From: Biomaibacter acetigenes | Lineage (GTDB): Bacteria; Bacillota; Thermosediminibacteria; Thermosediminibacterales; Tepidanaerobacteraceae | Assembly: GCF_003691585.1 (NCBI RefSeq) | Contig: NZ_CP033169.1 | Span: forward strand, 1 to 64,000 | Direction of reading: 5' to 3' | DNA length: 64,000 nt | In this document: positions 1 to 64,000 of the stretch, piece after piece | Position numbering within the stretch: the first letter of the stretch is position 1 | Layout of the letters: each line of letters starts with the position of its first letter | The notes under the pieces: model-generated | What the model was told of the DNA's origin: nothing | Databases searched by the model: none | The model's input: the letters and a program-made list of their open reading frames with translations, nothing else | Translations under genes and position numbers: made by a program

Positions 1-1365
1 ATGTCTATCGACCTTTCTTCTTTGTGGTGCCAGGTCCTTAAGATACTTAGCAGCGAACTCAACAATGACATGTCTTTTAATACCATGTTAAAACCTGCTA
101 AACTTGTCAGTCTCGATCAAAATATCGCCACAGTCGAGGTGCCCAACATTTTCTTGAAACAGGTTATTGAAAAAAGATATATAAATCTTTTAAAAGATAT
201 TCTACGTTCCATTTTGAAACAGGATATAAGCATTTTCTTCAAGGTCGGCGATGACGCCAATTTTTCCGGTACAGGCCTTGAATCCTATTCTTCGCAAATT
301 CTGGACCGCTACGATTCAAAGTCTTTTTCCGAAGAACCTATTTCATCTTTAAATCAAAAATATACCTTTGACACTTTTGTAGTAGGCAACAGTAACCGCT
401 TCGCTCATGCCGCTTCCCTGGCTGTGGCCCAGTCTCCTGCCAGGGCATACAACCCCTTCTTTATTTATGGAGGCGTAGGTCTTGGAAAAACTCATCTGAT
501 GCATGCTATAGGCCACTATATTCTTTCTCAGAAACCCAACTACAAGGTTGTTTACATATCTTCTGAGAGGTTTACCAATGAACTCATCAACTCTATAAAA
601 GATGACAAGAATGTGGAATTCCGCAACAAATACAGGACCATCGATGTGCTTCTAATTGATGACATCCAGTTTATTGCCGGCAAGGAGAGGACTCAGGAGG
701 AATTTTTCCATACCTTTAACGCCCTTCATGAAGCCAATAAGCAGCTGGTCATATCCAGCGACCGGCCTCCCAAGGAAATTCCAACTCTTGAGGAGCGCCT
801 CAGGTCAAGGTTTGAATGGGGGCTTATCACCGACATCCAGCCTCCGGATTTCGAGACCCGTATAGCTATACTTTTAAAGAAAGCGTCAATGGAAAACCTC
901 ACCGTGCCCAATGATGTCATCAACTTTATAGCCACCAAGATTGAAACAAATATCCGCGAACTGGAAGGCGCCCTTATAAGGATAGTGGCTTACTCATCCC
1001 TGACCAACTGCCCCATCGACATAAATCTGGCCGAACATGTTTTAAAAGATATTCTTCCCGATCAGAAACCAAAAAAAATTACTATTTCCGATATACTTCA
1101 AGAAGTGGGTCGTCATTTTTCTTTGAAAGTGGATGATTTCAAAGCTAAAAAACGCACAAAAGATCTGGCTTTCGCCCGCCAGGTGGCCATGTACCTCTGC
1201 AGCGAGCTCACTGACCTCTCACTGCCCAAAATAGGAGAGGAATTCGGAGGCCGCGACCACACCACTGTGATACACGCCAGGGATAAAATCGCACAAGACA
1301 TGGCCAAAGACCCGCAGCTTTCTATGCTAATTGACAGCCTCAAGAAAAAACTGGTTCAGAGTTGA
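1..1365 (+). CDS. dnaA: Chromosomal replication initiator DnaA
   Basis: AAA+ initiator that binds DnaA boxes at oriC, forms an ATP-dependent filament and melts the origin. The 454-residue protein has the usual length. An N-terminal helicase-loader-interacting domain (about 1-80) is followed by a short linker, an AAA+ core with Walker A GGVGLGKT at 157-164 and Walker B ending in Asp220-Asp221, and a C-terminal helix-turn-helix with the family signature [11 protein letters not shown] at 416-426. The window opens on its ATG, so its promoter and ribosome binding site are not visible. It is followed by the origin region and dnaN, the classical Firmicute arrangement. Function is certain at family level. 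Confidence 0.98.
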
Positions 1366-1625
1366 TAAGCTGTTAAAAATTACTGGATATCCTGTTTATA
1401 AAAAGTGGACAAATTTCGACTAAATATTTTTTTGTGGACATTGTTTATAAAGTTATACCCATTTTCCACAGGTTATACACAGGGACAACACTTAAAATAC
1501 AGTTATTCACATAAATTATCCACATATTCACAGCCCTTACTACTACTATTACTATTTTATAATTTTATGCGCAGTATAATATTTTTATGACATGTTTTTA
1601 AAAAAAATTTTGTAGGGGTGATTTT
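1366..1625. other. oriC: Replication origin region (oriC) between dnaA and dnaN
   Basis: This 260-bp AT-rich gap contains a run of DnaA-box-like 9-mers: TTATCCACA at 1516-1524 (perfect consensus), TTATTCACA at 1503-1511, TTATACACA at 1473-1481, TTTTCCACA at 1462-1470, and a reverse-strand near match (TGTGGACAT, 1433-1441). The boxes lead into a small GC cluster (1533-1536), then a trinucleotide ladder, then an AT-rich stretch at 1555-1590, which is the expected unwinding side. This order matches the basal unwinding system described for Bacillus subtilis. A TATAAT at 1575-1580 could also serve a dnaN promoter. The assignment rests on position and motifs; unwinding was not tested. Confidence 0.9.
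1537..1554 (+). other. DnaA-trio element of the origin
   Basis: Six consecutive trinucleotides read TTA-CTA-CTA-CTA-TTA-CTA, starting 13 bases after the consensus DnaA box at 1516-1524 and separated from it by a GC-rich patch. On the opposite strand this is the TAG/TAA ladder known as DnaA-trios, which guides the DnaA filament onto single-stranded DNA. Spacing and orientation agree with the known system. Confidence 0.8.
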
Positions 1626-2777
1626 ATGAAATTTATCGTGGATAGAGATATTCTTCTTTCAGCATTGTCCGTTGTTGAAAAATTTGTACCATCAAAATCT
1701 CCTATAACTCTTTTATCTGGAATCCGGTTCATTGCTTCCCCTGACTATCTGTCCCTTTCTGCCACCGACCTTGATATGGGTATAGAACATAAAATACCGG
1801 TGGTGGATACCTCCGATGATTCTATAAAAATTCTGGAAACCGGGTCTAAAGTATTTCCCGCCAGGATTTTTTCTGAGATAGCCAGGAAGATGCCCATGGG
1901 AGAAGTCATGTTTTCTTGTTCCGACGGCCGTGTAGAAATAAATGCGGGCAATTTCAGCATGACCCTTCCGTATTTTGAGTCTGAGGACTTTCCTGAAATA
2001 ACCCGGGACGAACTTTCGCCGGCTATGAATTTTTCTCAAAAATTGTTTAAAAATATGATAAAACAGACCATATTTGCCAGAGCGGAGGAATCTACTTCCA
2101 GGCCTCAACTTACAGGGATTCTGGTGGAATGCCGTCAGAATACGCTCAATATGGTGGCCCTCGACGGATTTCGCATCGCATGGCGAAAAGAGAATCTGGA
2201 AAAGGATTCTTCAGTCGTAAATGCGGATTTCAGCCTTATCATTCCTGGCAGGACCCTTATGGAAGTTTCCAGGATATTCGGGGACGGGGAGGAGAGTTTC
2301 ACCCTGTATGCCGGGAAAAACCGGGTGGAATTCCGGACCGAAAGTACAGTAATATCTTCCAGGTTACTGGAAGGCAATTTTATAGACTATGAGCAGGTTA
2401 CACGGGTAGAACCAAAAACCATTGTGGATATAGATGTGGACAGCATTTTCTCGGCCATAGACAGAGGGTTAACCCTGGCCAGGGAGGGAAGCAAGAACAA
2501 CCTTATAAGATTTCGCATTTCCGACGGTTTGGTGGAAGTCAGCGCTGAGACCGAAATGGGAAGCCTTTGCGATAGAATGCAGTGCCAGAAGGAAGGGGAT
2601 GATCTGTTAATAGCTTTCAATGCCAGGTTTTTGATGGATGCCCTGCGCTCCATTGAAACCCCCGATGTGCACCTTACATTCTCCGGTGAATCGGGGCCAT
2701 GTATCATGAGGCCTAAAGGGGCCCAAAACCATGTGAACTTTGTTTTACCCGTAAAAATAAGGGGTGAAGATTATTGA
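1626..2777 (+). CDS. dnaN: DNA polymerase III sliding clamp (beta subunit)
   Basis: The 383-residue protein is the processivity clamp that tethers polymerase III to DNA. Length and sequence across three repeated clamp domains are typical; the N-terminus (MKFIVDRDILLSAL) and C-terminus (FVLPVKIR) carry family-typical sequence. The ATG at 1626 is preceded by a GGGGTGA ribosome binding site. The stop codon overlaps the TTG start of the next gene by 3 bases, which indicates translational coupling within the dnaN-S4 protein-recF operon. Confidence 0.98.
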   Translation: MKFIVDRDILLSALSVVEKFVPSKSPITLLSGIRFIASPDYLSLSATDLDMGIEHKIPVVDTSDDSIKILETGSKVFPARIFSEIARKMPMGEVMFSCSDGRVEINAGNFSMTLPYFESEDFPEITRDELSPAMNFSQKLFKNMIKQTIFARAEESTSRPQLTGILVECRQNTLNMVALDGFRIAWRKENLEKDSSVVNADFSLIIPGRTLMEVSRIFGDGEESFTLYAGKNRVEFRTESTVISSRLLEGNFIDYEQVTRVEPKTIVDIDVDSIFSAIDRGLTLAREGSKNNLIRFRISDGLVEVSAETEMGSLCDRMQCQKEGDDLLIAFNARFLMDALRSIETPDVHLTFSGESGPCIMRPKGAQNHVNFVLPVKIRGEDY

Positions 2778-2995
2778 AAAAGGTGTATATAAAAACTTCT
2801 ACCATAAACCTGGACCAATTTTTAAAATGGTCGGGAGCCGTTTCCACCGGCGGAGAGGCCAAAGTATTGATTAGTGAAGGCAGGGTAAGGGTCAACCGCC
2901 AGGTGGAAACCCACAGGTCAAAAAAGCTTTCTCCTGGCGATGTGGTGGAGCTTGAAGGCAGCATCTTCGAAGTGGCCCGAGGGCGTGAAAACTGA
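2774..2995 (+). CDS. yaaA: S4-domain RNA-binding protein (YaaA/RlbA type)
   Basis: This 73-residue S4-like RNA-binding protein sits between dnaN and recF, as in many Firmicutes. The S4 fold is visible as LDQFLKWSGAVSTGGEAKVLISEGRVRVNR. The B. subtilis homologue has been linked to ribosome assembly; a role here is by homology only. The TTG start at 2774 overlaps the dnaN stop and has an AGGGGTGAAG ribosome binding site at about 2760-2769. Its stop overlaps the recF ATG by one base. Confidence 0.9.
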   Translation: MKKVYIKTSTINLDQFLKWSGAVSTGGEAKVLISEGRVRVNRQVETHRSKKLSPGDVVELEGSIFEVARGREN

Positions 2996-4089
2996 TGTAT
3001 CTCAGCCATCTGAGACTCTTTGATTTTCGTAATTTTAAAGAACTGGATGTGTCTTTTTCCCCGGGGATCAATATCCTTTACGGTGACAATGCCCAGGGTA
3101 AGACAAACCTCCTGGAATCCATTTTCTTTCTTTCCAATCTCAGGTCCGAAAGGGCTGTAAGGGATCAGCAGCTCATCATGTACACAAGGCCTCTGGCCTT
3201 TTTAAGGGGTGTGTTTGAGACCTGTGCCGGCCCGGTGGAAAGGGAAGTTACGGTGTATTCCGATAAGAAAAAGGTAGTAAAAGAGGGCGGAAATCAAAAA
3301 AACCGGTGGTCGGAGATATGCGAGGATATCAGCGCTGTGTTTTTTTCTCCTGATGACCTGAACCTCATAAAAGGCGAACCTTCCTTGAGGAGAAAATTCC
3401 TTGATACTGTTATATATCATATAAAGCCAGGATATATAAAATACCTTCAGGTCTACTACAGGGTGCTGGCCCACAGAAACACGCTTTTAAAGGCCGTCAA
3501 AAAAAACCCTTCCCTTTCGGATAACATTGACCCTTGGGACCTGCAGCTTTGCGACACAGGTTCCAGAATCTTTACGGAAAGGTTGAAATTTTTAGAAAGA
3601 ATTGGTCCGGATATACTTGAAATTTTTAAAAAATTCACCGGTGGAAGTACGGATTTTAAAATAAATTATATCAACAGCGTGAATTTTATGTCCCGGGACA
3701 GTATTAGGCAGGATTTTTTAAAAACATTGAAAGGCTCCAGGGAAAAGGATATCGCCAGGAGTTTTACCACCTGCGGCCCCCACAGGGATGACATCCAGTT
3801 TTTGCTTGACGGCCATGACGCCAGGTTTTTCGGTTCCCAGGGACAGCAGCGGATGCTGGTGCTCTGTCTTAAGATGGCCCAGGCAAAGATTCTTTTCCGG
3901 GAAAGGGGAGAAGCTCCCATAATGCTGCTGGATGATGTGATGTCCGAGCTTGACCTCACCCGAAGAAAACTCATTGTGGAAAACCATGGTTCCCAGGTGT
4001 TCATTACTACCACGGATTTAAAGTTCATACCCGATGAGATACTGGCAAAAAGCAAACTCTATCAGGTAAGGGCAGGCTCAATGGAGTGA
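2995..4089 (+). CDS. recF: DNA replication and repair protein RecF
   Basis: SMC-like ATPase of 364 residues that helps load RecA at gaps. Walker A is GDNAQGKT at 30-37, the ABC-type signature lies near FGSQGQQRM, and Walker B with its D-loop is LLDDVMSELD around residue 313. Length is normal. The ATG overlaps the preceding stop (TGATG), so it is translated as part of the dnaN operon. Confidence 0.97.
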   Translation: MYLSHLRLFDFRNFKELDVSFSPGINILYGDNAQGKTNLLESIFFLSNLRSERAVRDQQLIMYTRPLAFLRGVFETCAGPVEREVTVYSDKKKVVKEGGNQKNRWSEICEDISAVFFSPDDLNLIKGEPSLRRKFLDTVIYHIKPGYIKYLQVYYRVLAHRNTLLKAVKKNPSLSDNIDPWDLQLCDTGSRIFTERLKFLERIGPDILEIFKKFTGGSTDFKINYINSVNFMSRDSIRQDFLKTLKGSREKDIARSFTTCGPHRDDIQFLLDGHDARFFGSQGQQRMLVLCLKMAQAKILFRERGEAPIMLLDDVMSELDLTRRKLIVENHGSQVFITTTDLKFIPDEILAKSKLYQVRAGSME

Positions 4090-4094
4090 TAATT

Positions 4095-4577
4095 ATGGAA
4101 AAAATAGGAATAATATTAAAGGAATCCCTAAAAAGATCCGGCTTTGAAAAAAGATTAATGGAATTCCAGATATTTTTAAATTACGACATCCTTGTCGGTG
4201 AAAATATAGCCAGGGTTTCCAGGCCGGTGTTTTTCAGAAACGAGGTTCTTTTCATAGGCGTCGAAAGCCCCATATGGTCACATCAGCTTCATTTTTTGAA
4301 AAGGGATATTATAGAGAAGCTGAACTCTTCCTTAAGGCAGCCTCTTATCAAAGACATAAAGTTTCAAATATGCAGTATAGATAGGCAGGATTCCGCATGT
4401 TCCAAAGGGCCTGAAAGGAATACTACCGCTAGAGTACCTGACAAAAAAATTAAAATGATATATAATATTAGTTCGGAAATACAGGACCCGGAACTTAGAA
4501 AAAAATTCATAGAGCTTATGATAAAAGACCAGGAGTACAGGATGAAAAAGGAGGAAATCAAGTGTTCATCCATATAG
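4095..4577 (+). CDS. DUF721 (DciA-like) protein
   Basis: A basic protein of about 160 residues from the DUF721 family, found between recF and gyrB in many bacteria. Some members (DciA) load or stimulate the replicative helicase in lineages lacking DnaC/DnaI; whether this one does is not known. The conserved fold is visible in the stretch with VSRPVFFRNEVLFIGVESPI. I chose ATG 4095 because GGAG at 4083-4086 lies 8 bases upstream; an in-frame GTG at 4086 overlapping the recF stop has no good ribosome binding site. Confidence 0.8.
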   Translation: MEKIGIILKESLKRSGFEKRLMEFQIFLNYDILVGENIARVSRPVFFRNEVLFIGVESPIWSHQLHFLKRDIIEKLNSSLRQPLIKDIKFQICSIDRQDSACSKGPERNTTARVPDKKIKMIYNISSEIQDPELRKKFIELMIKDQEYRMKKEEIKCSSI

Positions 4578-4807
4578 GCAGCGATGAAGTGGTGCTCAAA
4601 AAAGACGTGATAATGATCCTGGATAAATATGCGCTGGTTTCAAAGGATACCTCGGATTTTATGCAGGTGGCCAAAGAGGAGGGCTTTGTCCAGGGTGAGG
4701 ACGGTATGGATAAAAAATCCATAATCATCTGTGATAAAAAGATATTTTTTTCTCCCATATCTTCCGTCACTTTGCTCAAGAGATCCAATTTTTTAAAAAA
4801 CCTTTAA
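4562..4807 (+). CDS. remB: Extracellular matrix regulator RemB-like (DUF370)
   Basis: This 81-residue protein begins MFIHIGSDEVVLKKDVIMILD, typical of the DUF370 family (B. subtilis YaaB/RemB), placed between recF and gyrB as usual. Homologues are small DNA-binding or regulatory proteins linked to biofilm matrix control; the role in this organism is unknown. The GTG start at 4562 has a strong AAAGGAGG site and overlaps the end of the DUF721 gene by 16 bases. Confidence 0.85.
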   Translation: MFIHIGSDEVVLKKDVIMILDKYALVSKDTSDFMQVAKEEGFVQGEDGMDKKSIIICDKKIFFSPISSVTLLKRSNFLKNL

Positions 4808-4828
4808 GTTTTACGGCACAGGTTTTAA

Positions 4829-6757
<1,929 letters not shown>

Positions 6758-6790
6758 TATTGATTAATTTAAAGTGACGGAGGTCTTTGA

Positions 6791-9214
6791 ATGGCTGAAT
6801 CAGCTGAAAAAATAGTGCCTGTAAACATCGAAGAGGAAATGAAAAAATCCTATATAGACTATTCCATGAGCGTTATCGTGGGCAGGGCACTGCCGGATGT
6901 GCGGGATGGCCTCAAACCCATCCACCGCAGGATCCTATATGCCATGAACGACATTGGCCTCACCCCGGATAAGCCCTACAGGAAATCCGCCACCATCGTA
7001 GGTGAGGTCATGGGCAAATACCATCCCCACGGTGATGCGGCCATCTACGATGCCATGGTGCGCATGGCCCAGGATTACTCCATGCGCTACATGCTGGTGG
7101 ACGGCCACGGCAATTTCGGATCTATAGACGGCGACCCTCCGGCGGCCATGAGGTATACCGAGGCCAGGCTTTCGAAGATAGCCATGGAGATGCTGTCTGA
7201 CATAAATAAGGATACCGTTGATTTTATACCTAATTTCGATGAGAGGCTAAAGGAACCTACGGTGTTGCCATCCCGCTTCCCGAACCTCTTGGTCAATGGT
7301 TCCTCGGGCATCGCAGTGGGCATGGCCACCAACATCCCTCCCCACAACCTCTCGGAGGTCATAGACGGTGTGGTTATGATGATAGATAATCCCGGTGTCT
7401 CCATCGATGACCTCATGCAAGTCATAAAGGGACCGGATTTCCCCACCGGGGCCTCTATCCTGGGGCGGGACGGCATAAAAGAGATGTACAGGACCGGCCG
7501 GGGGTCTTTGACGGTCAGAGCCAAAGCCACCATCGAACCCATGGAAGGCGGGCGTCAGAGGATAGTTGTCACGGAAATCCCATACATGGTGAACAAGGCG
7601 CGGCTGGTGGAAAAGATTGCGGAACTTGTGCGGGAAAAGAACATCGAAGGCATATCGGACCTGAGGGATGAAAGTGATAGATCCGGAATCCGCATTGTCA
7701 TAGAGCTCAAAAGAGATGCTAATCCTCATGTGATATTGAACCAGCTTTACAAGCACACCCAGATGCAGGACACCTTCGGAGCCATCATGCTGGCACTGGT
7801 GGACAACAAGCCCCGGGTGCTGAACCTGAGGGATTTGATATACTACTACCTGGAGCACCAGAAAGATATTATCGTTAGGAGGACAAAATATGACCTGGCC
7901 AGGGCAGAGGAGAGGCTTCACATTCTGGAAGGCCTGAGGATCGCCCTTTCCCACCTGGATGAGGTCATATCCCTCATTAAAAAATCCAGGGATGTGCCTA
8001 CGGCCAGGGAAGGCCTCATGAACACTTTTAACCTCACAGAGAAGCAGGCCCAGGTCATACTGGACATGAGGCTGCAGAGATTGACGGCTCTGGAGCGCCA
8101 GAAAATAGAGGAAGAATACAAGGAAATCCTGGAAAAAATAGAATACTACAAAAAGGTGCTATCTGACGAGAAAATGGTGCTGGGCATAATAAAAGACGAG
8201 ATCCTGGCCATAAAGGAAAAATATAGGGATGAGCGTCGCACCAAAATTGCCACCGCAGTGGATGATTTTGAAGCCGAAGACCTCATCGCGGAGGAAGATG
8301 TGGTCATTACCCTGACACATCTGGGCTATGTCAAGCGCCTGCCCCTTTCCACATACAAAAATCAAAAGCGGGGAGGCCGGGGAGTTACAGGTGTAACCAC
8401 CAGGGAAGAGGATTTCGTGGAGCGCATATTCGTGGCCACCACCCACCATGTGGTGCTGTTCTTCACTGATAGGGGCAGTGTCTACAAGCTCAAGGCCCAC
8501 GAGATCCCCGAAGCGGGAAGGGCCGCCCGGGGCACCGCCATAGTAAACCTTTTGCCCTTAAAACCGGGTGAAAAGGTCAACGCCGTCATACCCATCAAGG
8601 ATTTCGGAGAGGCAAGATACCTGCTCTTTGCCACCCGGAATGGGCTGGTAAAAAAGACCCTGCTTTCCGAGTACGAAAGCTCCAGGAAGGCCGGCCTTAT
8701 TGCCATCGGGCTCCGGGAAGAGGATGAGCTCATAGCCGTAAGGCTTATAGACCGGGAGGATCAGGTGCTCCTGGGGACGATGGAAGGCATGGGCATAAGA
8801 TTTTCCGTGGATGATGTGAGCACTATGGGGCGCACCGCCCACGGGGTCAAGGGTATATCCTTAAGACAGGATGATAAAGTGGCCTCGGTGGATATATTAA
8901 AACCCGGGTGCGATGTGCTGGTGGTGACGGAGAAAGGCTTCGGCAAGCGCACCGGTGAGGAGGAATTCCGGCTTCAGTCCAGAGGCGGCAAAGGCATCAT
9001 AATCCAGAAGGTCACCGAAAAGACAGGCCATCTGGAAGCCATAAGAGTGGTCAGCGAAAAGGATGATGTAATGCTGTGCACCGCCTCGGGAATAGTAATA
9101 CGCATGGAAGTTTCCGGGATTTCAAAGATGAGCCGCAACACCCGGGGCGTCACTTTGATTAAACTTGAAAAAGATGACCAGCTGGCATCGGTGGCGGTGA
9201 TTAGCGAAGAATAA
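6791..9214 (+). CDS. gyrA: DNA gyrase subunit A
   Basis: DNA cleavage and rejoining subunit of gyrase, 807 residues. The catalytic tyrosine lies in [10 protein letters not shown] at residue 122, the same position as in Escherichia coli, and the quinolone-resistance region reads [13 protein letters not shown]. The C-terminal half holds the beta-pinwheel repeats that wrap DNA, with a GyrA-box-like segment NQKRGGRG. The ATG is preceded by GGAGGT. A terminator follows directly. Confidence 0.97.
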
Positions 9215-9222
9215 GTAACGAT

Positions 9223-9260
9223 GGGGCAATACAATTTTCTTTGGTGTTGCCCCTATATTT
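9223..9260 (+). terminator. Intrinsic terminator after gyrA
   Basis: The arms GGGGCAATAC (9223-9232) and GTGTTGCCCC (9244-9253) form a 10-bp stem (one G-U pair) with an 11-base loop, followed by TATATTTTAT. It ends the gyrB-gyrA operon. Confidence 0.75.
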
Positions 9261-9268
9261 TATATGAT

Positions 9269-9505
9269 TTATGTGGGAATTTGATTAACAATAATCCTTG
9301 TATCATAACCGCAGCGGGGGCATGTAAAAAGATGGATGCACTCATGGGGGGATTCTCCCATAGTAGTGGTATCTTTATCAAGATACGGATTGTAAGGGTC
9401 AAAATAATCCTCCACCCTTCCCCAATCCTCCATTTCGCTGCCGCAGTTGGGGCAGGTTTCATTCACATTTATCAGGGCATTGCATAGGGGACACTCGAAG
9501 TCCAC
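9269..9505 (-). CDS. Small zinc-ribbon protein, function unknown
   Basis: A protein of about 78 residues with three CxxC knuckles (CPLC, CPNC, CPRC), suggesting one or two bound zinc ions, and an acidic middle (EDYFDPYNPYLDKD). No enzyme motif or membrane segment is visible. GTG at 9505 is preferred because GAGGTGA (complement of 9511-9517) lies 5 bases upstream; an ATG at 9529 would extend it by eight residues but lacks a ribosome binding site. It is a lone gene facing gyrA. I do not recognise a specific family; a rubredoxin- or transposase-type ribbon is not supported. Confidence 0.6.
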   Translation of the reverse strand: MDFECPLCNALINVNETCPNCGSEMEDWGRVEDYFDPYNPYLDKDTTTMGESPHECIHLFTCPRCGYDTRIIVNQIPT

Positions 9506-9590
9506 AAATATCACCTCATATGTAAGCATGTCTTATATAAAAGTTTTTATTCAATGATTTGTTTTTTCATAAATTATTCGCTTCAGTTTT

Positions 9591-9607
9591 TAGATGCAAA
9601 GCATCTA
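9591..9607. repeat. Palindrome in the gap before the sigma-54 regulator
   Basis: TAGATGC-AAA-GCATCTA is a perfect 7-bp inverted repeat with a 3-base spacer, about 90 bases upstream of the zinc-ribbon gene on its strand. No T-run follows on either strand, so it may be an operator or a small hairpin rather than a terminator. Confidence 0.35.
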
Positions 9608-9693
9608 TTCAAACAAGGGAGGTTTTTTCTTTTCGTAGCTTTTAGCTTTTTGAAAACAAATGCATAGCAGTGGTTTTCATTGTACAATAAAAG

Positions 9694-9717
9694 AAAGCTC
9701 CACATTGAGGGAGCTTT
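9694..9717 (-). terminator. Terminator of the sigma-54 regulator gene
   Basis: AAAGCTCC (9694-9701) pairs with GGAGCTTT (9710-9717) across an 8-base loop, immediately after the reverse-strand stop codon at 9718. T-rich sequence follows on the minus strand and also on the plus strand, so it could act in both directions. Confidence 0.7.
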
Positions 9718-11502
9718 TTATTTTATAACTATGTTGTATTTTCGCAATCTTCTATACAATGTTGCTCGACTTATGCCCAGTTCCTGGGCTACTTTTTCTT
9801 TCACATTTGCCATATCCTTGTATTTTTCTAGAAGTGTAATTATTTCACTTTTTTCTACATTGTCAATTTTTTCTCTGAAAGGTTTCGCATCATTTTTTTC
9901 GCAGTTCGTTGAAATTGTTTTTTGAAGAAGTTTTGATGGCAAGCTTGACAGATTTATTACAGTATCTTTCTCTATGTTTATGGCATATTCTATGCAGTTT
10001 TCCAGTTCACGTATGTTACCTGGCCATTCGTAATTCATCAGTGCTTTCATCGCTTTGTCGGAAATGCCTGTTATGTTTTTCGAAAGCAAATTGGAGTATT
10101 TCTTTATCATATGCTCTATCAGCAGGGGAATGTCATCGGCGCGTTCCCTCAAAGGAGGTATATAAATGGGGATGACATTTAGACGGTAGTACAGATCTTC
10201 TCTGAACTCCCCCTGTCTCACCATTTTTTCCAGGTTTTTATGAGTGGCTGCTATGATCCGCACGTTTATGGGCAGGGTTTTACTGCTGCCCAGCCGTTCG
10301 ATTTCTTTTTCCTGGATTACCCTGAGGAGTTTTACCTGCAGATAAAGCGGCAGATCGCCTATTTCGTCGAGGAAGATGGTGCCACCGTTGGCCATTTCAA
10401 ACTTTCCGGGCTTTCCGCCGTGCCGTCCCCCCGTAAAGGTTCCGTCCTCGTAACCGAAAAGTTCGCTTTCCAGAAGGGTATCGGGGATGGCACCGCAGTT
10501 TATGGCTATAAAGGGTTTGTTATGCCTGGAGCTGGAACAATGGATGGCTCTTGCAAAAAGTTCTTTGCCGGTCCCCGTTTCGCCCAGGAGAAGGACCGTT
10601 GAAACGCTATTGGCGATCTCCTTTGCCAGATCCTTTACGGCACGCATAGACTGACAGTTACCGATTATGTCTTCAAAGCTGTACAGCTTTCCCGTTCCTC
10701 CTATTCTATAAACAAATTGGCGGACTTCCTGCATATCTCTCGCAGAAATTATTAGAGCTTCAACCTTTTGTTTTACTTTAATTGAACGGGCAGATACCAG
10801 TAAGTGGTATTTTCGATTTTGCCTTGTAAATATTAACTCACTTTCCCATGTCTCATTATCGAGCGATTCTATTTTTTTTAGAGGCAGGGAGGGCAGGACA
10901 TTAATTACGTTGAGTCCTCTCATCTCATTGGAACTCATGTTGAAAAGCTGAGCGGCCGCCGTGTTGCAAAGAGTTATGGTCCCTATGCTATCCGTATATA
11001 TTAAACCTTCTTCGGTAAAGTTTATGGCATTTACCAGCTTTTCGGAAAAAATCAGCAACTCATTGTGGACGGCTCTTTCAGCAATTTTGACAGTCAAAAA
11101 CTCGCCCATCTGATTGAGAAATTCTATATATTCATTATGATAATTTAATATTTTATTTTTCTGTTCTTCAGAGAAACTTGTCAACCCTATGTCTCCTATT
11201 ACCTGACCTCTGAAAATTATGGGCGTTAATATCAATGCTTTTTCGGGACACTTTTTTGCCCAACTGCAATCAGCACAATAAGGATGATAGCCGGGATTCT
11301 CTACTATGATGGGTTTCTGGGAACGGAATAATTCTGCCTTGAAGGAAGAGTTCAGGACAGAACCTTTTGAGGAAAAATAGCCTCTGCTGCTTGCCACCAG
11401 ATTGTAATCGGAGTCGGAAATGGTAACTTCGAGTCCCAGCGCCGCATTTATTGCATTGGCCACCCGCTGAGCATCGGCTTGGATATCCATCAGATAGGTC
11501 AT
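9718..11502 (-). CDS. Sigma-54-dependent transcriptional activator with Cys-motif sensor domain and PAS
   Basis: Enhancer-binding protein of 594 residues. The N-terminal GAF-like sensor contains Cys76-x2-Cys79-x5-Cys85, which could hold a metal or Fe-S cluster (inference). A PAS-like domain follows (near INFTEEGLIYTDSIGTITLCN), then the AAA+ domain with Walker A GETGTGKE around 306-313, and a Fis-type helix-turn-helix at the C-terminus (VAQELGISRATLYRRL). The sigma-54 contact loop reads GTFTGG instead of GAFTGA. ATG 11502 was chosen because GGAGGA lies just upstream; the frame stays open further 5' without a ribosome binding site. It is divergent from the catabolic train starting at 11711, its likely target. 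The inducer is unknown. Confidence 0.85.
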   Translation of the reverse strand: MTYLMDIQADAQRVANAINAALGLEVTISDSDYNLVASSRGYFSSKGSVLNSSFKAELFRSQKPIIVENPGYHPYCADCSWAKKCPEKALILTPIIFRGQVIGDIGLTSFSEEQKNKILNYHNEYIEFLNQMGEFLTVKIAERAVHNELLIFSEKLVNAINFTEEGLIYTDSIGTITLCNTAAAQLFNMSSNEMRGLNVINVLPSLPLKKIESLDNETWESELIFTRQNRKYHLLVSARSIKVKQKVEALIISARDMQEVRQFVYRIGGTGKLYSFEDIIGNCQSMRAVKDLAKEIANSVSTVLLLGETGTGKELFARAIHCSSSRHNKPFIAINCGAIPDTLLESELFGYEDGTFTGGRHGGKPGKFEMANGGTIFLDEIGDLPLYLQVKLLRVIQEKEIERLGSSKTLPINVRIIAATHKNLEKMVRQGEFREDLYYRLNVIPIYIPPLRERADDIPLLIEHMIKKYSNLLSKNITGISDKAMKALMNYEWPGNIRELENCIEYAINIEKDTVINLSSLPSKLLQKTISTNCEKNDAKPFREKIDNVEKSEIITLLEKYKDMANVKEKVAQELGISRATLYRRLRKYNIVIK

Positions 11503-11533
11503 ATTATTCCTCCAATGTGGATATGTTGTAATT

Positions 11534-11562
11534 AATATATCATTGTCCAAAACGAATGTCAA
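11534..11562 (-). promoter_or_regulatory. Sigma-A promoter of the divergent regulator
   Basis: On the minus strand TTGACA (11562-11557) and TATATT (11539-11534) are separated by exactly 17 bases, about 30 bases before the regulator's ATG. The -35 box overlaps the left arm of the inverted repeat at 11559-11591, which suggests autoregulation. Confidence 0.7.
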
Positions 11563-11591
11563 TTCTGAGATGTATTGCGTATCAGAATTGA
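11559..11591. promoter_or_regulatory. Inverted repeat, candidate enhancer site for the regulator
   Basis: TCAATTCTGA (11559-11568) and TCAGAATTGA (11582-11591) are perfect 10-bp arms around a 13-base spacer. The centre lies about 95 bases upstream of the predicted sigma-54 start site at 11670, a normal enhancer distance, and next to the divergent activator gene. Confidence 0.65.
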
Positions 11592-11643
11592 GAATGAGAT
11601 ATAATTTATCCTTAAAATAGCCCGTTTTTCCGCCAACTCCCTT

Positions 11644-11660
11644 TGGCATTGTTTATGCAA
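11644..11660 (+). promoter_or_regulatory. Sigma-54 (-24/-12) promoter of the first catabolic train
   Basis: TTGGCATTGTTTATGCA has GG at 11645-11646 and GC at 11657-11658, the exact -24/-12 spacing. Transcription would start near 11670, giving a 41-base leader before the ATG at 11711. The divergent sigma-54 activator supports the call. Confidence 0.8.
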
Positions 11661-11710
11661 TATTTACTCAGAAACATTCAGGTAGAATAATTCGAACAGG
11701 AGGTTAAAAA

Positions 11711-12712
11711 ATGAGTGGGAAACTGAATATGGGAGTCATAGGACTGGGCCTCATAGGAGGGCTTCATGCAAGAATCATCAGCGAATTGCCTCACACAGAG
11801 CTGGTGGCGGTGGCCGACATCAACGAAGAAGCGGCCAAAAAGACGGCCCAAAGTTATAACTGCGATTTTTACACAGATTACAACGAATTGCTGGCACGGA
11901 AAGATATCGACGCCGTAAGCATTTGCGTGCCAGAAGAGTATCATGTGGCGCCGGCAGTGGAGGCGGCAAAAACTGGAAAACATATTTTAATGGAAAAACC
12001 CATAGCAAAGACCTGCAAAGAAGCGATGGAAATCAAAAAAGCGGCCGAGGATGCAGGGGTAAGACTGATGGTGGCGCATGTGCTGAGATTTGATCCTCGC
12101 TACCAGCAACTTTATAAATCTATTGAAGTGGGACAAATAGGAGAACCAGTGCACCTTTATTTAAAGAGGACGAATCCTGCTGCATCGGCAAAACGGCTAA
12201 AGGGCAGGGTATCCATATTTTATTTCCTTGGTGTTCATGATGTGGATCTCATGCTTTGGTACGCCGGTTCAAAGGTTAAGAGGGTGTATGCCCAGAAAGT
12301 ATCCAAGGTGAATGCTGATATAAATTCTGAAGATACAATAATGGCCATATTCAATTTTGAAAATGGAGCCATAGGATGCCTTGAACTGTGCTGGGCGCTG
12401 CCGAACAACACCGCACTGGGTATCGTAACATCGGCGGAAGTGGTAGGTACAAAAGGGGCTGGTTATGTGGAAATATGTGATCAGGGCCTGACCATATATA
12501 CCGAAAACAATGTCTTTTATCCCGATACCCTTCATTGGCCGGAAATCAACGGTAAAATATGCGGCAATTTAAGAGATGAAATATCGCACTTTGCCGAAGC
12601 TACTCTTAAAGGAACGCCGTATGTGGTGCCTACCGACAGTGCAATAAAGGCCGTGGAAGTTATCGAAGCGTGTTTTAAGTCTATTGAAACGGGACTTCCA
12701 GTGGACATGTAG
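11711..12712 (+). CDS. Gfo/Idh/MocA family NAD(P)-dependent oxidoreductase
   Basis: Dehydrogenase of 333 residues with an N-terminal Rossmann fold (GLGLIGGLHARII at 10-22) and the family EKP motif, with its catalytic Lys near residue 96. Members oxidise or reduce sugars, inositols and related hydroxy compounds; the substrate here cannot be read from sequence. The ATG is preceded by CAGGAGG and lies 41 bases after the predicted sigma-54 start, so it is the first gene of the train. It probably acts on a compound brought in by the ABC importer downstream or on a breakdown product. Confidence 0.85.
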   Translation: MSGKLNMGVIGLGLIGGLHARIISELPHTELVAVADINEEAAKKTAQSYNCDFYTDYNELLARKDIDAVSICVPEEYHVAPAVEAAKTGKHILMEKPIAKTCKEAMEIKKAAEDAGVRLMVAHVLRFDPRYQQLYKSIEVGQIGEPVHLYLKRTNPAASAKRLKGRVSIFYFLGVHDVDLMLWYAGSKVKRVYAQKVSKVNADINSEDTIMAIFNFENGAIGCLELCWALPNNTALGIVTSAEVVGTKGAGYVEICDQGLTIYTENNVFYPDTLHWPEINGKICGNLRDEISHFAEATLKGTPYVVPTDSAIKAVEVIEACFKSIETGLPVDM

Positions 12713-12740
12713 TTTACAAAAAGCGGCAAGGAGGGATAGT

Positions 12741-14594
12741 ATGGGCGACGGATACATGGGAAGGGTGCTGTGGGTGGATCTTTGCAAGAAAAAGGTATGG
12801 GATGAGCAATTGGATGACGACATGAAATTCAATTATCTTGGTGGTTACGGTATAGCTTTAAAAGTCATACTGTCCCGGCAAAAAAGAGGTGCAGATCCTC
12901 TTGGCAAAGATTCCATATGTGGGGTAATGACGGGCCCGCTGACCGGAAGTGGTTCCATAATAGGCAGCAGGTTTACCGTATTCGGGAAGTCTCCGCTTAC
13001 AGGCACCTGGGGTGATGCCAACTCGGGAGGTTATTTTGGCCCCCAACTGAAAAGAGCGGGATACGACGGAGTTTTCATTACGGGGGCTTCCGATGTTCCG
13101 GTATATATATTTATCGATAGCGGCAGGGCTGAAATTGTGGACGCCAGTGATCTGTGGGGTAAGGATACTTTTGAGACCGATGAGATGTTAAAGAAAAAAC
13201 ATGGGAAAGATACCCAAATCGCCTGCATAGGCCCTGCCGGAGAGAAGAAAAATATGTTTTCCGCCGTAATAACGGATAAGGGGAGGGCTGCAGCACGGTT
13301 CGGCCTCGGGGCCTTATGGGGTTCTAAAAACTTAAAGTGTATAGTGGTAAAAGGAAACATCCCGATAAAAGTAGCGGATGAAGAACTTTTAAAAAATCTC
13401 AGGAAAAAATATACGGACCAGATCATAAAGGAACACGTGGGAGCATCGGCGGCATATCAGATAGGAACACCGGGATATACAGCTGCGGGTGCGCTGAACG
13501 GAGATAGTCCCGTAAAAAACTGGAAGGGTGTATGCGGCATTGATTTTACGCAAGATGATGCCAGCAGAATTGCCGTGGACAAGCTTTTTAAATACCGCAC
13601 GAAAAAGTACGGGTGCTACAGATGCCCCATAGTGTGCGGCGGTCTTGTAAGCATTAAAGAGGGACCTTATGCGGTGAAGGAGACTCACCAGCCCGAATAT
13701 GAAACGATGGCGGCTTTCGGGAGCAACTGCGGCAATTCTAACCTGGAATCCATCATAGCGGCAAATGATATTTGCAACAGATATGGCATAGACACCATCT
13801 CCACCGGGGCGGCAGTGGCCTTTGCCATAGAATGTTACGAAAATGGCCTTTTGACCGATGAGGATACTGGAGGCTTAAAACTTGCATGGGGTGACCATGC
13901 GTCCATTGTTGAACTGACAAGACAGATAGCATGCAGCGAGGGATTGGGGGCGCTGCTGTCAAGGGGCCTGAATGAAGCCGCAAGATCGATAGGCGGTGAC
14001 GCTGAAAAATACGCCGTTCATGTAATGGGCGATGCTATAGCCATGCACGATCCGAGATTCGAACCTGCTATGGGAATTATTTATAAAATGTTTCCGGGCA
14101 AGCATATTCAGGCTGCACAATTTTGTTCTCCGCCGGGCCTGAAGGAAGCCGTCATAGGCTTCGGGACCGAAAAAGAAAATGTAAAAGAAAGGGTTTTTCA
14201 GCTCAAAATTCTAGAATGTCTTTGCAACATTGTCAATGCTTCTGGAAGTTGCCTTTTTGGCTTTCTATCGACTACTAGCGAATGCATTGGTGAGTTTTTA
14301 ACCGCTGTCACCGGCAGGGAGTGGACAAACCAAAAAATGATAGAGGTGGGTGAACGGATTTCCAACTTGAGGCAGTTATTCAATATAAGGGAAGATGCCA
14401 ATCCAGTGACGGCAAGATTCCCGGAAAGGGCGCTGGGCAATCCGCCGCTTAAAAAAGGCCCTACAGAAGGGTTCACGGTTGATATGGAAACTTTGATGAA
14501 GGAATACCTTAAACTCATGAACTGGAACGAAAAGGGAATACCTGAAAGACATAATCTGGTCAGACTAAAGATCGATAATTTTTGGTTGAATTGA
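12741..14594 (+). CDS. Aldehyde:ferredoxin oxidoreductase family (tungsten/molybdenum pterin)
   Basis: Enzyme of 617 residues that oxidises an aldehyde to a carboxylic acid and reduces ferredoxin. It binds a bis-pterin W or Mo cofactor and one 4Fe-4S cluster; the cluster ligands are visible as Cys292-x2-Cys295-x3-Cys299 and a distant Cys504. The N-terminal domain has the family sequence GGYGIALK and GPLTGSG. ATG 12741 follows a clear AAGGAGGGA site; the frame extends upstream into the previous gene without support. As second gene of the sigma-54 train it points to an aldehyde intermediate in the pathway. The exact substrate is unknown. Confidence 0.9.
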   Translation: MGDGYMGRVLWVDLCKKKVWDEQLDDDMKFNYLGGYGIALKVILSRQKRGADPLGKDSICGVMTGPLTGSGSIIGSRFTVFGKSPLTGTWGDANSGGYFGPQLKRAGYDGVFITGASDVPVYIFIDSGRAEIVDASDLWGKDTFETDEMLKKKHGKDTQIACIGPAGEKKNMFSAVITDKGRAAARFGLGALWGSKNLKCIVVKGNIPIKVADEELLKNLRKKYTDQIIKEHVGASAAYQIGTPGYTAAGALNGDSPVKNWKGVCGIDFTQDDASRIAVDKLFKYRTKKYGCYRCPIVCGGLVSIKEGPYAVKETHQPEYETMAAFGSNCGNSNLESIIAANDICNRYGIDTISTGAAVAFAIECYENGLLTDEDTGGLKLAWGDHASIVELTRQIACSEGLGALLSRGLNEAARSIGGDAEKYAVHVMGDAIAMHDPRFEPAMGIIYKMFPGKHIQAAQFCSPPGLKEAVIGFGTEKENVKERVFQLKILECLCNIVNASGSCLFGFLSTTSECIGEFLTAVTGREWTNQKMIEVGERISNLRQLFNIREDANPVTARFPERALGNPPLKKGPTEGFTVDMETLMKEYLKLMNWNEKGIPERHNLVRLKIDNFWLN

Positions 14595-14669
14595 ATGAGA
14601 CAGAGTTATGGGACACATTAAATGGGGTTTTTGAAAGAAGAAAAAAGTACATGGCAGAGGAGGCAAATA

Positions 14670-15464
14670 GTGATTATGAAAGTATTATATGCGGGAGATG
14701 CCTGCACAAAACTCGGTCCCGTTTTTATCGCATCACCTTTCAATCTGGAAATGAAAGGCATGTCACATCACGTATGGGGTCAACCTCTAATTGATGCGCT
14801 CAAGTCTGACGGCAACGAAGTAACCCATATGACAAATGAACAGGCCATTGCCGATTTTCCGAGGACCGTAGAGGAACTTTCACAATATGATGTTATCATC
14901 ATCAGCGATTGTGAATGCGAGGTATTGTCTCTATATCCGTTCTGGATACCGGGGACACCATTGCCGAGGACCAATCGGCTGAAAGCAATAAGAGAATTCA
15001 CACGACAGGGTGGAGGGCTGCTCATGATAGGAGGATGGACATCCTTCAGCGGACGGTTCGGCCACGGGGGCTATTACGATACTCCGGTGGAGGAAGCATT
15101 GCCTGTTAATTGTTTAAAAGGTCTGGATGACAGGGTTGAAACCCCAGAAGGTGCAACAGTTAGGATAAAAAAACCGGATCATCCGATTGTTCGGGGCATA
15201 CCGTGGGAGGATGCACCGCTCTTTGAAGGCTTTAACAAGATAATCCCCAAGGATGGTGCGGAAGTGATTGCTACCATAAGTGACGGTGAGAAAGAATATC
15301 CTCTGATAGTTACATGGACCTTCGGCAGGGGTCGCGCAATGGCGTTTGCAAGTGATTGTTCTCCTCACTGGGCCCAGTACTTTCAACCGTGGGAGCATTA
15401 CGGACAATTCTGGTGCCAGGCAATAAAATGGCTGGGCTCAAATTCAGCGAGAACAAACCCTTAA
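14670..15464 (+). CDS. Glutamine amidotransferase-like domain protein
   Basis: Protein of about 264 residues related to the GATase1-like group (putative class I amidotransferase fold). Visible blocks are MKVLYAGDAC at the N-terminus, a central GGGLLMIGGWTSFSGR, DTPVEEALPV, and a C-terminal GRGRAMAFASDCSPHW. The usual nucleophile-elbow Cys is not evident, so it may be non-catalytic or a sugar/ligand-handling relative. GTG 14670 has GAGGAGG 6 bases upstream; ATG 14676 is an alternative. It sits between the oxidoreductase and the importer genes; its role is unknown. Confidence 0.65.
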   Translation: MIMKVLYAGDACTKLGPVFIASPFNLEMKGMSHHVWGQPLIDALKSDGNEVTHMTNEQAIADFPRTVEELSQYDVIIISDCECEVLSLYPFWIPGTPLPRTNRLKAIREFTRQGGGLLMIGGWTSFSGRFGHGGYYDTPVEEALPVNCLKGLDDRVETPEGATVRIKKPDHPIVRGIPWEDAPLFEGFNKIIPKDGAEVIATISDGEKEYPLIVTWTFGRGRAMAFASDCSPHWAQYFQPWEHYGQFWCQAIKWLGSNSARTNP

Positions 15465-15565
15465 AAACGAGGTTAAGCCGTTCATGACGCAATGTTTAAG
15501 AAGACAAGAGGTGATGGACGACGTAACATGAAGGATACGGTCCTCTAAAGGAGTGAAATCAATCG

Positions 15566-16546
15566 ATGAGAAGATCCAAGGCAGATATGAATGGTAAAAC
15601 TTACGACATGAACTTTTCAGGCATATTCAGAAACTATGGTCCGCTGATTTTGCTGGTGCTCTTTGTGGTGGCCACAAGCCTCATAAATCCTAAATTTATG
15701 AGTTTTTCGAACCTGAGAAATGTATTATTCCAGGTTTCGACAGTGGGTGTTGTTGCCCTGGGCGCCATGTTTGTCATATTGACCGCCGGTATTGATTTTA
15801 CTGCAGGGGTGGGAGTTGCTTTTGCAGGCGTTTGTGCCGGTGTGGTTTTCGGGATTACCCGCAGTGCAGCAGTATTGATCCTTACGGCAGTCGGCATTGG
15901 ATTGTTGATAGGTGCGATAAACGGTCTTATAATAACAAGACTGCGGATACAGCCCTTTATCGCCACCCTTGCCATGATGTCGGTGATTCAGGGATTGATA
16001 TATGTTGTATCGGAAGGCAAGATAGTATTTTTAACGAGTCCGGTTGTCGATTTTATAGGCAAGGGCAACATGGCAGGCATTCCTACACCTTTTGTAATTT
16101 TTCTCGTCATGAGCGCTATAAGTTATGTGATCTTAAACAGGACCAAGATAGGAATTTATGCGTATGCGATGGGTGGGAATGAAGAAGGTGCCAGGTTAGC
16201 CGGTGTTGACCTGAAAAGGTATAAATTATATATCTATATGCTTGCGGGCCTTATGACAGGCATTTCGGCAGTTATAATGATATGCCGAATATCTATGGTG
16301 GCTCCGAACATAGGAGGAAACATTCTTCTGGATGCTATTGCCTCTACAATAATAGGAGGAACCAGCATAAGCGGTGGCAAAGGGACCGTTGGAGGCACGC
16401 TTGTAGGCGTGCTGCTGATAGGCATGATCAGCAATGCGCTGAATATCATCAATGTTCCTGCCGTGTGGCAGGATGTGGTGAAAGGTCTGATCATAATTGT
16501 CGCCCTTTACTTTGATGTGATTGTAGTAAATAGAAAGAAAAAGTAA
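15566..16546 (+). CDS. ABC transporter permease, RbsC family
   Basis: Integral membrane permease of 326 residues with about eight to ten hydrophobic segments and the family hallmark GGTSISGGKGTVGGTLVGVLL near the C-terminus. It belongs to the sugar/autoinducer group that takes up ribose, xylose, nucleosides and similar ligands. The ATG is preceded by AAAGGAGTG. Another permease domain is fused to the ATPase encoded at 17794, so the two probably form a heterodimeric channel. Confidence 0.88.
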   Translation: MRRSKADMNGKTYDMNFSGIFRNYGPLILLVLFVVATSLINPKFMSFSNLRNVLFQVSTVGVVALGAMFVILTAGIDFTAGVGVAFAGVCAGVVFGITRSAAVLILTAVGIGLLIGAINGLIITRLRIQPFIATLAMMSVIQGLIYVVSEGKIVFLTSPVVDFIGKGNMAGIPTPFVIFLVMSAISYVILNRTKIGIYAYAMGGNEEGARLAGVDLKRYKLYIYMLAGLMTGISAVIMICRISMVAPNIGGNILLDAIASTIIGGTSISGGKGTVGGTLVGVLLIGMISNALNIINVPAVWQDVVKGLIIIVALYFDVIVVNRKKK

Positions 16547-16624
16547 TATTGCAGGGGGGTGATATTCAAGTCAGGATCCATACAGATATTTATCTAAAAT
16601 GAATTAAAAAAGGAGGAAAAGAGA

Positions 16625-17707
16625 ATGTCATTTAAAAAAGCGGTTTCTTTATTGATGGCAATTACATTAATTATGGTAATGGTGGCGGGCTGCGGTGGCC
16701 AGCAGTCCGGAACAAACCAAAATCAGCAGAACGGGAATCAGGGGCAAGCCCAGAATCAACAATCTCAGGAGTCAAAGCCCAAGCTGGGTGCAGTGATGAT
16801 CGATCTGAACCATCCTTTCTATGCAGCCATGATGGAAGCTGGAAATAAAGCTGCTGAAGATTTCGGTGCTGAAGTTATTTGGAAAAGCGCCGAAGGTAGC
16901 CTTGAAAAGGAAATTTCTTTAATAGAAAACTTTATCGAGCAAAAAGTAGACGTAATACTGATTGACCCGATTGATGCCACGGGAGTCATACCAGCTATAG
17001 AAAAGGCCCATGAGGCGGGTATAGAGGTCATAACTATGGGAAACTTCGTTGATACCCCCTACAATGTGAACACACTTTACAATGATTTTGAAGATACCAA
17101 AACTCTGGGGCAAATGATGGGAAATTATCTGGGCAAAAAGGGCAATGTCGTTGTGCTCGTAGGATCGCCCGGGAACTATGTTTCAGATATGAGGCAGAAA
17201 GGGTTTCTACAGGGAATAGGTGAATTTCGCGATATCAAAGTCTTATCCGTTCAACCTTCAGACTGGGATCCCGCTAAAGGCATGAAAGTCATGGAAAACT
17301 GGCTTACCAGCTATTCGGATATAGACGGGTTCTTCTGCGTAAGTGACGCCGTGACTTTTGCCGCCATAGAGGCCATAAAGGCAGCCGGCAGACAAAAGGA
17401 CATCGCGGTATTTAGCTATGATGGCGAAATACAGGCTTCGGAAAAGATAAAAAATGGTGAGATCGTTGCAGATTTATTGACAGGAGCCAAGAGAGTAGGT
17501 TACTGGAATATTAAAGTTGCCACCCAGCTGGCAAAAGGGGAAAAGATGGAAAATAAGGTATATCTGCCGACGCATTTTGTGATGCAGGAAGAAACGGCGA
17601 AAAAGATGAAAGAAGCCGGCATTCTTGAAGGCAAGAGCGTAGTGACTCCCAATGAAGCGATCAGGCTTTTTGATGCTTACCAGGAAGAACTGGGGCCCAA
17701 GAAATAA
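16625..17707 (+). CDS. Sugar-type ABC substrate-binding lipoprotein
   Basis: Periplasmic-binding-protein-like lipoprotein of 360 residues (RbsB type I fold). A signal peptide ends in the lipobox MVAGC with Cys23 as the lipidated residue, followed by a Gln/Asn-rich linker (about 24-55) and the binding fold starting KLGAVMIDLNHPFY. The linker is typical of surface tethers in Gram-positives. The ATG has an AAAGGAGG site. Ligand unknown; the catabolic neighbours suggest an amino-acid-derived or ureide-like compound rather than a simple sugar (inference). Confidence 0.88.
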   Translation: MSFKKAVSLLMAITLIMVMVAGCGGQQSGTNQNQQNGNQGQAQNQQSQESKPKLGAVMIDLNHPFYAAMMEAGNKAAEDFGAEVIWKSAEGSLEKEISLIENFIEQKVDVILIDPIDATGVIPAIEKAHEAGIEVITMGNFVDTPYNVNTLYNDFEDTKTLGQMMGNYLGKKGNVVVLVGSPGNYVSDMRQKGFLQGIGEFRDIKVLSVQPSDWDPAKGMKVMENWLTSYSDIDGFFCVSDAVTFAAIEAIKAAGRQKDIAVFSYDGEIQASEKIKNGEIVADLLTGAKRVGYWNIKVATQLAKGEKMENKVYLPTHFVMQEETAKKMKEAGILEGKSVVTPNEAIRLFDAYQEELGPKK

Positions 17708-17718
17708 GCTTGGATGGT

Positions 17719-17751
17719 GGGAAATAGGTGTCTGAAATGCATCTATTTCCC
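17719..17751 (+). other. Intercistronic stem-loop
   Basis: GGGAAATAGGTG (17719-17730) pairs with CATCTATTTCCC (17740-17751) as a 12-bp stem with one G-U pair. No T-run follows. Position after the binding-protein gene suggests an mRNA-stabilising or partial-stop hairpin that raises binding-protein level relative to the membrane parts. Confidence 0.5.
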
Positions 17752-17793
17752 CGATTAAAAGCAAAAAAGCGGGACTCGGAAGGATGATAAAAA

Positions 17794-20340
17794 GTGTCGC
17801 ACACATCTAAAAAAACCAGTGAATCCAAAAAAGCCTTATCCGAAAAAAATTTTAGATATATCATTTTGCTCGCTATAATTTTTATTCTTGTAGTTATATT
17901 TGCCAGCGTAAAACCGGTATTCCTGCAGTTCAGCAATTTGATGAATATGGCAAGGCAGGTTTCGGTGCTGGCAATTGTCTCCATTGGGATGACCTATGTG
18001 ATTTTGACCGGAGGCATTGATCTTTCGGTGGGCTCAAACATTGCCTTTGCAGGAGCTGTAGCGGCAATTGCCGTAAACTCCACGGGCAGCGCTATGATAG
18101 GGTTTGTTTCCGCAATGCTGGCCGGGTTAATTATAGGAACGATCAATGGATCGATGATCGGATACTACGGTATAAGCCCATTTATGGCAACCCTGGCCAC
18201 CATGTCCCTTGCCAGAGGGCTTACGCTGACCATAAGCGGAGCGGCAGGCATTAAAGTGAAGGACACGGTTTTTAATTTTTTAGGCCAGAATTCTTTGGGG
18301 CCCATTCCTGTAGTGGTGTTTGCTGTTTTCGTTTTATATGCGGCAAGCTTTATTTTGCTAACCAGAATGACCTTCGGTCGAAAGGTGTATGCGGTTGGAG
18401 GAAACATCAATGCCGCAAAAGCTTCGGGTATTCTTGCAGAAAGAGAACTTATGAAAGTTTACATGATTACAGGGCTGCTATGCGGAATTGGAGCCATAAT
18501 AACCGTGGGCAGGGCCACCTCTGCACAGCCCTGGGCCGGACTTGGCCTTGAATTTGAGGTGGTGACCGCAGTGGTCCTGGGAGGTACCAGCCTGCTGGGA
18601 GGTAAGGGAAGTCTTGAAGGGACCTTTCTCGGATCATTGCTGGTAGGAGTTCTGGCCAACGGATTGGGCTTGATGGACGTATCCCCATACATTCAATATA
18701 TTATCAAGGGAGTCATGATCCTGCTGGCGGTCTTGATTGATGAAGCCTCAATCAAAATCCGGGAAGTAAAAAAGATAGAAAAAAATTCGGAAAATATATT
18801 ACCGGAAGAATACAACAAAAAGTTTGCCTTTGAAAATATAAAAACCGCCAAAGTTCTCAAACTGACGAATATTTCAAAAGAGTTTCCCGGCGTCAAAGCT
18901 TTAGACGGAGTAAACCTCACCATAAAGAGAGGGACGGTAATGGCTTTGATGGGGGAAAACGGTGCTGGCAAATCGACTCTGATGAAAATCCTGGCAGGCG
19001 TTTATAAAAAAGACCGGGGCGAGATCAAAATAGAGGGGGTGCCCGTTGAAATCAATTCACCTTTGGACGCCCAGAAGCTGGGAATTGCGGTAATACATCA
19101 GGAATTCTCACTAATACCGGAATTGACCGTCGCTCAAAACATCTTTCTGGGCAAAGAATTATATGAAAAAAACAGGTTGCTGCTGGACAAGAAAAGCATG
19201 AGCAAAAAAGCGAAGGAACTCGTTTCCAGGTTCGATATGGATATAGATGTGAACTTGCCGGTTAAGAATCTTACTGTAGGTCAGCAGCAGATGATAGAGA
19301 TAGCGAAGGCTTTGGCATCCGATGCATGGATCATCGTAATGGATGAGCCCACATCGGCTTTAAGTGAGGCTGACAAGAACAGCCTGTTTAAGCTAATAAG
19401 AGAATTAAAGAGACAGGGTGTAGCAATTGTATATATTTCCCACCGCATGCCAGAAATATTTGAAATAGCTGACGAGGTAACGGTGCTAAGGGATGGCAGG
19501 TATGTCGCCTCGGAGGAAGTAAACCGCATAGATGAAAGTACGCTGATAAAATACATGGTGGGGAGAGAATTAAAGGACATTTTCCACCGCGAAAAGGCAG
19601 AGCCCGGCAGGGTTGTGCTGGAGGTTAAAAACCTCACAAAGAGCGGGGTTTTCAATAATATAAGTTTTAAAGTCAGGGAAGGCGAAGTTTTGGGTCTGAG
19701 TGGACTCATGGGGGCAGGAAGGTCGGAGATAGTCAGATGTATTTTTGGCCTTGATCCTTTTGACAAAGGAGAAATATTGATTGATGGAAAAGCTCTGCAT
19801 ATACAAAAACCTCTGGATGCCATAAGGGCGGGCATGGGTCTTGTTCCGGAGGACAGAAGGAAGGATGGATTTGTGCCGCTAATGTCGGTGCGGGAAAATC
19901 TTTCGCTTCCGTCTCTGCCATGGATTAATACATGGGGTTGGATTGATAGAAAAACCGAAGGCGAGATTGCAGCGCATTATATATCAGCCCTTGAGATTAA
20001 AACACCGTCGCATGACCAGGCATTGTCGAACCTGAGCGGGGGTAACCAGCAAAAGTGTGTACTCGGAAAGTGGCTTGCCCGAAATCCGCGCATAATCATA
20101 CTTGATGAACCCACAAGAGGCGTCGATGTGGGGGCAAAGGCGGAAATCCACAGGATAATAGAAGGATTGGCCCAAAAAGGCGTGGCCATAATAATGATTT
20201 CCTCGGAACTTCCGGAGATCCTTGGAGTAAGCGATAGAATCATTGTGCTGCATGAAGGCACGATCACTGGAGAATACGATGCCGCAAGCGCTTCTCAGGA
20301 AAAGATAATGCAAAGTGCCACAGGAGTTGCGTGCACATGA
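17794..20340 (+). CDS. Fused ABC permease and double ATPase (RbsC-RbsA fusion)
   Basis: A single 848-residue frame joins an RbsC-type permease (about 1-325, ending after GGTSLLGGKGSLEGTFLG) to a complete RbsA-type tandem ATPase (about 350-848). The first ATPase half has Walker A GENGAGKST, signature LTVGQQQM and Walker B IIVMDEPTSAL. The second has the degenerate Walker A GLMGAGRSE typical of the family, signature LSGGNQQK and Walker B IIILDEPTRG. These proteins are normally separate. The permease C-terminus is cytoplasmic in this family, so the fusion is topologically sensible. The GTG start has a GGAAGG site. It powers the importer with the permease at 15566 and lipoprotein at 16625. Confidence 0.88.
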   Translation: MSHTSKKTSESKKALSEKNFRYIILLAIIFILVVIFASVKPVFLQFSNLMNMARQVSVLAIVSIGMTYVILTGGIDLSVGSNIAFAGAVAAIAVNSTGSAMIGFVSAMLAGLIIGTINGSMIGYYGISPFMATLATMSLARGLTLTISGAAGIKVKDTVFNFLGQNSLGPIPVVVFAVFVLYAASFILLTRMTFGRKVYAVGGNINAAKASGILAERELMKVYMITGLLCGIGAIITVGRATSAQPWAGLGLEFEVVTAVVLGGTSLLGGKGSLEGTFLGSLLVGVLANGLGLMDVSPYIQYIIKGVMILLAVLIDEASIKIREVKKIEKNSENILPEEYNKKFAFENIKTAKVLKLTNISKEFPGVKALDGVNLTIKRGTVMALMGENGAGKSTLMKILAGVYKKDRGEIKIEGVPVEINSPLDAQKLGIAVIHQEFSLIPELTVAQNIFLGKELYEKNRLLLDKKSMSKKAKELVSRFDMDIDVNLPVKNLTVGQQQMIEIAKALASDAWIIVMDEPTSALSEADKNSLFKLIRELKRQGVAIVYISHRMPEIFEIADEVTVLRDGRYVASEEVNRIDESTLIKYMVGRELKDIFHREKAEPGRVVLEVKNLTKSGVFNNISFKVREGEVLGLSGLMGAGRSEIVRCIFGLDPFDKGEILIDGKALHIQKPLDAIRAGMGLVPEDRRKDGFVPLMSVRENLSLPSLPWINTWGWIDRKTEGEIAAHYISALEIKTPSHDQALSNLSGGNQQKCVLGKWLARNPRIIILDEPTRGVDVGAKAEIHRIIEGLAQKGVAIIMISSELPEILGVSDRIIVLHEGTITGEYDAASASQEKIMQSATGVACT

Positions 20341-21536
20341 AGATGAATACTGAAGGGGACACGAACGGTAATATGGATGATATTATGCAAAAACAGATAA
20401 ATGAATGGTTTGATAAAGAGGATAGAGTTTTACCCATATTGAAGGAATTAATAAGATTCAGGAGCGTCAATCCACCGGGAAACGAACATTCCCTTGCGGT
20501 TTTCATATGTGAGTGGCTTGCAGACAGAGGTTTTGATGTAACCGTGCAGCGGGTGGAAGAGGGACGTTCCAACATTATAGCCAATTTTGGGTGCAGCGGT
20601 CACATCGGTATGATTCTTAACGGGCATCTCGACGTAGTCCCTGCTGCAGGCGAGTGGAGATATCCTCCCTTTGAAGCTACTTTGGAAAACGGTAAGATTT
20701 ACGGTAGAGGTACTGCGGATATGAAAGGCGGAATAGCAGCGATGATGGCCGCTGCAGAGTTTATATCCACTTTTAGGCTGGCCGGAAGTAAAAAGCTTTC
20801 GCTTGTGTTTGTATGCGATGAAGAAAGCGGCAACAAAGGAATGCGCAGGTATGTGGCCGATAGAATAACAGCCGATGCGGCTATAATAGGTGAACCCACA
20901 CAGTTGGAAATTCATACGGGACATAGAGGATTTATGAATATTAAAATAACTGCCTATGGAATTTCCTGTCACTCCAGCCATCCCGAAAACGGAATAAATG
21001 CCATATATATAATGTCAGACATCATCCAGAATCTTAAAAAGTATCAGGAGCATTTAAAAAGCAGGAAGGATAAATACCTGGGCAACGCCACAATTTCAGT
21101 AGGAACGATAAAAGGCGGTATAAAAGTTAATATAGTTCCGGACGAATGCACCATTGAAATGGAACGGAGGCTGTTGCCTGGGGAAACCAGGGAAGAAATA
21201 ATCAATGAACTGAAAACCTGGATAAACTGCAGTGAAGAAGTCATAGAAATTGAAACCCTTCCCGAGCTTAAAGCATCGGGCTCTAAACCGGACAGTGTTC
21301 TGGTTCGGGATTTAAGCCTTCTAATTCAAAAGTCCTTTGGTAAGGCTCCGATGGTAAAGGCATTTCCAGCGGGATGTGAAGCATCATTTTTTACAGAGGA
21401 ACTTAATATACCGGCGGTAATATTTGGCCCGGGGAGTCTGGAACAGGCTCACAGATCGGATGAGTGGGTATGTGAAAAACAGTTGAGAAAAGCTGCCAAA
21501 ATTTATTCCGGGATTTCGTTAAAATACACCAAATAG
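20337..21536 (+). CDS. M20 family metallo-hydrolase (ArgE/DapE-type deacylase)
   Basis: Zinc-dependent amidohydrolase of about 399 residues. Metal-site motifs are GHLDVVP (His97, Asp99), GRGTADMKGG (Asp128) and the catalytic pair in CDEESG. A dimerisation domain follows (GHRGFMNIKITAYGISCHSSHPENG), with the late metal His in the C-terminal EQAHRSDEW. Relatives remove acyl, succinyl or carbamoyl groups from amino acids. ATG 20337 overlaps the previous stop (ATGA) with AGGAG upstream; GTG 20331 and ATG 20343 are alternatives. It probably releases a free amino acid from the imported conjugate. Confidence 0.85.
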   Translation: MKMNTEGDTNGNMDDIMQKQINEWFDKEDRVLPILKELIRFRSVNPPGNEHSLAVFICEWLADRGFDVTVQRVEEGRSNIIANFGCSGHIGMILNGHLDVVPAAGEWRYPPFEATLENGKIYGRGTADMKGGIAAMMAAAEFISTFRLAGSKKLSLVFVCDEESGNKGMRRYVADRITADAAIIGEPTQLEIHTGHRGFMNIKITAYGISCHSSHPENGINAIYIMSDIIQNLKKYQEHLKSRKDKYLGNATISVGTIKGGIKVNIVPDECTIEMERRLLPGETREEIINELKTWINCSEEVIEIETLPELKASGSKPDSVLVRDLSLLIQKSFGKAPMVKAFPAGCEASFFTEELNIPAVIFGPGSLEQAHRSDEWVCEKQLRKAAKIYSGISLKYTK

Positions 21537-21563
21537 CGCTATAGTGTCTGGGGGTCAGGATAT

Positions 21564-22805
21564 ATGAAAGCTATTTATATGAAATGTGTAAAATGCGGCA
21601 ATCAGCAGCAGCTGAGTCAGAATTACAGCTGCAAACAGTGCGGAGGCATTTTACAGATCCAATACGATTACAGCAATTCCGAAATCAGAAAAAAAAGTGA
21701 AAGAATTGGGCTGCTAAAATATGCCGATTATCTTCCGGTTAACGCCGAGTATTTTGTCACTTTGGGAGAAGGCGATACGCCGCTATTGAAGGCGAATCAC
21801 TTGGGCAGATGGCTTGGGCTGAAAAAGCTTTACCTAAAGGATGAAGGATGCAATCCCACCGGCTCCTTTAAAGACAGGTCCGTAGCCGTGGGTATATCCA
21901 AAACTCTGGAATTTGGAGCAAATACGATTATTATAGCTTCTTCGGGCAACGGAGGCGCTTCGGCTGCTGCCTATGCCGCAAAGGCCGGACTCAGAGCGGT
22001 GGTGATAGTTCCAGCCGACACCCCCATTAACAAGGTAAATCAAGCGATCATGTACGGGGCGCAGGTAATCAAGGTTGAAGGTCCCTACAGCAACTCGTAC
22101 CATGTGGCGAAAAAAGCAGCGGAAAATTATGGCTGGGTAAATTTAACCACCACTTTTATAAACCCTTACATTGTCGAGGGAAATAAGACCATAGCTTACG
22201 AAATAGTTGAATCTTTGGGATGGACTGTTCCGAACTGGATAGTTGTTCCCGTAGGCGATGGCCCCGTACTTGTAGGCATATGGAGAGGGTTCATGGATTT
22301 AAAAGCCGTGGGTGCCATATCGAGGCTTCCAAAAATTGCAGCGGTTCAGGCCGAAAGATGCGCTCCCATAGTCAGGGCATTTGAAAATGGTAAAGATACT
22401 GTGGACCCCTGGACAATGGGTGCAGGCACTATCGCCTCCGGGATTGCCGACACTCTGGACGGATATAGTGAAGACGGGACATTGACATTAAAATGTATCA
22501 GGGAGTCTGAAGGATATGCCGTATCACTGAGCGAAGAGGAAATTTGGGAGTCTGTGGTTACCCTGGCAAGAGCGGAAGGTGTTTTTGCGGAGCCAACGGG
22601 AGCTGTTTCGGTGATAGGCATGAGGAAAATGATAGCCCAGGGCCTGATGACATCCAATGAAACTGTAGTAGCCATAATTACGGGCAATGGCTTAAAAACT
22701 CCTCATTTGCCTCCGAATTACAGCCATGAGCCTCAGGTGGTAAAAGACGCCGATGAACTCAATGGACTTATTCTGGAAAGGAACTGTCTTCCGCACGCAA
22801 TATAA
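21564..22805 (+). CDS. Threonine synthase-like PLP enzyme with N-terminal zinc ribbon
   Basis: Fold-type II PLP enzyme of 413 residues. A rubredoxin-like zinc ribbon with Cys8, Cys11, Cys23 and Cys26 precedes the catalytic domain; the PLP lysine lies in NPTGSFKDR (Lys103), and SSGNGGASAAAYAAKAG binds the phosphate side. The family contains threonine synthases, but the catabolic context (M20 deacylase, RidA, dehydratase, aminotransferase) makes a biosynthetic role doubtful. A paralogue with the same ribbon occurs at 46055. Ribosome binding site is weak. Confidence 0.82.
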   Translation: MKAIYMKCVKCGNQQQLSQNYSCKQCGGILQIQYDYSNSEIRKKSERIGLLKYADYLPVNAEYFVTLGEGDTPLLKANHLGRWLGLKKLYLKDEGCNPTGSFKDRSVAVGISKTLEFGANTIIIASSGNGGASAAAYAAKAGLRAVVIVPADTPINKVNQAIMYGAQVIKVEGPYSNSYHVAKKAAENYGWVNLTTTFINPYIVEGNKTIAYEIVESLGWTVPNWIVVPVGDGPVLVGIWRGFMDLKAVGAISRLPKIAAVQAERCAPIVRAFENGKDTVDPWTMGAGTIASGIADTLDGYSEDGTLTLKCIRESEGYAVSLSEEEIWESVVTLARAEGVFAEPTGAVSVIGMRKMIAQGLMTSNETVVAIITGNGLKTPHLPPNYSHEPQVVKDADELNGLILERNCLPHAI

Positions 22806-22832
22806 AAATACTTTTTTATGGAAGGTGATTTA

Positions 22833-23291
22833 ATGAATGCCGAAAGAATATTAAAAGAAAAGTACGGTCTGGAATTGCCGGAACCTCCGAAACCTGCGGG
22901 CCTTTATATACCGGTTTATCAGGTCGGCCAGCTGGTTTACGTTTCAGGGCAGACCCCCACCATAAACGGTAAACTTTTGTTTGAAGGGAAACTGGGGAGA
23001 GATTTGACGGTGGAGCAGGGTCAGCAGGCCGCACGGTATGCCGTGATAAACTGCCTTGCACTGTTAAAACAGCACCTTGGAGACCTGGATAGAGTAAAAC
23101 ATTTTGTCCAACTTTTGGGATTCGTCAGAAGCGATGAGAATTTCAAAGACCAACCGGCGGTCATAAATGGTGCCTCGGCAGTATTGCTGGACATTTTCGG
23201 AGAGAAAGGAGCCCATACGAGACTTGCGCTGGGGACCAATGAACTTCCGGGCGGCGCTCCTGTAGAAGTTACATTTATAGCAGAAGTATAA
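22833..23291 (+). CDS. RidA/YjgF family protein
   Basis: Protein of 152 residues from the RidA superfamily, whose best-known members hydrolyse reactive enamine/imine products of PLP dehydratases. The core stretch LVYVSGQTPTINGK and the C-terminal GAPVEVTFIAEV are typical of the longer RidA-like subgroup; the canonical active-site Arg is not certain here (TRLALGTNELPGG). ATG 22833 has GGAAGGTGA upstream. It lies between two PLP enzymes, in line with detoxifying their released imines. Confidence 0.85.
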   Translation: MNAERILKEKYGLELPEPPKPAGLYIPVYQVGQLVYVSGQTPTINGKLLFEGKLGRDLTVEQGQQAARYAVINCLALLKQHLGDLDRVKHFVQLLGFVRSDENFKDQPAVINGASAVLLDIFGEKGAHTRLALGTNELPGGAPVEVTFIAEV

Positions 23292-23310
23292 CATAACATT
23301 TTGATAAATT

Positions 23311-23357
23311 TCAGGCATTGAAGTTTGCCACCGGCATTGCTGGCCTTTAATGCCTGA
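23311..23357 (+). other. Intercistronic stem-loop
   Basis: TCAGGCATTGAAG (23311-23323) pairs with CTTTAATGCCTGA (23345-23357) as a 13-bp stem with one G-U pair, and an inner GCCA/TGGC stem inside the loop. Only a weak T-stretch follows, so a processing or partial-stop hairpin is more likely than a full terminator. Confidence 0.5.
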
Positions 23358-23399
23358 TTTGTTGCCTGAATCTTTGCAGCATATACTGGAGGTGTTTTA

Positions 23400-24359
23400 T
23401 TGATCAGCATTTCTGATATCTGGGAAGCCAGAAGAAAAATAACTGAAAACGTATGGAGAACAAGACTGGTTTTTTCTAGGAGTTTAAGCGAAAAAATGGG
23501 AACAATGGTGTACCTGAAGCCGGAAAATCTACAAAAGACCGGCTCTTTTAAAGTGAGAGGAGCAATGAACAAAATACTATCCATACCTGAAAAGGAGCGG
23601 CACAGGGGCGTAGTTGCGTTTTCCTCAGGGAATCACGCCCAGGGTGTCGCATTTTCAGCGAAACTTGCCGGTGTTTCAGCCACCATTGTCATGCCAGAAT
23701 GGGCCGCCAAAAATAAAATGGCTGCCACCAGGTCTTACGGAGCAAGAGTTGTACAGTATGGGAAAAACTCTGTGGAGATGGAATCAAAAGCGCGAGCAAT
23801 CATGGAAAGCGATAACAGATTGTTTGTTCACCCTTTCGATGATGAGGATATTATAGCAGGTCAGGGAACGATAGGATTGGAAATTTTAGAGGACCTGCCG
23901 GATGTGGATACGATTTTTATACCCATCGGAGGAGGAGGATTGATTTCTGGAATCAGCCTTGCAGTCAAGAGCATCTATCCAAAAATAAGGATTGTAGGCG
24001 TACAGCCTTCGAATTCGTGTTCGATGCTGGTCTCCAGGAAAGCCGGAAAAATAAACGAGATAGAAAGCTGCGATACCATAGCCGACGGCCTTACGGCCAA
24101 AAGACCTGGAGAAAACACCTTCAGCCTTTGCGAAAAATATGTGGATGACATAATCACAGTAAATGATGATGAAATAGTAGAGACCATGTGCCTTCTGCTG
24201 GAAAGGACGAAGCAGCTTGCTGAACCGTCAGGGGTTGTCGGCCTGGCAGGCATCATGAGCGGTAGGATCGGGCTTGGGAAAAAAAATGTTGCAGTTATAT
24301 CGGGGGGAAACTGTAATTTTTCAGTTTTAGCGGAGTGCATTATGAAAAGAGAAAAATGA
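23400..24359 (+). CDS. Threonine/serine dehydratase-like PLP enzyme
   Basis: Fold-type II PLP enzyme of 319 residues resembling catabolic threonine dehydratase and serine racemase. The PLP lysine is in KTGSFKVRGA (Lys51), the glycine-rich phosphate loop is GGGGLISG, and the end has SGGNCN. It lacks the C-terminal ACT domains of biosynthetic IlvA. TTG 23400 has GGAGGTG 6-7 bases upstream. The likely reaction is deamination of a hydroxy amino acid to a 2-oxo acid, with RidA next door handling the intermediate; substrate not established. Confidence 0.82.
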   Translation: MISISDIWEARRKITENVWRTRLVFSRSLSEKMGTMVYLKPENLQKTGSFKVRGAMNKILSIPEKERHRGVVAFSSGNHAQGVAFSAKLAGVSATIVMPEWAAKNKMAATRSYGARVVQYGKNSVEMESKARAIMESDNRLFVHPFDDEDIIAGQGTIGLEILEDLPDVDTIFIPIGGGGLISGISLAVKSIYPKIRIVGVQPSNSCSMLVSRKAGKINEIESCDTIADGLTAKRPGENTFSLCEKYVDDIITVNDDEIVETMCLLLERTKQLAEPSGVVGLAGIMSGRIGLGKKNVAVISGGNCNFSVLAECIMKREK

Positions 24360-24414
24360 CTTTATTTTTTAAATAAATCCATATATATTATTTAAGTTGA
24401 CTGGAGGAGCAATA

Positions 24415-25563
24415 ATGCAAAAAAAATTATTGATGATTCCTGGCCCGTGCGATGTAGAGGAAGATGTCTTGCAGAATATGGGCAAGCAGGTTGTTTGCCA
24501 CTACGGGCACGATTGGGTTAAAATTTACAACGATACCCGCAATTTAATAAAAAAGTTGTTAAATACCTCGGGAGAGGTATTTATTGTTAACGGTTCGGGA
24601 CATCTTGCGGTTGAAACAATGTTGCTGGCGCTCGCTGAAGAAAAAGATGAACTGGCTGTGGTTGACAACGGATTTTTTGCTCATAGAATGATCGAAATTT
24701 TAAAAACTTATAATCTTTCGCCCAAAGTTTTAGAAATAGAATGGGGAAAAAACATTTGTCCGGAGCAGGTAGAAAAATTCTTAAACACCAGCAGAGGGAT
24801 AAAAACTCTAGCAATTGTCCACAGCGAAACCAGCACGGGCGTGCTGACTCCGATAAAAGATATTGGAGGGATCACCCGCCGGAAAGGAGTGCTACTTGCG
24901 GTCGATGCGGTATCTTCTGCCGGAATTGTACCGATAGATATGGACGGCTGGGGTGTTGATATGTGCGCCACGGCTTCGCAGAAAGGTCTGGGAGCTCCGC
25001 CGGGACTTGCAATCCTGGCTGCCGGCAAGGAGGCCATGGAATACGTAAGAAGGAGGAAAAAGCCCGTTCCCGGATGGTATGCCAATCTTCAAGTTTGGGA
25101 TAGATTCAATACCGAACAGGCAGGATTTCAACCCTACAGCATAACCATGGCGGTAAACCAGATATTTGCCCTGCAAAAGAGCCTTCAAAACATTTTGGAT
25201 GAAGGAATCCGGGAGAGATATGAAAGACATATTCTCCTGGCAGACATGATGAGATGCGGGATAGAAGCTTGCGGCATCAGTATTTTTTCAAGGCAACAGC
25301 TACTGACACCGGTAATAACGGTAGCGGAGTTTCCGGAGGATATTGATTCCGGCAGGTTTGTAGATTATCTGGATAAGAATTTCAGCATCCTGATTGCCAA
25401 CGGCCTGGGGCCATTGAGAGGAAGAACTGTGCGCATAGGGCATATGGGAAAAAATGCTGCAAAAAGAAATATAGTGCCGATTCTTATCGGATTGGAGAAC
25501 TTTTTAAAAACAAACGGCAAAGCTGTAAATCGAGGGATTGCACTGGACATATTTATGAAATAA
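24415..25563 (+). CDS. Class V aminotransferase (alanine-glyoxylate/serine-pyruvate type)
   Basis: PLP aminotransferase of 382 residues. It starts MQKKLLMIPGPCDV, a family hallmark, and the PLP lysine is in SQKGLGAPPG (Lys190). Relatives transfer amino groups between alanine, serine or ureidoglycine and glyoxylate; a ureidoglycine-glyoxylate activity would fit a ureide pathway but is speculative. ATG 24415 follows GGAGGAG. It is the last gene of the sigma-54 train. Confidence 0.85.
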   Translation: MQKKLLMIPGPCDVEEDVLQNMGKQVVCHYGHDWVKIYNDTRNLIKKLLNTSGEVFIVNGSGHLAVETMLLALAEEKDELAVVDNGFFAHRMIEILKTYNLSPKVLEIEWGKNICPEQVEKFLNTSRGIKTLAIVHSETSTGVLTPIKDIGGITRRKGVLLAVDAVSSAGIVPIDMDGWGVDMCATASQKGLGAPPGLAILAAGKEAMEYVRRRKKPVPGWYANLQVWDRFNTEQAGFQPYSITMAVNQIFALQKSLQNILDEGIRERYERHILLADMMRCGIEACGISIFSRQQLLTPVITVAEFPEDIDSGRFVDYLDKNFSILIANGLGPLRGRTVRIGHMGKNAAKRNIVPILIGLENFLKTNGKAVNRGIALDIFMK

Positions 25564-25621
25564 AAAATTTTTATATTATTATTGTAAATCTGTCATCAAA
25601 AGATCAGTGCGGGACACAGGT

Positions 25622-25655
25622 ATTTTTTATCATGGCTGCGGCTGTGATAAAAAAT
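25622..25655. other. Large AT-stem hairpin between accessory train and core operon
   Basis: ATTTTTTATCA (25622-25632) pairs with TGATAAAAAAT (25645-25655) across a 12-base GC-rich loop. The A and T tracts lie inside the stem, so it could stop transcription from either side, but it is not a classical terminator. Confidence 0.45.
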
Positions 25656-25682
25656 GTTCAAATAGCATGTTGAGAAGGTTTA

Positions 25683-25691
25683 TGGTATAAT
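25683..25691 (+). promoter_or_regulatory. Extended -10 promoter of the decarboxylase-tmk operon
   Basis: TGGTATAAT is an extended -10 element 26 bases before the decarboxylase ATG. No good -35 box is seen at 17 bases, as expected for extended -10 promoters. The same element occurs at 31430. Confidence 0.55.
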
Positions 25692-25716
25692 GGAAAAAAA
25701 CTGATTTTTAGATGGA

Positions 25717-27225
25717 ATGATGGTTATGGGCAAAAAGCCGGATATGCCTCTGGTGAGGGCATTAAGACGATATGCGAAGAAACGTTCAACCAGGTTTCAC
25801 ATGCCGGGTCACAAGGGCGGCAGGGGTGTTCTGCGGGATTTTAGAAGACTTTTTAAGAAAAACATTTTAAATTGGGATGTGACGGAAATCCCTGGCATGG
25901 ATAATCTCCATGAGCCCCAGGGAGTCATCAAAAAGGCCGAAGAAATGCTGGCAAGACTTTACGGTACCGACAGGTCTTTTTTCCTGGTGAACGGCTCCAC
26001 CTCCGGAGTGCTGGCCATGATGGGTGCAGCGCTCAATCCCGGTGACAGCGTGATCATATCCAGGGCCAGCCACCGCTCGGTGCTGTCGGGGCTGGTTTTG
26101 ACCGGGGCAAGGCCGGTTTATGTGATGCCGGAGTGGCATGAGGAACTCGGGGTTTACACACAAATTACGCCCGAGGTTCTGCGAAAGGTTATAAAGGAAA
26201 ACCCGGGAGCCAGGGCCATTGTAATTACAAATCCCACATATCAGGGGTTCTGTCCGGATTTAAAGGAGATATGTGAAATAGCCCGGCAGAATAATATGCT
26301 GGTTCTGGTGGATGAGGCTCACGGTCCGCACCTGGCTTTCAGCCCGCATTTGCCGCCAACTGCTGGGGATTTTGATGTAGATGTCTGGGTCCAGAGTCCC
26401 CATAAGATGCTGTCATCCCTTACCCAGAGCGCATGGCTTCATGTGAAAGGCGAAAGGATAGATAAAGAGAGGCTTTCCTCATATCTTGGCATTGTTACCA
26501 GCACCAGCCCTTCTTATATCCTCATGGCATCTCTGGATTACGCCAGGGCATTGATGGAAAGGCGCGGCAGGCATCTTGTAGAAAAGGCTTTAAACATGGC
26601 CGGCATAGCCAGGACTTTCATAAACATGCATACTGATTTTTATTGTGCCGGAGATGAACTAAAGGGCAGAGCGGGAATATCCGATATAGACCTTTCCCGC
26701 CTTATGGTGAATGTGTCGGGAGCGGGTTTCACCGGTTTTGAAGTGGAAAATTTGCTGAGGCGTAAATTTAACATATATGCAGAATATGCGGATTTATGCA
26801 ATGTTTATTTTCTGGTGACCTCAGGGAACAACAGCAAAGACATCAGGAATTTGATAGATGCTTTAATAGATATATCAAAGCATAAAATAAAATATAAAGA
26901 TTATAGGTATTCAAGCACCGGGCAAGGACATACAAATATCCATGAATTACTCGTCAACCTTTCCACCATCATGAAAAAACTTCCACAAAAGGCTATGGAA
27001 CCCCGGGAAGCATTTATTTCCAGGGGTGAATGGGTGCCTCTAAAGCATGCCGAAGGGCGAATTGTGAAAAAAGCTCTGGTGCCTTATCCGCCGGGAGTAC
27101 CTCTGCTTACACCTGGGGAAATGGTGGAAAATGAGGATATCGGTGTGATTAAAAGACTCATAGAAGCGGGTTGCTCAATGCAGGGAATTGATAACAATAA
27201 TAGAATATATGTAACTGTTCATTAA
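25717..27225 (+). CDS. Orn/Lys/Arg decarboxylase family PLP enzyme
   Basis: Fold-type I PLP decarboxylase of 502 residues (YaaO/SpeA group). Motifs are RFHMPGHKGGRG near the N-terminus, GSTSGVLAM for PLP phosphate, VDEAHGPHLAF with the PLP-contact Asp, and SPHKMLSSLTQSAW with the PLP lysine. It makes a polyamine precursor by decarboxylating arginine, ornithine or lysine; which one is uncertain. ATG codons at 25717, 25720 and 25726 are all possible, with GATGGA upstream. It opens the block shared with B. subtilis (yaaO-tmk-yaaQ-yaaR-holB-yaaT). Confidence 0.9.
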   Translation: MMVMGKKPDMPLVRALRRYAKKRSTRFHMPGHKGGRGVLRDFRRLFKKNILNWDVTEIPGMDNLHEPQGVIKKAEEMLARLYGTDRSFFLVNGSTSGVLAMMGAALNPGDSVIISRASHRSVLSGLVLTGARPVYVMPEWHEELGVYTQITPEVLRKVIKENPGARAIVITNPTYQGFCPDLKEICEIARQNNMLVLVDEAHGPHLAFSPHLPPTAGDFDVDVWVQSPHKMLSSLTQSAWLHVKGERIDKERLSSYLGIVTSTSPSYILMASLDYARALMERRGRHLVEKALNMAGIARTFINMHTDFYCAGDELKGRAGISDIDLSRLMVNVSGAGFTGFEVENLLRRKFNIYAEYADLCNVYFLVTSGNNSKDIRNLIDALIDISKHKIKYKDYRYSSTGQGHTNIHELLVNLSTIMKKLPQKAMEPREAFISRGEWVPLKHAEGRIVKKALVPYPPGVPLLTPGEMVENEDIGVIKRLIEAGCSMQGIDNNNRIYVTVH

Positions 27226-27244
27226 AATTCAAAAGAGGTATTTT

Positions 27245-27856
27245 ATGAAGGGAAAATTCATAACCATTGAAGGCCCTGACGGAGCCGGCAAGACCACCCA
27301 GGTGAAAAAAATCTATGAATACCTGACTTCCAGAGGCAGGAAGGTGCTGGTGACCAGGGAGCCGGGAGGCACCGCCCTCGGGGAAAAGCTCAGAGAAGTG
27401 CTGCTTTCTCTGGCGGGAGAAAGCCCGGTACCCGAGGCCGAAGCCCTTATATATGCCGCATCCAGGGCTCAGCTCATAAAAAATGTCATATCGCCGGCTC
27501 TTTTACGAGGAACTTATGTCTTGTGTGACCGCTTTGTGGATTCCAGCCTGGCCTACCAGGGATGGGCCCGGGGTCTTGGCATTGAGGAGATACTGGGGAT
27601 AAACCGGTGGTTTATAGGAGAATTGTGGCCGGACCTTACCATACTGTTGGATATAGACCCCGAAGTATCCCTCAAAAGGCTTGAGAGGGCAAGGGACCGC
27701 CTGGAAAAGGAAACTCTGGAATTTCACAAAAGAGTGCGGGAGGGCTTCTTAAAAGTGCGCGAGATATTCCCCGAAAGGATAGTGGCGGTAGATGCCTCCA
27801 GAAGCCCCGAGGAAGTCTTTGATAGAATATCCGCATATATCCGAAAGATGTTATGA
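27245..27856 (+). CDS. tmk: Thymidylate kinase
   Basis: dTMP kinase of 203 residues that makes dTDP. Walker A is EGPDGAGKTT near residues 7-16, followed by TREPGGT and the DRF motif (CDRFVDSSLAYQG). The ATG has an AGAGGT site and the end overlaps the adjacent frame. Core replication gene in conserved order. Confidence 0.96.
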   Translation: MKGKFITIEGPDGAGKTTQVKKIYEYLTSRGRKVLVTREPGGTALGEKLREVLLSLAGESPVPEAEALIYAASRAQLIKNVISPALLRGTYVLCDRFVDSSLAYQGWARGLGIEEILGINRWFIGELWPDLTILLDIDPEVSLKRLERARDRLEKETLEFHKRVREGFLKVREIFPERIVAVDASRSPEEVFDRISAYIRKML

Positions 27857-27873
27857 GGAAAGGGGAGATTTGC

Positions 27874-28197
27874 ATGAAGATGGTCATGGCGGTAGTCCAG
27901 GACAGCGATGCGGCCAGGCTGATAGAGCAGCTTACCGAAAACAAATTCGGTGTCACAAAGCTGGCCAGCACCGGAGGGTTTTTGAAGAGCGGCAACACCA
28001 CGCTGATGATAGGGGTGGAGGAAGAGCGGCTGGAAGAGCTCATAAGCCTTATAGAAAAGGTGTGCCGCCCCAGAAAGCAGGTAGTGACTCCATTTCCCGG
28101 CGGTCCCGGAGATGCCTATGTGCCTTATCCTATAGAGGTGACCGTGGGAGGAGCCACAGTCTTTGTCCTGAACATCGAGAGGTTTGAAAAGATATGA
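27874..28197 (+). CDS. darA: Cyclic-di-AMP receptor DarA (PII-like, DUF970)
   Basis: PII-like trimeric protein of 107 residues that binds c-di-AMP in B. subtilis (YaaQ). Typical sequences are MVMAVVQDSDAARLIEQL, FGVTKLASTGGFLKSGNTT and the C-terminal TVGGATVFVLNIERF. ATG 27874 follows AAGGGGAG; an in-frame ATG at 27853 overlapping tmk lacks a proper site. Its partner is not known. Confidence 0.92.
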   Translation: MKMVMAVVQDSDAARLIEQLTENKFGVTKLASTGGFLKSGNTTLMIGVEEERLEELISLIEKVCRPRKQVVTPFPGGPGDAYVPYPIEVTVGGATVFVLNIERFEKI

Positions 28198-28628
28198 AGG
28201 TAAATCTTTCGCCGGAATTTACCCTGCCCAGGGATATTGTACCCAGGTCCAGGGGCTCTGCCGGGACTTTTGATGAACACCTGCGGGCAATGACAGAAAT
28301 CCATTTAAGGGAGCGGCTCGACGGGGAGCTGGCGGCCATACATGAACAGGGCAGGAGGATGGCCAGGAACATGAGCCTTTCGGATTTGAAAAAATACCGG
28401 GACATGGTGGCAGGTTTTTTGAAGCTCTGCATAGCCGGAGGCCTGAGCTGCAAAGAAGAGAGGTTTTCCTCGCGCTACGGCAGGACAAAGGTGCTAACCA
28501 TTATAAAAACCGTTAACCAGAAGCTGCTGGCTATGGCTGAAGCCCTCCTTTCCGATAATAAGGATTCTCTTAAAGTCCTGGCCCTGGTGGATGAAATCCG
28601 AGGGCTTTTGCTGGACTTGTACGCATGA
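28194..28628 (+). CDS. yaaR: YaaR family protein (DUF327)
   Basis: Helical protein of 144 residues of unknown function, conserved between darA and holB in Firmicutes. It is predicted cytoplasmic with no catalytic motif. Its ATG overlaps the darA stop (ATGA). Confidence 0.85.
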   Translation: MKVNLSPEFTLPRDIVPRSRGSAGTFDEHLRAMTEIHLRERLDGELAAIHEQGRRMARNMSLSDLKKYRDMVAGFLKLCIAGGLSCKEERFSSRYGRTKVLTIIKTVNQKLLAMAEALLSDNKDSLKVLALVDEIRGLLLDLYA

Positions 28629-28637
28629 GGTGGTATT

Positions 28638-29471
28638 TTGGAAAAATTTTTGGAGACGCTTAAGGCAGGATTTGTTTCCCATGCTTATATATTTCTGGGG
28701 CCTGACGAAAGAGTTGAAAAGCAGGCAAAACTCCTTGCCAGAACAGTGAATTGTGAAAATGTTGAGCTTTCTCCTTGCGGTTTTTGCGATAACTGCCGAA
28801 AGATATTAAACGGCATTCATCCGGATGTGATGGAAATTTCTGCCGAAGGGGCTTCCATAAAGATAGATCAGGTGAGGAATCTCATACAGAGTTTTGCCGA
28901 AAAACCCCTGGAGGCTTCAAGAAAGGTATATATAATCCATGAGGCCCATAAGATGACCCCTGAGGCTCAGAATGCCCTGCTTAAAACTCTCGAAGAACCC
29001 GCCTCGCAGAGTACGGCGGTGCTGCTGACCGACAACCTTAAGCTGCTGCTTTCCACCGTAATATCCAGGTGCCAGGTGCTGGACTTTAGCTCTGCATCCC
29101 GAATGAATCCCCTTTGTGTTGAAACCAGGCAAAAAATTGCCGGCATGGTGCTGGAGATGGCAAAAAATCCTGAGATAGATCCGGGAAGCATGGCGCGTCA
29201 AATTGCAGAATTCGGAGAAGAACCTGAACAAGTCCTGGATTTTTTATCGAGTTTGTATAGGGATATCCTGGCGGTAAAAACTAAAAGCAGGGTATCTGCA
29301 ATCAATGCGGACCTTTCCGATGTTATATACCGGTGTGCGACACATATTACCGAAAAGTCCGCCGTAAAAGCCCTGGGCAGCGTTTTTTATCAAGCCAGGG
29401 CTGTAAAATCCAGAGGCAATCAGAATCTGATATGGTATAATCTGCTCATAGAGCTCCAGGAGGTGGTATAA
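28638..29471 (+). CDS. holB: DNA polymerase III delta-prime subunit
   Basis: Clamp-loader subunit of 277 residues. It has the zinc module (CGFCDNC preceded by a further Cys), ends the ATPase fold with HKMTPEAQNALLKTLEEP and retains the SRC arginine-finger motif (VISRCQVLDF). The Walker A site is degenerate (GPDERVEKQ), as expected for delta-prime. TTG 28638 has GAGGTGG upstream. Confidence 0.92.
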   Translation: MEKFLETLKAGFVSHAYIFLGPDERVEKQAKLLARTVNCENVELSPCGFCDNCRKILNGIHPDVMEISAEGASIKIDQVRNLIQSFAEKPLEASRKVYIIHEAHKMTPEAQNALLKTLEEPASQSTAVLLTDNLKLLLSTVISRCQVLDFSSASRMNPLCVETRQKIAGMVLEMAKNPEIDPGSMARQIAEFGEEPEQVLDFLSSLYRDILAVKTKSRVSAINADLSDVIYRCATHITEKSAVKALGSVFYQARAVKSRGNQNLIWYNLLIELQEVV

Positions 29472-30278
29472 ATGGTAACAGTAGTGGGAGTAAGATTTAA
29501 AAAGGCAGGGAAGGTGTATTATTTCAATCCGGGGGCTTTAGAGCTGGCACCGGGAGACAGGGTCATAGTAGAAACCAGCAGGGGTATAGAATACGGAGAG
29601 GTCGTGACGAATCCTAAGGATGTAAAGGAAGAGGATATAATCTCGCCTTTAAAGGATGTGATCCGCAAGGCCACACCGGAAGATGATGCGAGAGTGGAAG
29701 AAAACAGGATAAAGGCCAGAGAGGCCGAAGAAATAGCCCTCAAGAAAATAGAAAAACATGGCCTTGACATGAAACTGGTGGATGTGGAATACACCTTTGA
29801 TAACAGCAAGCTTATTTTTTACTTCACCGCCGACGGACGGGTGGATTTCAGGGAACTGGTAAAAGATCTGGCATCGGTATTCAGGACCCGCATCGAACTC
29901 CGCCAGATAGGCGTGAGAGACGAGGCCAAGATGCTGGGCGGTATAGGTCCCTGCGGCAGGATGGTGTGCTGCAACACCTTTCTGGGGGATTTTGACCCCG
30001 TATCCATAAAAATGGCCAAACAGCAGAACCTTTCCCTGAACCCCGTTAAGATATCGGGGCTGTGCGGAAGATTGATGTGCTGCCTTAAGTTTGAGAGCGA
30101 TTCCTATGATGAAGTGGAGGAAAAATTTCCGGATATGGGCGCCAGGGTGATTGCCCCCGGTGGCGAGGGAATGGTGGTGGCCGTGTTCAAATCCAAGGGC
30201 ACGGTAAAAGTCCAGCTGGACGAGAACAATGAGGTGGAAGAGTATCCTGTAGAAGAGGTGGCGGTAAAGGAGTCTTGA
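29472..30278 (+). CDS. ricT: PSP1/RicT family regulator of RNase Y complex
   Basis: PSP1-domain protein of 268 residues (B. subtilis YaaT/RicT). The cysteine-rich core (GPCGRMVCCNTFLGDF and GLCGRLMCCLKFESDSY) matches the Fe-S-binding cysteines of the RicAFT complex that acts with RNase Y in mRNA processing. The ATG directly follows the holB stop and has CCAGGAGGTGG. Confidence 0.92.
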   Translation: MVTVVGVRFKKAGKVYYFNPGALELAPGDRVIVETSRGIEYGEVVTNPKDVKEEDIISPLKDVIRKATPEDDARVEENRIKAREAEEIALKKIEKHGLDMKLVDVEYTFDNSKLIFYFTADGRVDFRELVKDLASVFRTRIELRQIGVRDEAKMLGGIGPCGRMVCCNTFLGDFDPVSIKMAKQQNLSLNPVKISGLCGRLMCCLKFESDSYDEVEEKFPDMGARVIAPGGEGMVVAVFKSKGTVKVQLDENNEVEEYPVEEVAVKES

Positions 30279-30334
30279 CTAAAAGCGCCGGAAGATCTAT
30301 CATATATAGTAGAATACCACTACGGGGTATTTTA

Positions 30335-30480
30335 TTGAGGACATTCCTCCGACTACCCGTATATCAGAAGCCAGATGTCAGAAGTCGGAGGTCGGAATAG
30401 AAGGATTTGCCTTTTCGGCAAATCCAACTTAATCTGACATCTGAAGTCCGACCTCTGCTGTAAGGAAGTGCGTCCCCTAA
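30335..30480. repeat. Foldback intergenic repeat, MITE-like
   Basis: About 146 bp with imperfect terminal inverted repeats (TTGAGGACATTCCTCC at 30335; complement of AGGAAGTGCGTCCCCTAA at 30463-30480). Inside are AGATGTCAGA (30373-30382) and GGAGGTCGGA (30387-30396), both complemented on the right at 30433-30442 and 30447-30455, and a central perfect hairpin GGATTTGCC/GGCAAATCC (30403-30425). The two inner pairs are in non-nested order. It fills most of the gap between ricT and the peptidase gene. Confidence 0.6.
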
Positions 30481-30499
30481 CCTTGAAAGGAGTGATGGT

Positions 30500-31198
30500 A
30501 TGTTTCCGTATTTTTACTGGGATTCAACCATGATTTTGTTGCTGCCGGCCTTGATTCTGGCTTTTTATGCTCAGGCTAAAGTCAGTTCCACTTTTGAAAG
30601 GTATCTCCGGGTACCGGCCAGAAACGGCCTTACCGGTGCTGAGGTAGCCAGGGAGATCCTGAGGCTCAGCGGCATCCATGACGTTTCGGTAGAAATTCAG
30701 GGAGGAAGGCTTTCGGACTATTACGACCCCAGACGAAAAGTTCTAAAGCTTTCTTCCGATGTGTATAACGGCAGGTCCCTTGCGGCGCAGGGCGTAGCGG
30801 CCCACGAGTGCGGCCATGCCATCCAGCATGATGTGGGGTATGCGCCCCTGGCTATAAGAAACTCCATAGTGCCGGTAGCCAGTTTCGGCTCTCAGCTGGC
30901 ATTCCCGCTGTTTTTCCTGGGGCTGTTTCTAAGAGGAGAATTCCTGATGACCCTGGGGATACTTCTTTTCAGCGCGGCGGTGCTGTTCCAGCTCATAACG
31001 CTGCCGGTGGAATACAATGCCAGCAGCAGAGCGGTGACAGTGCTGGAGGGCCACGGGTTCATAGACAGGGATGAAGCCAGGCCGGTGCGGAAGGTGCTGG
31101 GAGCTGCAGCCCTGACCTATGTAGCAGCGACCCTCATGGCAGTGATGCAGCTTTTAAGGCTGCTGGCCCTGGCCGGCATTTACCGGGATGATAGGTAA
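30500..31198 (+). CDS. Membrane zinc metallopeptidase, YugP family
   Basis: Protein of 232 residues with an N-terminal hydrophobic segment, a zinc site AHECGHAIQH (His102, Glu103, His106) and two or three further membrane spans after residue 120. The fold is that of the neutral zinc metallopeptidase DUF2268/YugP group. Substrate unknown. The ATG follows AAAGGAGTG. It stands alone, separating the conserved core block from the lipoprotein gene. Confidence 0.85.
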   Translation: MFPYFYWDSTMILLLPALILAFYAQAKVSSTFERYLRVPARNGLTGAEVAREILRLSGIHDVSVEIQGGRLSDYYDPRRKVLKLSSDVYNGRSLAAQGVAAHECGHAIQHDVGYAPLAIRNSIVPVASFGSQLAFPLFFLGLFLRGEFLMTLGILLFSAAVLFQLITLPVEYNASSRAVTVLEGHGFIDRDEARPVRKVLGAAALTYVAATLMAVMQLLRLLALAGIYRDDR

Positions 31199-31301
31199 TA
31201 TATGATTCCGAATAGAACTCCAGTATCCGGCTTCCGAATGTCGACGTGTTTTTAAACCACAATCAATTTAATAAAAGTTTGAAAAAAGTGCAGGAATTTA
31301 G

Positions 31302-31330
31302 GCAGGGGTAAGTAATTCCCTGCTTTTTTT
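31302..31330 (+). terminator. Intrinsic terminator in the gap before the lipoprotein gene
   Basis: GCAGGG (31302-31307) pairs with CCCTGC (31318-31323), followed by seven T. An upstream GCAGGAATT (31290-31298) could pair with AATTCCCTGC instead, giving a possible alternative fold. The surrounding 337-bp gap (31199-31535) otherwise holds the promoter and leader described below. Confidence 0.65.
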
Positions 31331-31429
31331 CTCATATATTGAAAAAAGATGGAACTTTTTTTGCATTTTTTCGTCTATATAATAGAACAAAAATTATATT
31401 CATTTTTTAAAACTATTTTAATACAAATA

Positions 31430-31438
31430 TGGTATAAT
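31430..31438 (+). promoter_or_regulatory. Extended -10 promoter of the lipoprotein gene
   Basis: TGGTATAAT, an extended -10 element, lies about 98 bases before the lipoprotein start; the 5' leader would begin near 31445. Confidence 0.55.
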
Positions 31439-31482
31439 ACACCGTGAGGTAAAAAAGGGATGTAAAAAGAGGGGAGGGAAGC

Positions 31483-31528
31483 ACCCGGTTTGACCTGAAA
31501 GGAGCCAATATGGGCTGCTAAACCGGGT
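31483..31528 (+). promoter_or_regulatory. Leader hairpin enclosing a three-codon reading frame
   Basis: ACCCGGTTT (31483-31491) and AAACCGGGT (31520-31528) form a perfect 9-bp stem. In the enclosed loop AAAGGAG (31498-31504) is followed after 5 bases by ATG GGC TGC TAA (31510-31521), a complete micro-ORF with a better ribosome binding site than the lipoprotein itself. No known riboswitch class was recognised. Confidence 0.5.
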
Positions 31529-31535
31529 CAATCTG

Positions 31536-33410
31536 TTGAAGGCGTATTTAAAAACAGCGCTCATTATATTTATGGTCTTGATACTGGTAACGGGGTGTTT
31601 TAACAAAAAACCTGTTGATTCCATACAACCCGGGACCGATTCTTCCCAGGAAAAGCCCCGGGGGGATTCGGAAATCCAGCAGGATAACCCAGGCGCTTTA
31701 AATACCCCGCCGCAGCAGCTTGCCGCCAATATGGTGATACGGGGCATAAAAGATGACAGCCTGGGGCTGCCGGTGGCCGTGTGCCAGGATAAAGATGGGA
31801 ATACATATGTGCTGGACCTTTATTCCACCGACGGCATTGTAAAGGTGTTCGACTACCAGGGTAAATACCGGATGAAGATGGCCCCCCTGCAGGCCCCCGA
31901 ATCCCAGCCGGTGGATGTGGCGGTAGACGGTCAGGGCGATGTATACGTAGCGGACCTGGGAATGAGGGCGGTATTCAGGTACGGCCATGAAAAGCCAGAG
32001 GAGAAAATCCAGCCCCAGGAGGATTTCTATCCCAGAAGCGTGGCGGTGGATTCCCGGGGGAATCTGCTGGTACTGAGCTTTGACAGGGTATATAAATTTT
32101 CACCGGACGGCAGGGTGTCTTCCTTCGGCGAAAGCGGGGATGGTCAAGGACAGTTTGGCGCGGCGGGTTCGGAATTTTACACCGGCCCCAGCGGTATTGA
32201 TGTTGATGAATATGACAACATCTATGTGGCCGATACCCTTAACAACAGGATTCAAAAATTCAGCCCCGACGGAAAATTTATAAAGGCATATCCTCTGCGA
32301 GATACGGACAGCCCCCAGGATGTGGTGGTGGAGGCGGGAGGAAACATCTTTACCGTCACATCATCGGGTAATCTTATAGAGCTGAACTCCGAGGGCAAGG
32401 TCCTGAAGACCACGGAACTGCAGGAATCTTCCCGGGATGGCTGGGGATTTGTGGGCATTGCCGGCGGCAGGGAAAACACCCTTCTAATGGTGGCGGCAGG
32501 TCGGCACCAGGTAAAGGTGTTCTCGAAAGACAGGGAAGTTTATTCCATCAAGGGGGACATGTCGGGGGGTTTCATATACCCTCACAACATTGCCGTCAAT
32601 GAGGATAATGTGGTAATAATCGGAGGAGATCCCTTTTCTTCCGACGACCTTAACAACCGGGTGATGATGTTCGATAAAAAAGGTACATTAGTAAGCGAAA
32701 TCTTTTCGGGATACAGCGGCGGCAGATTTTTTGGACCGAGGGATGCGGTGTTTTTAAAGGACAGGCTTTACCTGCTGGACCTGGATATGATTTCAGTTTT
32801 TGATAAAACCGGCGGTTTCATAACCAGTTTCGGAGGAAGGGGAGAAAACCCCGGGGATTTTGGGGTATATGACAATTACGGCCAGGAACAGGGGCCTGCT
32901 GGCATTGCTGCAGGGGCTGACGCCGAGCTTATAATAAGCGATACTTACAATGACCGCATCCAGAAAATTACCATTGAGGGAAAATATGCCGGCGGCTTTG
33001 ATGTGAGCTCTCCTGGGCCCATCACTTCGGACAGGGATGGCAATATATATACTGTGCTGCCGGGGGAAGCCAGGGTTGTCAAGTTTTCTCCTGAGGGCAA
33101 GAAACTTCTGGAATTTGGGAAGCCCGGCATGGGCGATGGGGAATTTTTCCTGGAAAACGGCGAGGGTGACCTTCAGGGGCCTGATGGAATCGCTGTGGAT
33201 GACCAAAAAGGACTCATCTATGTATCGGATACTGCAGCCCACCGCATTGAGATATTTGACAGCCAGGGAAATTATGTAAAATCCATCGGCGGCTTTGGCA
33301 CCGGGGAAAATGGATTTTATTATCCCAGAAGCCTGGCGCTGGACCGGGAAGGTTTTCTGTGGGTGGCGGACTCGGGCAACCACAGGGTTGTACGGCTGAA
33401 TGTCAGATGA
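31536..33410 (+). CDS. NHL-repeat beta-propeller lipoprotein
   Basis: Exported lipoprotein of 624 residues. The signal peptide ends in the lipobox LVTGC (Cys21), followed by a Pro/Ser/Asp-rich tether to about residue 65. The rest is NHL-type repeats, recognised by units such as GIDVDEYDNIYVADTLNNRIQ and SLALDREGFLWVADSGNHRV, probably one or two six-bladed propellers. It likely binds a protein, glycan or surface ligand; there is no catalytic motif. TTG 31536 is required to give the full signal peptide but has no ribosome binding site, so translation may depend on the leader. Confidence 0.85.
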   Translation: MKAYLKTALIIFMVLILVTGCFNKKPVDSIQPGTDSSQEKPRGDSEIQQDNPGALNTPPQQLAANMVIRGIKDDSLGLPVAVCQDKDGNTYVLDLYSTDGIVKVFDYQGKYRMKMAPLQAPESQPVDVAVDGQGDVYVADLGMRAVFRYGHEKPEEKIQPQEDFYPRSVAVDSRGNLLVLSFDRVYKFSPDGRVSSFGESGDGQGQFGAAGSEFYTGPSGIDVDEYDNIYVADTLNNRIQKFSPDGKFIKAYPLRDTDSPQDVVVEAGGNIFTVTSSGNLIELNSEGKVLKTTELQESSRDGWGFVGIAGGRENTLLMVAAGRHQVKVFSKDREVYSIKGDMSGGFIYPHNIAVNEDNVVIIGGDPFSSDDLNNRVMMFDKKGTLVSEIFSGYSGGRFFGPRDAVFLKDRLYLLDLDMISVFDKTGGFITSFGGRGENPGDFGVYDNYGQEQGPAGIAAGADAELIISDTYNDRIQKITIEGKYAGGFDVSSPGPITSDRDGNIYTVLPGEARVVKFSPEGKKLLEFGKPGMGDGEFFLENGEGDLQGPDGIAVDDQKGLIYVSDTAAHRIEIFDSQGNYVKSIGGFGTGENGFYYPRSLALDREGFLWVADSGNHRVVRLNVR

Positions 33411-33418
33411 GATTTAAG

Positions 33419-33443
33419 GGAGGTAAAGAACCTCCTTTTTTTT
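33419..33443 (+). terminator. Intrinsic terminator after the lipoprotein gene
   Basis: GGAGGT (33419-33424) and ACCTCC (33430-33435) with a 5-base loop are followed by eight T. A second, weaker hairpin with a run of nine T ends near 33514. Confidence 0.8.
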
Positions 33444-33513
33444 ATTAAAGATGCTAATCTCATTTATTGAAAAACCACCGCGCTGACTAAATGCCGGAGG
33501 GTTTGTTTTTTTT

Positions 33514-33544
33514 TACGCAAAGAAGGAATAACTGAAATTGCGTA
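33514..33544. promoter_or_regulatory. Inverted repeat upstream of the Rossmann sigma-54 activator
   Basis: TACGCAA (33514-33520) and TTGCGTA (33538-33544) are perfect 7-bp arms. The right arm contains TTGCGT, which could serve as a -35 box to an AT-rich -10 near 33559, so a repressor site is possible. A second pair, GTGTGAA/TTCACAC (33602-33608, 33619-33625), lies nearer the start codon. Confidence 0.4.
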
Positions 33545-33652
33545 GAATATCTTATATTTAATATTCTTTTATAAATTATTCACCATTAATCATCATGGGA
33601 AGTGTGAAATAAACTTGCTTCACACCTCTCACATCAAATCCGGGAGGGGCAT

Positions 33653-35350
33653 ATGCAGAAATTAAAAGTCGGTATTATAGGTGCGGGCAGAGGCGGCAGC
33701 GCTCTACTGGAGACATTAAAGGATTTTGACAATATTCAGGTAGTTGGCATAGCCGACATTGAACGGAAGGCTCCGGGGATGAAAATAGCAGGGCAGCGGG
33801 GCATAAGATGCTTTGATAGTGCCGAAAAACTTTTGCGGGAAAGCCAGTTGGATGTGGTTTTTGAGGTGACAGGAGATGACGGCCTGGTAAAAGAGCTCCG
33901 GAGCATGATCCCGGAAAGTACCACACTGGTGGAGTCCAGGGCTGTAAATATCATGCTTACCATTATCAGGGAGCGAAAAGAGCTGCTGGAAATAAAGGAG
34001 ATAAAAGAACAGCTTTCCATAATCCTGAACTCCGCCCAGGAAGGTATCCAGATGGTGGACCGCAACGGAATCATAAAATATGTGAATCAGGGATATACAA
34101 GGATTACCGGTATTCCCGCCGAGCAGCGTATAGGCACCAATGTGTTTGATGTGTCCCCCGATGGCGCCCTGGTGGAGGTGTTGAGGACGGGCAAACCCTG
34201 TTTAGGCAAGAGAAACAGGGCGGTGGGGTCCAATGCCGAGGTCATTTCCAACGCATCCCCCATCGTTGTAAACGGCAAGATGACCGGAGCTGTGGTGGTG
34301 TTTCAGGATATCAGTGAGATCATCCATCTTACCGAAGAACTCCGGCGTTCCACCTCTGTCATCAATGGATTGAAGGATGAAATAAAAAAGCTAAGCGAAG
34401 GCCAGGGGAAATTTGAGGATATAGTGTGTCAAAGCCAGAAGATGAAGAATATTATAAATTTAGCACAAAAAGCTGCCCGGGAGGACACCACCATCTTGAT
34501 CACAGGGGAGAGCGGTACCGGCAAGGAAATCTTCGCCAATGCCATCCACGCTGAAAGTCCCAGAAACGGCAAGCCCTTCATCAAGGTGAACTGCGCCGCT
34601 ATACCTGAAAATCTTCTGGAAAGCGAGCTTTTCGGTTATGAGGCCGGAGCATTCACCGGTGCCGGAAAGCTCAAACTGGGGAAATTTGAACTTGCTTCTG
34701 GCGGTACCATATTCCTAGATGAAATCGGGGACATGAGCCCGGTGCTGCAGGCAAAACTTTTAAGGGTTATCCAGGGTCAGGAAATTGAGCGCATCGGCGG
34801 CACACACCCCATAAAAATCGATGTAAGGATAATTTCCGCCACCAACAGGGACCTGGTGGACCTCATTCGCCGCGGCCGCTTCCGGGAAGACCTTTATTTC
34901 CGGCTGAATGTAATAAACATTCACATTCCACCTTTGAGGGAAAGAAAAGAAGATATCCCGGCCCTCACCGATTTATATATTAATTTCTTTAACCGAAAAT
35001 TTTATAAAAATGTGAAAGGGGTGACCAATAAGGCGAGGGACATGCTGATGTCCTACAACTGGCCGGGCAATGTGAGGGAGCTGGCAAACATCCTGGAGAG
35101 GACCATCCTCATGGCCGACGGGGAATGGATCACCGAGGAACTTCTGATACCCTACTTCGAACAGTTCAAAGGCCGGGAAAAGGCCAGGGGCGGCATACTT
35201 CCCCTGGAAGAAATGGAAAAGCGCATGATAAAGAAGGCCCTGGAGGAATACGGCACCAGCGTGGAAGGCAAGCGCAAGGCCTCCGAAGCCCTGAAAATAT
35301 CCCTGGCTACTCTGTATAATAAATTAAAAAAATATGGCATCCGCATATAA
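33653..35350 (+). CDS. Sigma-54 activator with N-terminal Rossmann (dehydrogenase-like) sensor
   Basis: Enhancer-binding protein of 565 residues with an unusual order. Residues 1-110 form a Rossmann nucleotide-binding fold (KVGIIGAGRGGSALLE, then VVGIADIE and VVFEVTGDD) like the start of a dehydrogenase. A PAS domain follows from about 120 (EGIQMVDRNGIIKYVNQG), then the AAA+ core with Walker A GESGTGKE near 285-292 and an intact GAFTGA loop, and a Fis-type helix-turn-helix (ASEALKISLATLYNKL). It may sense NAD(H) or a bound metabolite (inference). The ATG follows GGGAGGGG. Its targets are probably the genes from 35623 on. Confidence 0.88.
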   Translation: MQKLKVGIIGAGRGGSALLETLKDFDNIQVVGIADIERKAPGMKIAGQRGIRCFDSAEKLLRESQLDVVFEVTGDDGLVKELRSMIPESTTLVESRAVNIMLTIIRERKELLEIKEIKEQLSIILNSAQEGIQMVDRNGIIKYVNQGYTRITGIPAEQRIGTNVFDVSPDGALVEVLRTGKPCLGKRNRAVGSNAEVISNASPIVVNGKMTGAVVVFQDISEIIHLTEELRRSTSVINGLKDEIKKLSEGQGKFEDIVCQSQKMKNIINLAQKAAREDTTILITGESGTGKEIFANAIHAESPRNGKPFIKVNCAAIPENLLESELFGYEAGAFTGAGKLKLGKFELASGGTIFLDEIGDMSPVLQAKLLRVIQGQEIERIGGTHPIKIDVRIISATNRDLVDLIRRGRFREDLYFRLNVINIHIPPLRERKEDIPALTDLYINFFNRKFYKNVKGVTNKARDMLMSYNWPGNVRELANILERTILMADGEWITEELLIPYFEQFKGREKARGGILPLEEMEKRMIKKALEEYGTSVEGKRKASEALKISLATLYNKLKKYGIRI

Positions 35351-35369
35351 GTCGGTGGAAGAAATATAT

Positions 35370-35430
35370 AATTTTTAGAAACACAATTATAATTTTTGGA
35401 ATGTCTTTTAACTCCAGTTTTCTAAAAATT
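35370..35430. promoter_or_regulatory. Candidate enhancer sites upstream of the FAD oxidoreductase gene
   Basis: AATTTTTAGAAA (35370-35381) is exactly complemented by TTTCTAAAAATT (35419-35430), and a third direct copy with one change, AATTTTTGGAA, lies at 35391-35401. All are 115-175 bases upstream of the predicted sigma-54 start at 35546, a proper enhancer distance. Confidence 0.6.
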
Positions 35431-35518
35431 CCGCTGGTATAGCTCAGCAGAAATTATAAAAACTAGAAATGCCGGCTTTCAGGGACTGCTTTCCGGATTG
35501 AAAATAACGCCCATCTTT

Positions 35519-35535
35519 TTGGCATCGGATTTGCA
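35519..35535 (+). promoter_or_regulatory. Sigma-54 (-24/-12) promoter of the FAD oxidoreductase-dapA genes
   Basis: TTGGCATCGGATTTGCA with GG at 35521-35522 and GC at 35533-35534. The start site would be near 35546, 77 bases before the ATG. The neighbouring sigma-54 activator supports it. Confidence 0.8.
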
Positions 35536-35622
35536 AAGAATATTTACAACCTGATATACAGCTTTTGTACTTAATTTCGTATTTAAGGCAGCTTTTTCAA
35601 GCCAAAGAGAGGAGCAATTTCG

Positions 35623-36840
35623 ATGAAATCTACCGATGTAGTGGTGATCGGAGGAGGGGTCATAGGCTGTTCCGTAGCATACCATCTCGCAAAAAGGGGA
35701 ATTGATGTCACCATCGTCGAAAGGGACGATATAGCTTCGGGAACCTCCGGAGCATGTGATAAGGCTGTCCTTCTGCAATCCAAAAACCCTGGGCTGCACC
35801 TGGAGATGGCCCTTGAAAGCGTCAAGCTGTTCCCCCAACTTCAGAGGGACCTGGATACAGATATAGAATTTAAAAATAACGGCGGCATGATAGTCATAAA
35901 AACTCAAGAACAGTGGCAGGTTATGCAGGGATTTGTAGAAAGGCAGAAAAAAGTAGGCCTCTGGGTAGAACTTCTGGGACGAGAACAGGCCCTCCAGCGG
36001 CAACCGGCCTTTGCACAGGATATAGTGGGTTCCACATACAGTCCCATGGACGGTGAAGTGAACCCCATTAACCTGACTCTTGGGTTTTTCCGCGGGGCCA
36101 AAAAATACGGGGCAAAACCACTGCTTTCTACGGAAGTCAGGGGTATAAAGGTGGAAAAAGGCAGGGTCAGCTCGGTTTTGACCACCGGGGAGGAAATACT
36201 CACCAGATTTGTGGTAAATGCCTGCGGTGTTTATGCACCGGTCATAGGCAGGATGGTAGGGATCGATATTCCTATTATCCCGAGGAGGGGACAGATAATA
36301 GTGACTGAACCGGTACCCCCTCTCATCCATGGAGATGTGAACTGTGCCAGGTATATAACCGCCAAGTTCAAACCTGAGCTCCTGGGCAATGATGAAAATG
36401 CCAGGCTGGGCATCGGGCTTTCACTGGGACAGACCGAAAACGGTAACCTGCTCATCGGGGGCACCAGGGAGTTCGTGGGTTATGACAGGAGAACCACCCA
36501 CAGGGCCCTCCGGGCCATATTAAAACATGCTGTCAGCCTGGTGCCGGCCTTGAAGGATATCAGCATTATACGCAGCTTTGCCGGGCTCCGGCCCTATACG
36601 CCCGACGGCCTCCCCATACTGGGAGAGGTTGAGAACCTCAAGGGGTTCATTATGGCTGCGGGCCATGAGGGAGACGGCATAGCCCTTTCGGCCGTAACCG
36701 GCAAAATAATATCCGAAATCATTGCTGACGGCCGTACGTCATTAAATATTGACATGGGGAAATTATCTCTTTCAAGATTTAAGGAGGAAGATATACATGG
36801 ATTTCGGGAAAGTCATAACTGCTATGGTAACGCCGTTTGA
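35623..36840 (+). CDS. FAD-dependent oxidoreductase of the glycine oxidase/D-amino-acid dehydrogenase family
   Basis: DAO-type flavoenzyme of 405 residues. FAD binding is by GGGVIGCSVAYHLAKRG (10-26) with VERDDIASGTSG, and the C-terminal flavin motif is LRPYTPDGLPILG followed by AAGHEGDGIALS. Relatives oxidise glycine, sarcosine, D-amino acids or D-hydroxyproline to imino acids. The family end is expected near SLSRF (about 36780); the frame runs 20 residues further and overlaps the dapA start by 44 bases. The ATG has GAGGAG upstream. Sigma-54 control and the DapA partner point to a catabolic imino-acid route; substrate not known. Confidence 0.85.
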   Translation: MKSTDVVVIGGGVIGCSVAYHLAKRGIDVTIVERDDIASGTSGACDKAVLLQSKNPGLHLEMALESVKLFPQLQRDLDTDIEFKNNGGMIVIKTQEQWQVMQGFVERQKKVGLWVELLGREQALQRQPAFAQDIVGSTYSPMDGEVNPINLTLGFFRGAKKYGAKPLLSTEVRGIKVEKGRVSSVLTTGEEILTRFVVNACGVYAPVIGRMVGIDIPIIPRRGQIIVTEPVPPLIHGDVNCARYITAKFKPELLGNDENARLGIGLSLGQTENGNLLIGGTREFVGYDRRTTHRALRAILKHAVSLVPALKDISIIRSFAGLRPYTPDGLPILGEVENLKGFIMAAGHEGDGIALSAVTGKIISEIIADGRTSLNIDMGKLSLSRFKEEDIHGFRESHNCYGNAV

Positions 36841-37675
36841 TGAAAATCAGGCGGTGGATTTTGCGGCTTTTGAAAATCTCATAGAGCACCTCATAAAAAC
36901 CGGTACCGATACGCTGCTCGTCACCGGTACTACTGGAGAATCACCCACCCTTTCCGATGAGGAAAAACTAGAACTCTTCAAAGCAGCAAAAAATATTGCG
37001 GGTACCAGGGCAAAGGTCATTGCCGGCACCGGTTCCAATTCTACCCACCACAGTATAGAACTTTCTCAAAAGGCGGAAAAAATCGGTGTAGACGGCCTCC
37101 TGCTGGTATCTCCCTATTACAACAAACCCACCCAGGAAGGTCTTTACCAGCATTTCAGGATGATAGCCCAATCGGTGGATATACCGGTGATTTTATACAA
37201 CGTGCCCGGCAGGACCGCTGTGACCATAGAACCGGAAACCCTGGGCAGACTTTCGGAAGTAAAAAACATAGCGGCGGTAAAGGACGCGGGAGGCAACCTC
37301 GATAAGACCAGCAAGACCAGGGTTCTGGCCCCGGACCTTACCGTCTACAGCGGCGACGACAGTCTTACCCTCCCTATGCTCGCCTTAGGAGCGAAGGGCG
37401 TCATCAGTGTGGCGTCCCATATAGTGGGCAAAGACATAAAAGAGATGATTGAGGCCTTCGAGAGGGGAGACCATAGGAAGGCTGAAGAGATCCACCTGAA
37501 GCTGTTCGATCTTTTCAAGGCGCTCTTTGTCATAACAAATCCCATACCTGTCAAAGAAGCCCTCAACATGATGGGAATAAAAGTGGGAGGTTTCCGTCCG
37601 CCGCTCACCCCGGCCGATGAAAAGACTAAAAAGATGCTGGAAGGAATTTTGAAAGCCCGAGGGCTAATACAATAG
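36797..37675 (+). CDS. Dihydrodipicolinate synthase (DapA) family aldolase/dehydratase
   Basis: Class I aldolase-fold protein of 292 residues, the normal DapA length. Motifs are GTTGESPTL (44-52), the Tyr pair in SPYYNKPTQ (107-108), LYNVPGRT, and the Schiff-base lysine in AVKDAGGN (Lys162). Sequence closely follows genuine 4-hydroxy-tetrahydrodipicolinate synthases of lysine synthesis, but it is coupled to an oxidase under a sigma-54 promoter. Relatives of this superfamily deaminate pyrroline-4-hydroxy-2-carboxylate in hydroxyproline breakdown, which is an alternative. ATG 36797 has AAGGAGGA; the frame continues upstream inside the oxidase gene. Confidence 0.82.
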   Translation: MDFGKVITAMVTPFDENQAVDFAAFENLIEHLIKTGTDTLLVTGTTGESPTLSDEEKLELFKAAKNIAGTRAKVIAGTGSNSTHHSIELSQKAEKIGVDGLLLVSPYYNKPTQEGLYQHFRMIAQSVDIPVILYNVPGRTAVTIEPETLGRLSEVKNIAAVKDAGGNLDKTSKTRVLAPDLTVYSGDDSLTLPMLALGAKGVISVASHIVGKDIKEMIEAFERGDHRKAEEIHLKLFDLFKALFVITNPIPVKEALNMMGIKVGGFRPPLTPADEKTKKMLEGILKARGLIQ

Positions 37676-37724
37676 GATTCATACACTACGGCAGTTTCTG
37701 GCCTGTAAACTAAAATTAAAGCGG

Positions 37725-37850
37725 CCCGGGATAATCATGTTTACTATAACCCAGTGAAAATTTCGCCGGTGGTTATCGTAGGGATTAATAGTGTGGTAAT
37801 ACATATAGAGTACAGGTGGTTATCCCGGGTGCTTTTAACAATAATCATGC
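37725..37850 (+). promoter_or_regulatory. Structured leader of the Na+/solute symporter gene, class unknown
   Basis: CCCGGGATAA (37725-37734) and TTATCCCGGG (37820-37829) form a perfect 10-bp outer stem enclosing 85 bases. Inside, ATAACC/GGTTAT (37746-37751, 37771-37776) can close a second stem over a small hairpin. Two direct repeats could compete for the same partners: GGTGGTTATC (37768-37777 and 37815-37824) and ATAATCATG (37731-37739 and 37841-37849). This looks like a switch-type RNA; I could not match it to a known riboswitch. Confidence 0.5.
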
Positions 37851-37930
37851 CATGAGAGGAGGGACGTAAGAAGGTTTATAAATGTAAGTTCAGTTAATTT
37901 TCATGAATATTACAAAAAGGAGGTAAATTC

Positions 37931-39370
37931 ATGAGTCTTACGGCAATTGTCTGGATTATCACTATTGTCTTCTGCGGCATTTTTCTATGGATTTCCTTCA
38001 AGGTTCAGGACTCTGCCAGCCAGAGTTTTTCCAACTATGCCATAGCCGGCGGAACACTGCCTATATACCTTATTTTATTTACGGATATCGCCACCATCAT
38101 GGGGGCAGGAAACTTCATAGGCCATGCTGCCCAGGGCTACAAGATAGGTCTTGTGGACATACCTTTCGTTTTCGGAGAACAGGGCTCCAAGATAATTTTC
38201 GCTCTCATATTTGCAGGCCTTGCCGGCAGATTCACCTACAACACCCTCTCCGAGATGATGGATGATCTGCTGGTGAGGGATAAAGCCACAAGAGCTATTG
38301 TGGGCGTCCTTACCGCCAGTATTATGATAGCCTGGGTAGGAGGCCAGGGCAAGGGGTTGGGCGACATTTTTGCCACCTTCACCGGTGCCAATCCGATTCC
38401 CATTATAATGCTCTTCAATGCGGTGTTTATCATATACACCTTCCTGGGCGGCATATATTCGGTGGTCTGGACGGACCTGTTGCAGGGCATCATCGTGGTG
38501 GTATTTGCTTTTATTTTCTACGGATTCGCCTTTGCGCCGGTTAATTTTTCTCTAGGTGTTCTGCAGCAGAAACTGGCAGAGGTGGGTGCTGCGAACCTGG
38601 GAACCCTCAGCAACGTGCCCTTTGCGGTTATACTCAAGAATTTTGTAACAGGATGTTTCGGCATCCTGGCAGCCCAGATTTACTGGCAGAGGTGCTTTGC
38701 CGCCAAGGATTCGGGCACCGCTCGAAATGGCATGCTGGTCAGCGGCATTGCGGCGGTTATTTTTGTGAGCATGACAGCCATGGTGGGCCTTGTGACAAAG
38801 GTGTTAAACCCCAATCTGGCAAATCCCAACCAGGCCATGCCCTGGCTCATGATGAACTATACTCCCACGTGGGTGCTGGCTGTAGTTTTTACACTGATTC
38901 TGGCCGCGGCCATGTCCAGCGCAGACTCCAACCTTAACTCTGCGGCGGTTATACTGGTTAATGACCTGATAAAACCCTTCGCTCCTAACAAAACAGATAA
39001 GGAACTGGTGAATTATGCAAAGGTATTGACAATAGTCGTAGGCATTTTTTCCACCCTGGCAGCCATTTACGCTTCCAGCATCATCGGCCTTTTCTCCAAG
39101 GCGTACACCATGGCCGGCGGCGGCATCGTGCCGGTACTTCTGGTGGGCCTTCTGTGGAAGAAGACCGGCGAACCCTTCACCATGGGCACCAAGAATAGCC
39201 GCATAACTCCCTGGGGCGCCCGCCTGGGCATAATAGTGGGTTCCGTTGTATCCCTTTCAAAATACGGTATACTCTGGGGTGTCGTCATTTCAGCCATAGT
39301 GACCATTGTAGTTTCACTCCTCACTCCCGATGTGTCTGAGCCGATAGCCCCGGATACAAAAGCGGCTTAA
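37931..39370 (+). CDS. Sodium:solute symporter (SSS family)
   Basis: Membrane transporter of 479 residues with about 12-13 hydrophobic segments. Family sequences include AGGTLPIYLILFTDIATIMGAGNFIG, the core GGIYSVVWTDLLQGIIV and AAAMSSADSNLNSAAVILVNDL, which carries the Na2-site serines. It imports an organic anion, amino acid or vitamin with Na+. Sequence alone does not give the ligand; a product related to the oxidase-dapA genes upstream is likely. The ATG has AAAGGAGG and a long structured leader. Confidence 0.88.
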   Translation: MSLTAIVWIITIVFCGIFLWISFKVQDSASQSFSNYAIAGGTLPIYLILFTDIATIMGAGNFIGHAAQGYKIGLVDIPFVFGEQGSKIIFALIFAGLAGRFTYNTLSEMMDDLLVRDKATRAIVGVLTASIMIAWVGGQGKGLGDIFATFTGANPIPIIMLFNAVFIIYTFLGGIYSVVWTDLLQGIIVVVFAFIFYGFAFAPVNFSLGVLQQKLAEVGAANLGTLSNVPFAVILKNFVTGCFGILAAQIYWQRCFAAKDSGTARNGMLVSGIAAVIFVSMTAMVGLVTKVLNPNLANPNQAMPWLMMNYTPTWVLAVVFTLILAAAMSSADSNLNSAAVILVNDLIKPFAPNKTDKELVNYAKVLTIVVGIFSTLAAIYASSIIGLFSKAYTMAGGGIVPVLLVGLLWKKTGEPFTMGTKNSRITPWGARLGIIVGSVVSLSKYGILWGVVISAIVTIVVSLLTPDVSEPIAPDTKAA

Positions 39371-39434
39371 GGGATTTCTTGAGTTAGTCTGGAGTCATCT
39401 TAACGGAAACTAACAAAATAAAATTTAGCTTAGC

Positions 39435-39467
39435 AAGACCGGCAAGATAATACTTGTCGGTCTTTTT
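39435..39467 (+). terminator. Intrinsic terminator after the symporter gene
   Basis: AAGACCGGCAAG (39435-39446) and CTTGTCGGTCTT (39453-39464) form a 12-bp stem with one G-U pair, 6-base loop and a T-run. Confidence 0.85.
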
Positions 39468-39520
39468 GCTTATACAATAATTTGATACAATAAATTAAAA
39501 CAATAATAGAGGTGAGGATT

Positions 39521-39652
39521 ATGGGTGGTGTCAGAGAAGCTCTTGAAATCCACATTAAAAGAGTCGAAAAAAAGAAACTTTATGAAGAAATGAAAGCCGC
39601 TGCTCAAGATCCGCTTTTTATGAGGGATTTAGAAGATTCTATGAAGGATTGA
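39521..39652 (+). CDS. Small antitoxin-like protein, possible toxin-antitoxin remnant
   Basis: A 43-residue, highly charged helical protein (begins MGGVREALEIHIKRVEKKKL, ends MRDLEDSMKD). The ATG has a GAGGTGAGG site. It resembles the C-terminal tail of ribbon-helix-helix antitoxins of Firmicutes (from memory). One base after its stop a second frame starts with ATG 39654 and ends after 19 codons, as expected for a broken toxin start. Real but possibly degraded. Confidence 0.5.
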   Translation: MGGVREALEIHIKRVEKKKLYEEMKAAAQDPLFMRDLEDSMKD

Positions 39653-39709
39653 TATGACAATACTTGTAGAAGCCGCATGTATTTATATGAAAGTAGAGGT
39701 AGGGCGAAC

Positions 39710-40480
39710 ATGACAAATGTTGAAGCTTATCTTAAATCCCCCACCGAGCGGGTGGATGACCTATTGTGCAATGGCCTCAAAATAATCCAGGACAAAAATT
39801 CCTACTGCTTTTCCATAGATGCGGTACTGCTTTCCAATTTCGTGAGGGCGGGTAAAAAAGACCGCATAATCGACCTGGGCACCGGCAGCGGGGTAATACC
39901 CTTACTGCTTTCGGCCAAGACCGAAGCTCCGAAAATCGTGGGTATCGAGATGCTGGAAGAAGTGGCCGAAAGGGCGGAGCGCAGCGTACTGATGAATAAT
40001 CTTAAAGGACGGGTAAAGATTATATGCGGGGACTTGAAAGAGGCTCCGCGGATTTTCGGGCGGGAAAGCTTTACCGTGGTGGTGACAAATCCGCCATATA
40101 TGAGGATGGATGAGGGTAAAATCAGCCCTAAAAAGGATATAGCCATAGCCCGCCACGAGGTGGCCGCCACTCTTGAAGATGTGGTAAATGCCGCCGCCGG
40201 GCTTCTTACCTTCGGCGGAAAATTTTATATGGTGTACAGGACATGGCGCCTTACAGATGCCATATTTGAACTAAAAAACCGTGCCCTGGAACCCAAGTTG
40301 CTGAGGTTTATCCAGCCCAGGGCGGCAGATCCCCCCAACCTATTTTTGGTTTTAGCCCAAAAGGGCGCCGGCTCCGGGCTTAAAATCCTCCCGCCCCTGG
40401 TAGTCTATAATGATGACGGAAATTACACGGAGGAGATCAACAGAATCTACTTTGAAGACTTGAAGTCTTCCTCATCCTGA
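39710..40480 (+). CDS. tRNA1(Val) N6-adenine methyltransferase-like (YabB/TrmN6 family)
   Basis: SAM-dependent methyltransferase of 256 residues. The SAM motif is IIDLGTGSGVIPLLL and the catalytic N6-adenine motif is NPPYM. It modifies tRNA or other RNA bases; the exact target in Firmicutes is not settled. ATG 39710 has GAGGTAGGG; the frame is open further 5' without a site. It sits beside rsmI as in B. subtilis yabB-yabC. Confidence 0.87.
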   Translation: MTNVEAYLKSPTERVDDLLCNGLKIIQDKNSYCFSIDAVLLSNFVRAGKKDRIIDLGTGSGVIPLLLSAKTEAPKIVGIEMLEEVAERAERSVLMNNLKGRVKIICGDLKEAPRIFGRESFTVVVTNPPYMRMDEGKISPKKDIAIARHEVAATLEDVVNAAAGLLTFGGKFYMVYRTWRLTDAIFELKNRALEPKLLRFIQPRAADPPNLFLVLAQKGAGSGLKILPPLVVYNDDGNYTEEINRIYFEDLKSSSS

Positions 40481-40536
40481 AATATTTAAATATGCTATAA
40501 ATAATATTTTTAAATTTACATTTGGAGGGAGTTTGC

Positions 40537-41514
40537 GTGGACAAAAAAGGCACATTATATCTTTGCCCCACGCCCATAGGCAATCTGGAGGATATTACGC
40601 TCAGGGCCATCAGGGTTTTAAAGGAAGTGGATTTTATTGCCGCCGAAGACACCAGGGTAACCAGGAAGCTGCTCAATCATTATGACATTAAGACCCCTCT
40701 TGTCAGCTACCATGAGCATAACAAGAGGGAAAAAGGGCCAGAGATAATTTCTTTGCTTGAAGAGGGAAAAAATATTGCCCTGGTCACTGATGCGGGCACT
40801 CCGGGGATTTCCGATCCGGGGGAAGACCTGGTGAGGCTGGCGGTGGAAGCGGGGATCGCCGTGGAGCCCCTCCCCGGCGCCGCAGCTGCAATTTGTGCAC
40901 TGGTAGCATCGGGAATTTCTACCGGGAGGTTTGTTTTTGAGGGATTTTTGCCGAGGAAAAAAAAGGAGAGAACCGAAAGATTGAAGGAGCTTTCTGCGGA
41001 AACCCGGACAATAGTGCTTTATGAGGCCCCCCACCGGCTGTTGAAGACCCTGAAAGATCTGGGGCAGGCTCTGGGAGATCGCAGTATTGCCATAGCCCGG
41101 GAGATGACGAAAGTCCACGAGGAATTCTTTCGAGGCACTGTCACGGATGCGGTGGCAAGATTTACCCGGACTCCGCCCAGGGGGGAACTGGTGATGGTCA
41201 TAGAGGGCCGGAAGGATGATGTTGAAACAAACACCGTGACTTTCCCGACGGATACGGCATCGTGCCCTGAAAATCCGGAAAATAAAAGCCCGGCGGGGAC
41301 CGGGCTGGATAGAAAAGATATCAAAATATATTTGAGAGAAAAACTTGAGTATTATACCTCCATGGGCTATTCCAGAAAGGAAGCCCTGAAAAAAACCGCC
41401 GCCGAAGCAGGCATCTCCAGAAATGAAGCCTACGATATACTGTTTCGAGAAAGCTCCGAAGTAGAGGAAAAGACCACTGAGCCAACTGATAATCAGTTCA
41501 AGCGTAAAAACTAA
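40537..41514 (+). CDS. rsmI: 16S rRNA (cytidine-1402-2'-O) methyltransferase
   Basis: Tetrapyrrole-methylase-fold RNA methyltransferase of 325 residues. Typical sequences are LYLCPTPIGNLEDITLRA, AAEDTRVTRKLL, VTDAGTPGISDPG and LPGAAAAICALVASG. The tail beyond about residue 230 is extended. GTG 40537 is chosen because GGAGGGA lies at 40524-40530; TTG 40522 would overlap that site. Confidence 0.95.
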   Translation: MDKKGTLYLCPTPIGNLEDITLRAIRVLKEVDFIAAEDTRVTRKLLNHYDIKTPLVSYHEHNKREKGPEIISLLEEGKNIALVTDAGTPGISDPGEDLVRLAVEAGIAVEPLPGAAAAICALVASGISTGRFVFEGFLPRKKKERTERLKELSAETRTIVLYEAPHRLLKTLKDLGQALGDRSIAIAREMTKVHEEFFRGTVTDAVARFTRTPPRGELVMVIEGRKDDVETNTVTFPTDTASCPENPENKSPAGTGLDRKDIKIYLREKLEYYTSMGYSRKEALKKTAAEAGISRNEAYDILFRESSEVEEKTTEPTDNQFKRKN

Positions 41515-41551
41515 ACGCAGCCGGAGATGGCCATATACACAAATCGGATTT

Positions 41552-42466
41552 TTAATAGTTATCAATGTTTTGCTGGAAATCATAAACCATCCGGGAGATA
41601 TCGGCCAGGGTCTGCAGAGATACCGCTTCCCATCCATCCCGGGTGAATATGGTAATAATATAAGGACGTTTTCCAAAAACTATACCCACATCGTGAAACT
41701 TGTCATCCAGAGCTCCCATCTTATGGGCCACTAAGGTGCCGTCGGGCAAATCCTGAGGAATGCCTTCTTTGAAAATGGAATGTTCCATGAAATAAAGCAG
41801 CTCATTGCCGTAATCAGGATATTTTTTACTGAAGGCCAGCAGCTCCTCAAGGTATCTGCCCATATCTCTGGGAGTGGTAATATACAGGCCGTCTATCTTG
41901 CCAGTGGCGGAAGCTCCCAGGGATTTTTCAAAGGCAGTCAGCCCATCATGGTCGATAAAATCCAGAAGCATTTTCCAGGCCACATTGTCACTGTATTCGA
42001 TGGAAAGGCGCGAAAGTTCCCTGAGGGTATACCTGCCCCCAAAGGGTTCGCCCTGGAGAATGCCGGTGCCCCGGGTGTAATATTCTTGTGTATAGGTGAG
42101 GGTAGCATTTAAATCTATCTTTCCTTCTGCCGCCAGTTCATAAAGGTATAGCACCAGCGGCAGTTTTATGGTGCTGGCGGCGGCATATACATTATCCGAG
42201 CCCAGCTCCAGGGTTTTGCCTGAATTGAGGTCCTTTACATATACGCTTATTTTTCCAGGCCTATCCTTGATATAGTTCTGCAATTCGAGCTTTAGACTTT
42301 CATAGTCCGGGCCGGTAGTGTTATTTGGGTCGCTGACAACCCCATCTTTCTTTGATCCCGAGGTAATGTCGGCATATGAAACCATCTGAGGTAGTACCCC
42401 AGCTGAAAATGTTAAAATAATAACAATTATAACCGGTAATACACCTGCCTTAAATATTCGTTTCAT
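41552..42466 (-). CDS. Exported class A beta-lactamase-like serine hydrolase
   Basis: Protein of 304 residues with an N-terminal signal/anchor (residues 5-30) and a serine hydrolase fold of the class A type. Motifs are S-x-x-K in AASTIKLP, SDN in YSDNVAW, and KMG in place of KTG. Only about 35 residues separate SDN from TTPRDM, compared with nearly 50 in true class A enzymes, so the omega loop that carries the general base is short. It is more likely a peptidoglycan or ester hydrolase than a resistance enzyme. The ATG has GGGGGAAGGA upstream. It converges on rsmI. Confidence 0.82.
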   Translation of the reverse strand: MKRIFKAGVLPVIIVIILTFSAGVLPQMVSYADITSGSKKDGVVSDPNNTTGPDYESLKLELQNYIKDRPGKISVYVKDLNSGKTLELGSDNVYAAASTIKLPLVLYLYELAAEGKIDLNATLTYTQEYYTRGTGILQGEPFGGRYTLRELSRLSIEYSDNVAWKMLLDFIDHDGLTAFEKSLGASATGKIDGLYITTPRDMGRYLEELLAFSKKYPDYGNELLYFMEHSIFKEGIPQDLPDGTLVAHKMGALDDKFHDVGIVFGKRPYIITIFTRDGWEAVSLQTLADISRMVYDFQQNIDNY

Positions 42467-42645
42467 TTTTTCCTTCCCCCTGTGTAATGGTTTTTAAGTG
42501 CCACAATGCGGCTTCTATTTTATTATAAAGCCTGGCAAAGGGTTGTTCCATAGTAATTTCAGGATATTAAAAGGATTTTCGGAAAAAAAGTAGAACAATA
42601 TAATTTATGACAATATCTGGTTAATATTATGGGGGAGAGGATAAA

Positions 42646-44229
42646 ATGTTCGATATCATTATCAAAAACGGTAAAATCATAGATGGCACCGGGAATCCCT
42701 GGTTTTATGCGGACATTGCCGTAAAGGACGGGAAAATAGCCGCTATAGGAAAACTGGAAGGAGCCGAAACCCGGGAGGCCATAGATGCAAAGGGGCTGGT
42801 GGTTTCGCCGGGGTTTATAGACATTCATTCCCATTCGGACCTGGAGCCCATGGTGAACTTCCGCTGCGAGAGCAAGGTGCGCCAGGGGGTTACCACAGAA
42901 CTGGTGGGAAACTGCGGGGACTCGGCGGCACCGGTGTTCGGCATGGCATACGACCAGCAGAAAGAATATATAGATGGCCATTATGACATCAGCTCCAACT
43001 GGCATACCGTGGACGAATACCTTTCAAAGATAGACAGGGCAAAGCCCGGCATAAATTACGCCACTCTGGTAGGCCATGGCACATTGCGAAAATCGGTGAT
43101 GGGATATGAACGCAGGCCCGCGACAGAAGATGAGCTTTCCAGAATGAAGGACCTCCTGCGGGAGGCTTTACGGCAGGGAGCCTTCGGCATGAGCACAGGG
43201 CTCATATATCCCCCTGGTTCCTTTGCCGATACGGGTGAGCTCATAGAGATTTCTAAAGTGATGGCCGAAGAAGGCGGCATATATTCCACCCATATGAGGG
43301 ATGAGGGAGAAAAACTGGAGGAAGCCGTGGCCGAAGCCATAGAAATAGGCAGAAAGGCGGGCGTCCCTGTGGAGATTTCCCACCACAAGGCCTGCGGGAG
43401 GAGCTATTTCGGCAGGGTGGAAAAGACCCTGAAGATGATGGAAAAGGCCCGGACAGAAGGCATCGATGTGACCTGTGATGTCTATCCCTATACGGCTACC
43501 GCCACTGGCCTTTCCTCCATAATCCCGGACTGGGCCCATGAAGGCGGCATGGAAAAGCTCCTGGATAGGATTCGGGATAAAACCCTCCGGGAAAAAATTA
43601 AGGAAGAGACCCATCCGGTGCAGATGGCATTGAGCGGCTATGAAAATATATATATATCCTGTGTGGGTAGCGAAGAGAACAGGAAATACCAGGGTGCAAG
43701 CCTTGCCGACATAGGTCGGGAACTGGAAAAAGACCCCCTTGATGCAGCCCTTGACCTCATTCTGGAGGAAAAGGGCGACGTGGGCATGATACGTTTTGCC
43801 ATGGATGAGGAAGACGTAAAAAAGGTCATCAGCCACCGCCTATCCATGATAGGCTCCGACGGCAGCGCCCTGGCGCCTTATGGAGTGCTGGGGAAAGGCC
43901 ATCCCCACCCCAGGAATTACGGCACTTTCCCCCGGGTAATCTCCCGGTACTGCCGGGAATTCAAAGTAATCTCCCTGGAAGACGCGGTAAAGAAGATGAC
44001 GTACTTTCCGGCCTGCCGCATGGGCCTGTCCGATCGCGGACTTTTAAAACAGGGTATGGCTGCTGACATCACCATATTTGACTTTGAAAATGTGAAGGAC
44101 ATCGCCACTTATGAAAATCCCCATTCTTACCCCGATGGCATAAAATATGTTATCGTGAACGGCGTCATGGTCATTAAAAATGGGGAGCATACCGGCGAGC
44201 GTCCGGGGAAGGCGCTGAGGAGGCTGTAA
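42646..44229 (+). CDS. N-acyl-D-amino-acid deacylase family (D-aminoacylase)
   Basis: Metal-dependent amidohydrolase of 527 residues. Visible features are the N-terminal beta-sandwich start (DIIIKNGKIIDGTGNPW), the metal site DIHSHSDLEP, EISHHKACG and the late GSDGSALAPYG with its Asp. Relatives hydrolyse N-acyl-D-amino acids; close relatives act on dihydropyrimidine- or hydantoin-derived D-carbamoyl compounds. ATG 42646 follows GGGGGAGAGG. It precedes the third sigma-54 activator by 72 bases and may be co-transcribed with it. Confidence 0.88.
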   Translation: MFDIIIKNGKIIDGTGNPWFYADIAVKDGKIAAIGKLEGAETREAIDAKGLVVSPGFIDIHSHSDLEPMVNFRCESKVRQGVTTELVGNCGDSAAPVFGMAYDQQKEYIDGHYDISSNWHTVDEYLSKIDRAKPGINYATLVGHGTLRKSVMGYERRPATEDELSRMKDLLREALRQGAFGMSTGLIYPPGSFADTGELIEISKVMAEEGGIYSTHMRDEGEKLEEAVAEAIEIGRKAGVPVEISHHKACGRSYFGRVEKTLKMMEKARTEGIDVTCDVYPYTATATGLSSIIPDWAHEGGMEKLLDRIRDKTLREKIKEETHPVQMALSGYENIYISCVGSEENRKYQGASLADIGRELEKDPLDAALDLILEEKGDVGMIRFAMDEEDVKKVISHRLSMIGSDGSALAPYGVLGKGHPHPRNYGTFPRVISRYCREFKVISLEDAVKKMTYFPACRMGLSDRGLLKQGMAADITIFDFENVKDIATYENPHSYPDGIKYVIVNGVMVIKNGEHTGERPGKALRRL

Positions 44230-44301
44230 TGCAGGAAATTCAATAAAACATTAAAGCCTGAAAGTATGTAACGAATTCTGGCAAAGAAGGGGGTAGTATG
44301 G

Positions 44302-45750
44302 TTGTCGGAAGTCCTCAAGAACATGCAGGATACCGTTGTCAAATATGCCCGGGTGCTTTCTCGCATATTAAAGGTGGATGTGGAGATAGTGGATGACAGG
44401 CTCAACCGCATTGCCGGCACCGGCAGTTTTGAAAACAGGGTCAATACCGACATGTCCGATGAGGGATATGTCTACAGGACGGTACTGCAGACCGGAGAAA
44501 AGAAAATCATCAGGAACCCCGGCATGCATGAAATATGCATGCGCTGCCCCAAGAGGTACCATTGTGAGGAGACCTTTGAGATAAGCACCCCTATAAAGAT
44601 CGGCGATGAGGTTATAGGAGTTATAGGCTTCGTATGTTTTGACCAGCAGCAAAAAAACCACATACTGGAAGACCTGGACACATATCTGGAGTTTCTGGAC
44701 CAGATATCGGATTTAATATCATCTAAGGCCCTGGAAGAGATTGAAAAGGAGAAGACCCTAAACGCCTTTAATGAAAAAATCAACACAGTTTCAGGCTCTG
44801 CGGAGAATTTTGGCCTCGACAAAATACTGGGTGAATCGGAAAAGATAAAATCATTGAAAGAAAAGGTTAAAAAAATTGCCCGCTCATCTTCCACGGTGCT
44901 GATTACAGGGGAAAGCGGTACCGGGAAGGAGCTTCTTGCCAGGGCCATCCATATGGAGAGCTACAGGGCTGATGGTCCTTTTGTAGCCATAAATTGTGCC
45001 GCCATCCCCGAGACGCTGCTGGAAAGCGAACTGCTGGGATATACGCGGGGCGCCTTTACCGGTGCCGATGTAAGGGGCAAGATGGGCAAGATTGAGCTGG
45101 CCCATAAGGGCACACTTTTTTTTGATGAAATAGGAGATATGCCCCTCTACCTGCAATCAAAACTGCTTCGGGTGCTGGAGCAAAAAGAAGTAACCAGGCT
45201 GGGCTCCAACAAACCCGTGCCGGTGGATGTGAGGTTTATCGCTGCCACCAACAAGGACCTGGAAAGGATGATAAGGGAAAGGGCCTTCAGGGAAGACCTA
45301 TACTACAGGCTCAACGTCATACCTCTGGAGGTGCCGCCCCTGAGGGAGCGCAAGGAAGACATAGAGCAGCTAACCAAGTTTTTTATAGAAAAGTACTGTC
45401 GGCTCTTCAACAAAAAGGTCATTCTAATTGATGACAGGCTATGGGAATACATGAAAATGTACGATTGGCCCGGCAATGTGAGAGAGCTGGAAAACACAGT
45501 GGAGTACATGGTGAATATGCTGGGAAGCGACGGAATAATAACTATGAGGCTTATGCCCAGGAAATTCATGGAAGACGCCGGGAGGGCGAAAGACGACATA
45601 GACAGCCTGGAAGAAATGGAAGCAAGACTCATAAAAAGGGCCCTGAATATTTACGGCAGAAATGTTACAGCAAAAAAGCAGGTGGCAAAAAAACTGGGGA
45701 TCGGTATGGCCACCCTTTACCGAAAATTAAAAAAATACGGGTTTGATTAA
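44302..45750 (+). CDS. Sigma-54-dependent activator with Cys-motif sensor domain (YgeV-like N-terminus)
   Basis: Enhancer-binding protein of 482 residues. The N-terminal GAF-like domain has the sequence KVDVEIVDDRLNRIAGTGSF, similar from memory to YgeV, the purine-catabolism activator of E. coli, followed by Cys79-x2-Cys82-x5-Cys88. There is no PAS domain. The AAA+ core has Walker A GESGTGKE near 203-210 and intact GAFTGA; a helix-turn-helix ends the protein (VAKKLGIGMATLYRKL). TTG 44302 has AGGGGG 8 bases upstream. It lies just before the sigma-54 promoter at 45992 and likely switches on the purine train. Confidence 0.87.
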   Translation: MSEVLKNMQDTVVKYARVLSRILKVDVEIVDDRLNRIAGTGSFENRVNTDMSDEGYVYRTVLQTGEKKIIRNPGMHEICMRCPKRYHCEETFEISTPIKIGDEVIGVIGFVCFDQQQKNHILEDLDTYLEFLDQISDLISSKALEEIEKEKTLNAFNEKINTVSGSAENFGLDKILGESEKIKSLKEKVKKIARSSSTVLITGESGTGKELLARAIHMESYRADGPFVAINCAAIPETLLESELLGYTRGAFTGADVRGKMGKIELAHKGTLFFDEIGDMPLYLQSKLLRVLEQKEVTRLGSNKPVPVDVRFIAATNKDLERMIRERAFREDLYYRLNVIPLEVPPLRERKEDIEQLTKFFIEKYCRLFNKKVILIDDRLWEYMKMYDWPGNVRELENTVEYMVNMLGSDGIITMRLMPRKFMEDAGRAKDDIDSLEEMEARLIKRALNIYGRNVTAKKQVAKKLGIGMATLYRKLKKYGFD

Positions 45751-45773
45751 AAAAATTTTATAAATTGACCGGA

Positions 45774-45873
45774 TTTATCATAATGATAAAATAATTATCA
45801 TATCGATAAATAATGCCCGGCCTCTTTATATTGCTGCAGGAAAATTGCAGCATATTTTTTTATCATATTGAGA
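45774..45873. promoter_or_regulatory. Three TTATC-N5-GATAA-type operator sites
   Basis: TTTATCATAATGATAAA (45774-45790) is a perfect palindrome; TTATCATATCGATAA (45795-45809) is a second copy; a third degenerate copy, TTATCATATTGAGAA, starts at 45860. They lie 150-245 bases upstream of the predicted sigma-54 start, as expected for enhancers of the activator at 44302. This and the next two entries describe the 304-bp gap 45751-46054. Confidence 0.6.
45832..45861 (+). terminator. Intrinsic terminator after the sigma-54 activator
   Basis: TGCTGCA (45832-45838) and TGCAGCA (45846-45852) with a 7-base loop are followed by TATTTTTTT. It lies among the operator sites. Confidence 0.65.
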
Positions 45874-45990
45874 AAAAATGTAAGAGTGTTGGTATAGAAT
45901 GAATTTTAAAAGCGGCCCCGGGAATCGGAAAGACTTTAGAACGTCAATACAGGCACAGGTTCAGACAGAATTTACATTATATTTTTTATT

Positions 45991-46007
45991 TTGGCACGTT
46001 TATTGCA
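45991..46007 (+). promoter_or_regulatory. Sigma-54 (-24/-12) promoter of the purine/ureide train
   Basis: TTGGCACGTTTATTGCA matches the consensus nearly perfectly: GG at 45993-45994, GC at 46005-46006. Start near 46018, 37 bases before the ATG at 46055. Confidence 0.88.
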
Positions 46008-46054
46008 TAACTTCATTAACATAAATGGGCAAAAGAGGGAGTTGATGTTTTAAA

Positions 46055-47290
46055 ATGGCCCGGGTATTAATGTTAAAGTGCGTGCTTTGCGGCAGGACTT
46101 ACAGGGAAAGGGAGGTGGACTACACCTGCCCCCACTGCGGGATGGACGGTACCCTGGACGTGCTCTACGACTATGATGAGATTAAAAAACATTTTACCAG
46201 GGAATGTCTCGAAAAAAGCCGGGATTTTACCCAATGGAGATACCGTGACATATTACCTGTAAATGATGAAACTAATATACAGCCCCTGGAGGTGGGCTTT
46301 ACACCTCTCTATGACAGCGGGGTGCTGGCCCGGGAGTACGGAGCGAAAAAGGTGTACATAAAGGATGACGGCAGAAACCCGACGGCGTCGCTCAAAGACA
46401 GGGCCAGCGCCGTTGGAGTAGCCAGGGCTCTGGACTATGGCAAAAACACCATTGCTTGTTCCTCCACCGGCAATGCCGCCAGTTCTATGGCGGGATTTGC
46501 GGCGGTGGCAGGGCTTAAAAGTTTTATATTTGTACCCGAGAGCGCTCCGGAGGCCAAGGTGGCCCAGCTTTTGATTTACGGCGCCACGGTGGTGCTGGTG
46601 AAGGGAAATTACGAGGATGCCTTCAATCTGTCCACTGCGGCCATATACAAATTCGGTTGGTACAACCGAAACTGCGGCATAAATCCGTATCTGGTGGAGG
46701 GCAAGAAGACCTGCGGCCTGGAAATTGCGGAACAGCTGGGATGGGAGGCGCCGGACAGAATCTTCATTGCGGTGGGCGACGGATGCTGTATCAGCGGACT
46801 CTACAAGGCCTTTTACGACCTGAAAGCCCTGGGATTTATCGATCGTATGCCAAAACTTGTGGGAGTTCAGGCCGCCGGCAGCAGCCCCATATATCATGCA
46901 TTTAAATACCATCTGCCAAAAGTGGAATTCGTGAAACCTGATACCCTGGCGGACAGCATAGCCGTGGGGGCCCCCAGAAATTGGGCCAAAGCGTTGAGGG
47001 CGGTGAGGCAAACCGCCGGAGATATGGTAACGGTCACCGATGAGGAGATCCTGGAGGCTATGAAGGAACTGGCCCGGAAGACCGGGGTTTTCGGAGAGCC
47101 CGCCGGGGTCACCGGATTTGCGGGATTCAAAAAAATGGCAAAAGAACGTTATATTGGCATGGATGAGCGTATAGCCATAGTAGTGACCGGCAATGGATTA
47201 AAGGACATCGCCAGCGCCCGCAAAGCTGTAGCAAAACCGATCCTGGTGGAACCGGATATAAATGAACTGCTGAAGAGAATATGCTGCTAG
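46055..47290 (+). CDS. Threonine synthase-like PLP enzyme with zinc ribbon (second copy)
   Basis: Fold-type II PLP enzyme of 411 residues. A zinc ribbon (Cys9, Cys12, Cys25, Cys28) precedes the catalytic domain; the PLP lysine is in NPTASLKDRAS (Lys114) and the phosphate loop is SSTGNAASSMAG. It has the same domain plan as the enzyme at 21564 but is clearly diverged. It leads the sigma-54 purine train, so a catabolic or lyase role is more likely than threonine synthesis. The GAGGGAG site is about 13 bases from the ATG. Confidence 0.82.
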   Translation: MARVLMLKCVLCGRTYREREVDYTCPHCGMDGTLDVLYDYDEIKKHFTRECLEKSRDFTQWRYRDILPVNDETNIQPLEVGFTPLYDSGVLAREYGAKKVYIKDDGRNPTASLKDRASAVGVARALDYGKNTIACSSTGNAASSMAGFAAVAGLKSFIFVPESAPEAKVAQLLIYGATVVLVKGNYEDAFNLSTAAIYKFGWYNRNCGINPYLVEGKKTCGLEIAEQLGWEAPDRIFIAVGDGCCISGLYKAFYDLKALGFIDRMPKLVGVQAAGSSPIYHAFKYHLPKVEFVKPDTLADSIAVGAPRNWAKALRAVRQTAGDMVTVTDEEILEAMKELARKTGVFGEPAGVTGFAGFKKMAKERYIGMDERIAIVVTGNGLKDIASARKAVAKPILVEPDINELLKRICC

Positions 47291-47319
47291 CAGAGAATAC
47301 TTATCAGGGGAGGAAAATC

Positions 47320-48708
47320 ATGGATAAAGAGCTTGTTTGGGGACCGACCTTTGAAGAAATGCTGCACCCGGAGAAAATTCCGGAAGAGATAAGAAAAAAG
47401 GCGCTGAAGGCCAGAGAGGAGGCACCCCTTGACCCTATAAACCTTTTCAACATCACCTGGAAGAAGCCCGATGGCACACCGTGTTATATGGTGCTTCCTA
47501 AAAAGCTTACGGGGGTGGATGCCAATATTATAGTGCTCTACGGCCGGGATTTCCCCACGGGGTCCCATAAGGTGGGGGCTACCTATGCCGTAACCGTGGA
47601 AAACCAGCTATACGGCCGTATAAAGCCCGGAGAGCATACTGTGGTATATCCTTCCACCGGCAATTACGGTATAGGCGGAGCATGGGTAGGGCCCAGGATG
47701 GGCTATGATTCTCTGGTTATTTTGCCGGAACTCATGAGCAGGGAGAGATTTGAGAAGATAGCAAGTTACGGTGCCAGATACATAAAGACTCCGGGATGTG
47801 AATCCAGTGTCAAGGAGATCTACGATAAATGCAGGGAGCTTTCAAAGGACCCAAAAGTTAAGGTATTAAACCAGTTTGAGGTTATGGCCAACTACAGGTT
47901 CCATTACTATGTGACGGGAAACACCATAGCGGAACTGATGGCGGACCTTAAGTCAAAAGGTATCGGCGATGGCGGCTGCGCGGCCTTTGTTTCCGCCATG
48001 GGCTCTGCCGGGACCATAGCCGCCGGCGACAGACTGAAGGAAGTTTTTCCCGGCCTCAGGATAGTAGGTTTGGAGCCCATTCAGTGTCCCACCCTTTACA
48101 GCAACGGCTACGGAGACCATGACATTCAGGGCATAGGCGACAAGCATGTTACATGGATTCACAATTGTCTAAACATGGATACCCTCATGTGTATAGACGA
48201 TATAGAGTGCAAAAAGGGACTTCAGCTTCTGACAGACCCGGTGGGGATGGAATACCTGGCGGCAAAGGCGGGTATCGACGAAGAAGATGTCAAACAGATG
48301 GCCGCCATTTTCGGCATCTCTGGAGTATGCAATGTGCTGGGGGCTATTAAGGCCGCCAAATTCTGGCGCATGGACAGCCGCAGGAATATAGTCACCATAC
48401 TGACGGATGCCATAGACAGGTACCATTCGGTGATGGCCGAACTCGATAAAAAATACGGCAGGATGGATATGGCCGGGGCGGCGTTGCGTTACCATAGCAT
48501 ATTCCGTGGCATGAAGCTGGACTACATCCAGGAAGGCACCGTGAACAACCGCGAACGATGGTTCAACCTCAAATACTACACCTGGGTGGAGCAGCAGGGT
48601 AAGACCGTGGAAGAGCTCAACGCCCAGAAGAGCAATGCATGGTGGCAGCAGGAAAGGGAGAGAGTCTGCGAGATAGATAAGCTGCTGAAAGCGGTCCGAG
48701 GGTTCTAA
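47320..48708 (+). CDS. PLP-dependent fold-type II enzyme, catabolic, substrate unknown
   Basis: Enzyme of 462 residues, longer than cysteine synthase or diaminopropionate ammonia-lyase. The PLP lysine is in PTGSHKVGATYA (Lys84) and STGNYGIGGAWVG forms the phosphate loop. The C-terminal 90 residues (from SVMAELDKKYG) are an extension rich in aromatic residues. ATG 47320 has CAGGGGAGG; the frame overlaps the previous gene. It may form a pair with the enzyme upstream, as both precede the xanthine dehydrogenase genes. Function unknown. Confidence 0.75.
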   Translation: MDKELVWGPTFEEMLHPEKIPEEIRKKALKAREEAPLDPINLFNITWKKPDGTPCYMVLPKKLTGVDANIIVLYGRDFPTGSHKVGATYAVTVENQLYGRIKPGEHTVVYPSTGNYGIGGAWVGPRMGYDSLVILPELMSRERFEKIASYGARYIKTPGCESSVKEIYDKCRELSKDPKVKVLNQFEVMANYRFHYYVTGNTIAELMADLKSKGIGDGGCAAFVSAMGSAGTIAAGDRLKEVFPGLRIVGLEPIQCPTLYSNGYGDHDIQGIGDKHVTWIHNCLNMDTLMCIDDIECKKGLQLLTDPVGMEYLAAKAGIDEEDVKQMAAIFGISGVCNVLGAIKAAKFWRMDSRRNIVTILTDAIDRYHSVMAELDKKYGRMDMAGAALRYHSIFRGMKLDYIQEGTVNNRERWFNLKYYTWVEQQGKTVEELNAQKSNAWWQQERERVCEIDKLLKAVRGF

Positions 48709-48730
48709 GATAAGAGGTGAGGAGATTTTT

Positions 48731-49624
48731 ATGAAAGAATTCAATTACCACAGGGCGAAAACCCTGCAGGAGGCCCTTTGCTGGCTCCGGGACTTCAAGG
48801 GCGATATAAAGGTGCTGGCCGGAGGTACTGACCTGGTGGTGCGGCTGAAGGAGGATATGGTGAAGGAACACCATATCCTGGATATCAGCGGGATCGGGGA
48901 ATTAAAAGGGATTTACAGGGATGAAGGTTACATCCATGTACTCCCCCTCACCACCCATGCCGAGATCGTAGAATCCCCCGAAGTGGCATCCTTCGCACCC
49001 ATTTTGAGGCAGGCCTGCCTTTCCATAGGCTCCCCCCAGATAAGAAACCGCGGCACCCTCGGGGGCAATGTGGGCAACGCATCCCCCGCCGGAGACTCCA
49101 TAGCGGCTCTCTACGCTCTGGAGGCCCGGGTGAAGATTGTAAGTTGCCGGGGAGAACGGGATATACCCGTGGAAGACTTGTTTGAAGGCCCCAAAAAGAC
49201 AGTATTGTCTCCAGACGAAATTATATCCGATATTTACATGCCGGAGATGAAAGACGATGTAAGGGGAATTTTCAAAAAGCTAGGGCAAAGAGATGCCCTG
49301 GCCATATCGGTGGTCAATGTGGCAGTAAAACTAAAATTTGGCTCCGGCTCTAAAAAAATACTAAAGGCGATCATAGCCCTTGGCGCTGTGGCTCCTACGG
49401 TGGTCAGGGCCAGAAAGGTGGAAAGCGCGCTCATGACCGTTCAAATCGTTGATTTTTTGGACGCACCCGATTTTACCGGCAGGCTCATGAATATCTGCGG
49501 TACGGTCCGGGAAGAAGTGATGCCTATCTCCGATGTGAGGGCTTCTATGAAATATCGAAGGGACATAAGCGTGAACCTGCTGTATGAGGGCATGCTGGAA
49601 CTGCTTACGGGTGCCGGGAGGTGA
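48731..49624 (+). CDS. Molybdenum hydroxylase FAD subunit (XdhB type), first copy
   Basis: FAD-binding subunit of 297 residues that passes electrons from the Mo and Fe-S centres to an acceptor. FAD motifs are VLAGGTDLVVRLKE and GTLGGNVGNASPAGDS. The ATG has AAGAGGTGAGG. The matching Mo subunit follows after 4 bases, but no Fe-S gene accompanies this pair. Confidence 0.9.
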   Translation: MKEFNYHRAKTLQEALCWLRDFKGDIKVLAGGTDLVVRLKEDMVKEHHILDISGIGELKGIYRDEGYIHVLPLTTHAEIVESPEVASFAPILRQACLSIGSPQIRNRGTLGGNVGNASPAGDSIAALYALEARVKIVSCRGERDIPVEDLFEGPKKTVLSPDEIISDIYMPEMKDDVRGIFKKLGQRDALAISVVNVAVKLKFGSGSKKILKAIIALGAVAPTVVRARKVESALMTVQIVDFLDAPDFTGRLMNICGTVREEVMPISDVRASMKYRRDISVNLLYEGMLELLTGAGR

Positions 49625-49628
49625 TTTC

Positions 49629-51923
49629 ATGGAGGAAAATTACATAGGAAAGGGTTTAAAGCGCCTGGACGCGGAGGAAAAAGTCACGGGGAAGACTCTT
49701 TATATGACGGACCTGAAGTTTCCCGATATGCTCTGGGGGACAGTGCTCCGGGCAAAATACCCCCATGCAATTATAAAATCCATCGATACATCCGGAGCGG
49801 AAGCCCTACCGGGGGTGGAGGCAGTAATCACATGGCGGGATGTACCGGGGTTCAACGGCTTTGGCATTGTGGTACCTGACCAGCCGGTGCTGTGTCGGGA
49901 AAAGGTGAGGTACCGGGGCGATGCCGTAGCGGCAGTGGCAGCGACTTCAAAAGAACTGGCAAAAAGGGCCCTGGAGCTCATCGAGGTCCAATACGAGGAA
50001 CTGCCTGTAGTGGAGAGCCCCCTGGAAGGTGCAAAGTCCGAAGCACCGAAAGTGCATGAAAAGGGCAACATACACCTTCATACACACGTGAAAAGAGGAA
50101 ATGTCCGGAGAGGTTTTGAAGAGGCGGATATCGTAATTGAAAACACCTATTACACCGGCAGGCAGGAGCATGCCTTTCTGGAGACTGAAGGTGGAGTGGC
50201 AGTTCCCGAAGCCGATGGGTCCATATCAATTTATGCAGGTTCCCAGTACCCTTACAGGGACAGGATGCAGCTGGCCCGCTGTCTTGCCATGCCGGAGGAG
50301 AAGATAAGGATAATTTCAAGCCCCGTGGGAGGAGCCTTTGGAGGCAAGGACGAGCTCACCATACAGCCCATCCTGGCAATCCTGGCCTTAAAATCGCGAA
50401 AGCCAGTGAAAATGGTGATGGGCCGGGAAGAGTCTATGATTTCCTACTGGAAGCGCCATCCCATGATTTTGGAGTACAGGACCGGAGCAAAAAAAGATGG
50501 CACCCTGGTGGCCAATGAAATTAAGATTTATTCAGATACCGGTGCGTATGCCTCCCTGGGAGGGCCGGTTTTAAACCTGGCCATAGAATCCAGCTGCGGT
50601 CCCTACAGGATACCCAATGTAGATATAGACGGCTACTGCGTGTATACCAATAACTGCGTGGCCGGGGCCATGAGGGGGTTTGGAGTGCCCCAGGTGACCT
50701 TCGCCATGGAGACTCAGATAGACGTGCTGGCGGAAAAGCTCGGCATGGACCCCATAGAAATCCGCAGGAAAAACGCCCTGGAAGACGGCGATGTGGCACC
50801 CATAGGTCACCACCTGGTGACCAGCGTGGGAATAGGAAAGGTTCTGGAGAAAATCGAAAACAGCCGCCTATGGAAAGAACGGCGGAAAATGACAAAGGCC
50901 GATGAAGAGAAGCCCTGGATAAAGCGGGGGGTTGGCATGGCCATCACCTGGCAGGGTATAGGCCTGGGAGTGGGACTTCCCGACAACAGCAATGCCATAA
51001 TTCAGATGAAGAGGGATGGGGGCTTTACCGTAAGAGTAGGTTGTGTGGAAATGGGCCAGGGAGCATTGACGGTATTTGCCCAGATAGCCGCCGAGGCCCT
51101 GTACTGTCCCGTGGAAAATATAGAGGTGATAGTCGGGGATACCGGGGCTACGGTGGATTCCGGCACCACCACCGCCTCCAGGAGTACCTATGCCGCCGGG
51201 AACAGCATAATCCTGGCATCAAACAAGATTCTGGACATCATGAAAGAAAAGGCTGCTTCAATGCTCGGCGCAAAGCCCGAGGAGCTGGATGTAAAGGATG
51301 GCTTGATATTCCACAGGCAAAATCTCATACCGGGCCTTTCATACGGACAGATTGCCGGCGCATTTCAACAGGGTTCCGGGCTTCCCCGCACCGAAGGACT
51401 TTTTAAATTCCCCGTGGCGGATAAGAGCATTGAAGGGGCTTTCGGGCTTCCGCACCACATTTACGGTTTCTGCGGCCAGGTTGCCCTGGTGGAAGTCGAC
51501 ACCCTGACGGGAAAGGTGAAAGTCTTAGAGGGCCTCACTGTGATAGATGCGGGTACGGTCATTAACCGTAAAGGACTTGAAGGCCAGGCGGAGGGCGGTT
51601 TTGTGATGGGCATGGGCTATGCCCTGACGGAAGATGTGCTGACGAAAAGGGGCAATGTCATGACCCCTAATTTCTCCACATACATAATTCCCACCTCTAA
51701 AGATGCCCCGGAGATTATCGAGACTATCACCGTGGATTCCAGGGAAGAAACAGGTCCTTACGGGGCCAAGGGCATAGGGGAAATAGTCATGGTGCCCACG
51801 GCACCGGCCATCACCTGTGCCATACACCACGCCACCGGCAAAAGAGTATTGAAGATACCGGCTACGGCTGAATATATCTACAGTTTGCTGACAGGGGGGA
51901 GTCAGAGTGAAGACATTGATTAA
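49629..51923 (+). CDS. Molybdenum hydroxylase catalytic subunit (XdhA type), first copy
   Basis: Mo-pterin catalytic subunit of 764 residues that hydroxylates purines or similar heterocycles. Features are the hammerhead start (VTGKTLYMTDLKFPDMLWG), GGAFGGKDEL, the substrate Arg loop VAGAMRGFGVPQ, and the catalytic Glu in GAKGIGEIVM near the end. ATG 49629 follows GGGAGGTGA. The stop overlaps the next gene's start. Confidence 0.9.
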   Translation: MEENYIGKGLKRLDAEEKVTGKTLYMTDLKFPDMLWGTVLRAKYPHAIIKSIDTSGAEALPGVEAVITWRDVPGFNGFGIVVPDQPVLCREKVRYRGDAVAAVAATSKELAKRALELIEVQYEELPVVESPLEGAKSEAPKVHEKGNIHLHTHVKRGNVRRGFEEADIVIENTYYTGRQEHAFLETEGGVAVPEADGSISIYAGSQYPYRDRMQLARCLAMPEEKIRIISSPVGGAFGGKDELTIQPILAILALKSRKPVKMVMGREESMISYWKRHPMILEYRTGAKKDGTLVANEIKIYSDTGAYASLGGPVLNLAIESSCGPYRIPNVDIDGYCVYTNNCVAGAMRGFGVPQVTFAMETQIDVLAEKLGMDPIEIRRKNALEDGDVAPIGHHLVTSVGIGKVLEKIENSRLWKERRKMTKADEEKPWIKRGVGMAITWQGIGLGVGLPDNSNAIIQMKRDGGFTVRVGCVEMGQGALTVFAQIAAEALYCPVENIEVIVGDTGATVDSGTTTASRSTYAAGNSIILASNKILDIMKEKAASMLGAKPEELDVKDGLIFHRQNLIPGLSYGQIAGAFQQGSGLPRTEGLFKFPVADKSIEGAFGLPHHIYGFCGQVALVEVDTLTGKVKVLEGLTVIDAGTVINRKGLEGQAEGGFVMGMGYALTEDVLTKRGNVMTPNFSTYIIPTSKDAPEIIETITVDSREETGPYGAKGIGEIVMVPTAPAITCAIHHATGKRVLKIPATAEYIYSLLTGGSQSEDID

Positions 51924-53262
51924 AAATGCGGACATAATAGCCACCTTTGATGACCACATGAGGGAGATAAAGGGCGGGTGGATTTATATTGAAAACAATG
52001 TAATAAAAGACATGGGTACGGACTTTCCGCCGGAACTGGAAAAAGACCGGGAGATTTCCGGGAAGGGAATGGTGTTTTTGCCGGGGTTCGTGAACACCCA
52101 CCATCATTTTTACCAATCTCTTTTCAGGGCGGTGCCGGAGGTCCAGAGCGCCAAGCTCTTCGACTGGTTGGTTTTCCTTTACGAGAGATGGAAGAACATC
52201 GACGAGGAAGCGGTGAGAATATCCACTTCCGTTGCCATCATGGAGATGATGAAAAGCGGTGTAACCACCACCACCGACCACATGTACCTTTTCCCCAGGG
52301 GTCATGAGGGACTCATGGATGCCCAGATAGAGGCGGCAAAAAATACGGGTGTGAGATTCCATGCCACCCGGGGCAGCATGTGCCTTTCCAAAAAAGATGG
52401 AGGGCTTCCGCCGGATTCGGTAGTGCAGGAGGAAGAAGTTATTTTAAAAGATTGTGAAAGGGTTATAAAAAAATATCATGATCCCCGACCCTTTGCCATG
52501 ACCAGGGTGGCCCTGGCGCCGTGTTCCCCCTTTTCCGTCACGGAGCAGTTGATGAAAGACACCGTGGAAATGGCGGAAAAATACGATGTACTGCTCCACA
52601 CTCACCTGGCGGAAACAATGGATGAGGATGAATTCTGCCTTTCCATGTTCAATTTGAGGCCCGTGGATTATATGGAAAAAGTTGGATGGCTAAATCCCAG
52701 GGTATGGTTTGCCCACATGGTTTACCTTTCCGATGATGACATTAAGAGGCTTTCTGATGCCCGGGCTGGCATGGCCCACTGCCCCACATCCAACATGAGG
52801 CTGGGTTCCGGCATCGCCCCTGTCACCAATATGAAGGGTACCGCCATAAGGATTGGCCTGGGAGTGGACGGCAGTGCCAGCAATGATTCCGGCAATTTTC
52901 TGCTGGAGGTAAGAAACGCCCTGCTTCTGCAGCGGGTGAAATACGGCTCTGATGCCATTACCCCCCGGGAGGTGCTGCGCATGGGCACTATGGGCGGAGC
53001 CGAGGTGCTGCGCATGGATAAGGAGATAGGCTCCATAGAAAAGGGCAAAGCCGCCGACATCATAGGTTTTAAGATGGACCGGCTGGAATTTGCGGGAGGC
53101 CTCCTGGATCCCGTGGGGTCCCTGGTGCTCTGCGACGCTAAAGCCGTGGACTTTTCCATGATAAACGGCGAAATAGTCATTGAAGAAGGCCGCTTCACAA
53201 GGCTGGATGAAAAATATTACATCAATGAACAAAATAAAATTTCAAAGAAACTAAATTCGTAA
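51907..53262 (+). CDS. ATZ/TRZ-type aminohydrolase (8-oxoguanine deaminase-like)
   Basis: Zinc amidohydrolase of 451 residues. Metal motifs are NTHHHFYQSL, HTHLAET and VDGSASND; the fold and length match 8-oxoguanine deaminases and hydroxyatrazine hydrolases. It would convert an aminated purine into the keto form for the hydroxylases around it. GTG 51907 follows GGGGGAG and overlaps the previous stop by 17 bases. Confidence 0.85.
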   Translation: MKTLIKNADIIATFDDHMREIKGGWIYIENNVIKDMGTDFPPELEKDREISGKGMVFLPGFVNTHHHFYQSLFRAVPEVQSAKLFDWLVFLYERWKNIDEEAVRISTSVAIMEMMKSGVTTTTDHMYLFPRGHEGLMDAQIEAAKNTGVRFHATRGSMCLSKKDGGLPPDSVVQEEEVILKDCERVIKKYHDPRPFAMTRVALAPCSPFSVTEQLMKDTVEMAEKYDVLLHTHLAETMDEDEFCLSMFNLRPVDYMEKVGWLNPRVWFAHMVYLSDDDIKRLSDARAGMAHCPTSNMRLGSGIAPVTNMKGTAIRIGLGVDGSASNDSGNFLLEVRNALLLQRVKYGSDAITPREVLRMGTMGGAEVLRMDKEIGSIEKGKAADIIGFKMDRLEFAGGLLDPVGSLVLCDAKAVDFSMINGEIVIEEGRFTRLDEKYYINEQNKISKKLNS

Positions 53263-53291
53263 ATAACTATTTAAAGAAGGGAGGGATTGCT

Positions 53292-54140
53292 TTGAAACTT
53301 ACCGGTGTTGAAAAGTGCCTCTTCCCCGGCACCCTGGAGGAAGCCGCAGAGATTCTGGAGCATGAAGGGGATAATGCCGCAGTGGTAGGCGGAGGTCTGG
53401 GCATAATCACCGCCCGGGAATCGGCCCCAGGCACCCTGATTTTTCTTGAAAAAATCCCGCTGAAATATATTAAAAAGGAGCAGAACCACCTAAAAGTCGG
53501 AGCCAGGACCAGCTTAAGTGAATTTATGAATTCTCCGGTCCTGGAAAAATACCTTTCGGGGAAAGTCAGGTCTGCTATGGAAGGCATATCCACCCATCTT
53601 ATCAGAAATCAGATTACCCTCGGTGGTGCCGTGGCAGGAAGGGCGCCCTATTCGGACATTGTTACCCTGCTCATGGCGCTGAGAGCAAAGGTGGTCCTGA
53701 GGGGGCAGGCGGGGCAAAAGATACTTTCCATCGATGAATATTACGGAGATTTCCAGGACATAAGACGCCAGTATATCATAGAAGAAATCCAACTGCCGGA
53801 ATACGAAGGAGATTTTGCCTTTGCTATGGAGCGCTTTACCAGGAACGCCACGGATATAACCCTCCTCAATATGGCGGTGCTGGTGAAGATTGAGATTGGA
53901 AAGGTAGAGGAGGCCTCCGTGACGGTGGGTTCCAGACCGGAGCCCGCTTACAGGTTCCCGGAAGGCGAGGAGTTTTTAAAAGGAAAAGCGCTCTCAGAGG
54001 ATCTGGCAAGGCTGTTTGAGGATTTTGTCAGGGAAAAGGTGGATGTCAGGGGAGACTTCAGAATAAGTGAAGATTACAGGCGCCATGTCAGCGGGGTATT
54101 TGCCAGGAGGATAGTCGAGAGTCTAGGAGGTGCGTCATGA
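53292..54140 (+). CDS. Molybdenum hydroxylase FAD subunit, second copy
   Basis: FAD subunit of 282 residues, more diverged than the copy at 48731. FAD contacts are AAVVGGGLGIITARE and RNQITLGGAVAGRAPYSD. TTG 53292 has GGGAGGG upstream. Its stop overlaps the Fe-S gene. Confidence 0.85.
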   Translation: MKLTGVEKCLFPGTLEEAAEILEHEGDNAAVVGGGLGIITARESAPGTLIFLEKIPLKYIKKEQNHLKVGARTSLSEFMNSPVLEKYLSGKVRSAMEGISTHLIRNQITLGGAVAGRAPYSDIVTLLMALRAKVVLRGQAGQKILSIDEYYGDFQDIRRQYIIEEIQLPEYEGDFAFAMERFTRNATDITLLNMAVLVKIEIGKVEEASVTVGSRPEPAYRFPEGEEFLKGKALSEDLARLFEDFVREKVDVRGDFRISEDYRRHVSGVFARRIVESLGGAS

Positions 54141-54607
54141 AAGTACAGTATGTCATAAACGGCAAAAAAACGGAATTTGATATAAGTCCCGGGGATTTAT
54201 TGCTGGATGTCCTGAGGGACCACGGGTATTACGAAGTCAAGGGCAATTGTTATGGTGGAAGCTGCGGTGCATGCACCGTGCTCATCGACGACATTCCCTA
54301 TGCCAGCTGCACCGTACTGGCGGCAGGGGTCGACGGCAAAAGCATCACAACTATAAAGGGAATCGGAACTCTGCAAGATCCCCATCTTCTGCAGAAGGCC
54401 TTCGTCAGGTCCGGGGCCGTGCAGTGCGGGTACTGCACTCCGGGCACTATCCTTTCAGCCTATGCGCTTTTGAAGAAAAATCCCGACCCCACCGATGATG
54501 ATATAAAAAAAGCCATCGACGGCAATCTTTGCCGCTGCACAGGATATATACATCAAATAGAGGGAGTTAAAATGGCCGTCAAAATGCTCCGGGAAGGAGG
54601 CGAATAA
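54137..54607 (+). CDS. Molybdenum hydroxylase Fe-S subunit
   Basis: Two [2Fe-2S] clusters of 156 residues: the plant-type motif CYGGSCGACTVLIDDIPYASC and the C-terminal CGYCTPG with CRCTG. It passes electrons from Mo to FAD. The ATG follows TAGGAGGTG. It is the only Fe-S subunit for two Mo and two FAD subunits in the window. Confidence 0.93.
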   Translation: MKVQYVINGKKTEFDISPGDLLLDVLRDHGYYEVKGNCYGGSCGACTVLIDDIPYASCTVLAAGVDGKSITTIKGIGTLQDPHLLQKAFVRSGAVQCGYCTPGTILSAYALLKKNPDPTDDDIKKAIDGNLCRCTGYIHQIEGVKMAVKMLREGGE

Positions 54608-54608
54608 A

Positions 54609-56936
54609 GTGAGCAAATACAAATACATCGGCAGGAATATTGAAAAAGTGGATGCCTTGAGTCTTGCCACCGGCCAACCGGTGTTCACCGATGACGTTTC
54701 GTTGCCGGATATGCTATACATAAAGATTCTGCGTTCGCCCTATGCCCATGCCCTCATCGAGGAAATTGACACATCGGAGGCAGAACGTGTCCCCGGGGTA
54801 AAACTGGTGTTGACCTACAAAAACACCCCCAGGAACATCCACACCACTGCAGGCCAGGGATGGCCCGAACCCTCGCCCTATGATACCTTCATGTTTGATT
54901 ATAAAGTGCGGTTTGTCGGGGATAAGGTGGCGGCAGTGGCCGCAGAATCCGAAGAAATCGCCCAAAAGGCCCTGAAGCTTATCAAAGTAAGATATCGAAA
55001 GCTTCAGGCAGTACTTGCAGCGGTAGATGCACTAAAAGAAGATGCTCCCGTCATCCATGAAGAGCCCGAAATCAAAGGTGCCTATAATCCTTCAAAGAAC
55101 CTTGCTGCTCACATCGACGTAAAGATAGGCGATGTACAAAAGGGGTTTGAGGAATCGGACGTGGTCATGGAAAGGACTTATGAGACCCAGTATGTCCAGC
55201 AAACGCCCATAGAACCCCATGTGGCCATTTCCTACCTGGATGAATACGGCAGGATTGTAATAAGGACCTCTACCCAGGTGCCCTTCCATGTGAGGAGGAT
55301 AGTGGCTATGATGCTGGGGATCCCCGTGAGCAAGGTCAGGGTCATCAAGCCCCGCATAGGGGGAGGTTTCGGCACCAAGCAGGAAATTGTGGTGGAGGGG
55401 ATATGCGCCTTTGTCACCCTGAAAACCGGAAGGCCCGCCAGACTCCTCTACACCAGGGAAGAGGAATTCGTCTCATCCACCACCAGGCATCCCATGAAAA
55501 TTACCATGAAGCTGGGGGCCAAAAAAGATGGTGCATTACATGCCATCAGCATGTACGTTTTAAGCAATACCGGGGCTTATGGTTCCCATGCCCTCACGGT
55601 GGCTTCCAATGCCGGCTCCAAATCCCTGCCCCTTTACAACAGGGCACCCCATGTGGAATTTGTGGCCGATGTGGTATATACCAATCTCCCGGTATCGGGA
55701 GCCTTCAGAGGATACGGAGCTCCTCAGGCCTATGCGGCGGTGGAGCAGGCCATAGATGAAATGTCCTATGAGGTGGGCTTGAGTCCTGTGGAATTCAGAA
55801 AGAAAAACCATATCGTCACCGGAGAGACATCCCCCATATTCAGGGCCCTGGGAGAAGGGCGGGAAGGAGTTACTCAGTACATCAGGAGCTGTGCCCTGGA
55901 TGAACTCATTGAAAAGGGCATGAAGGAAATCGGATGGGATGCGAAGTTTGGAAAACACATCAGAAATAAAAGCAAAGTCCGGGGCGTTGGTATGGCCATC
56001 CTGATGCAGGGCTCAAGTATTCCCCTTATAGACATGGGAGCCGCCACCCTTAAGCTTAATGAAGATGGTTCCTTTAACCTCCTGTATGGCGGCACCGATC
56101 TGGGCACCGGCCTTGACACCATTTCCGCCCAGATAGTGGCGGAGACCCTGGGGGTAAAACCCGAACAGGTGATAGTCTACGCTTCGGATACTGACCTCAC
56201 TCCCTTTGACGTGGGAGCTTATGCTTCCAGCGGCACCATTATCTCCGGCGGGGCGGTCCTGAATGCCGCCCTGAAGATAAAGGAGCAGATCCTGGATGTG
56301 GCCAGGGAAATGCTGGAAGAATTGGATGCAGGCAGCCTGGTGCTGGAGGATGGCTGCGTAAAGAGCCTTGCCACCGGAAGGTCGGTGACATTGAGCGAGA
56401 TCGCACATCATTCCCTGTATGTCAGCAACCTCCACCAGATCATCGCCTCGGGTTCCATGGTATCTCCCTATTCGCCGCCTCCCTTTGCCGCCCACTTTGC
56501 CGAGGTGGAGGTGGATGAAGATACAGGGGTGGTAACTCCCGTAAAATATGTGGCAGCACTGGATTGCGGCACTGCCATTAATCCAATCTTGATAAAGGGC
56601 CAGATTATGGGGGCTGTGGCCCAGGGAATAGGCTTTGCCCTGACGGAGGAGTTCATCTTCGATGACACCGGTCGGGTGGCCAATGCCGGATTCATGAACT
56701 ATAAGATTCCGTCGGTCAGGGATATGCCGGAAATAGTGCCCATCATCGTAGAAACCTATGAACCTGCCGGTGTATATGGTTCCAAGGCTGTGGCCGAGAT
56801 AAACATGAACGGGCCGCTACCGACCATCGCCAACGCCATCTATGATGCGGTAGGCATAAGGATACAAAAGTCGCCCTTTACCCCCGAGAAAGTGCTGAAG
56901 GCCCTGAGAGCAAAAGCGGGCAAAGTTACAAAATAA
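54609..56936 (+). CDS. Molybdenum hydroxylase catalytic subunit, second copy
   Basis: Catalytic subunit of 775 residues. Features are VDALSLATGQPVFTDDVSL, GGGFGTKQE, the Arg loop VSGAFRGYGAPQ and the Glu in GSKAVAEINM. The last motif reads AVAE rather than the usual GIGE/GVGE; the glutamate is kept. GTG 54609 has AAGGAGG. It pairs with the FAD and Fe-S genes just upstream. Confidence 0.9.
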   Translation: MSKYKYIGRNIEKVDALSLATGQPVFTDDVSLPDMLYIKILRSPYAHALIEEIDTSEAERVPGVKLVLTYKNTPRNIHTTAGQGWPEPSPYDTFMFDYKVRFVGDKVAAVAAESEEIAQKALKLIKVRYRKLQAVLAAVDALKEDAPVIHEEPEIKGAYNPSKNLAAHIDVKIGDVQKGFEESDVVMERTYETQYVQQTPIEPHVAISYLDEYGRIVIRTSTQVPFHVRRIVAMMLGIPVSKVRVIKPRIGGGFGTKQEIVVEGICAFVTLKTGRPARLLYTREEEFVSSTTRHPMKITMKLGAKKDGALHAISMYVLSNTGAYGSHALTVASNAGSKSLPLYNRAPHVEFVADVVYTNLPVSGAFRGYGAPQAYAAVEQAIDEMSYEVGLSPVEFRKKNHIVTGETSPIFRALGEGREGVTQYIRSCALDELIEKGMKEIGWDAKFGKHIRNKSKVRGVGMAILMQGSSIPLIDMGAATLKLNEDGSFNLLYGGTDLGTGLDTISAQIVAETLGVKPEQVIVYASDTDLTPFDVGAYASSGTIISGGAVLNAALKIKEQILDVAREMLEELDAGSLVLEDGCVKSLATGRSVTLSEIAHHSLYVSNLHQIIASGSMVSPYSPPPFAAHFAEVEVDEDTGVVTPVKYVAALDCGTAINPILIKGQIMGAVAQGIGFALTEEFIFDDTGRVANAGFMNYKIPSVRDMPEIVPIIVETYEPAGVYGSKAVAEINMNGPLPTIANAIYDAVGIRIQKSPFTPEKVLKALRAKAGKVTK

Positions 56937-57061
56937 AAAGTCCCAAATCATGGGGAAGACTTCAGTCTGAAGCTTGACCCGGAAGATAAAATCAAGGATT
57001 TTCAGGATAAATGAAAAAATTCAATCGAGCTGATCTTAAAAATATGAAAGGGGTGTATTTA

Positions 57062-58444
57062 ATGATAAACCTGGAAAGAAAGGTACCGGATAGTTTTCTG
57101 GAGAGGTATTTTCACCTGTCGGAGAGAAAAACCGATGTCAGGACCGAATTTGTGGCCGGGTTTACCACATTTCTTACCATGGCGTATATAATCGCCGTAA
57201 ATCCCATTATCCTTTCCAGCACAGGCATGCCCAAAGAGGCGCTGTTTACCTCCACCATCCTGGCAGCCGGTTTTACCACGCTGCTCATGGGATTTTACGC
57301 CAACCTCCCCTTTGCCCTGGCCAGCGGCATGGGTCTGAATGCCTTTTTTGCCGCCGTATGCAATGCCGGGCTGCTGAAAGGAGTCCCCAACGGGTGGCAG
57401 ATCGCCCTGTGTGCTGTGCTCTTTGATGGGATTATATTCATAATTTTATCCTTGAGCAGAATAAGGTCCATGATAGTATATGCCATTCCCGTCAACCTGA
57501 AAAGGGCCGTCAGTGTGGGTATAGGTCTGTTCATAACCACCATAGGACTCGAACTTTCGGGGTTGATCGTGATAAAAGACAACCGCATGAGCCTGGGCAG
57601 CCTGTCAAATCCCGCAGCCGTTCTGGCCATAATAGGACTCATTATTACAGCCATATTGATGCATAAAAAGGTCAAAGGTTCCCTGCTGTGGGGTATCCTT
57701 ATAACTTCCGTCATCTCGTGGATATATGCCGGCATCATAGGAGCGGGGAATGCGGCCAATTTCGGCATATTCATGCCGGCCTGGAACAGGCTCATATCCC
57801 TGCCGCCCAGCATTGCTCCCATAGCGTTCAAATTTAACTTTAACGGCATTTTCAATCTCGGCATGATGGCTGTGGTTTTCGGCTTCCTGTTCGTGGATAT
57901 GTTCGACACCATAGGCACCTTCATCGGCTGCGCCCAGAAAGCTCAACTGGTGGATGAAAAAGGAAACATGACAGAAAAGGATACCGCCCGGGGCCTACTG
58001 GTGGATGCCATAGGCACCACACTGGGGGCCTGCCTGGGGGTTTCCACAGTGACCACATATATTGAAAGCGCCGCAGGAATAGCCGAGGGCGGAAGGACGG
58101 GGCTTTCTTCCGTTATAACCGGCCTTTTCTTCATGGTGGCGCTATTCTTCAGCACCATATTCACTTCCATTCCTGGAGCCGCCACGGCACCGGCGCTGAT
58201 CATAGTGGGCCTCCTGATGTTCTCGGTAGTAAAGGACATCGATATATCGGAAGACTGGACCGAGGCCATACCGGCGTTTTTGACCATCATAGTGATGCCT
58301 CTGGCCTACTCCATATCCGACGGCATAGTTTTCGGAATAGTATCCTACACTATTTTGAAACTTTTAGCCGGTAAGACCAGGGACATAAGCCCCACCATGT
58401 ATGTACTGTCCATAATATTCATAGCCTACCTGCTATATAGATAA
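57062..58444 (+). CDS. Purine permease (NCS2, AzgA/PbuG type)
   Basis: Membrane transporter of 460 residues with about 13 segments. Family sequences are TTFLTMAYIIAVNP, ASGMGLNAFFA, TTYIESAAGIAEGGRTGL and ALIIVGLLMF. It imports adenine, guanine or hypoxanthine with protons. ATG 57062 has AAAGGGGTG; the frame runs further upstream without a site. It feeds the deaminases and hydroxylases around it. Confidence 0.88.
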   Translation: MINLERKVPDSFLERYFHLSERKTDVRTEFVAGFTTFLTMAYIIAVNPIILSSTGMPKEALFTSTILAAGFTTLLMGFYANLPFALASGMGLNAFFAAVCNAGLLKGVPNGWQIALCAVLFDGIIFIILSLSRIRSMIVYAIPVNLKRAVSVGIGLFITTIGLELSGLIVIKDNRMSLGSLSNPAAVLAIIGLIITAILMHKKVKGSLLWGILITSVISWIYAGIIGAGNAANFGIFMPAWNRLISLPPSIAPIAFKFNFNGIFNLGMMAVVFGFLFVDMFDTIGTFIGCAQKAQLVDEKGNMTEKDTARGLLVDAIGTTLGACLGVSTVTTYIESAAGIAEGGRTGLSSVITGLFFMVALFFSTIFTSIPGAATAPALIIVGLLMFSVVKDIDISEDWTEAIPAFLTIIVMPLAYSISDGIVFGIVSYTILKLLAGKTRDISPTMYVLSIIFIAYLLYR

Positions 58445-58526
58445 TCTGCAAGTCAAATCAGGGACGGTTCTTGAATTGAATCGATACCGATAATCAATCC
58501 TGCTGAGAGAAAGGAGGTAAAAAGAC

Positions 58527-59897
58527 ATGGTAATCATAGGCAATGCTGCGGTCTTAACCCTTGACAAAGAAAAGCCCTTATTACATGACGGGGCTGTGAC
58601 AATGGAAAAACATATTGTTAAAGAATTGGGGAATACCCGGGAAATAAGGCAAAAATACCCTGAAGCCGAATTTATGGATGCCGGCGGAAGGCTTGTGATG
58701 CCGGGATTTTTAAACTGCCACATGCACCTTTACAGTACCTTCGCCCGGGGCATGGCCTTGAAGGGCGCCCCTCCTGCCAGCTTCGGCCAGATCCTTGAAA
58801 AACTGTGGTGGAAAATGGACCGGCTTCTTTCGAAAGAAGAGGAAATCTATTACAGCGCCCTGGTCCCGCTGATAGAGGGCATAAAATGCGGCACCACCGG
58901 CATCCTGGACCATCACGCCTCCTTCGGACTGGTGGACGGCTGCCTGGACATACTGGAAAGGGCCGCTGAAGATGCGGGGGTTCGGGCTGTGCTTTGCTAT
59001 GAAACCTCGGATAGATGGGGGAAAGAGCTTCGGGATGCATCCATCAGGGAAAACGTCAGATTCATTCATAAGATGCGTGGAAAAAATCAAGATCAAGCGG
59101 ATAGTATCTATAATAAAGACAGCCTGGTGGCCGCCACCTTCGGTCTGCACGCATCCCTCACCTTGTCCGATGAGACCCTTGAAAAGTGTGCGGCCGAAGC
59201 CCAAAGCCTTGGGGCCGGTTTTCACATTCATGTGGCCGAGGGCATCGAGGATGTGGAGGATTCCCTAAAAAAAAGCGGGAAGAGAGTGGTGGAAAGGCTC
59301 AATTCCTTCGGCATCCTGGGGGATCGGACTCTTGCCATCCACTGCGTCCATGTGGATGAAAATGAAATGGAAATATTAAGGGATACCGGTACCATGGTGG
59401 TGCACAACCCCCAGTCCAACATGAACAATGCTGTGGGCATATCGCCGATGCTGGATTTTTTCAAAAAGGAAATACTGACGGGCCTGGGCACCGATGGCTA
59501 CACTCCCTCCATGTTTGAATCCGCAAAATCTGCCTATGTGCTCCACAAGCTGGCCCAACGCGACCCCCGGGTGGGTGGGGAGGAAACCCGGCGGATGCTT
59601 TTTGAAAACAACAGCAGGATATTCGGAAGGTTATTTGAAAAACCCGTAGGGGTGATAAAACCCGGAGCCCTGGCAGATATCATAATCCTGGATTATTATC
59701 CGCCGACGCCTTTGAGCGAGGGCAATTTATTCTACCACCTCATCTTCGGCATGAGGGAAAACATGGTGAGCACCGCTATTGTAGGCGGCAAAATAGTTAT
59801 GAAAGACCATCAATTGACAGAACTGGATGAAGAAAAAATAATGGCGAAGTCCAGAGAACTGGCAGCAAAGTTCTGGAGGAAGATGGAAGATGCGTGA
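58527..59897 (+). CDS. ssnA: SsnA-type aminohydrolase
   Basis: Zinc amidohydrolase of 456 residues. Motifs are NCHMHLYSTFARGM, DHHASFGLVDG, HIHVAEG, HCVH and LGTDGYTPSM. The N-terminal half resembles E. coli SsnA in the anaerobic purine cluster. It likely deaminates a purine or pyrimidine ring. The ATG has AAAGGAGG and the stop overlaps the adenine deaminase gene. Confidence 0.85.
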   Translation: MVIIGNAAVLTLDKEKPLLHDGAVTMEKHIVKELGNTREIRQKYPEAEFMDAGGRLVMPGFLNCHMHLYSTFARGMALKGAPPASFGQILEKLWWKMDRLLSKEEEIYYSALVPLIEGIKCGTTGILDHHASFGLVDGCLDILERAAEDAGVRAVLCYETSDRWGKELRDASIRENVRFIHKMRGKNQDQADSIYNKDSLVAATFGLHASLTLSDETLEKCAAEAQSLGAGFHIHVAEGIEDVEDSLKKSGKRVVERLNSFGILGDRTLAIHCVHVDENEMEILRDTGTMVVHNPQSNMNNAVGISPMLDFFKKEILTGLGTDGYTPSMFESAKSAYVLHKLAQRDPRVGGEETRRMLFENNSRIFGRLFEKPVGVIKPGALADIIILDYYPPTPLSEGNLFYHLIFGMRENMVSTAIVGGKIVMKDHQLTELDEEKIMAKSRELAAKFWRKMEDA

Positions 59898-61620
59898 GAA
59901 CCTGACGGTAAAGGACCTGGGAGAAATCCTTGATGTGGCCCGGGATGTTAAAAGAGGGGAATTGCTCCTCAAAAACGCCAGAGTGGTAAATGTATTTAAT
60001 GAAACGGTGGAAAAGGCGGATGTGGTGGTGCATAAAGGCATTATAGCAGGGGTGGGGGATTACAGTGAGGCCGATGAAGTGGTGGATTTAAAGGGAGCCT
60101 ACCTTGCCCCGGGATTCATGGATGCCCATGTGCACATAGAAAGCTCCATGTCTATTCCCTCCGAATTTGCCCGGGCAGTATTACCCCGGGGCACCACGGC
60201 CGTGATGGCTGACCCCCATGAGATCGCCAATGTGGCAGGAATACGGGGAATTAAATTTATGCTGGAAAATTCCCGCTACCTCCCCCTGGATATTTACATA
60301 ATGCTTTCCAGCTGTGTGCCCGCCACTTCCATGGACTCTTCCGGGGAAAGGCTTTTATCCAGTGACCTTGTGGCTCTCAAGGAATATCCAGGAGTGCTGG
60401 GCCTGGCGGAAATGATGAATTTCCCCGGCCTCCTGGCAAAAGACCCGGATGTCCTGGAAAAGGTGCTCATGTTCAGGGAAAAGGTGGTGGATGGCCACGC
60501 CCCCGGGCTCACAGGAAAGCAACTCAATGCCTATCTTTCGGCGGGGATTATGGCAGATCATGAGTGCACCGTTCCGGAAGAAGTCCTGGAGAAAATATCC
60601 AGGGGCATGTGGATAATGCTGCGGGAAGGTTCGGTCACCAGGGATGTGGAAAGGCTCGTACCCGTGATAAAGGACAATACAAAACACAGGCTCATGTTCT
60701 GCACCGATGACAGGCACCCGGAAGACCTGATTAAGGAAGGACACGTGAACTATGCCATAAATCTTGCGGTAAAAAACGGCGTACCCCTGCCGACGGCGGT
60801 GCGGCTGGCTACGCTGAATCCTGCCTGCTTTTTCGGATTGAAGCACCGGGGTGCCGTGGCACCGAGATATACGGCGGACCTTGTGGTATTTGAAGAACTC
60901 ACCGGGATGCAAAGAGTCTACAAGGATGGAAAGCTGGTGGCCATGGAAGGCAGGGTTCTCTTTGACCCCCGGGACCCGGAAGACGGCTGGATTAAAAATA
61001 CCGTGAACATAAAGCCCTTAATGGAAGCAGACCTGAAGGTCAGGGCAGGGAAGGGTAAAATAAGGGTTATGGGCATAAGGCGGGATTCCATTATCACCGA
61101 CACTCTTTTGATGGAACCCGAAGTCCGGGGGGATGAGGTGGTGTCCGATACCGGAAGGGACATTATAAAAATCGCCGTCATCGAAAGGCACCATGCCACC
61201 GGTCGGGTAGGCCTGGGCTTCATCAACGGTCTGGGCCTCAAGAAGGGGGCCTTTGCCACCACCATCTCCCATGACTCCCACAACATAATTGTGGCCGGAG
61301 AAAATGACGCGGATATGCTCCTGGCCGTAGAAAAAATTAAGAAGATGGGCGGGGGCATTGCGGTGACGGCGGAAAACAGAGTCCTGGGGTCGCTGCCCCT
61401 CCCCTACGGGGGACTCATGACCGATGCTCCCATTGGAGAAACTGCCCGAACCCTGCAGGACCTGCACCAGATAGCCAGGCAGCAAAACGGGGTAAAAGTC
61501 CCGGACCCCTTCATGACTCTGGCATTCATGTCCCTGGCGGTATGTCCGGAACTCAAGATTACCGACAGGGGCCAGGTAGATGTCAGGGAATTTAAAATCG
61601 TGGACCTCTTTGAGGAGTGA
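59890..61620 (+). CDS. ade: Adenine deaminase
   Basis: Enzyme of 576 residues that converts adenine to hypoxanthine with a Mn/Fe pair. Motifs are GFMDAHVHIESSM, MADPHEIANVAG, GHAPGLTGKQLNAY, CTDDRHPEDL and the C-terminal domain ending GGLMTDAP. The ATG overlaps the previous stop. Confidence 0.93.
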   Translation: MRENLTVKDLGEILDVARDVKRGELLLKNARVVNVFNETVEKADVVVHKGIIAGVGDYSEADEVVDLKGAYLAPGFMDAHVHIESSMSIPSEFARAVLPRGTTAVMADPHEIANVAGIRGIKFMLENSRYLPLDIYIMLSSCVPATSMDSSGERLLSSDLVALKEYPGVLGLAEMMNFPGLLAKDPDVLEKVLMFREKVVDGHAPGLTGKQLNAYLSAGIMADHECTVPEEVLEKISRGMWIMLREGSVTRDVERLVPVIKDNTKHRLMFCTDDRHPEDLIKEGHVNYAINLAVKNGVPLPTAVRLATLNPACFFGLKHRGAVAPRYTADLVVFEELTGMQRVYKDGKLVAMEGRVLFDPRDPEDGWIKNTVNIKPLMEADLKVRAGKGKIRVMGIRRDSIITDTLLMEPEVRGDEVVSDTGRDIIKIAVIERHHATGRVGLGFINGLGLKKGAFATTISHDSHNIIVAGENDADMLLAVEKIKKMGGGIAVTAENRVLGSLPLPYGGLMTDAPIGETARTLQDLHQIARQQNGVKVPDPFMTLAFMSLAVCPELKITDRGQVDVREFKIVDLFEE

Positions 61621-61624
61621 TAAA

Positions 61625-63007
61625 ATGGACCTTCGCATTGTAAATGCCAGGGTGGTTAGCCCGGAGAACGGAGAACTAATACGGGTGAATGTCTATGTGG
61701 AGGGCGGCAGGATAAAGGCCGTGGAACCTTCGGAAGCGCCCCTTCGGGAAGCTTTTCAGGAAATCGATGCCGGGGGAGATGTGCTTTTTCCCGGTTTCAT
61801 CGACCCTCATGTGCACTTTGATGACCCGGGCTTTACCGAGAGGGAGGACTTTGAGACGGGTACCAGGAGCGCAGCAGCCGGAGGAGTGACCACCGTCATC
61901 GACATGCCCTGCACCTCCATTCCTCCGGTGACTACCGGGGAAAGTTTCGAGAACAAATTGAATATAGTGGAGCCCAAGGCCTATATAGATTTTGCCTTGT
62001 GGGGAGGCGTCACGCCGCAGCAGGTGGAAAGCGGCGAATATGAACAAACTCTGGAAAATTTGAAGCAAAAAGGGATCGTGGGAGTGAAATTTTATACAGT
62101 ATCGGGCATGGACCTCTACCCGGGGATGACGGTTTCCTGCATGGATAAAGCCTTCAGGAAGTTAAAAGAGCTCAACCTGGTTTGCGCCGTGCATGCGGAA
62201 GATTTTCACCTGGTAGATTACTATTCCAATTTAATGCAGGAAAATGGGAGGTATGACCCGGAAAGCTGGTGCGAGGGCAGGACCTATGAGGCGGAGCCAG
62301 CGGCCATATGGTCCCTGGTGGGGATCACCGAAAAAGTCAAAAACAAGCTTCACATAGTGCATCTTTCCACAAAAGCGGGCCTCAGCATCATAAGGTGCGA
62401 AAAGGCAAAGGGCCTTGATGTCAGTGCCGAGACATGCCCCCATTACCTCCTGTTCAATTCGGAGGATTTCAAGAAAATGGGAGCCATCCTTAAGATTGCC
62501 CCTCCTCTTCGCATGGAAGAAGACAGGTTGGGGCTGTGGGAGGGACTGAAGGATGGTTCTTTGGATTTTATCGCCACCGACCATGCTGCGGGAGTTTACC
62601 CCGGGGAGAAAAATCACCCGAATATATGGAAAAATTATGCCGGAATTCCGGGAGTTCAGACGGCGGTGCCATCAATGCTGACCTTCGGTTACCATACCGG
62701 GCTTTTAAGCTTCCTGGATATCCAGAACCTCATGAGCCGCAACGCCGCTGTAAGATACGGCCTATACCCCCGTAAGGGAACCCTGGCGGTAGGGGCCGAT
62801 GCGGATTTTGCCCTGGTGGACCCCGACAGGGAATGGGCTCTAGACCCGGGAAAGCTGGAGACCAAGGGCAAATATTCACCACTGGCCGGGGAAAAATTCA
62901 AAGGAAAAGTCATGAAGACCCTGGTGCGAGGAGAAGTGGTATACGAGGATGGAAAAGGCATAATCGGACAAAAAGGTTACGGAAAATTTATTAAATGCGA
63001 TTTATAA
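61625..63007 (+). CDS. Cyclic amidohydrolase (allantoinase/hydantoinase family)
   Basis: Enzyme of 460 residues that opens a cyclic amide. Metal ligands are in [10 protein letters not shown] (His62, His64), the carboxylated lysine is Lys155 in GVKFYTV, and further residues are in [15 protein letters not shown] and ATDHA. The N-terminal segment [16 protein letters not shown] is closer to allantoinase than to dihydropyrimidinase. ATG 61625 has GAGGAGTG. The equivalent in E. coli is HyuA. Confidence 0.87.
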
Positions 63008-63033
63008 CATTTATTTTACAGAGGGTGAATTTA

Positions 63034-64000
63034 ATGGACCTGGATTTCAAGAAGATCCTCAAGCAGGCCGAAAGTTACAAATCTGACATGTCGAGATTTT
63101 TAAGGGACATGGTGGCTATTCCTTCCGAGAGCTGCCAGGAGAGGGATGTCATTGAGAGGATAAAACAGGAAATGGAAAAGGTGGGCTTTGACAGGGTAGA
63201 AACAGACCCTATGGGCAATATCCTGGGGTATATCGGTAACGGCAGCCATCTGATAGCCATGGATGCCCACATCGACACCGTTGGAGTGGGAGACCCTGAC
63301 TCATGGGAATTTGACCCCTTTAAAGGATTTGAAGATGAGGAAAGGATAGGAGGCAGGGGCACCAGCGACCAGGAAGGCGGTATGGCCTCCATGGTATACG
63401 CTGCCCGCATTATAAAAGACCTGGGCCTGGAAGGCGATTATACCCTGCTTGTCACCGGCACCGTTCAGGAGGAGGACTGTGACGGCCTGTGCTGGCAGTA
63501 CATAGTAAATGAAGATAAGATAAGGCCCGAACTTGTGGTGATCACCGAACCTACAGCCTGCAGCATCAACCGGGGTCAGAGGGGGAGGATGGAAATAAAG
63601 GTCACCACCCATGGCTTGAGCTGCCACGGTTCTGCTCCGGAAAGGGGCGACAATGCCATCTATAAGATGGCTCCCATACTGCTGGAGCTCCGGGCCCTCC
63701 ATGAAAACCTGAAAGGCCATGAATTCCTGGGAAAGGGCAGCCTTGCAGTGTCACAGATTTATTTCAGTTCCCCATCCAGATGCGCCGTGGCCGACGGCTG
63801 CTGGATATCCATTGACAGGAGGCTCACCGTCGGGGAAGATGCGGAATATGCTCTTGGGCAGATTAAAAACCTCCCTTCGGTGAAATCATCACAGGCTGAA
63901 GTGGAGATGTACACCTATGACAGGCCCTCATACACCGGTCTTTCCTATCCTACGGATTCCTACTTTCCCACCTGGCTAATAGAGGAAGACCATCCGGCAT
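63034..64000 (+). CDS. ygeY: YgeY-type M20 metallo-hydrolase (cut by window end)
   Basis: The first 322 codons of an M20 enzyme very like E. coli YgeY, a selenium- and purine-cluster hydrolase. Motifs include [44 protein letters not shown] and [14 protein letters not shown]. The ATG follows GAGGGTG. The rest of the gene, and probably more of the cluster (ygeX, ygeW, ygfK), lies beyond the window. Confidence 0.9.

Follow-up and report, generated by a model that had tools for sequence, protein, structure and literature searches.

Described systems and the setting of the locus

In Clostridium cellulolyticum, 28 of 33 intercistronic stem-loops lack the U-run of a terminator and, in the excerpted account of that work, stem-loop stability tracks the ratio of upstream to downstream transcript (PMC4423207). 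Intergenic stem-loops of this species are located at the 3' ends of abundant cistrons (PMC4423207; PMC10311766) and, they are reported also to guide cleavage (PMC10311766). A different kind of element is the STAB-SD, at which a bound 30S subunit halts RNase J1; the available extract describes that of Bacillus thuringiensis cry3A as an untranslated Shine-Dalgarno sequence, without a start of its own and far from the start codon, near position -129 of the leader (PMC4113751).

We analysed a window of 64,000 nucleotides from Biomaibacter acetigenes (contig NZ_CP033169.1, positions 1 to 64,000), in which a predicted hairpin (37716-37838) and a start-less Shine-Dalgarno hexamer (37857-37862) follow one another ahead of a sodium:solute symporter gene. 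The hairpin resembles the clostridial stem-loops in its intercistronic place next to the 3' end of the preceding gene, in lacking a U-run as most of them do, in being gained and lost between species and in the protection of the upstream messenger that is proposed for it, as far as the excerpts of both reports go (PMC4423207; PMC10311766). It differs from them in being larger, branched and known from prediction only, and in belonging to a catabolic/transport operon of another lineage. Likewise, the hexamer shares with the cry3A site its position in an apparently untranslated stretch and its distance from the start codon, and no start codon follows it within the 22 nt searched, but it is a predicted site and sits at -74 between two cistrons rather than in a leader of the kind described in the extract (PMC4113751).

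The genes concerned all lie on the plus strand. A gene for a sigma-54-dependent PAS activator (33653-35350), for which the closest NCBIfam model is PrdR, below its cut-off, precedes a sigma-54-type -24/-12 site, TGGCATCGGATTTGCA (35520-35535), which has one mismatch to the stricter pattern and is the probable operon promoter. There follow a FAD-dependent oxidoreductase gene of the DAO family (35623-36840), which overlaps the start of a dapA-like dihydrodipicolinate synthase gene (36797-37675; TIGR00674, 379.7 bits for a cut-off of 206.15), and the symporter gene (SSF; 37931-39370), whose Shine-Dalgarno sequence was read at 37918-37923. From the end of the dapA-like stop codon (37675) to the symporter start (37931) there is a gap of 255 nt. 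A site of the sigma-54 type precedes the oxidoreductase gene; in front of the symporter, none was found on the coding strand. Within 37400-38100, no terminator-like site was detected, the hairpin having no U-tract, and the single promoter-like site (37649-37678) represents a count no higher than in shuffled sequences. The gene order and the distribution of these sites suggest that the oxidoreductase, dapA-like and symporter genes are probably co-transcribed as a single sigma-54 operon.

By eye, repeated TTCTAAAAA/TTTTTAGAA-like boxes are found 5' of the sigma-54 site (35370-35475); such boxes also precede the symporter in the homologous loci L010, L011 and L015 and are candidate activator binding sites. 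A small AATTTTC..GAAAATT-like palindrome (37895-37912), common to L034 and L075, stands right before the symporter Shine-Dalgarno. Elsewhere in the window, TGGCACGTTTATTGCA (45992-46007) matches a sigma-54-type site exactly and lies ahead of a long cluster (46055-63007) of threonine-synthase-like, ammonia-lyase-like, xanthine-dehydrogenase-type, permease and amidohydrolase genes, which we take to resemble an anaerobic purine-degradation cluster.

A hairpin predicted between dapA and the symporter gene

The hairpin starts 40 nt after the dapA-like stop codon, with co-directional cistrons on both sides. Its 123 nt fold at -45.5 kcal/mol (z -5.5, 200 shuffles) into 42 pairs (16 GC, 20 AU and 6 GU): an outer stem joins 37718-37745 to 37809-37835, with 20 nearly continuous pairs followed by another short stem, and encloses two inner hairpins, one at 37746-37776 and a weak one at 37791-37806. 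The structural elements named by an earlier, sequence-only reading were thus recovered. The perfect 10-bp outer stem, formed without mismatch by CCCGGGATAA (37725-37734) and TTATCCCGGG (37820-37829), is exact, 85 nt separating its arms; the inner stem and hairpin are those just given; and both pairs of direct repeats were located, GGTGGTTATC at 37768 and 37815, most of the first copy (37768-37777) being held by the first inner hairpin, and ATAATCATG at 37731 and 37841. The interval then proposed, 37721-37850, starts inside the structure, the paired region beginning earlier, at 37716, and extending to 37838. The suggestion that the repeats could swap pairing partners was not supported: forced pairing of the second, 3' copy of ATAATCATG (37841-37849) with 37815-37824 costs 22 kcal/mol, and the cost for the 5' copy is 26 kcal/mol. 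A swap is therefore unlikely at equilibrium, while a short-lived co-transcriptional form may occur.

By themselves, neither the 10-bp stem nor the repeats stand out. When the 255-nt intergenic region was shuffled 2000 times with its dinucleotides preserved, 2.6% of the shuffles contained a perfect 10-bp inverted repeat, 18% a 9-nt direct repeat and 5.9% a 10-nt one; across the whole window there are 15 perfect 10-bp inverted repeats whose gap is at most 120 nt, versus 2-14 in 10 shuffles. The full 123-nt fold has the lowest z among 2132 windows of 123 nt (15 shuffles each), in a scan that favours it by placing the target exactly and the others on a 60-nt grid; the entire intergenic region has a z of just -2.05. 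The far better fold of the sense strand points to RNA: the antisense strand reaches only -32.9 kcal/mol (z -3.7), the 6 GU pairs forming on the messenger strand only. A manual count over the ungapped 33-nt arms gave 9 non-Watson-Crick positions, of which four are G-T and none A-C, as expected from selection on the messenger strand, although a single sequence makes this thin evidence. To judge from these computed features, the hairpin is real and probably works as an RNA.

Among the other folding outliers of the window, a strong inverted repeat at 48841-48963, within the reading frame 48731-49624, ranks third on the minus strand and fifth on the plus strand. A strong minus-strand hairpin (30361-30483, z -6.8), located between genes ending at 30278 and starting at 30500, is possibly a terminator.

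Relatives of the hairpin, the symporter and the start-less site

Rfam returned nothing for the hairpin at the gathering threshold over the whole window, chance matches only at E up to 10 over 37400-38100, and nothing over 18 homologous loci. The search works, since it found a T-box in the relative locus L004, and the earlier statement that the element matches no known riboswitch class stands. From two copies of the single sequence we built a covariance model, which detected the hairpin's own locus alone near the window (1/27 genomes at E <= 1) and in the phylum (1/398 genomes at E <= 0.1, with stricter filters), while none of 90 sources gave another credible match; besides the own one, these sets comprised 26 relatives, 397 genomes sampled from the phylum, which overlap with the relatives, and 89 other sources. 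At the DNA level, no homologue was found in 61 genomes, plasmids and the own genome, where the best other match (23 nt, E 0.75) indicates a single copy. The covariance search of homologous leaders proposed with the sequence-only reading hence yielded nothing to covary: the lack of covariation that was to count against that reading holds in the sense that no homologues were found in the sets searched.

Other candidate matches were set aside. The second match of the covariance model in the window, on the minus strand, is the same palindrome, and its match at L066 (E 6.4) is not credible. DNA matches at L002 and L003 correspond to the symporter ribosome-binding region and not to the hairpin; that at L004 is partial, in the opposite orientation and inside the T-box leader, and was taken as chance, as were four stretches of viral contigs that fit a 15-base pattern.

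The symporter is present in 14 of 26 class genomes at E <= 1e-60, and 80 named symporter loci were kept. Orthologues as close as 94-95% identity (L006, L007) have unrelated DNA between dapA and the symporter. The order oxidoreductase-dapA-symporter occurs at seven loci (the window, L006, L007, L008, L009, L016 and L017), and by our judgement of MFE folds each of the seven gaps contains a hairpin of its own. Over the whole region, sense z values are modest (-1.2 to -3.2); sense beats antisense in six gaps, the exception being L008, which is stronger on antisense, and in L017 the hairpin is followed by a short T-run. Terminator-like sites follow dapA in 0/7 loci with the symporter next versus 8/17 (hairpin plus T-run) otherwise, a weak contrast given that the loci are related (rough one-sided p about 0.03, by hand). 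Because the sequences differ completely between relatives, conservation of the hairpin rests on its position and on the reading of MFE folds.

No comparable hairpin was seen by eye at loci whose symporter comes straight after a sigma-54 promoter (L010/L035, L015/L049) or an oxidoreductase gene (for example L012, L018), so the hairpin does not travel with the symporter. In a genome of the same genus (G001, locus L116), a terminator comes after dapA, then a methyltransferase frame that, by eye, is like the window's gene at 39677, and an oxidoreductase-symporter pair is located elsewhere, away from dapA. The terminator and methyltransferase frame after dapA indicate that the window operon reflects a rearrangement around dapA. 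From sequence comparison, the symporter of the window's lineage lies between dapA and the gene that adjoins dapA in G001, and the hairpins at this place are predicted to be of a non-terminating type.

The STAB-SD-like AGGAGG at 37857-37862 is located just past the interval of the sequence-only reading and is the conserved feature of the leader. It pairs with the 16S anti-Shine-Dalgarno at -16.5 kcal/mol, and no start codon follows it within the 22 nt searched. We compared 28 symporters, hand-picked as the nearer Firmicutes-type homologues (29 were chosen and L053, too short, was dropped): a strong second Shine-Dalgarno (<= -13 kcal/mol) precedes 21 of them, and the remaining seven are without one; among 121 control genes from these loci, 6 have such a site (Mann-Whitney p 1.3e-9, the loci not being independent). 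An unpicked count of the exact hexamer pattern gave 19/77 loci versus 10/250 control genes, the 77 being the 80 loci minus L059 and L108, where the match begins inside the protein, and L067 and L095, which have no start, plus the window. The start-less site lies at -59 to -96 relative to the symporter start and occurs in three settings: behind a sigma-54 promoter, where the oxidoreductase gene ends, and behind dapA plus hairpin. Most relatives have an overlapping GTG, which is too near to the site to be its start codon; in a few (L111, L046), an ATG at workable spacing opens a 4-codon frame. The peptides of such tiny ORFs have, by eye, no common sequence, and in some relatives the upstream Shine-Dalgarno can be read as serving them.

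Competing readings and a proposed role

The region had been read as a symporter leader that responds to a ligand or an ion, and such a leader would now have to be an orphan riboswitch-like element restricted to the species. Its branched fold, long closing stem, repeats and lack of an Rfam match are compatible with this, and the Na+-sensing DUF1646 riboswitch is likewise an RNA element tied to cation transport genes in the excerpted description (PMC9337991). Known riboswitch classes, however, keep a conserved aptamer, the model of the Na+ class being drawn from 308 examples in the same extract (PMC9337991), whereas the hairpin has no homologue in any of the sets searched (26 relatives, 397 phylum genomes, 89 other sources), even ahead of the symporters of 94-95% identity. 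Unlike DUF1646, it has no Rfam match, no homologues and no terminator-type expression platform; its alternative pairings carry the 22-26 kcal/mol cost, no terminator-like site was found, and it lies between two cistrons instead of after a promoter. Having found neither a conserved, covarying aptamer nor alternative folds with an expression platform, we hold a riboswitch to be very improbable. We are decidedly doubtful, too, of an attenuator or protein-binding hairpin that would lower expression of the symporter by way of Rho, pausing or a bound protein, without a ligand-binding aptamer. The stem does lie directly ahead of the symporter with a GC-rich core, but it has no U-tract, and the relatives have no common sequence for a protein to recognise. 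Like the intrinsic terminators of related genomes, the hairpin is directly downstream of dapA; unlike them (T-tracts, 8/17 loci), it has no T-tract.

The ends of the hairpin, TTAAAGC at the start and GCTTTTAA at the finish, would suit a relic or neutral palindromic insertion, a miniature element with TTAA at both ends and no present function. So would its absence from relatives, whose gaps hold unrelated sequences, and a gap that was rearranged, since dapA of G001 precedes a terminator and a methyltransferase gene. We nevertheless consider an insertion unlikely: miniature inverted-repeat elements are recognised by several genome copies and this one is single, decay should give G.T and A.C alike whereas the arms show four and none among 9 mismatches, and the sense strand folds much better. 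Improbable as well, in our estimation, is a scheme in which a lineage-wide start-less 30S landing site, 59-96 nt before the start of these symporters, has been kept in all three gene contexts, hairpins being recruited afresh each time the symporter comes to lie behind dapA, and 30S occupancy sets the stability of the symporter messenger.

Most likely, the hairpin helps to process or protect messenger RNA rather than to sense an ion or metabolite. By analogy with the described systems, we see about an even chance that a non-terminating intercistronic hairpin protects the upstream messenger and that a STAB-SD-like site stabilises the symporter messenger. The locus fits selective RNA processing and stabilisation because a U-less hairpin is followed by a start-less site and then by the symporter's own site. 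Transcription would read through the hairpin since it has no U-tract; the long stem would give the oxidoreductase-dapA messenger a protected 3' end and would probably guide an endonuclease cut at or just 3' of the hairpin. The downstream piece would then be trimmed by a 5'-3' exonuclease up to a 30S subunit bound at 37857-37862, and this block would leave a stable symporter messenger, as at STAB-SD sites, so that the cistrons would be set to different levels. On the computed location, structure and strand bias of the hairpin, its lack of a terminator-like site and of homologues, and the conservation of the start-less Shine-Dalgarno, we infer co-transcription, cleavage, protection and 30S binding.

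A weak riboswitch lead is thereby removed and replaced by a testable case of operon tuning, in which a species-specific hairpin is combined with a conserved start-less Shine-Dalgarno. If the start-less site does stabilise the messenger, STAB-SD would reach beyond the Gram-positive cases described so far into a conserved gene family of anaerobic Firmicutes, in which hairpins would be renewed while the ribosome site is kept.
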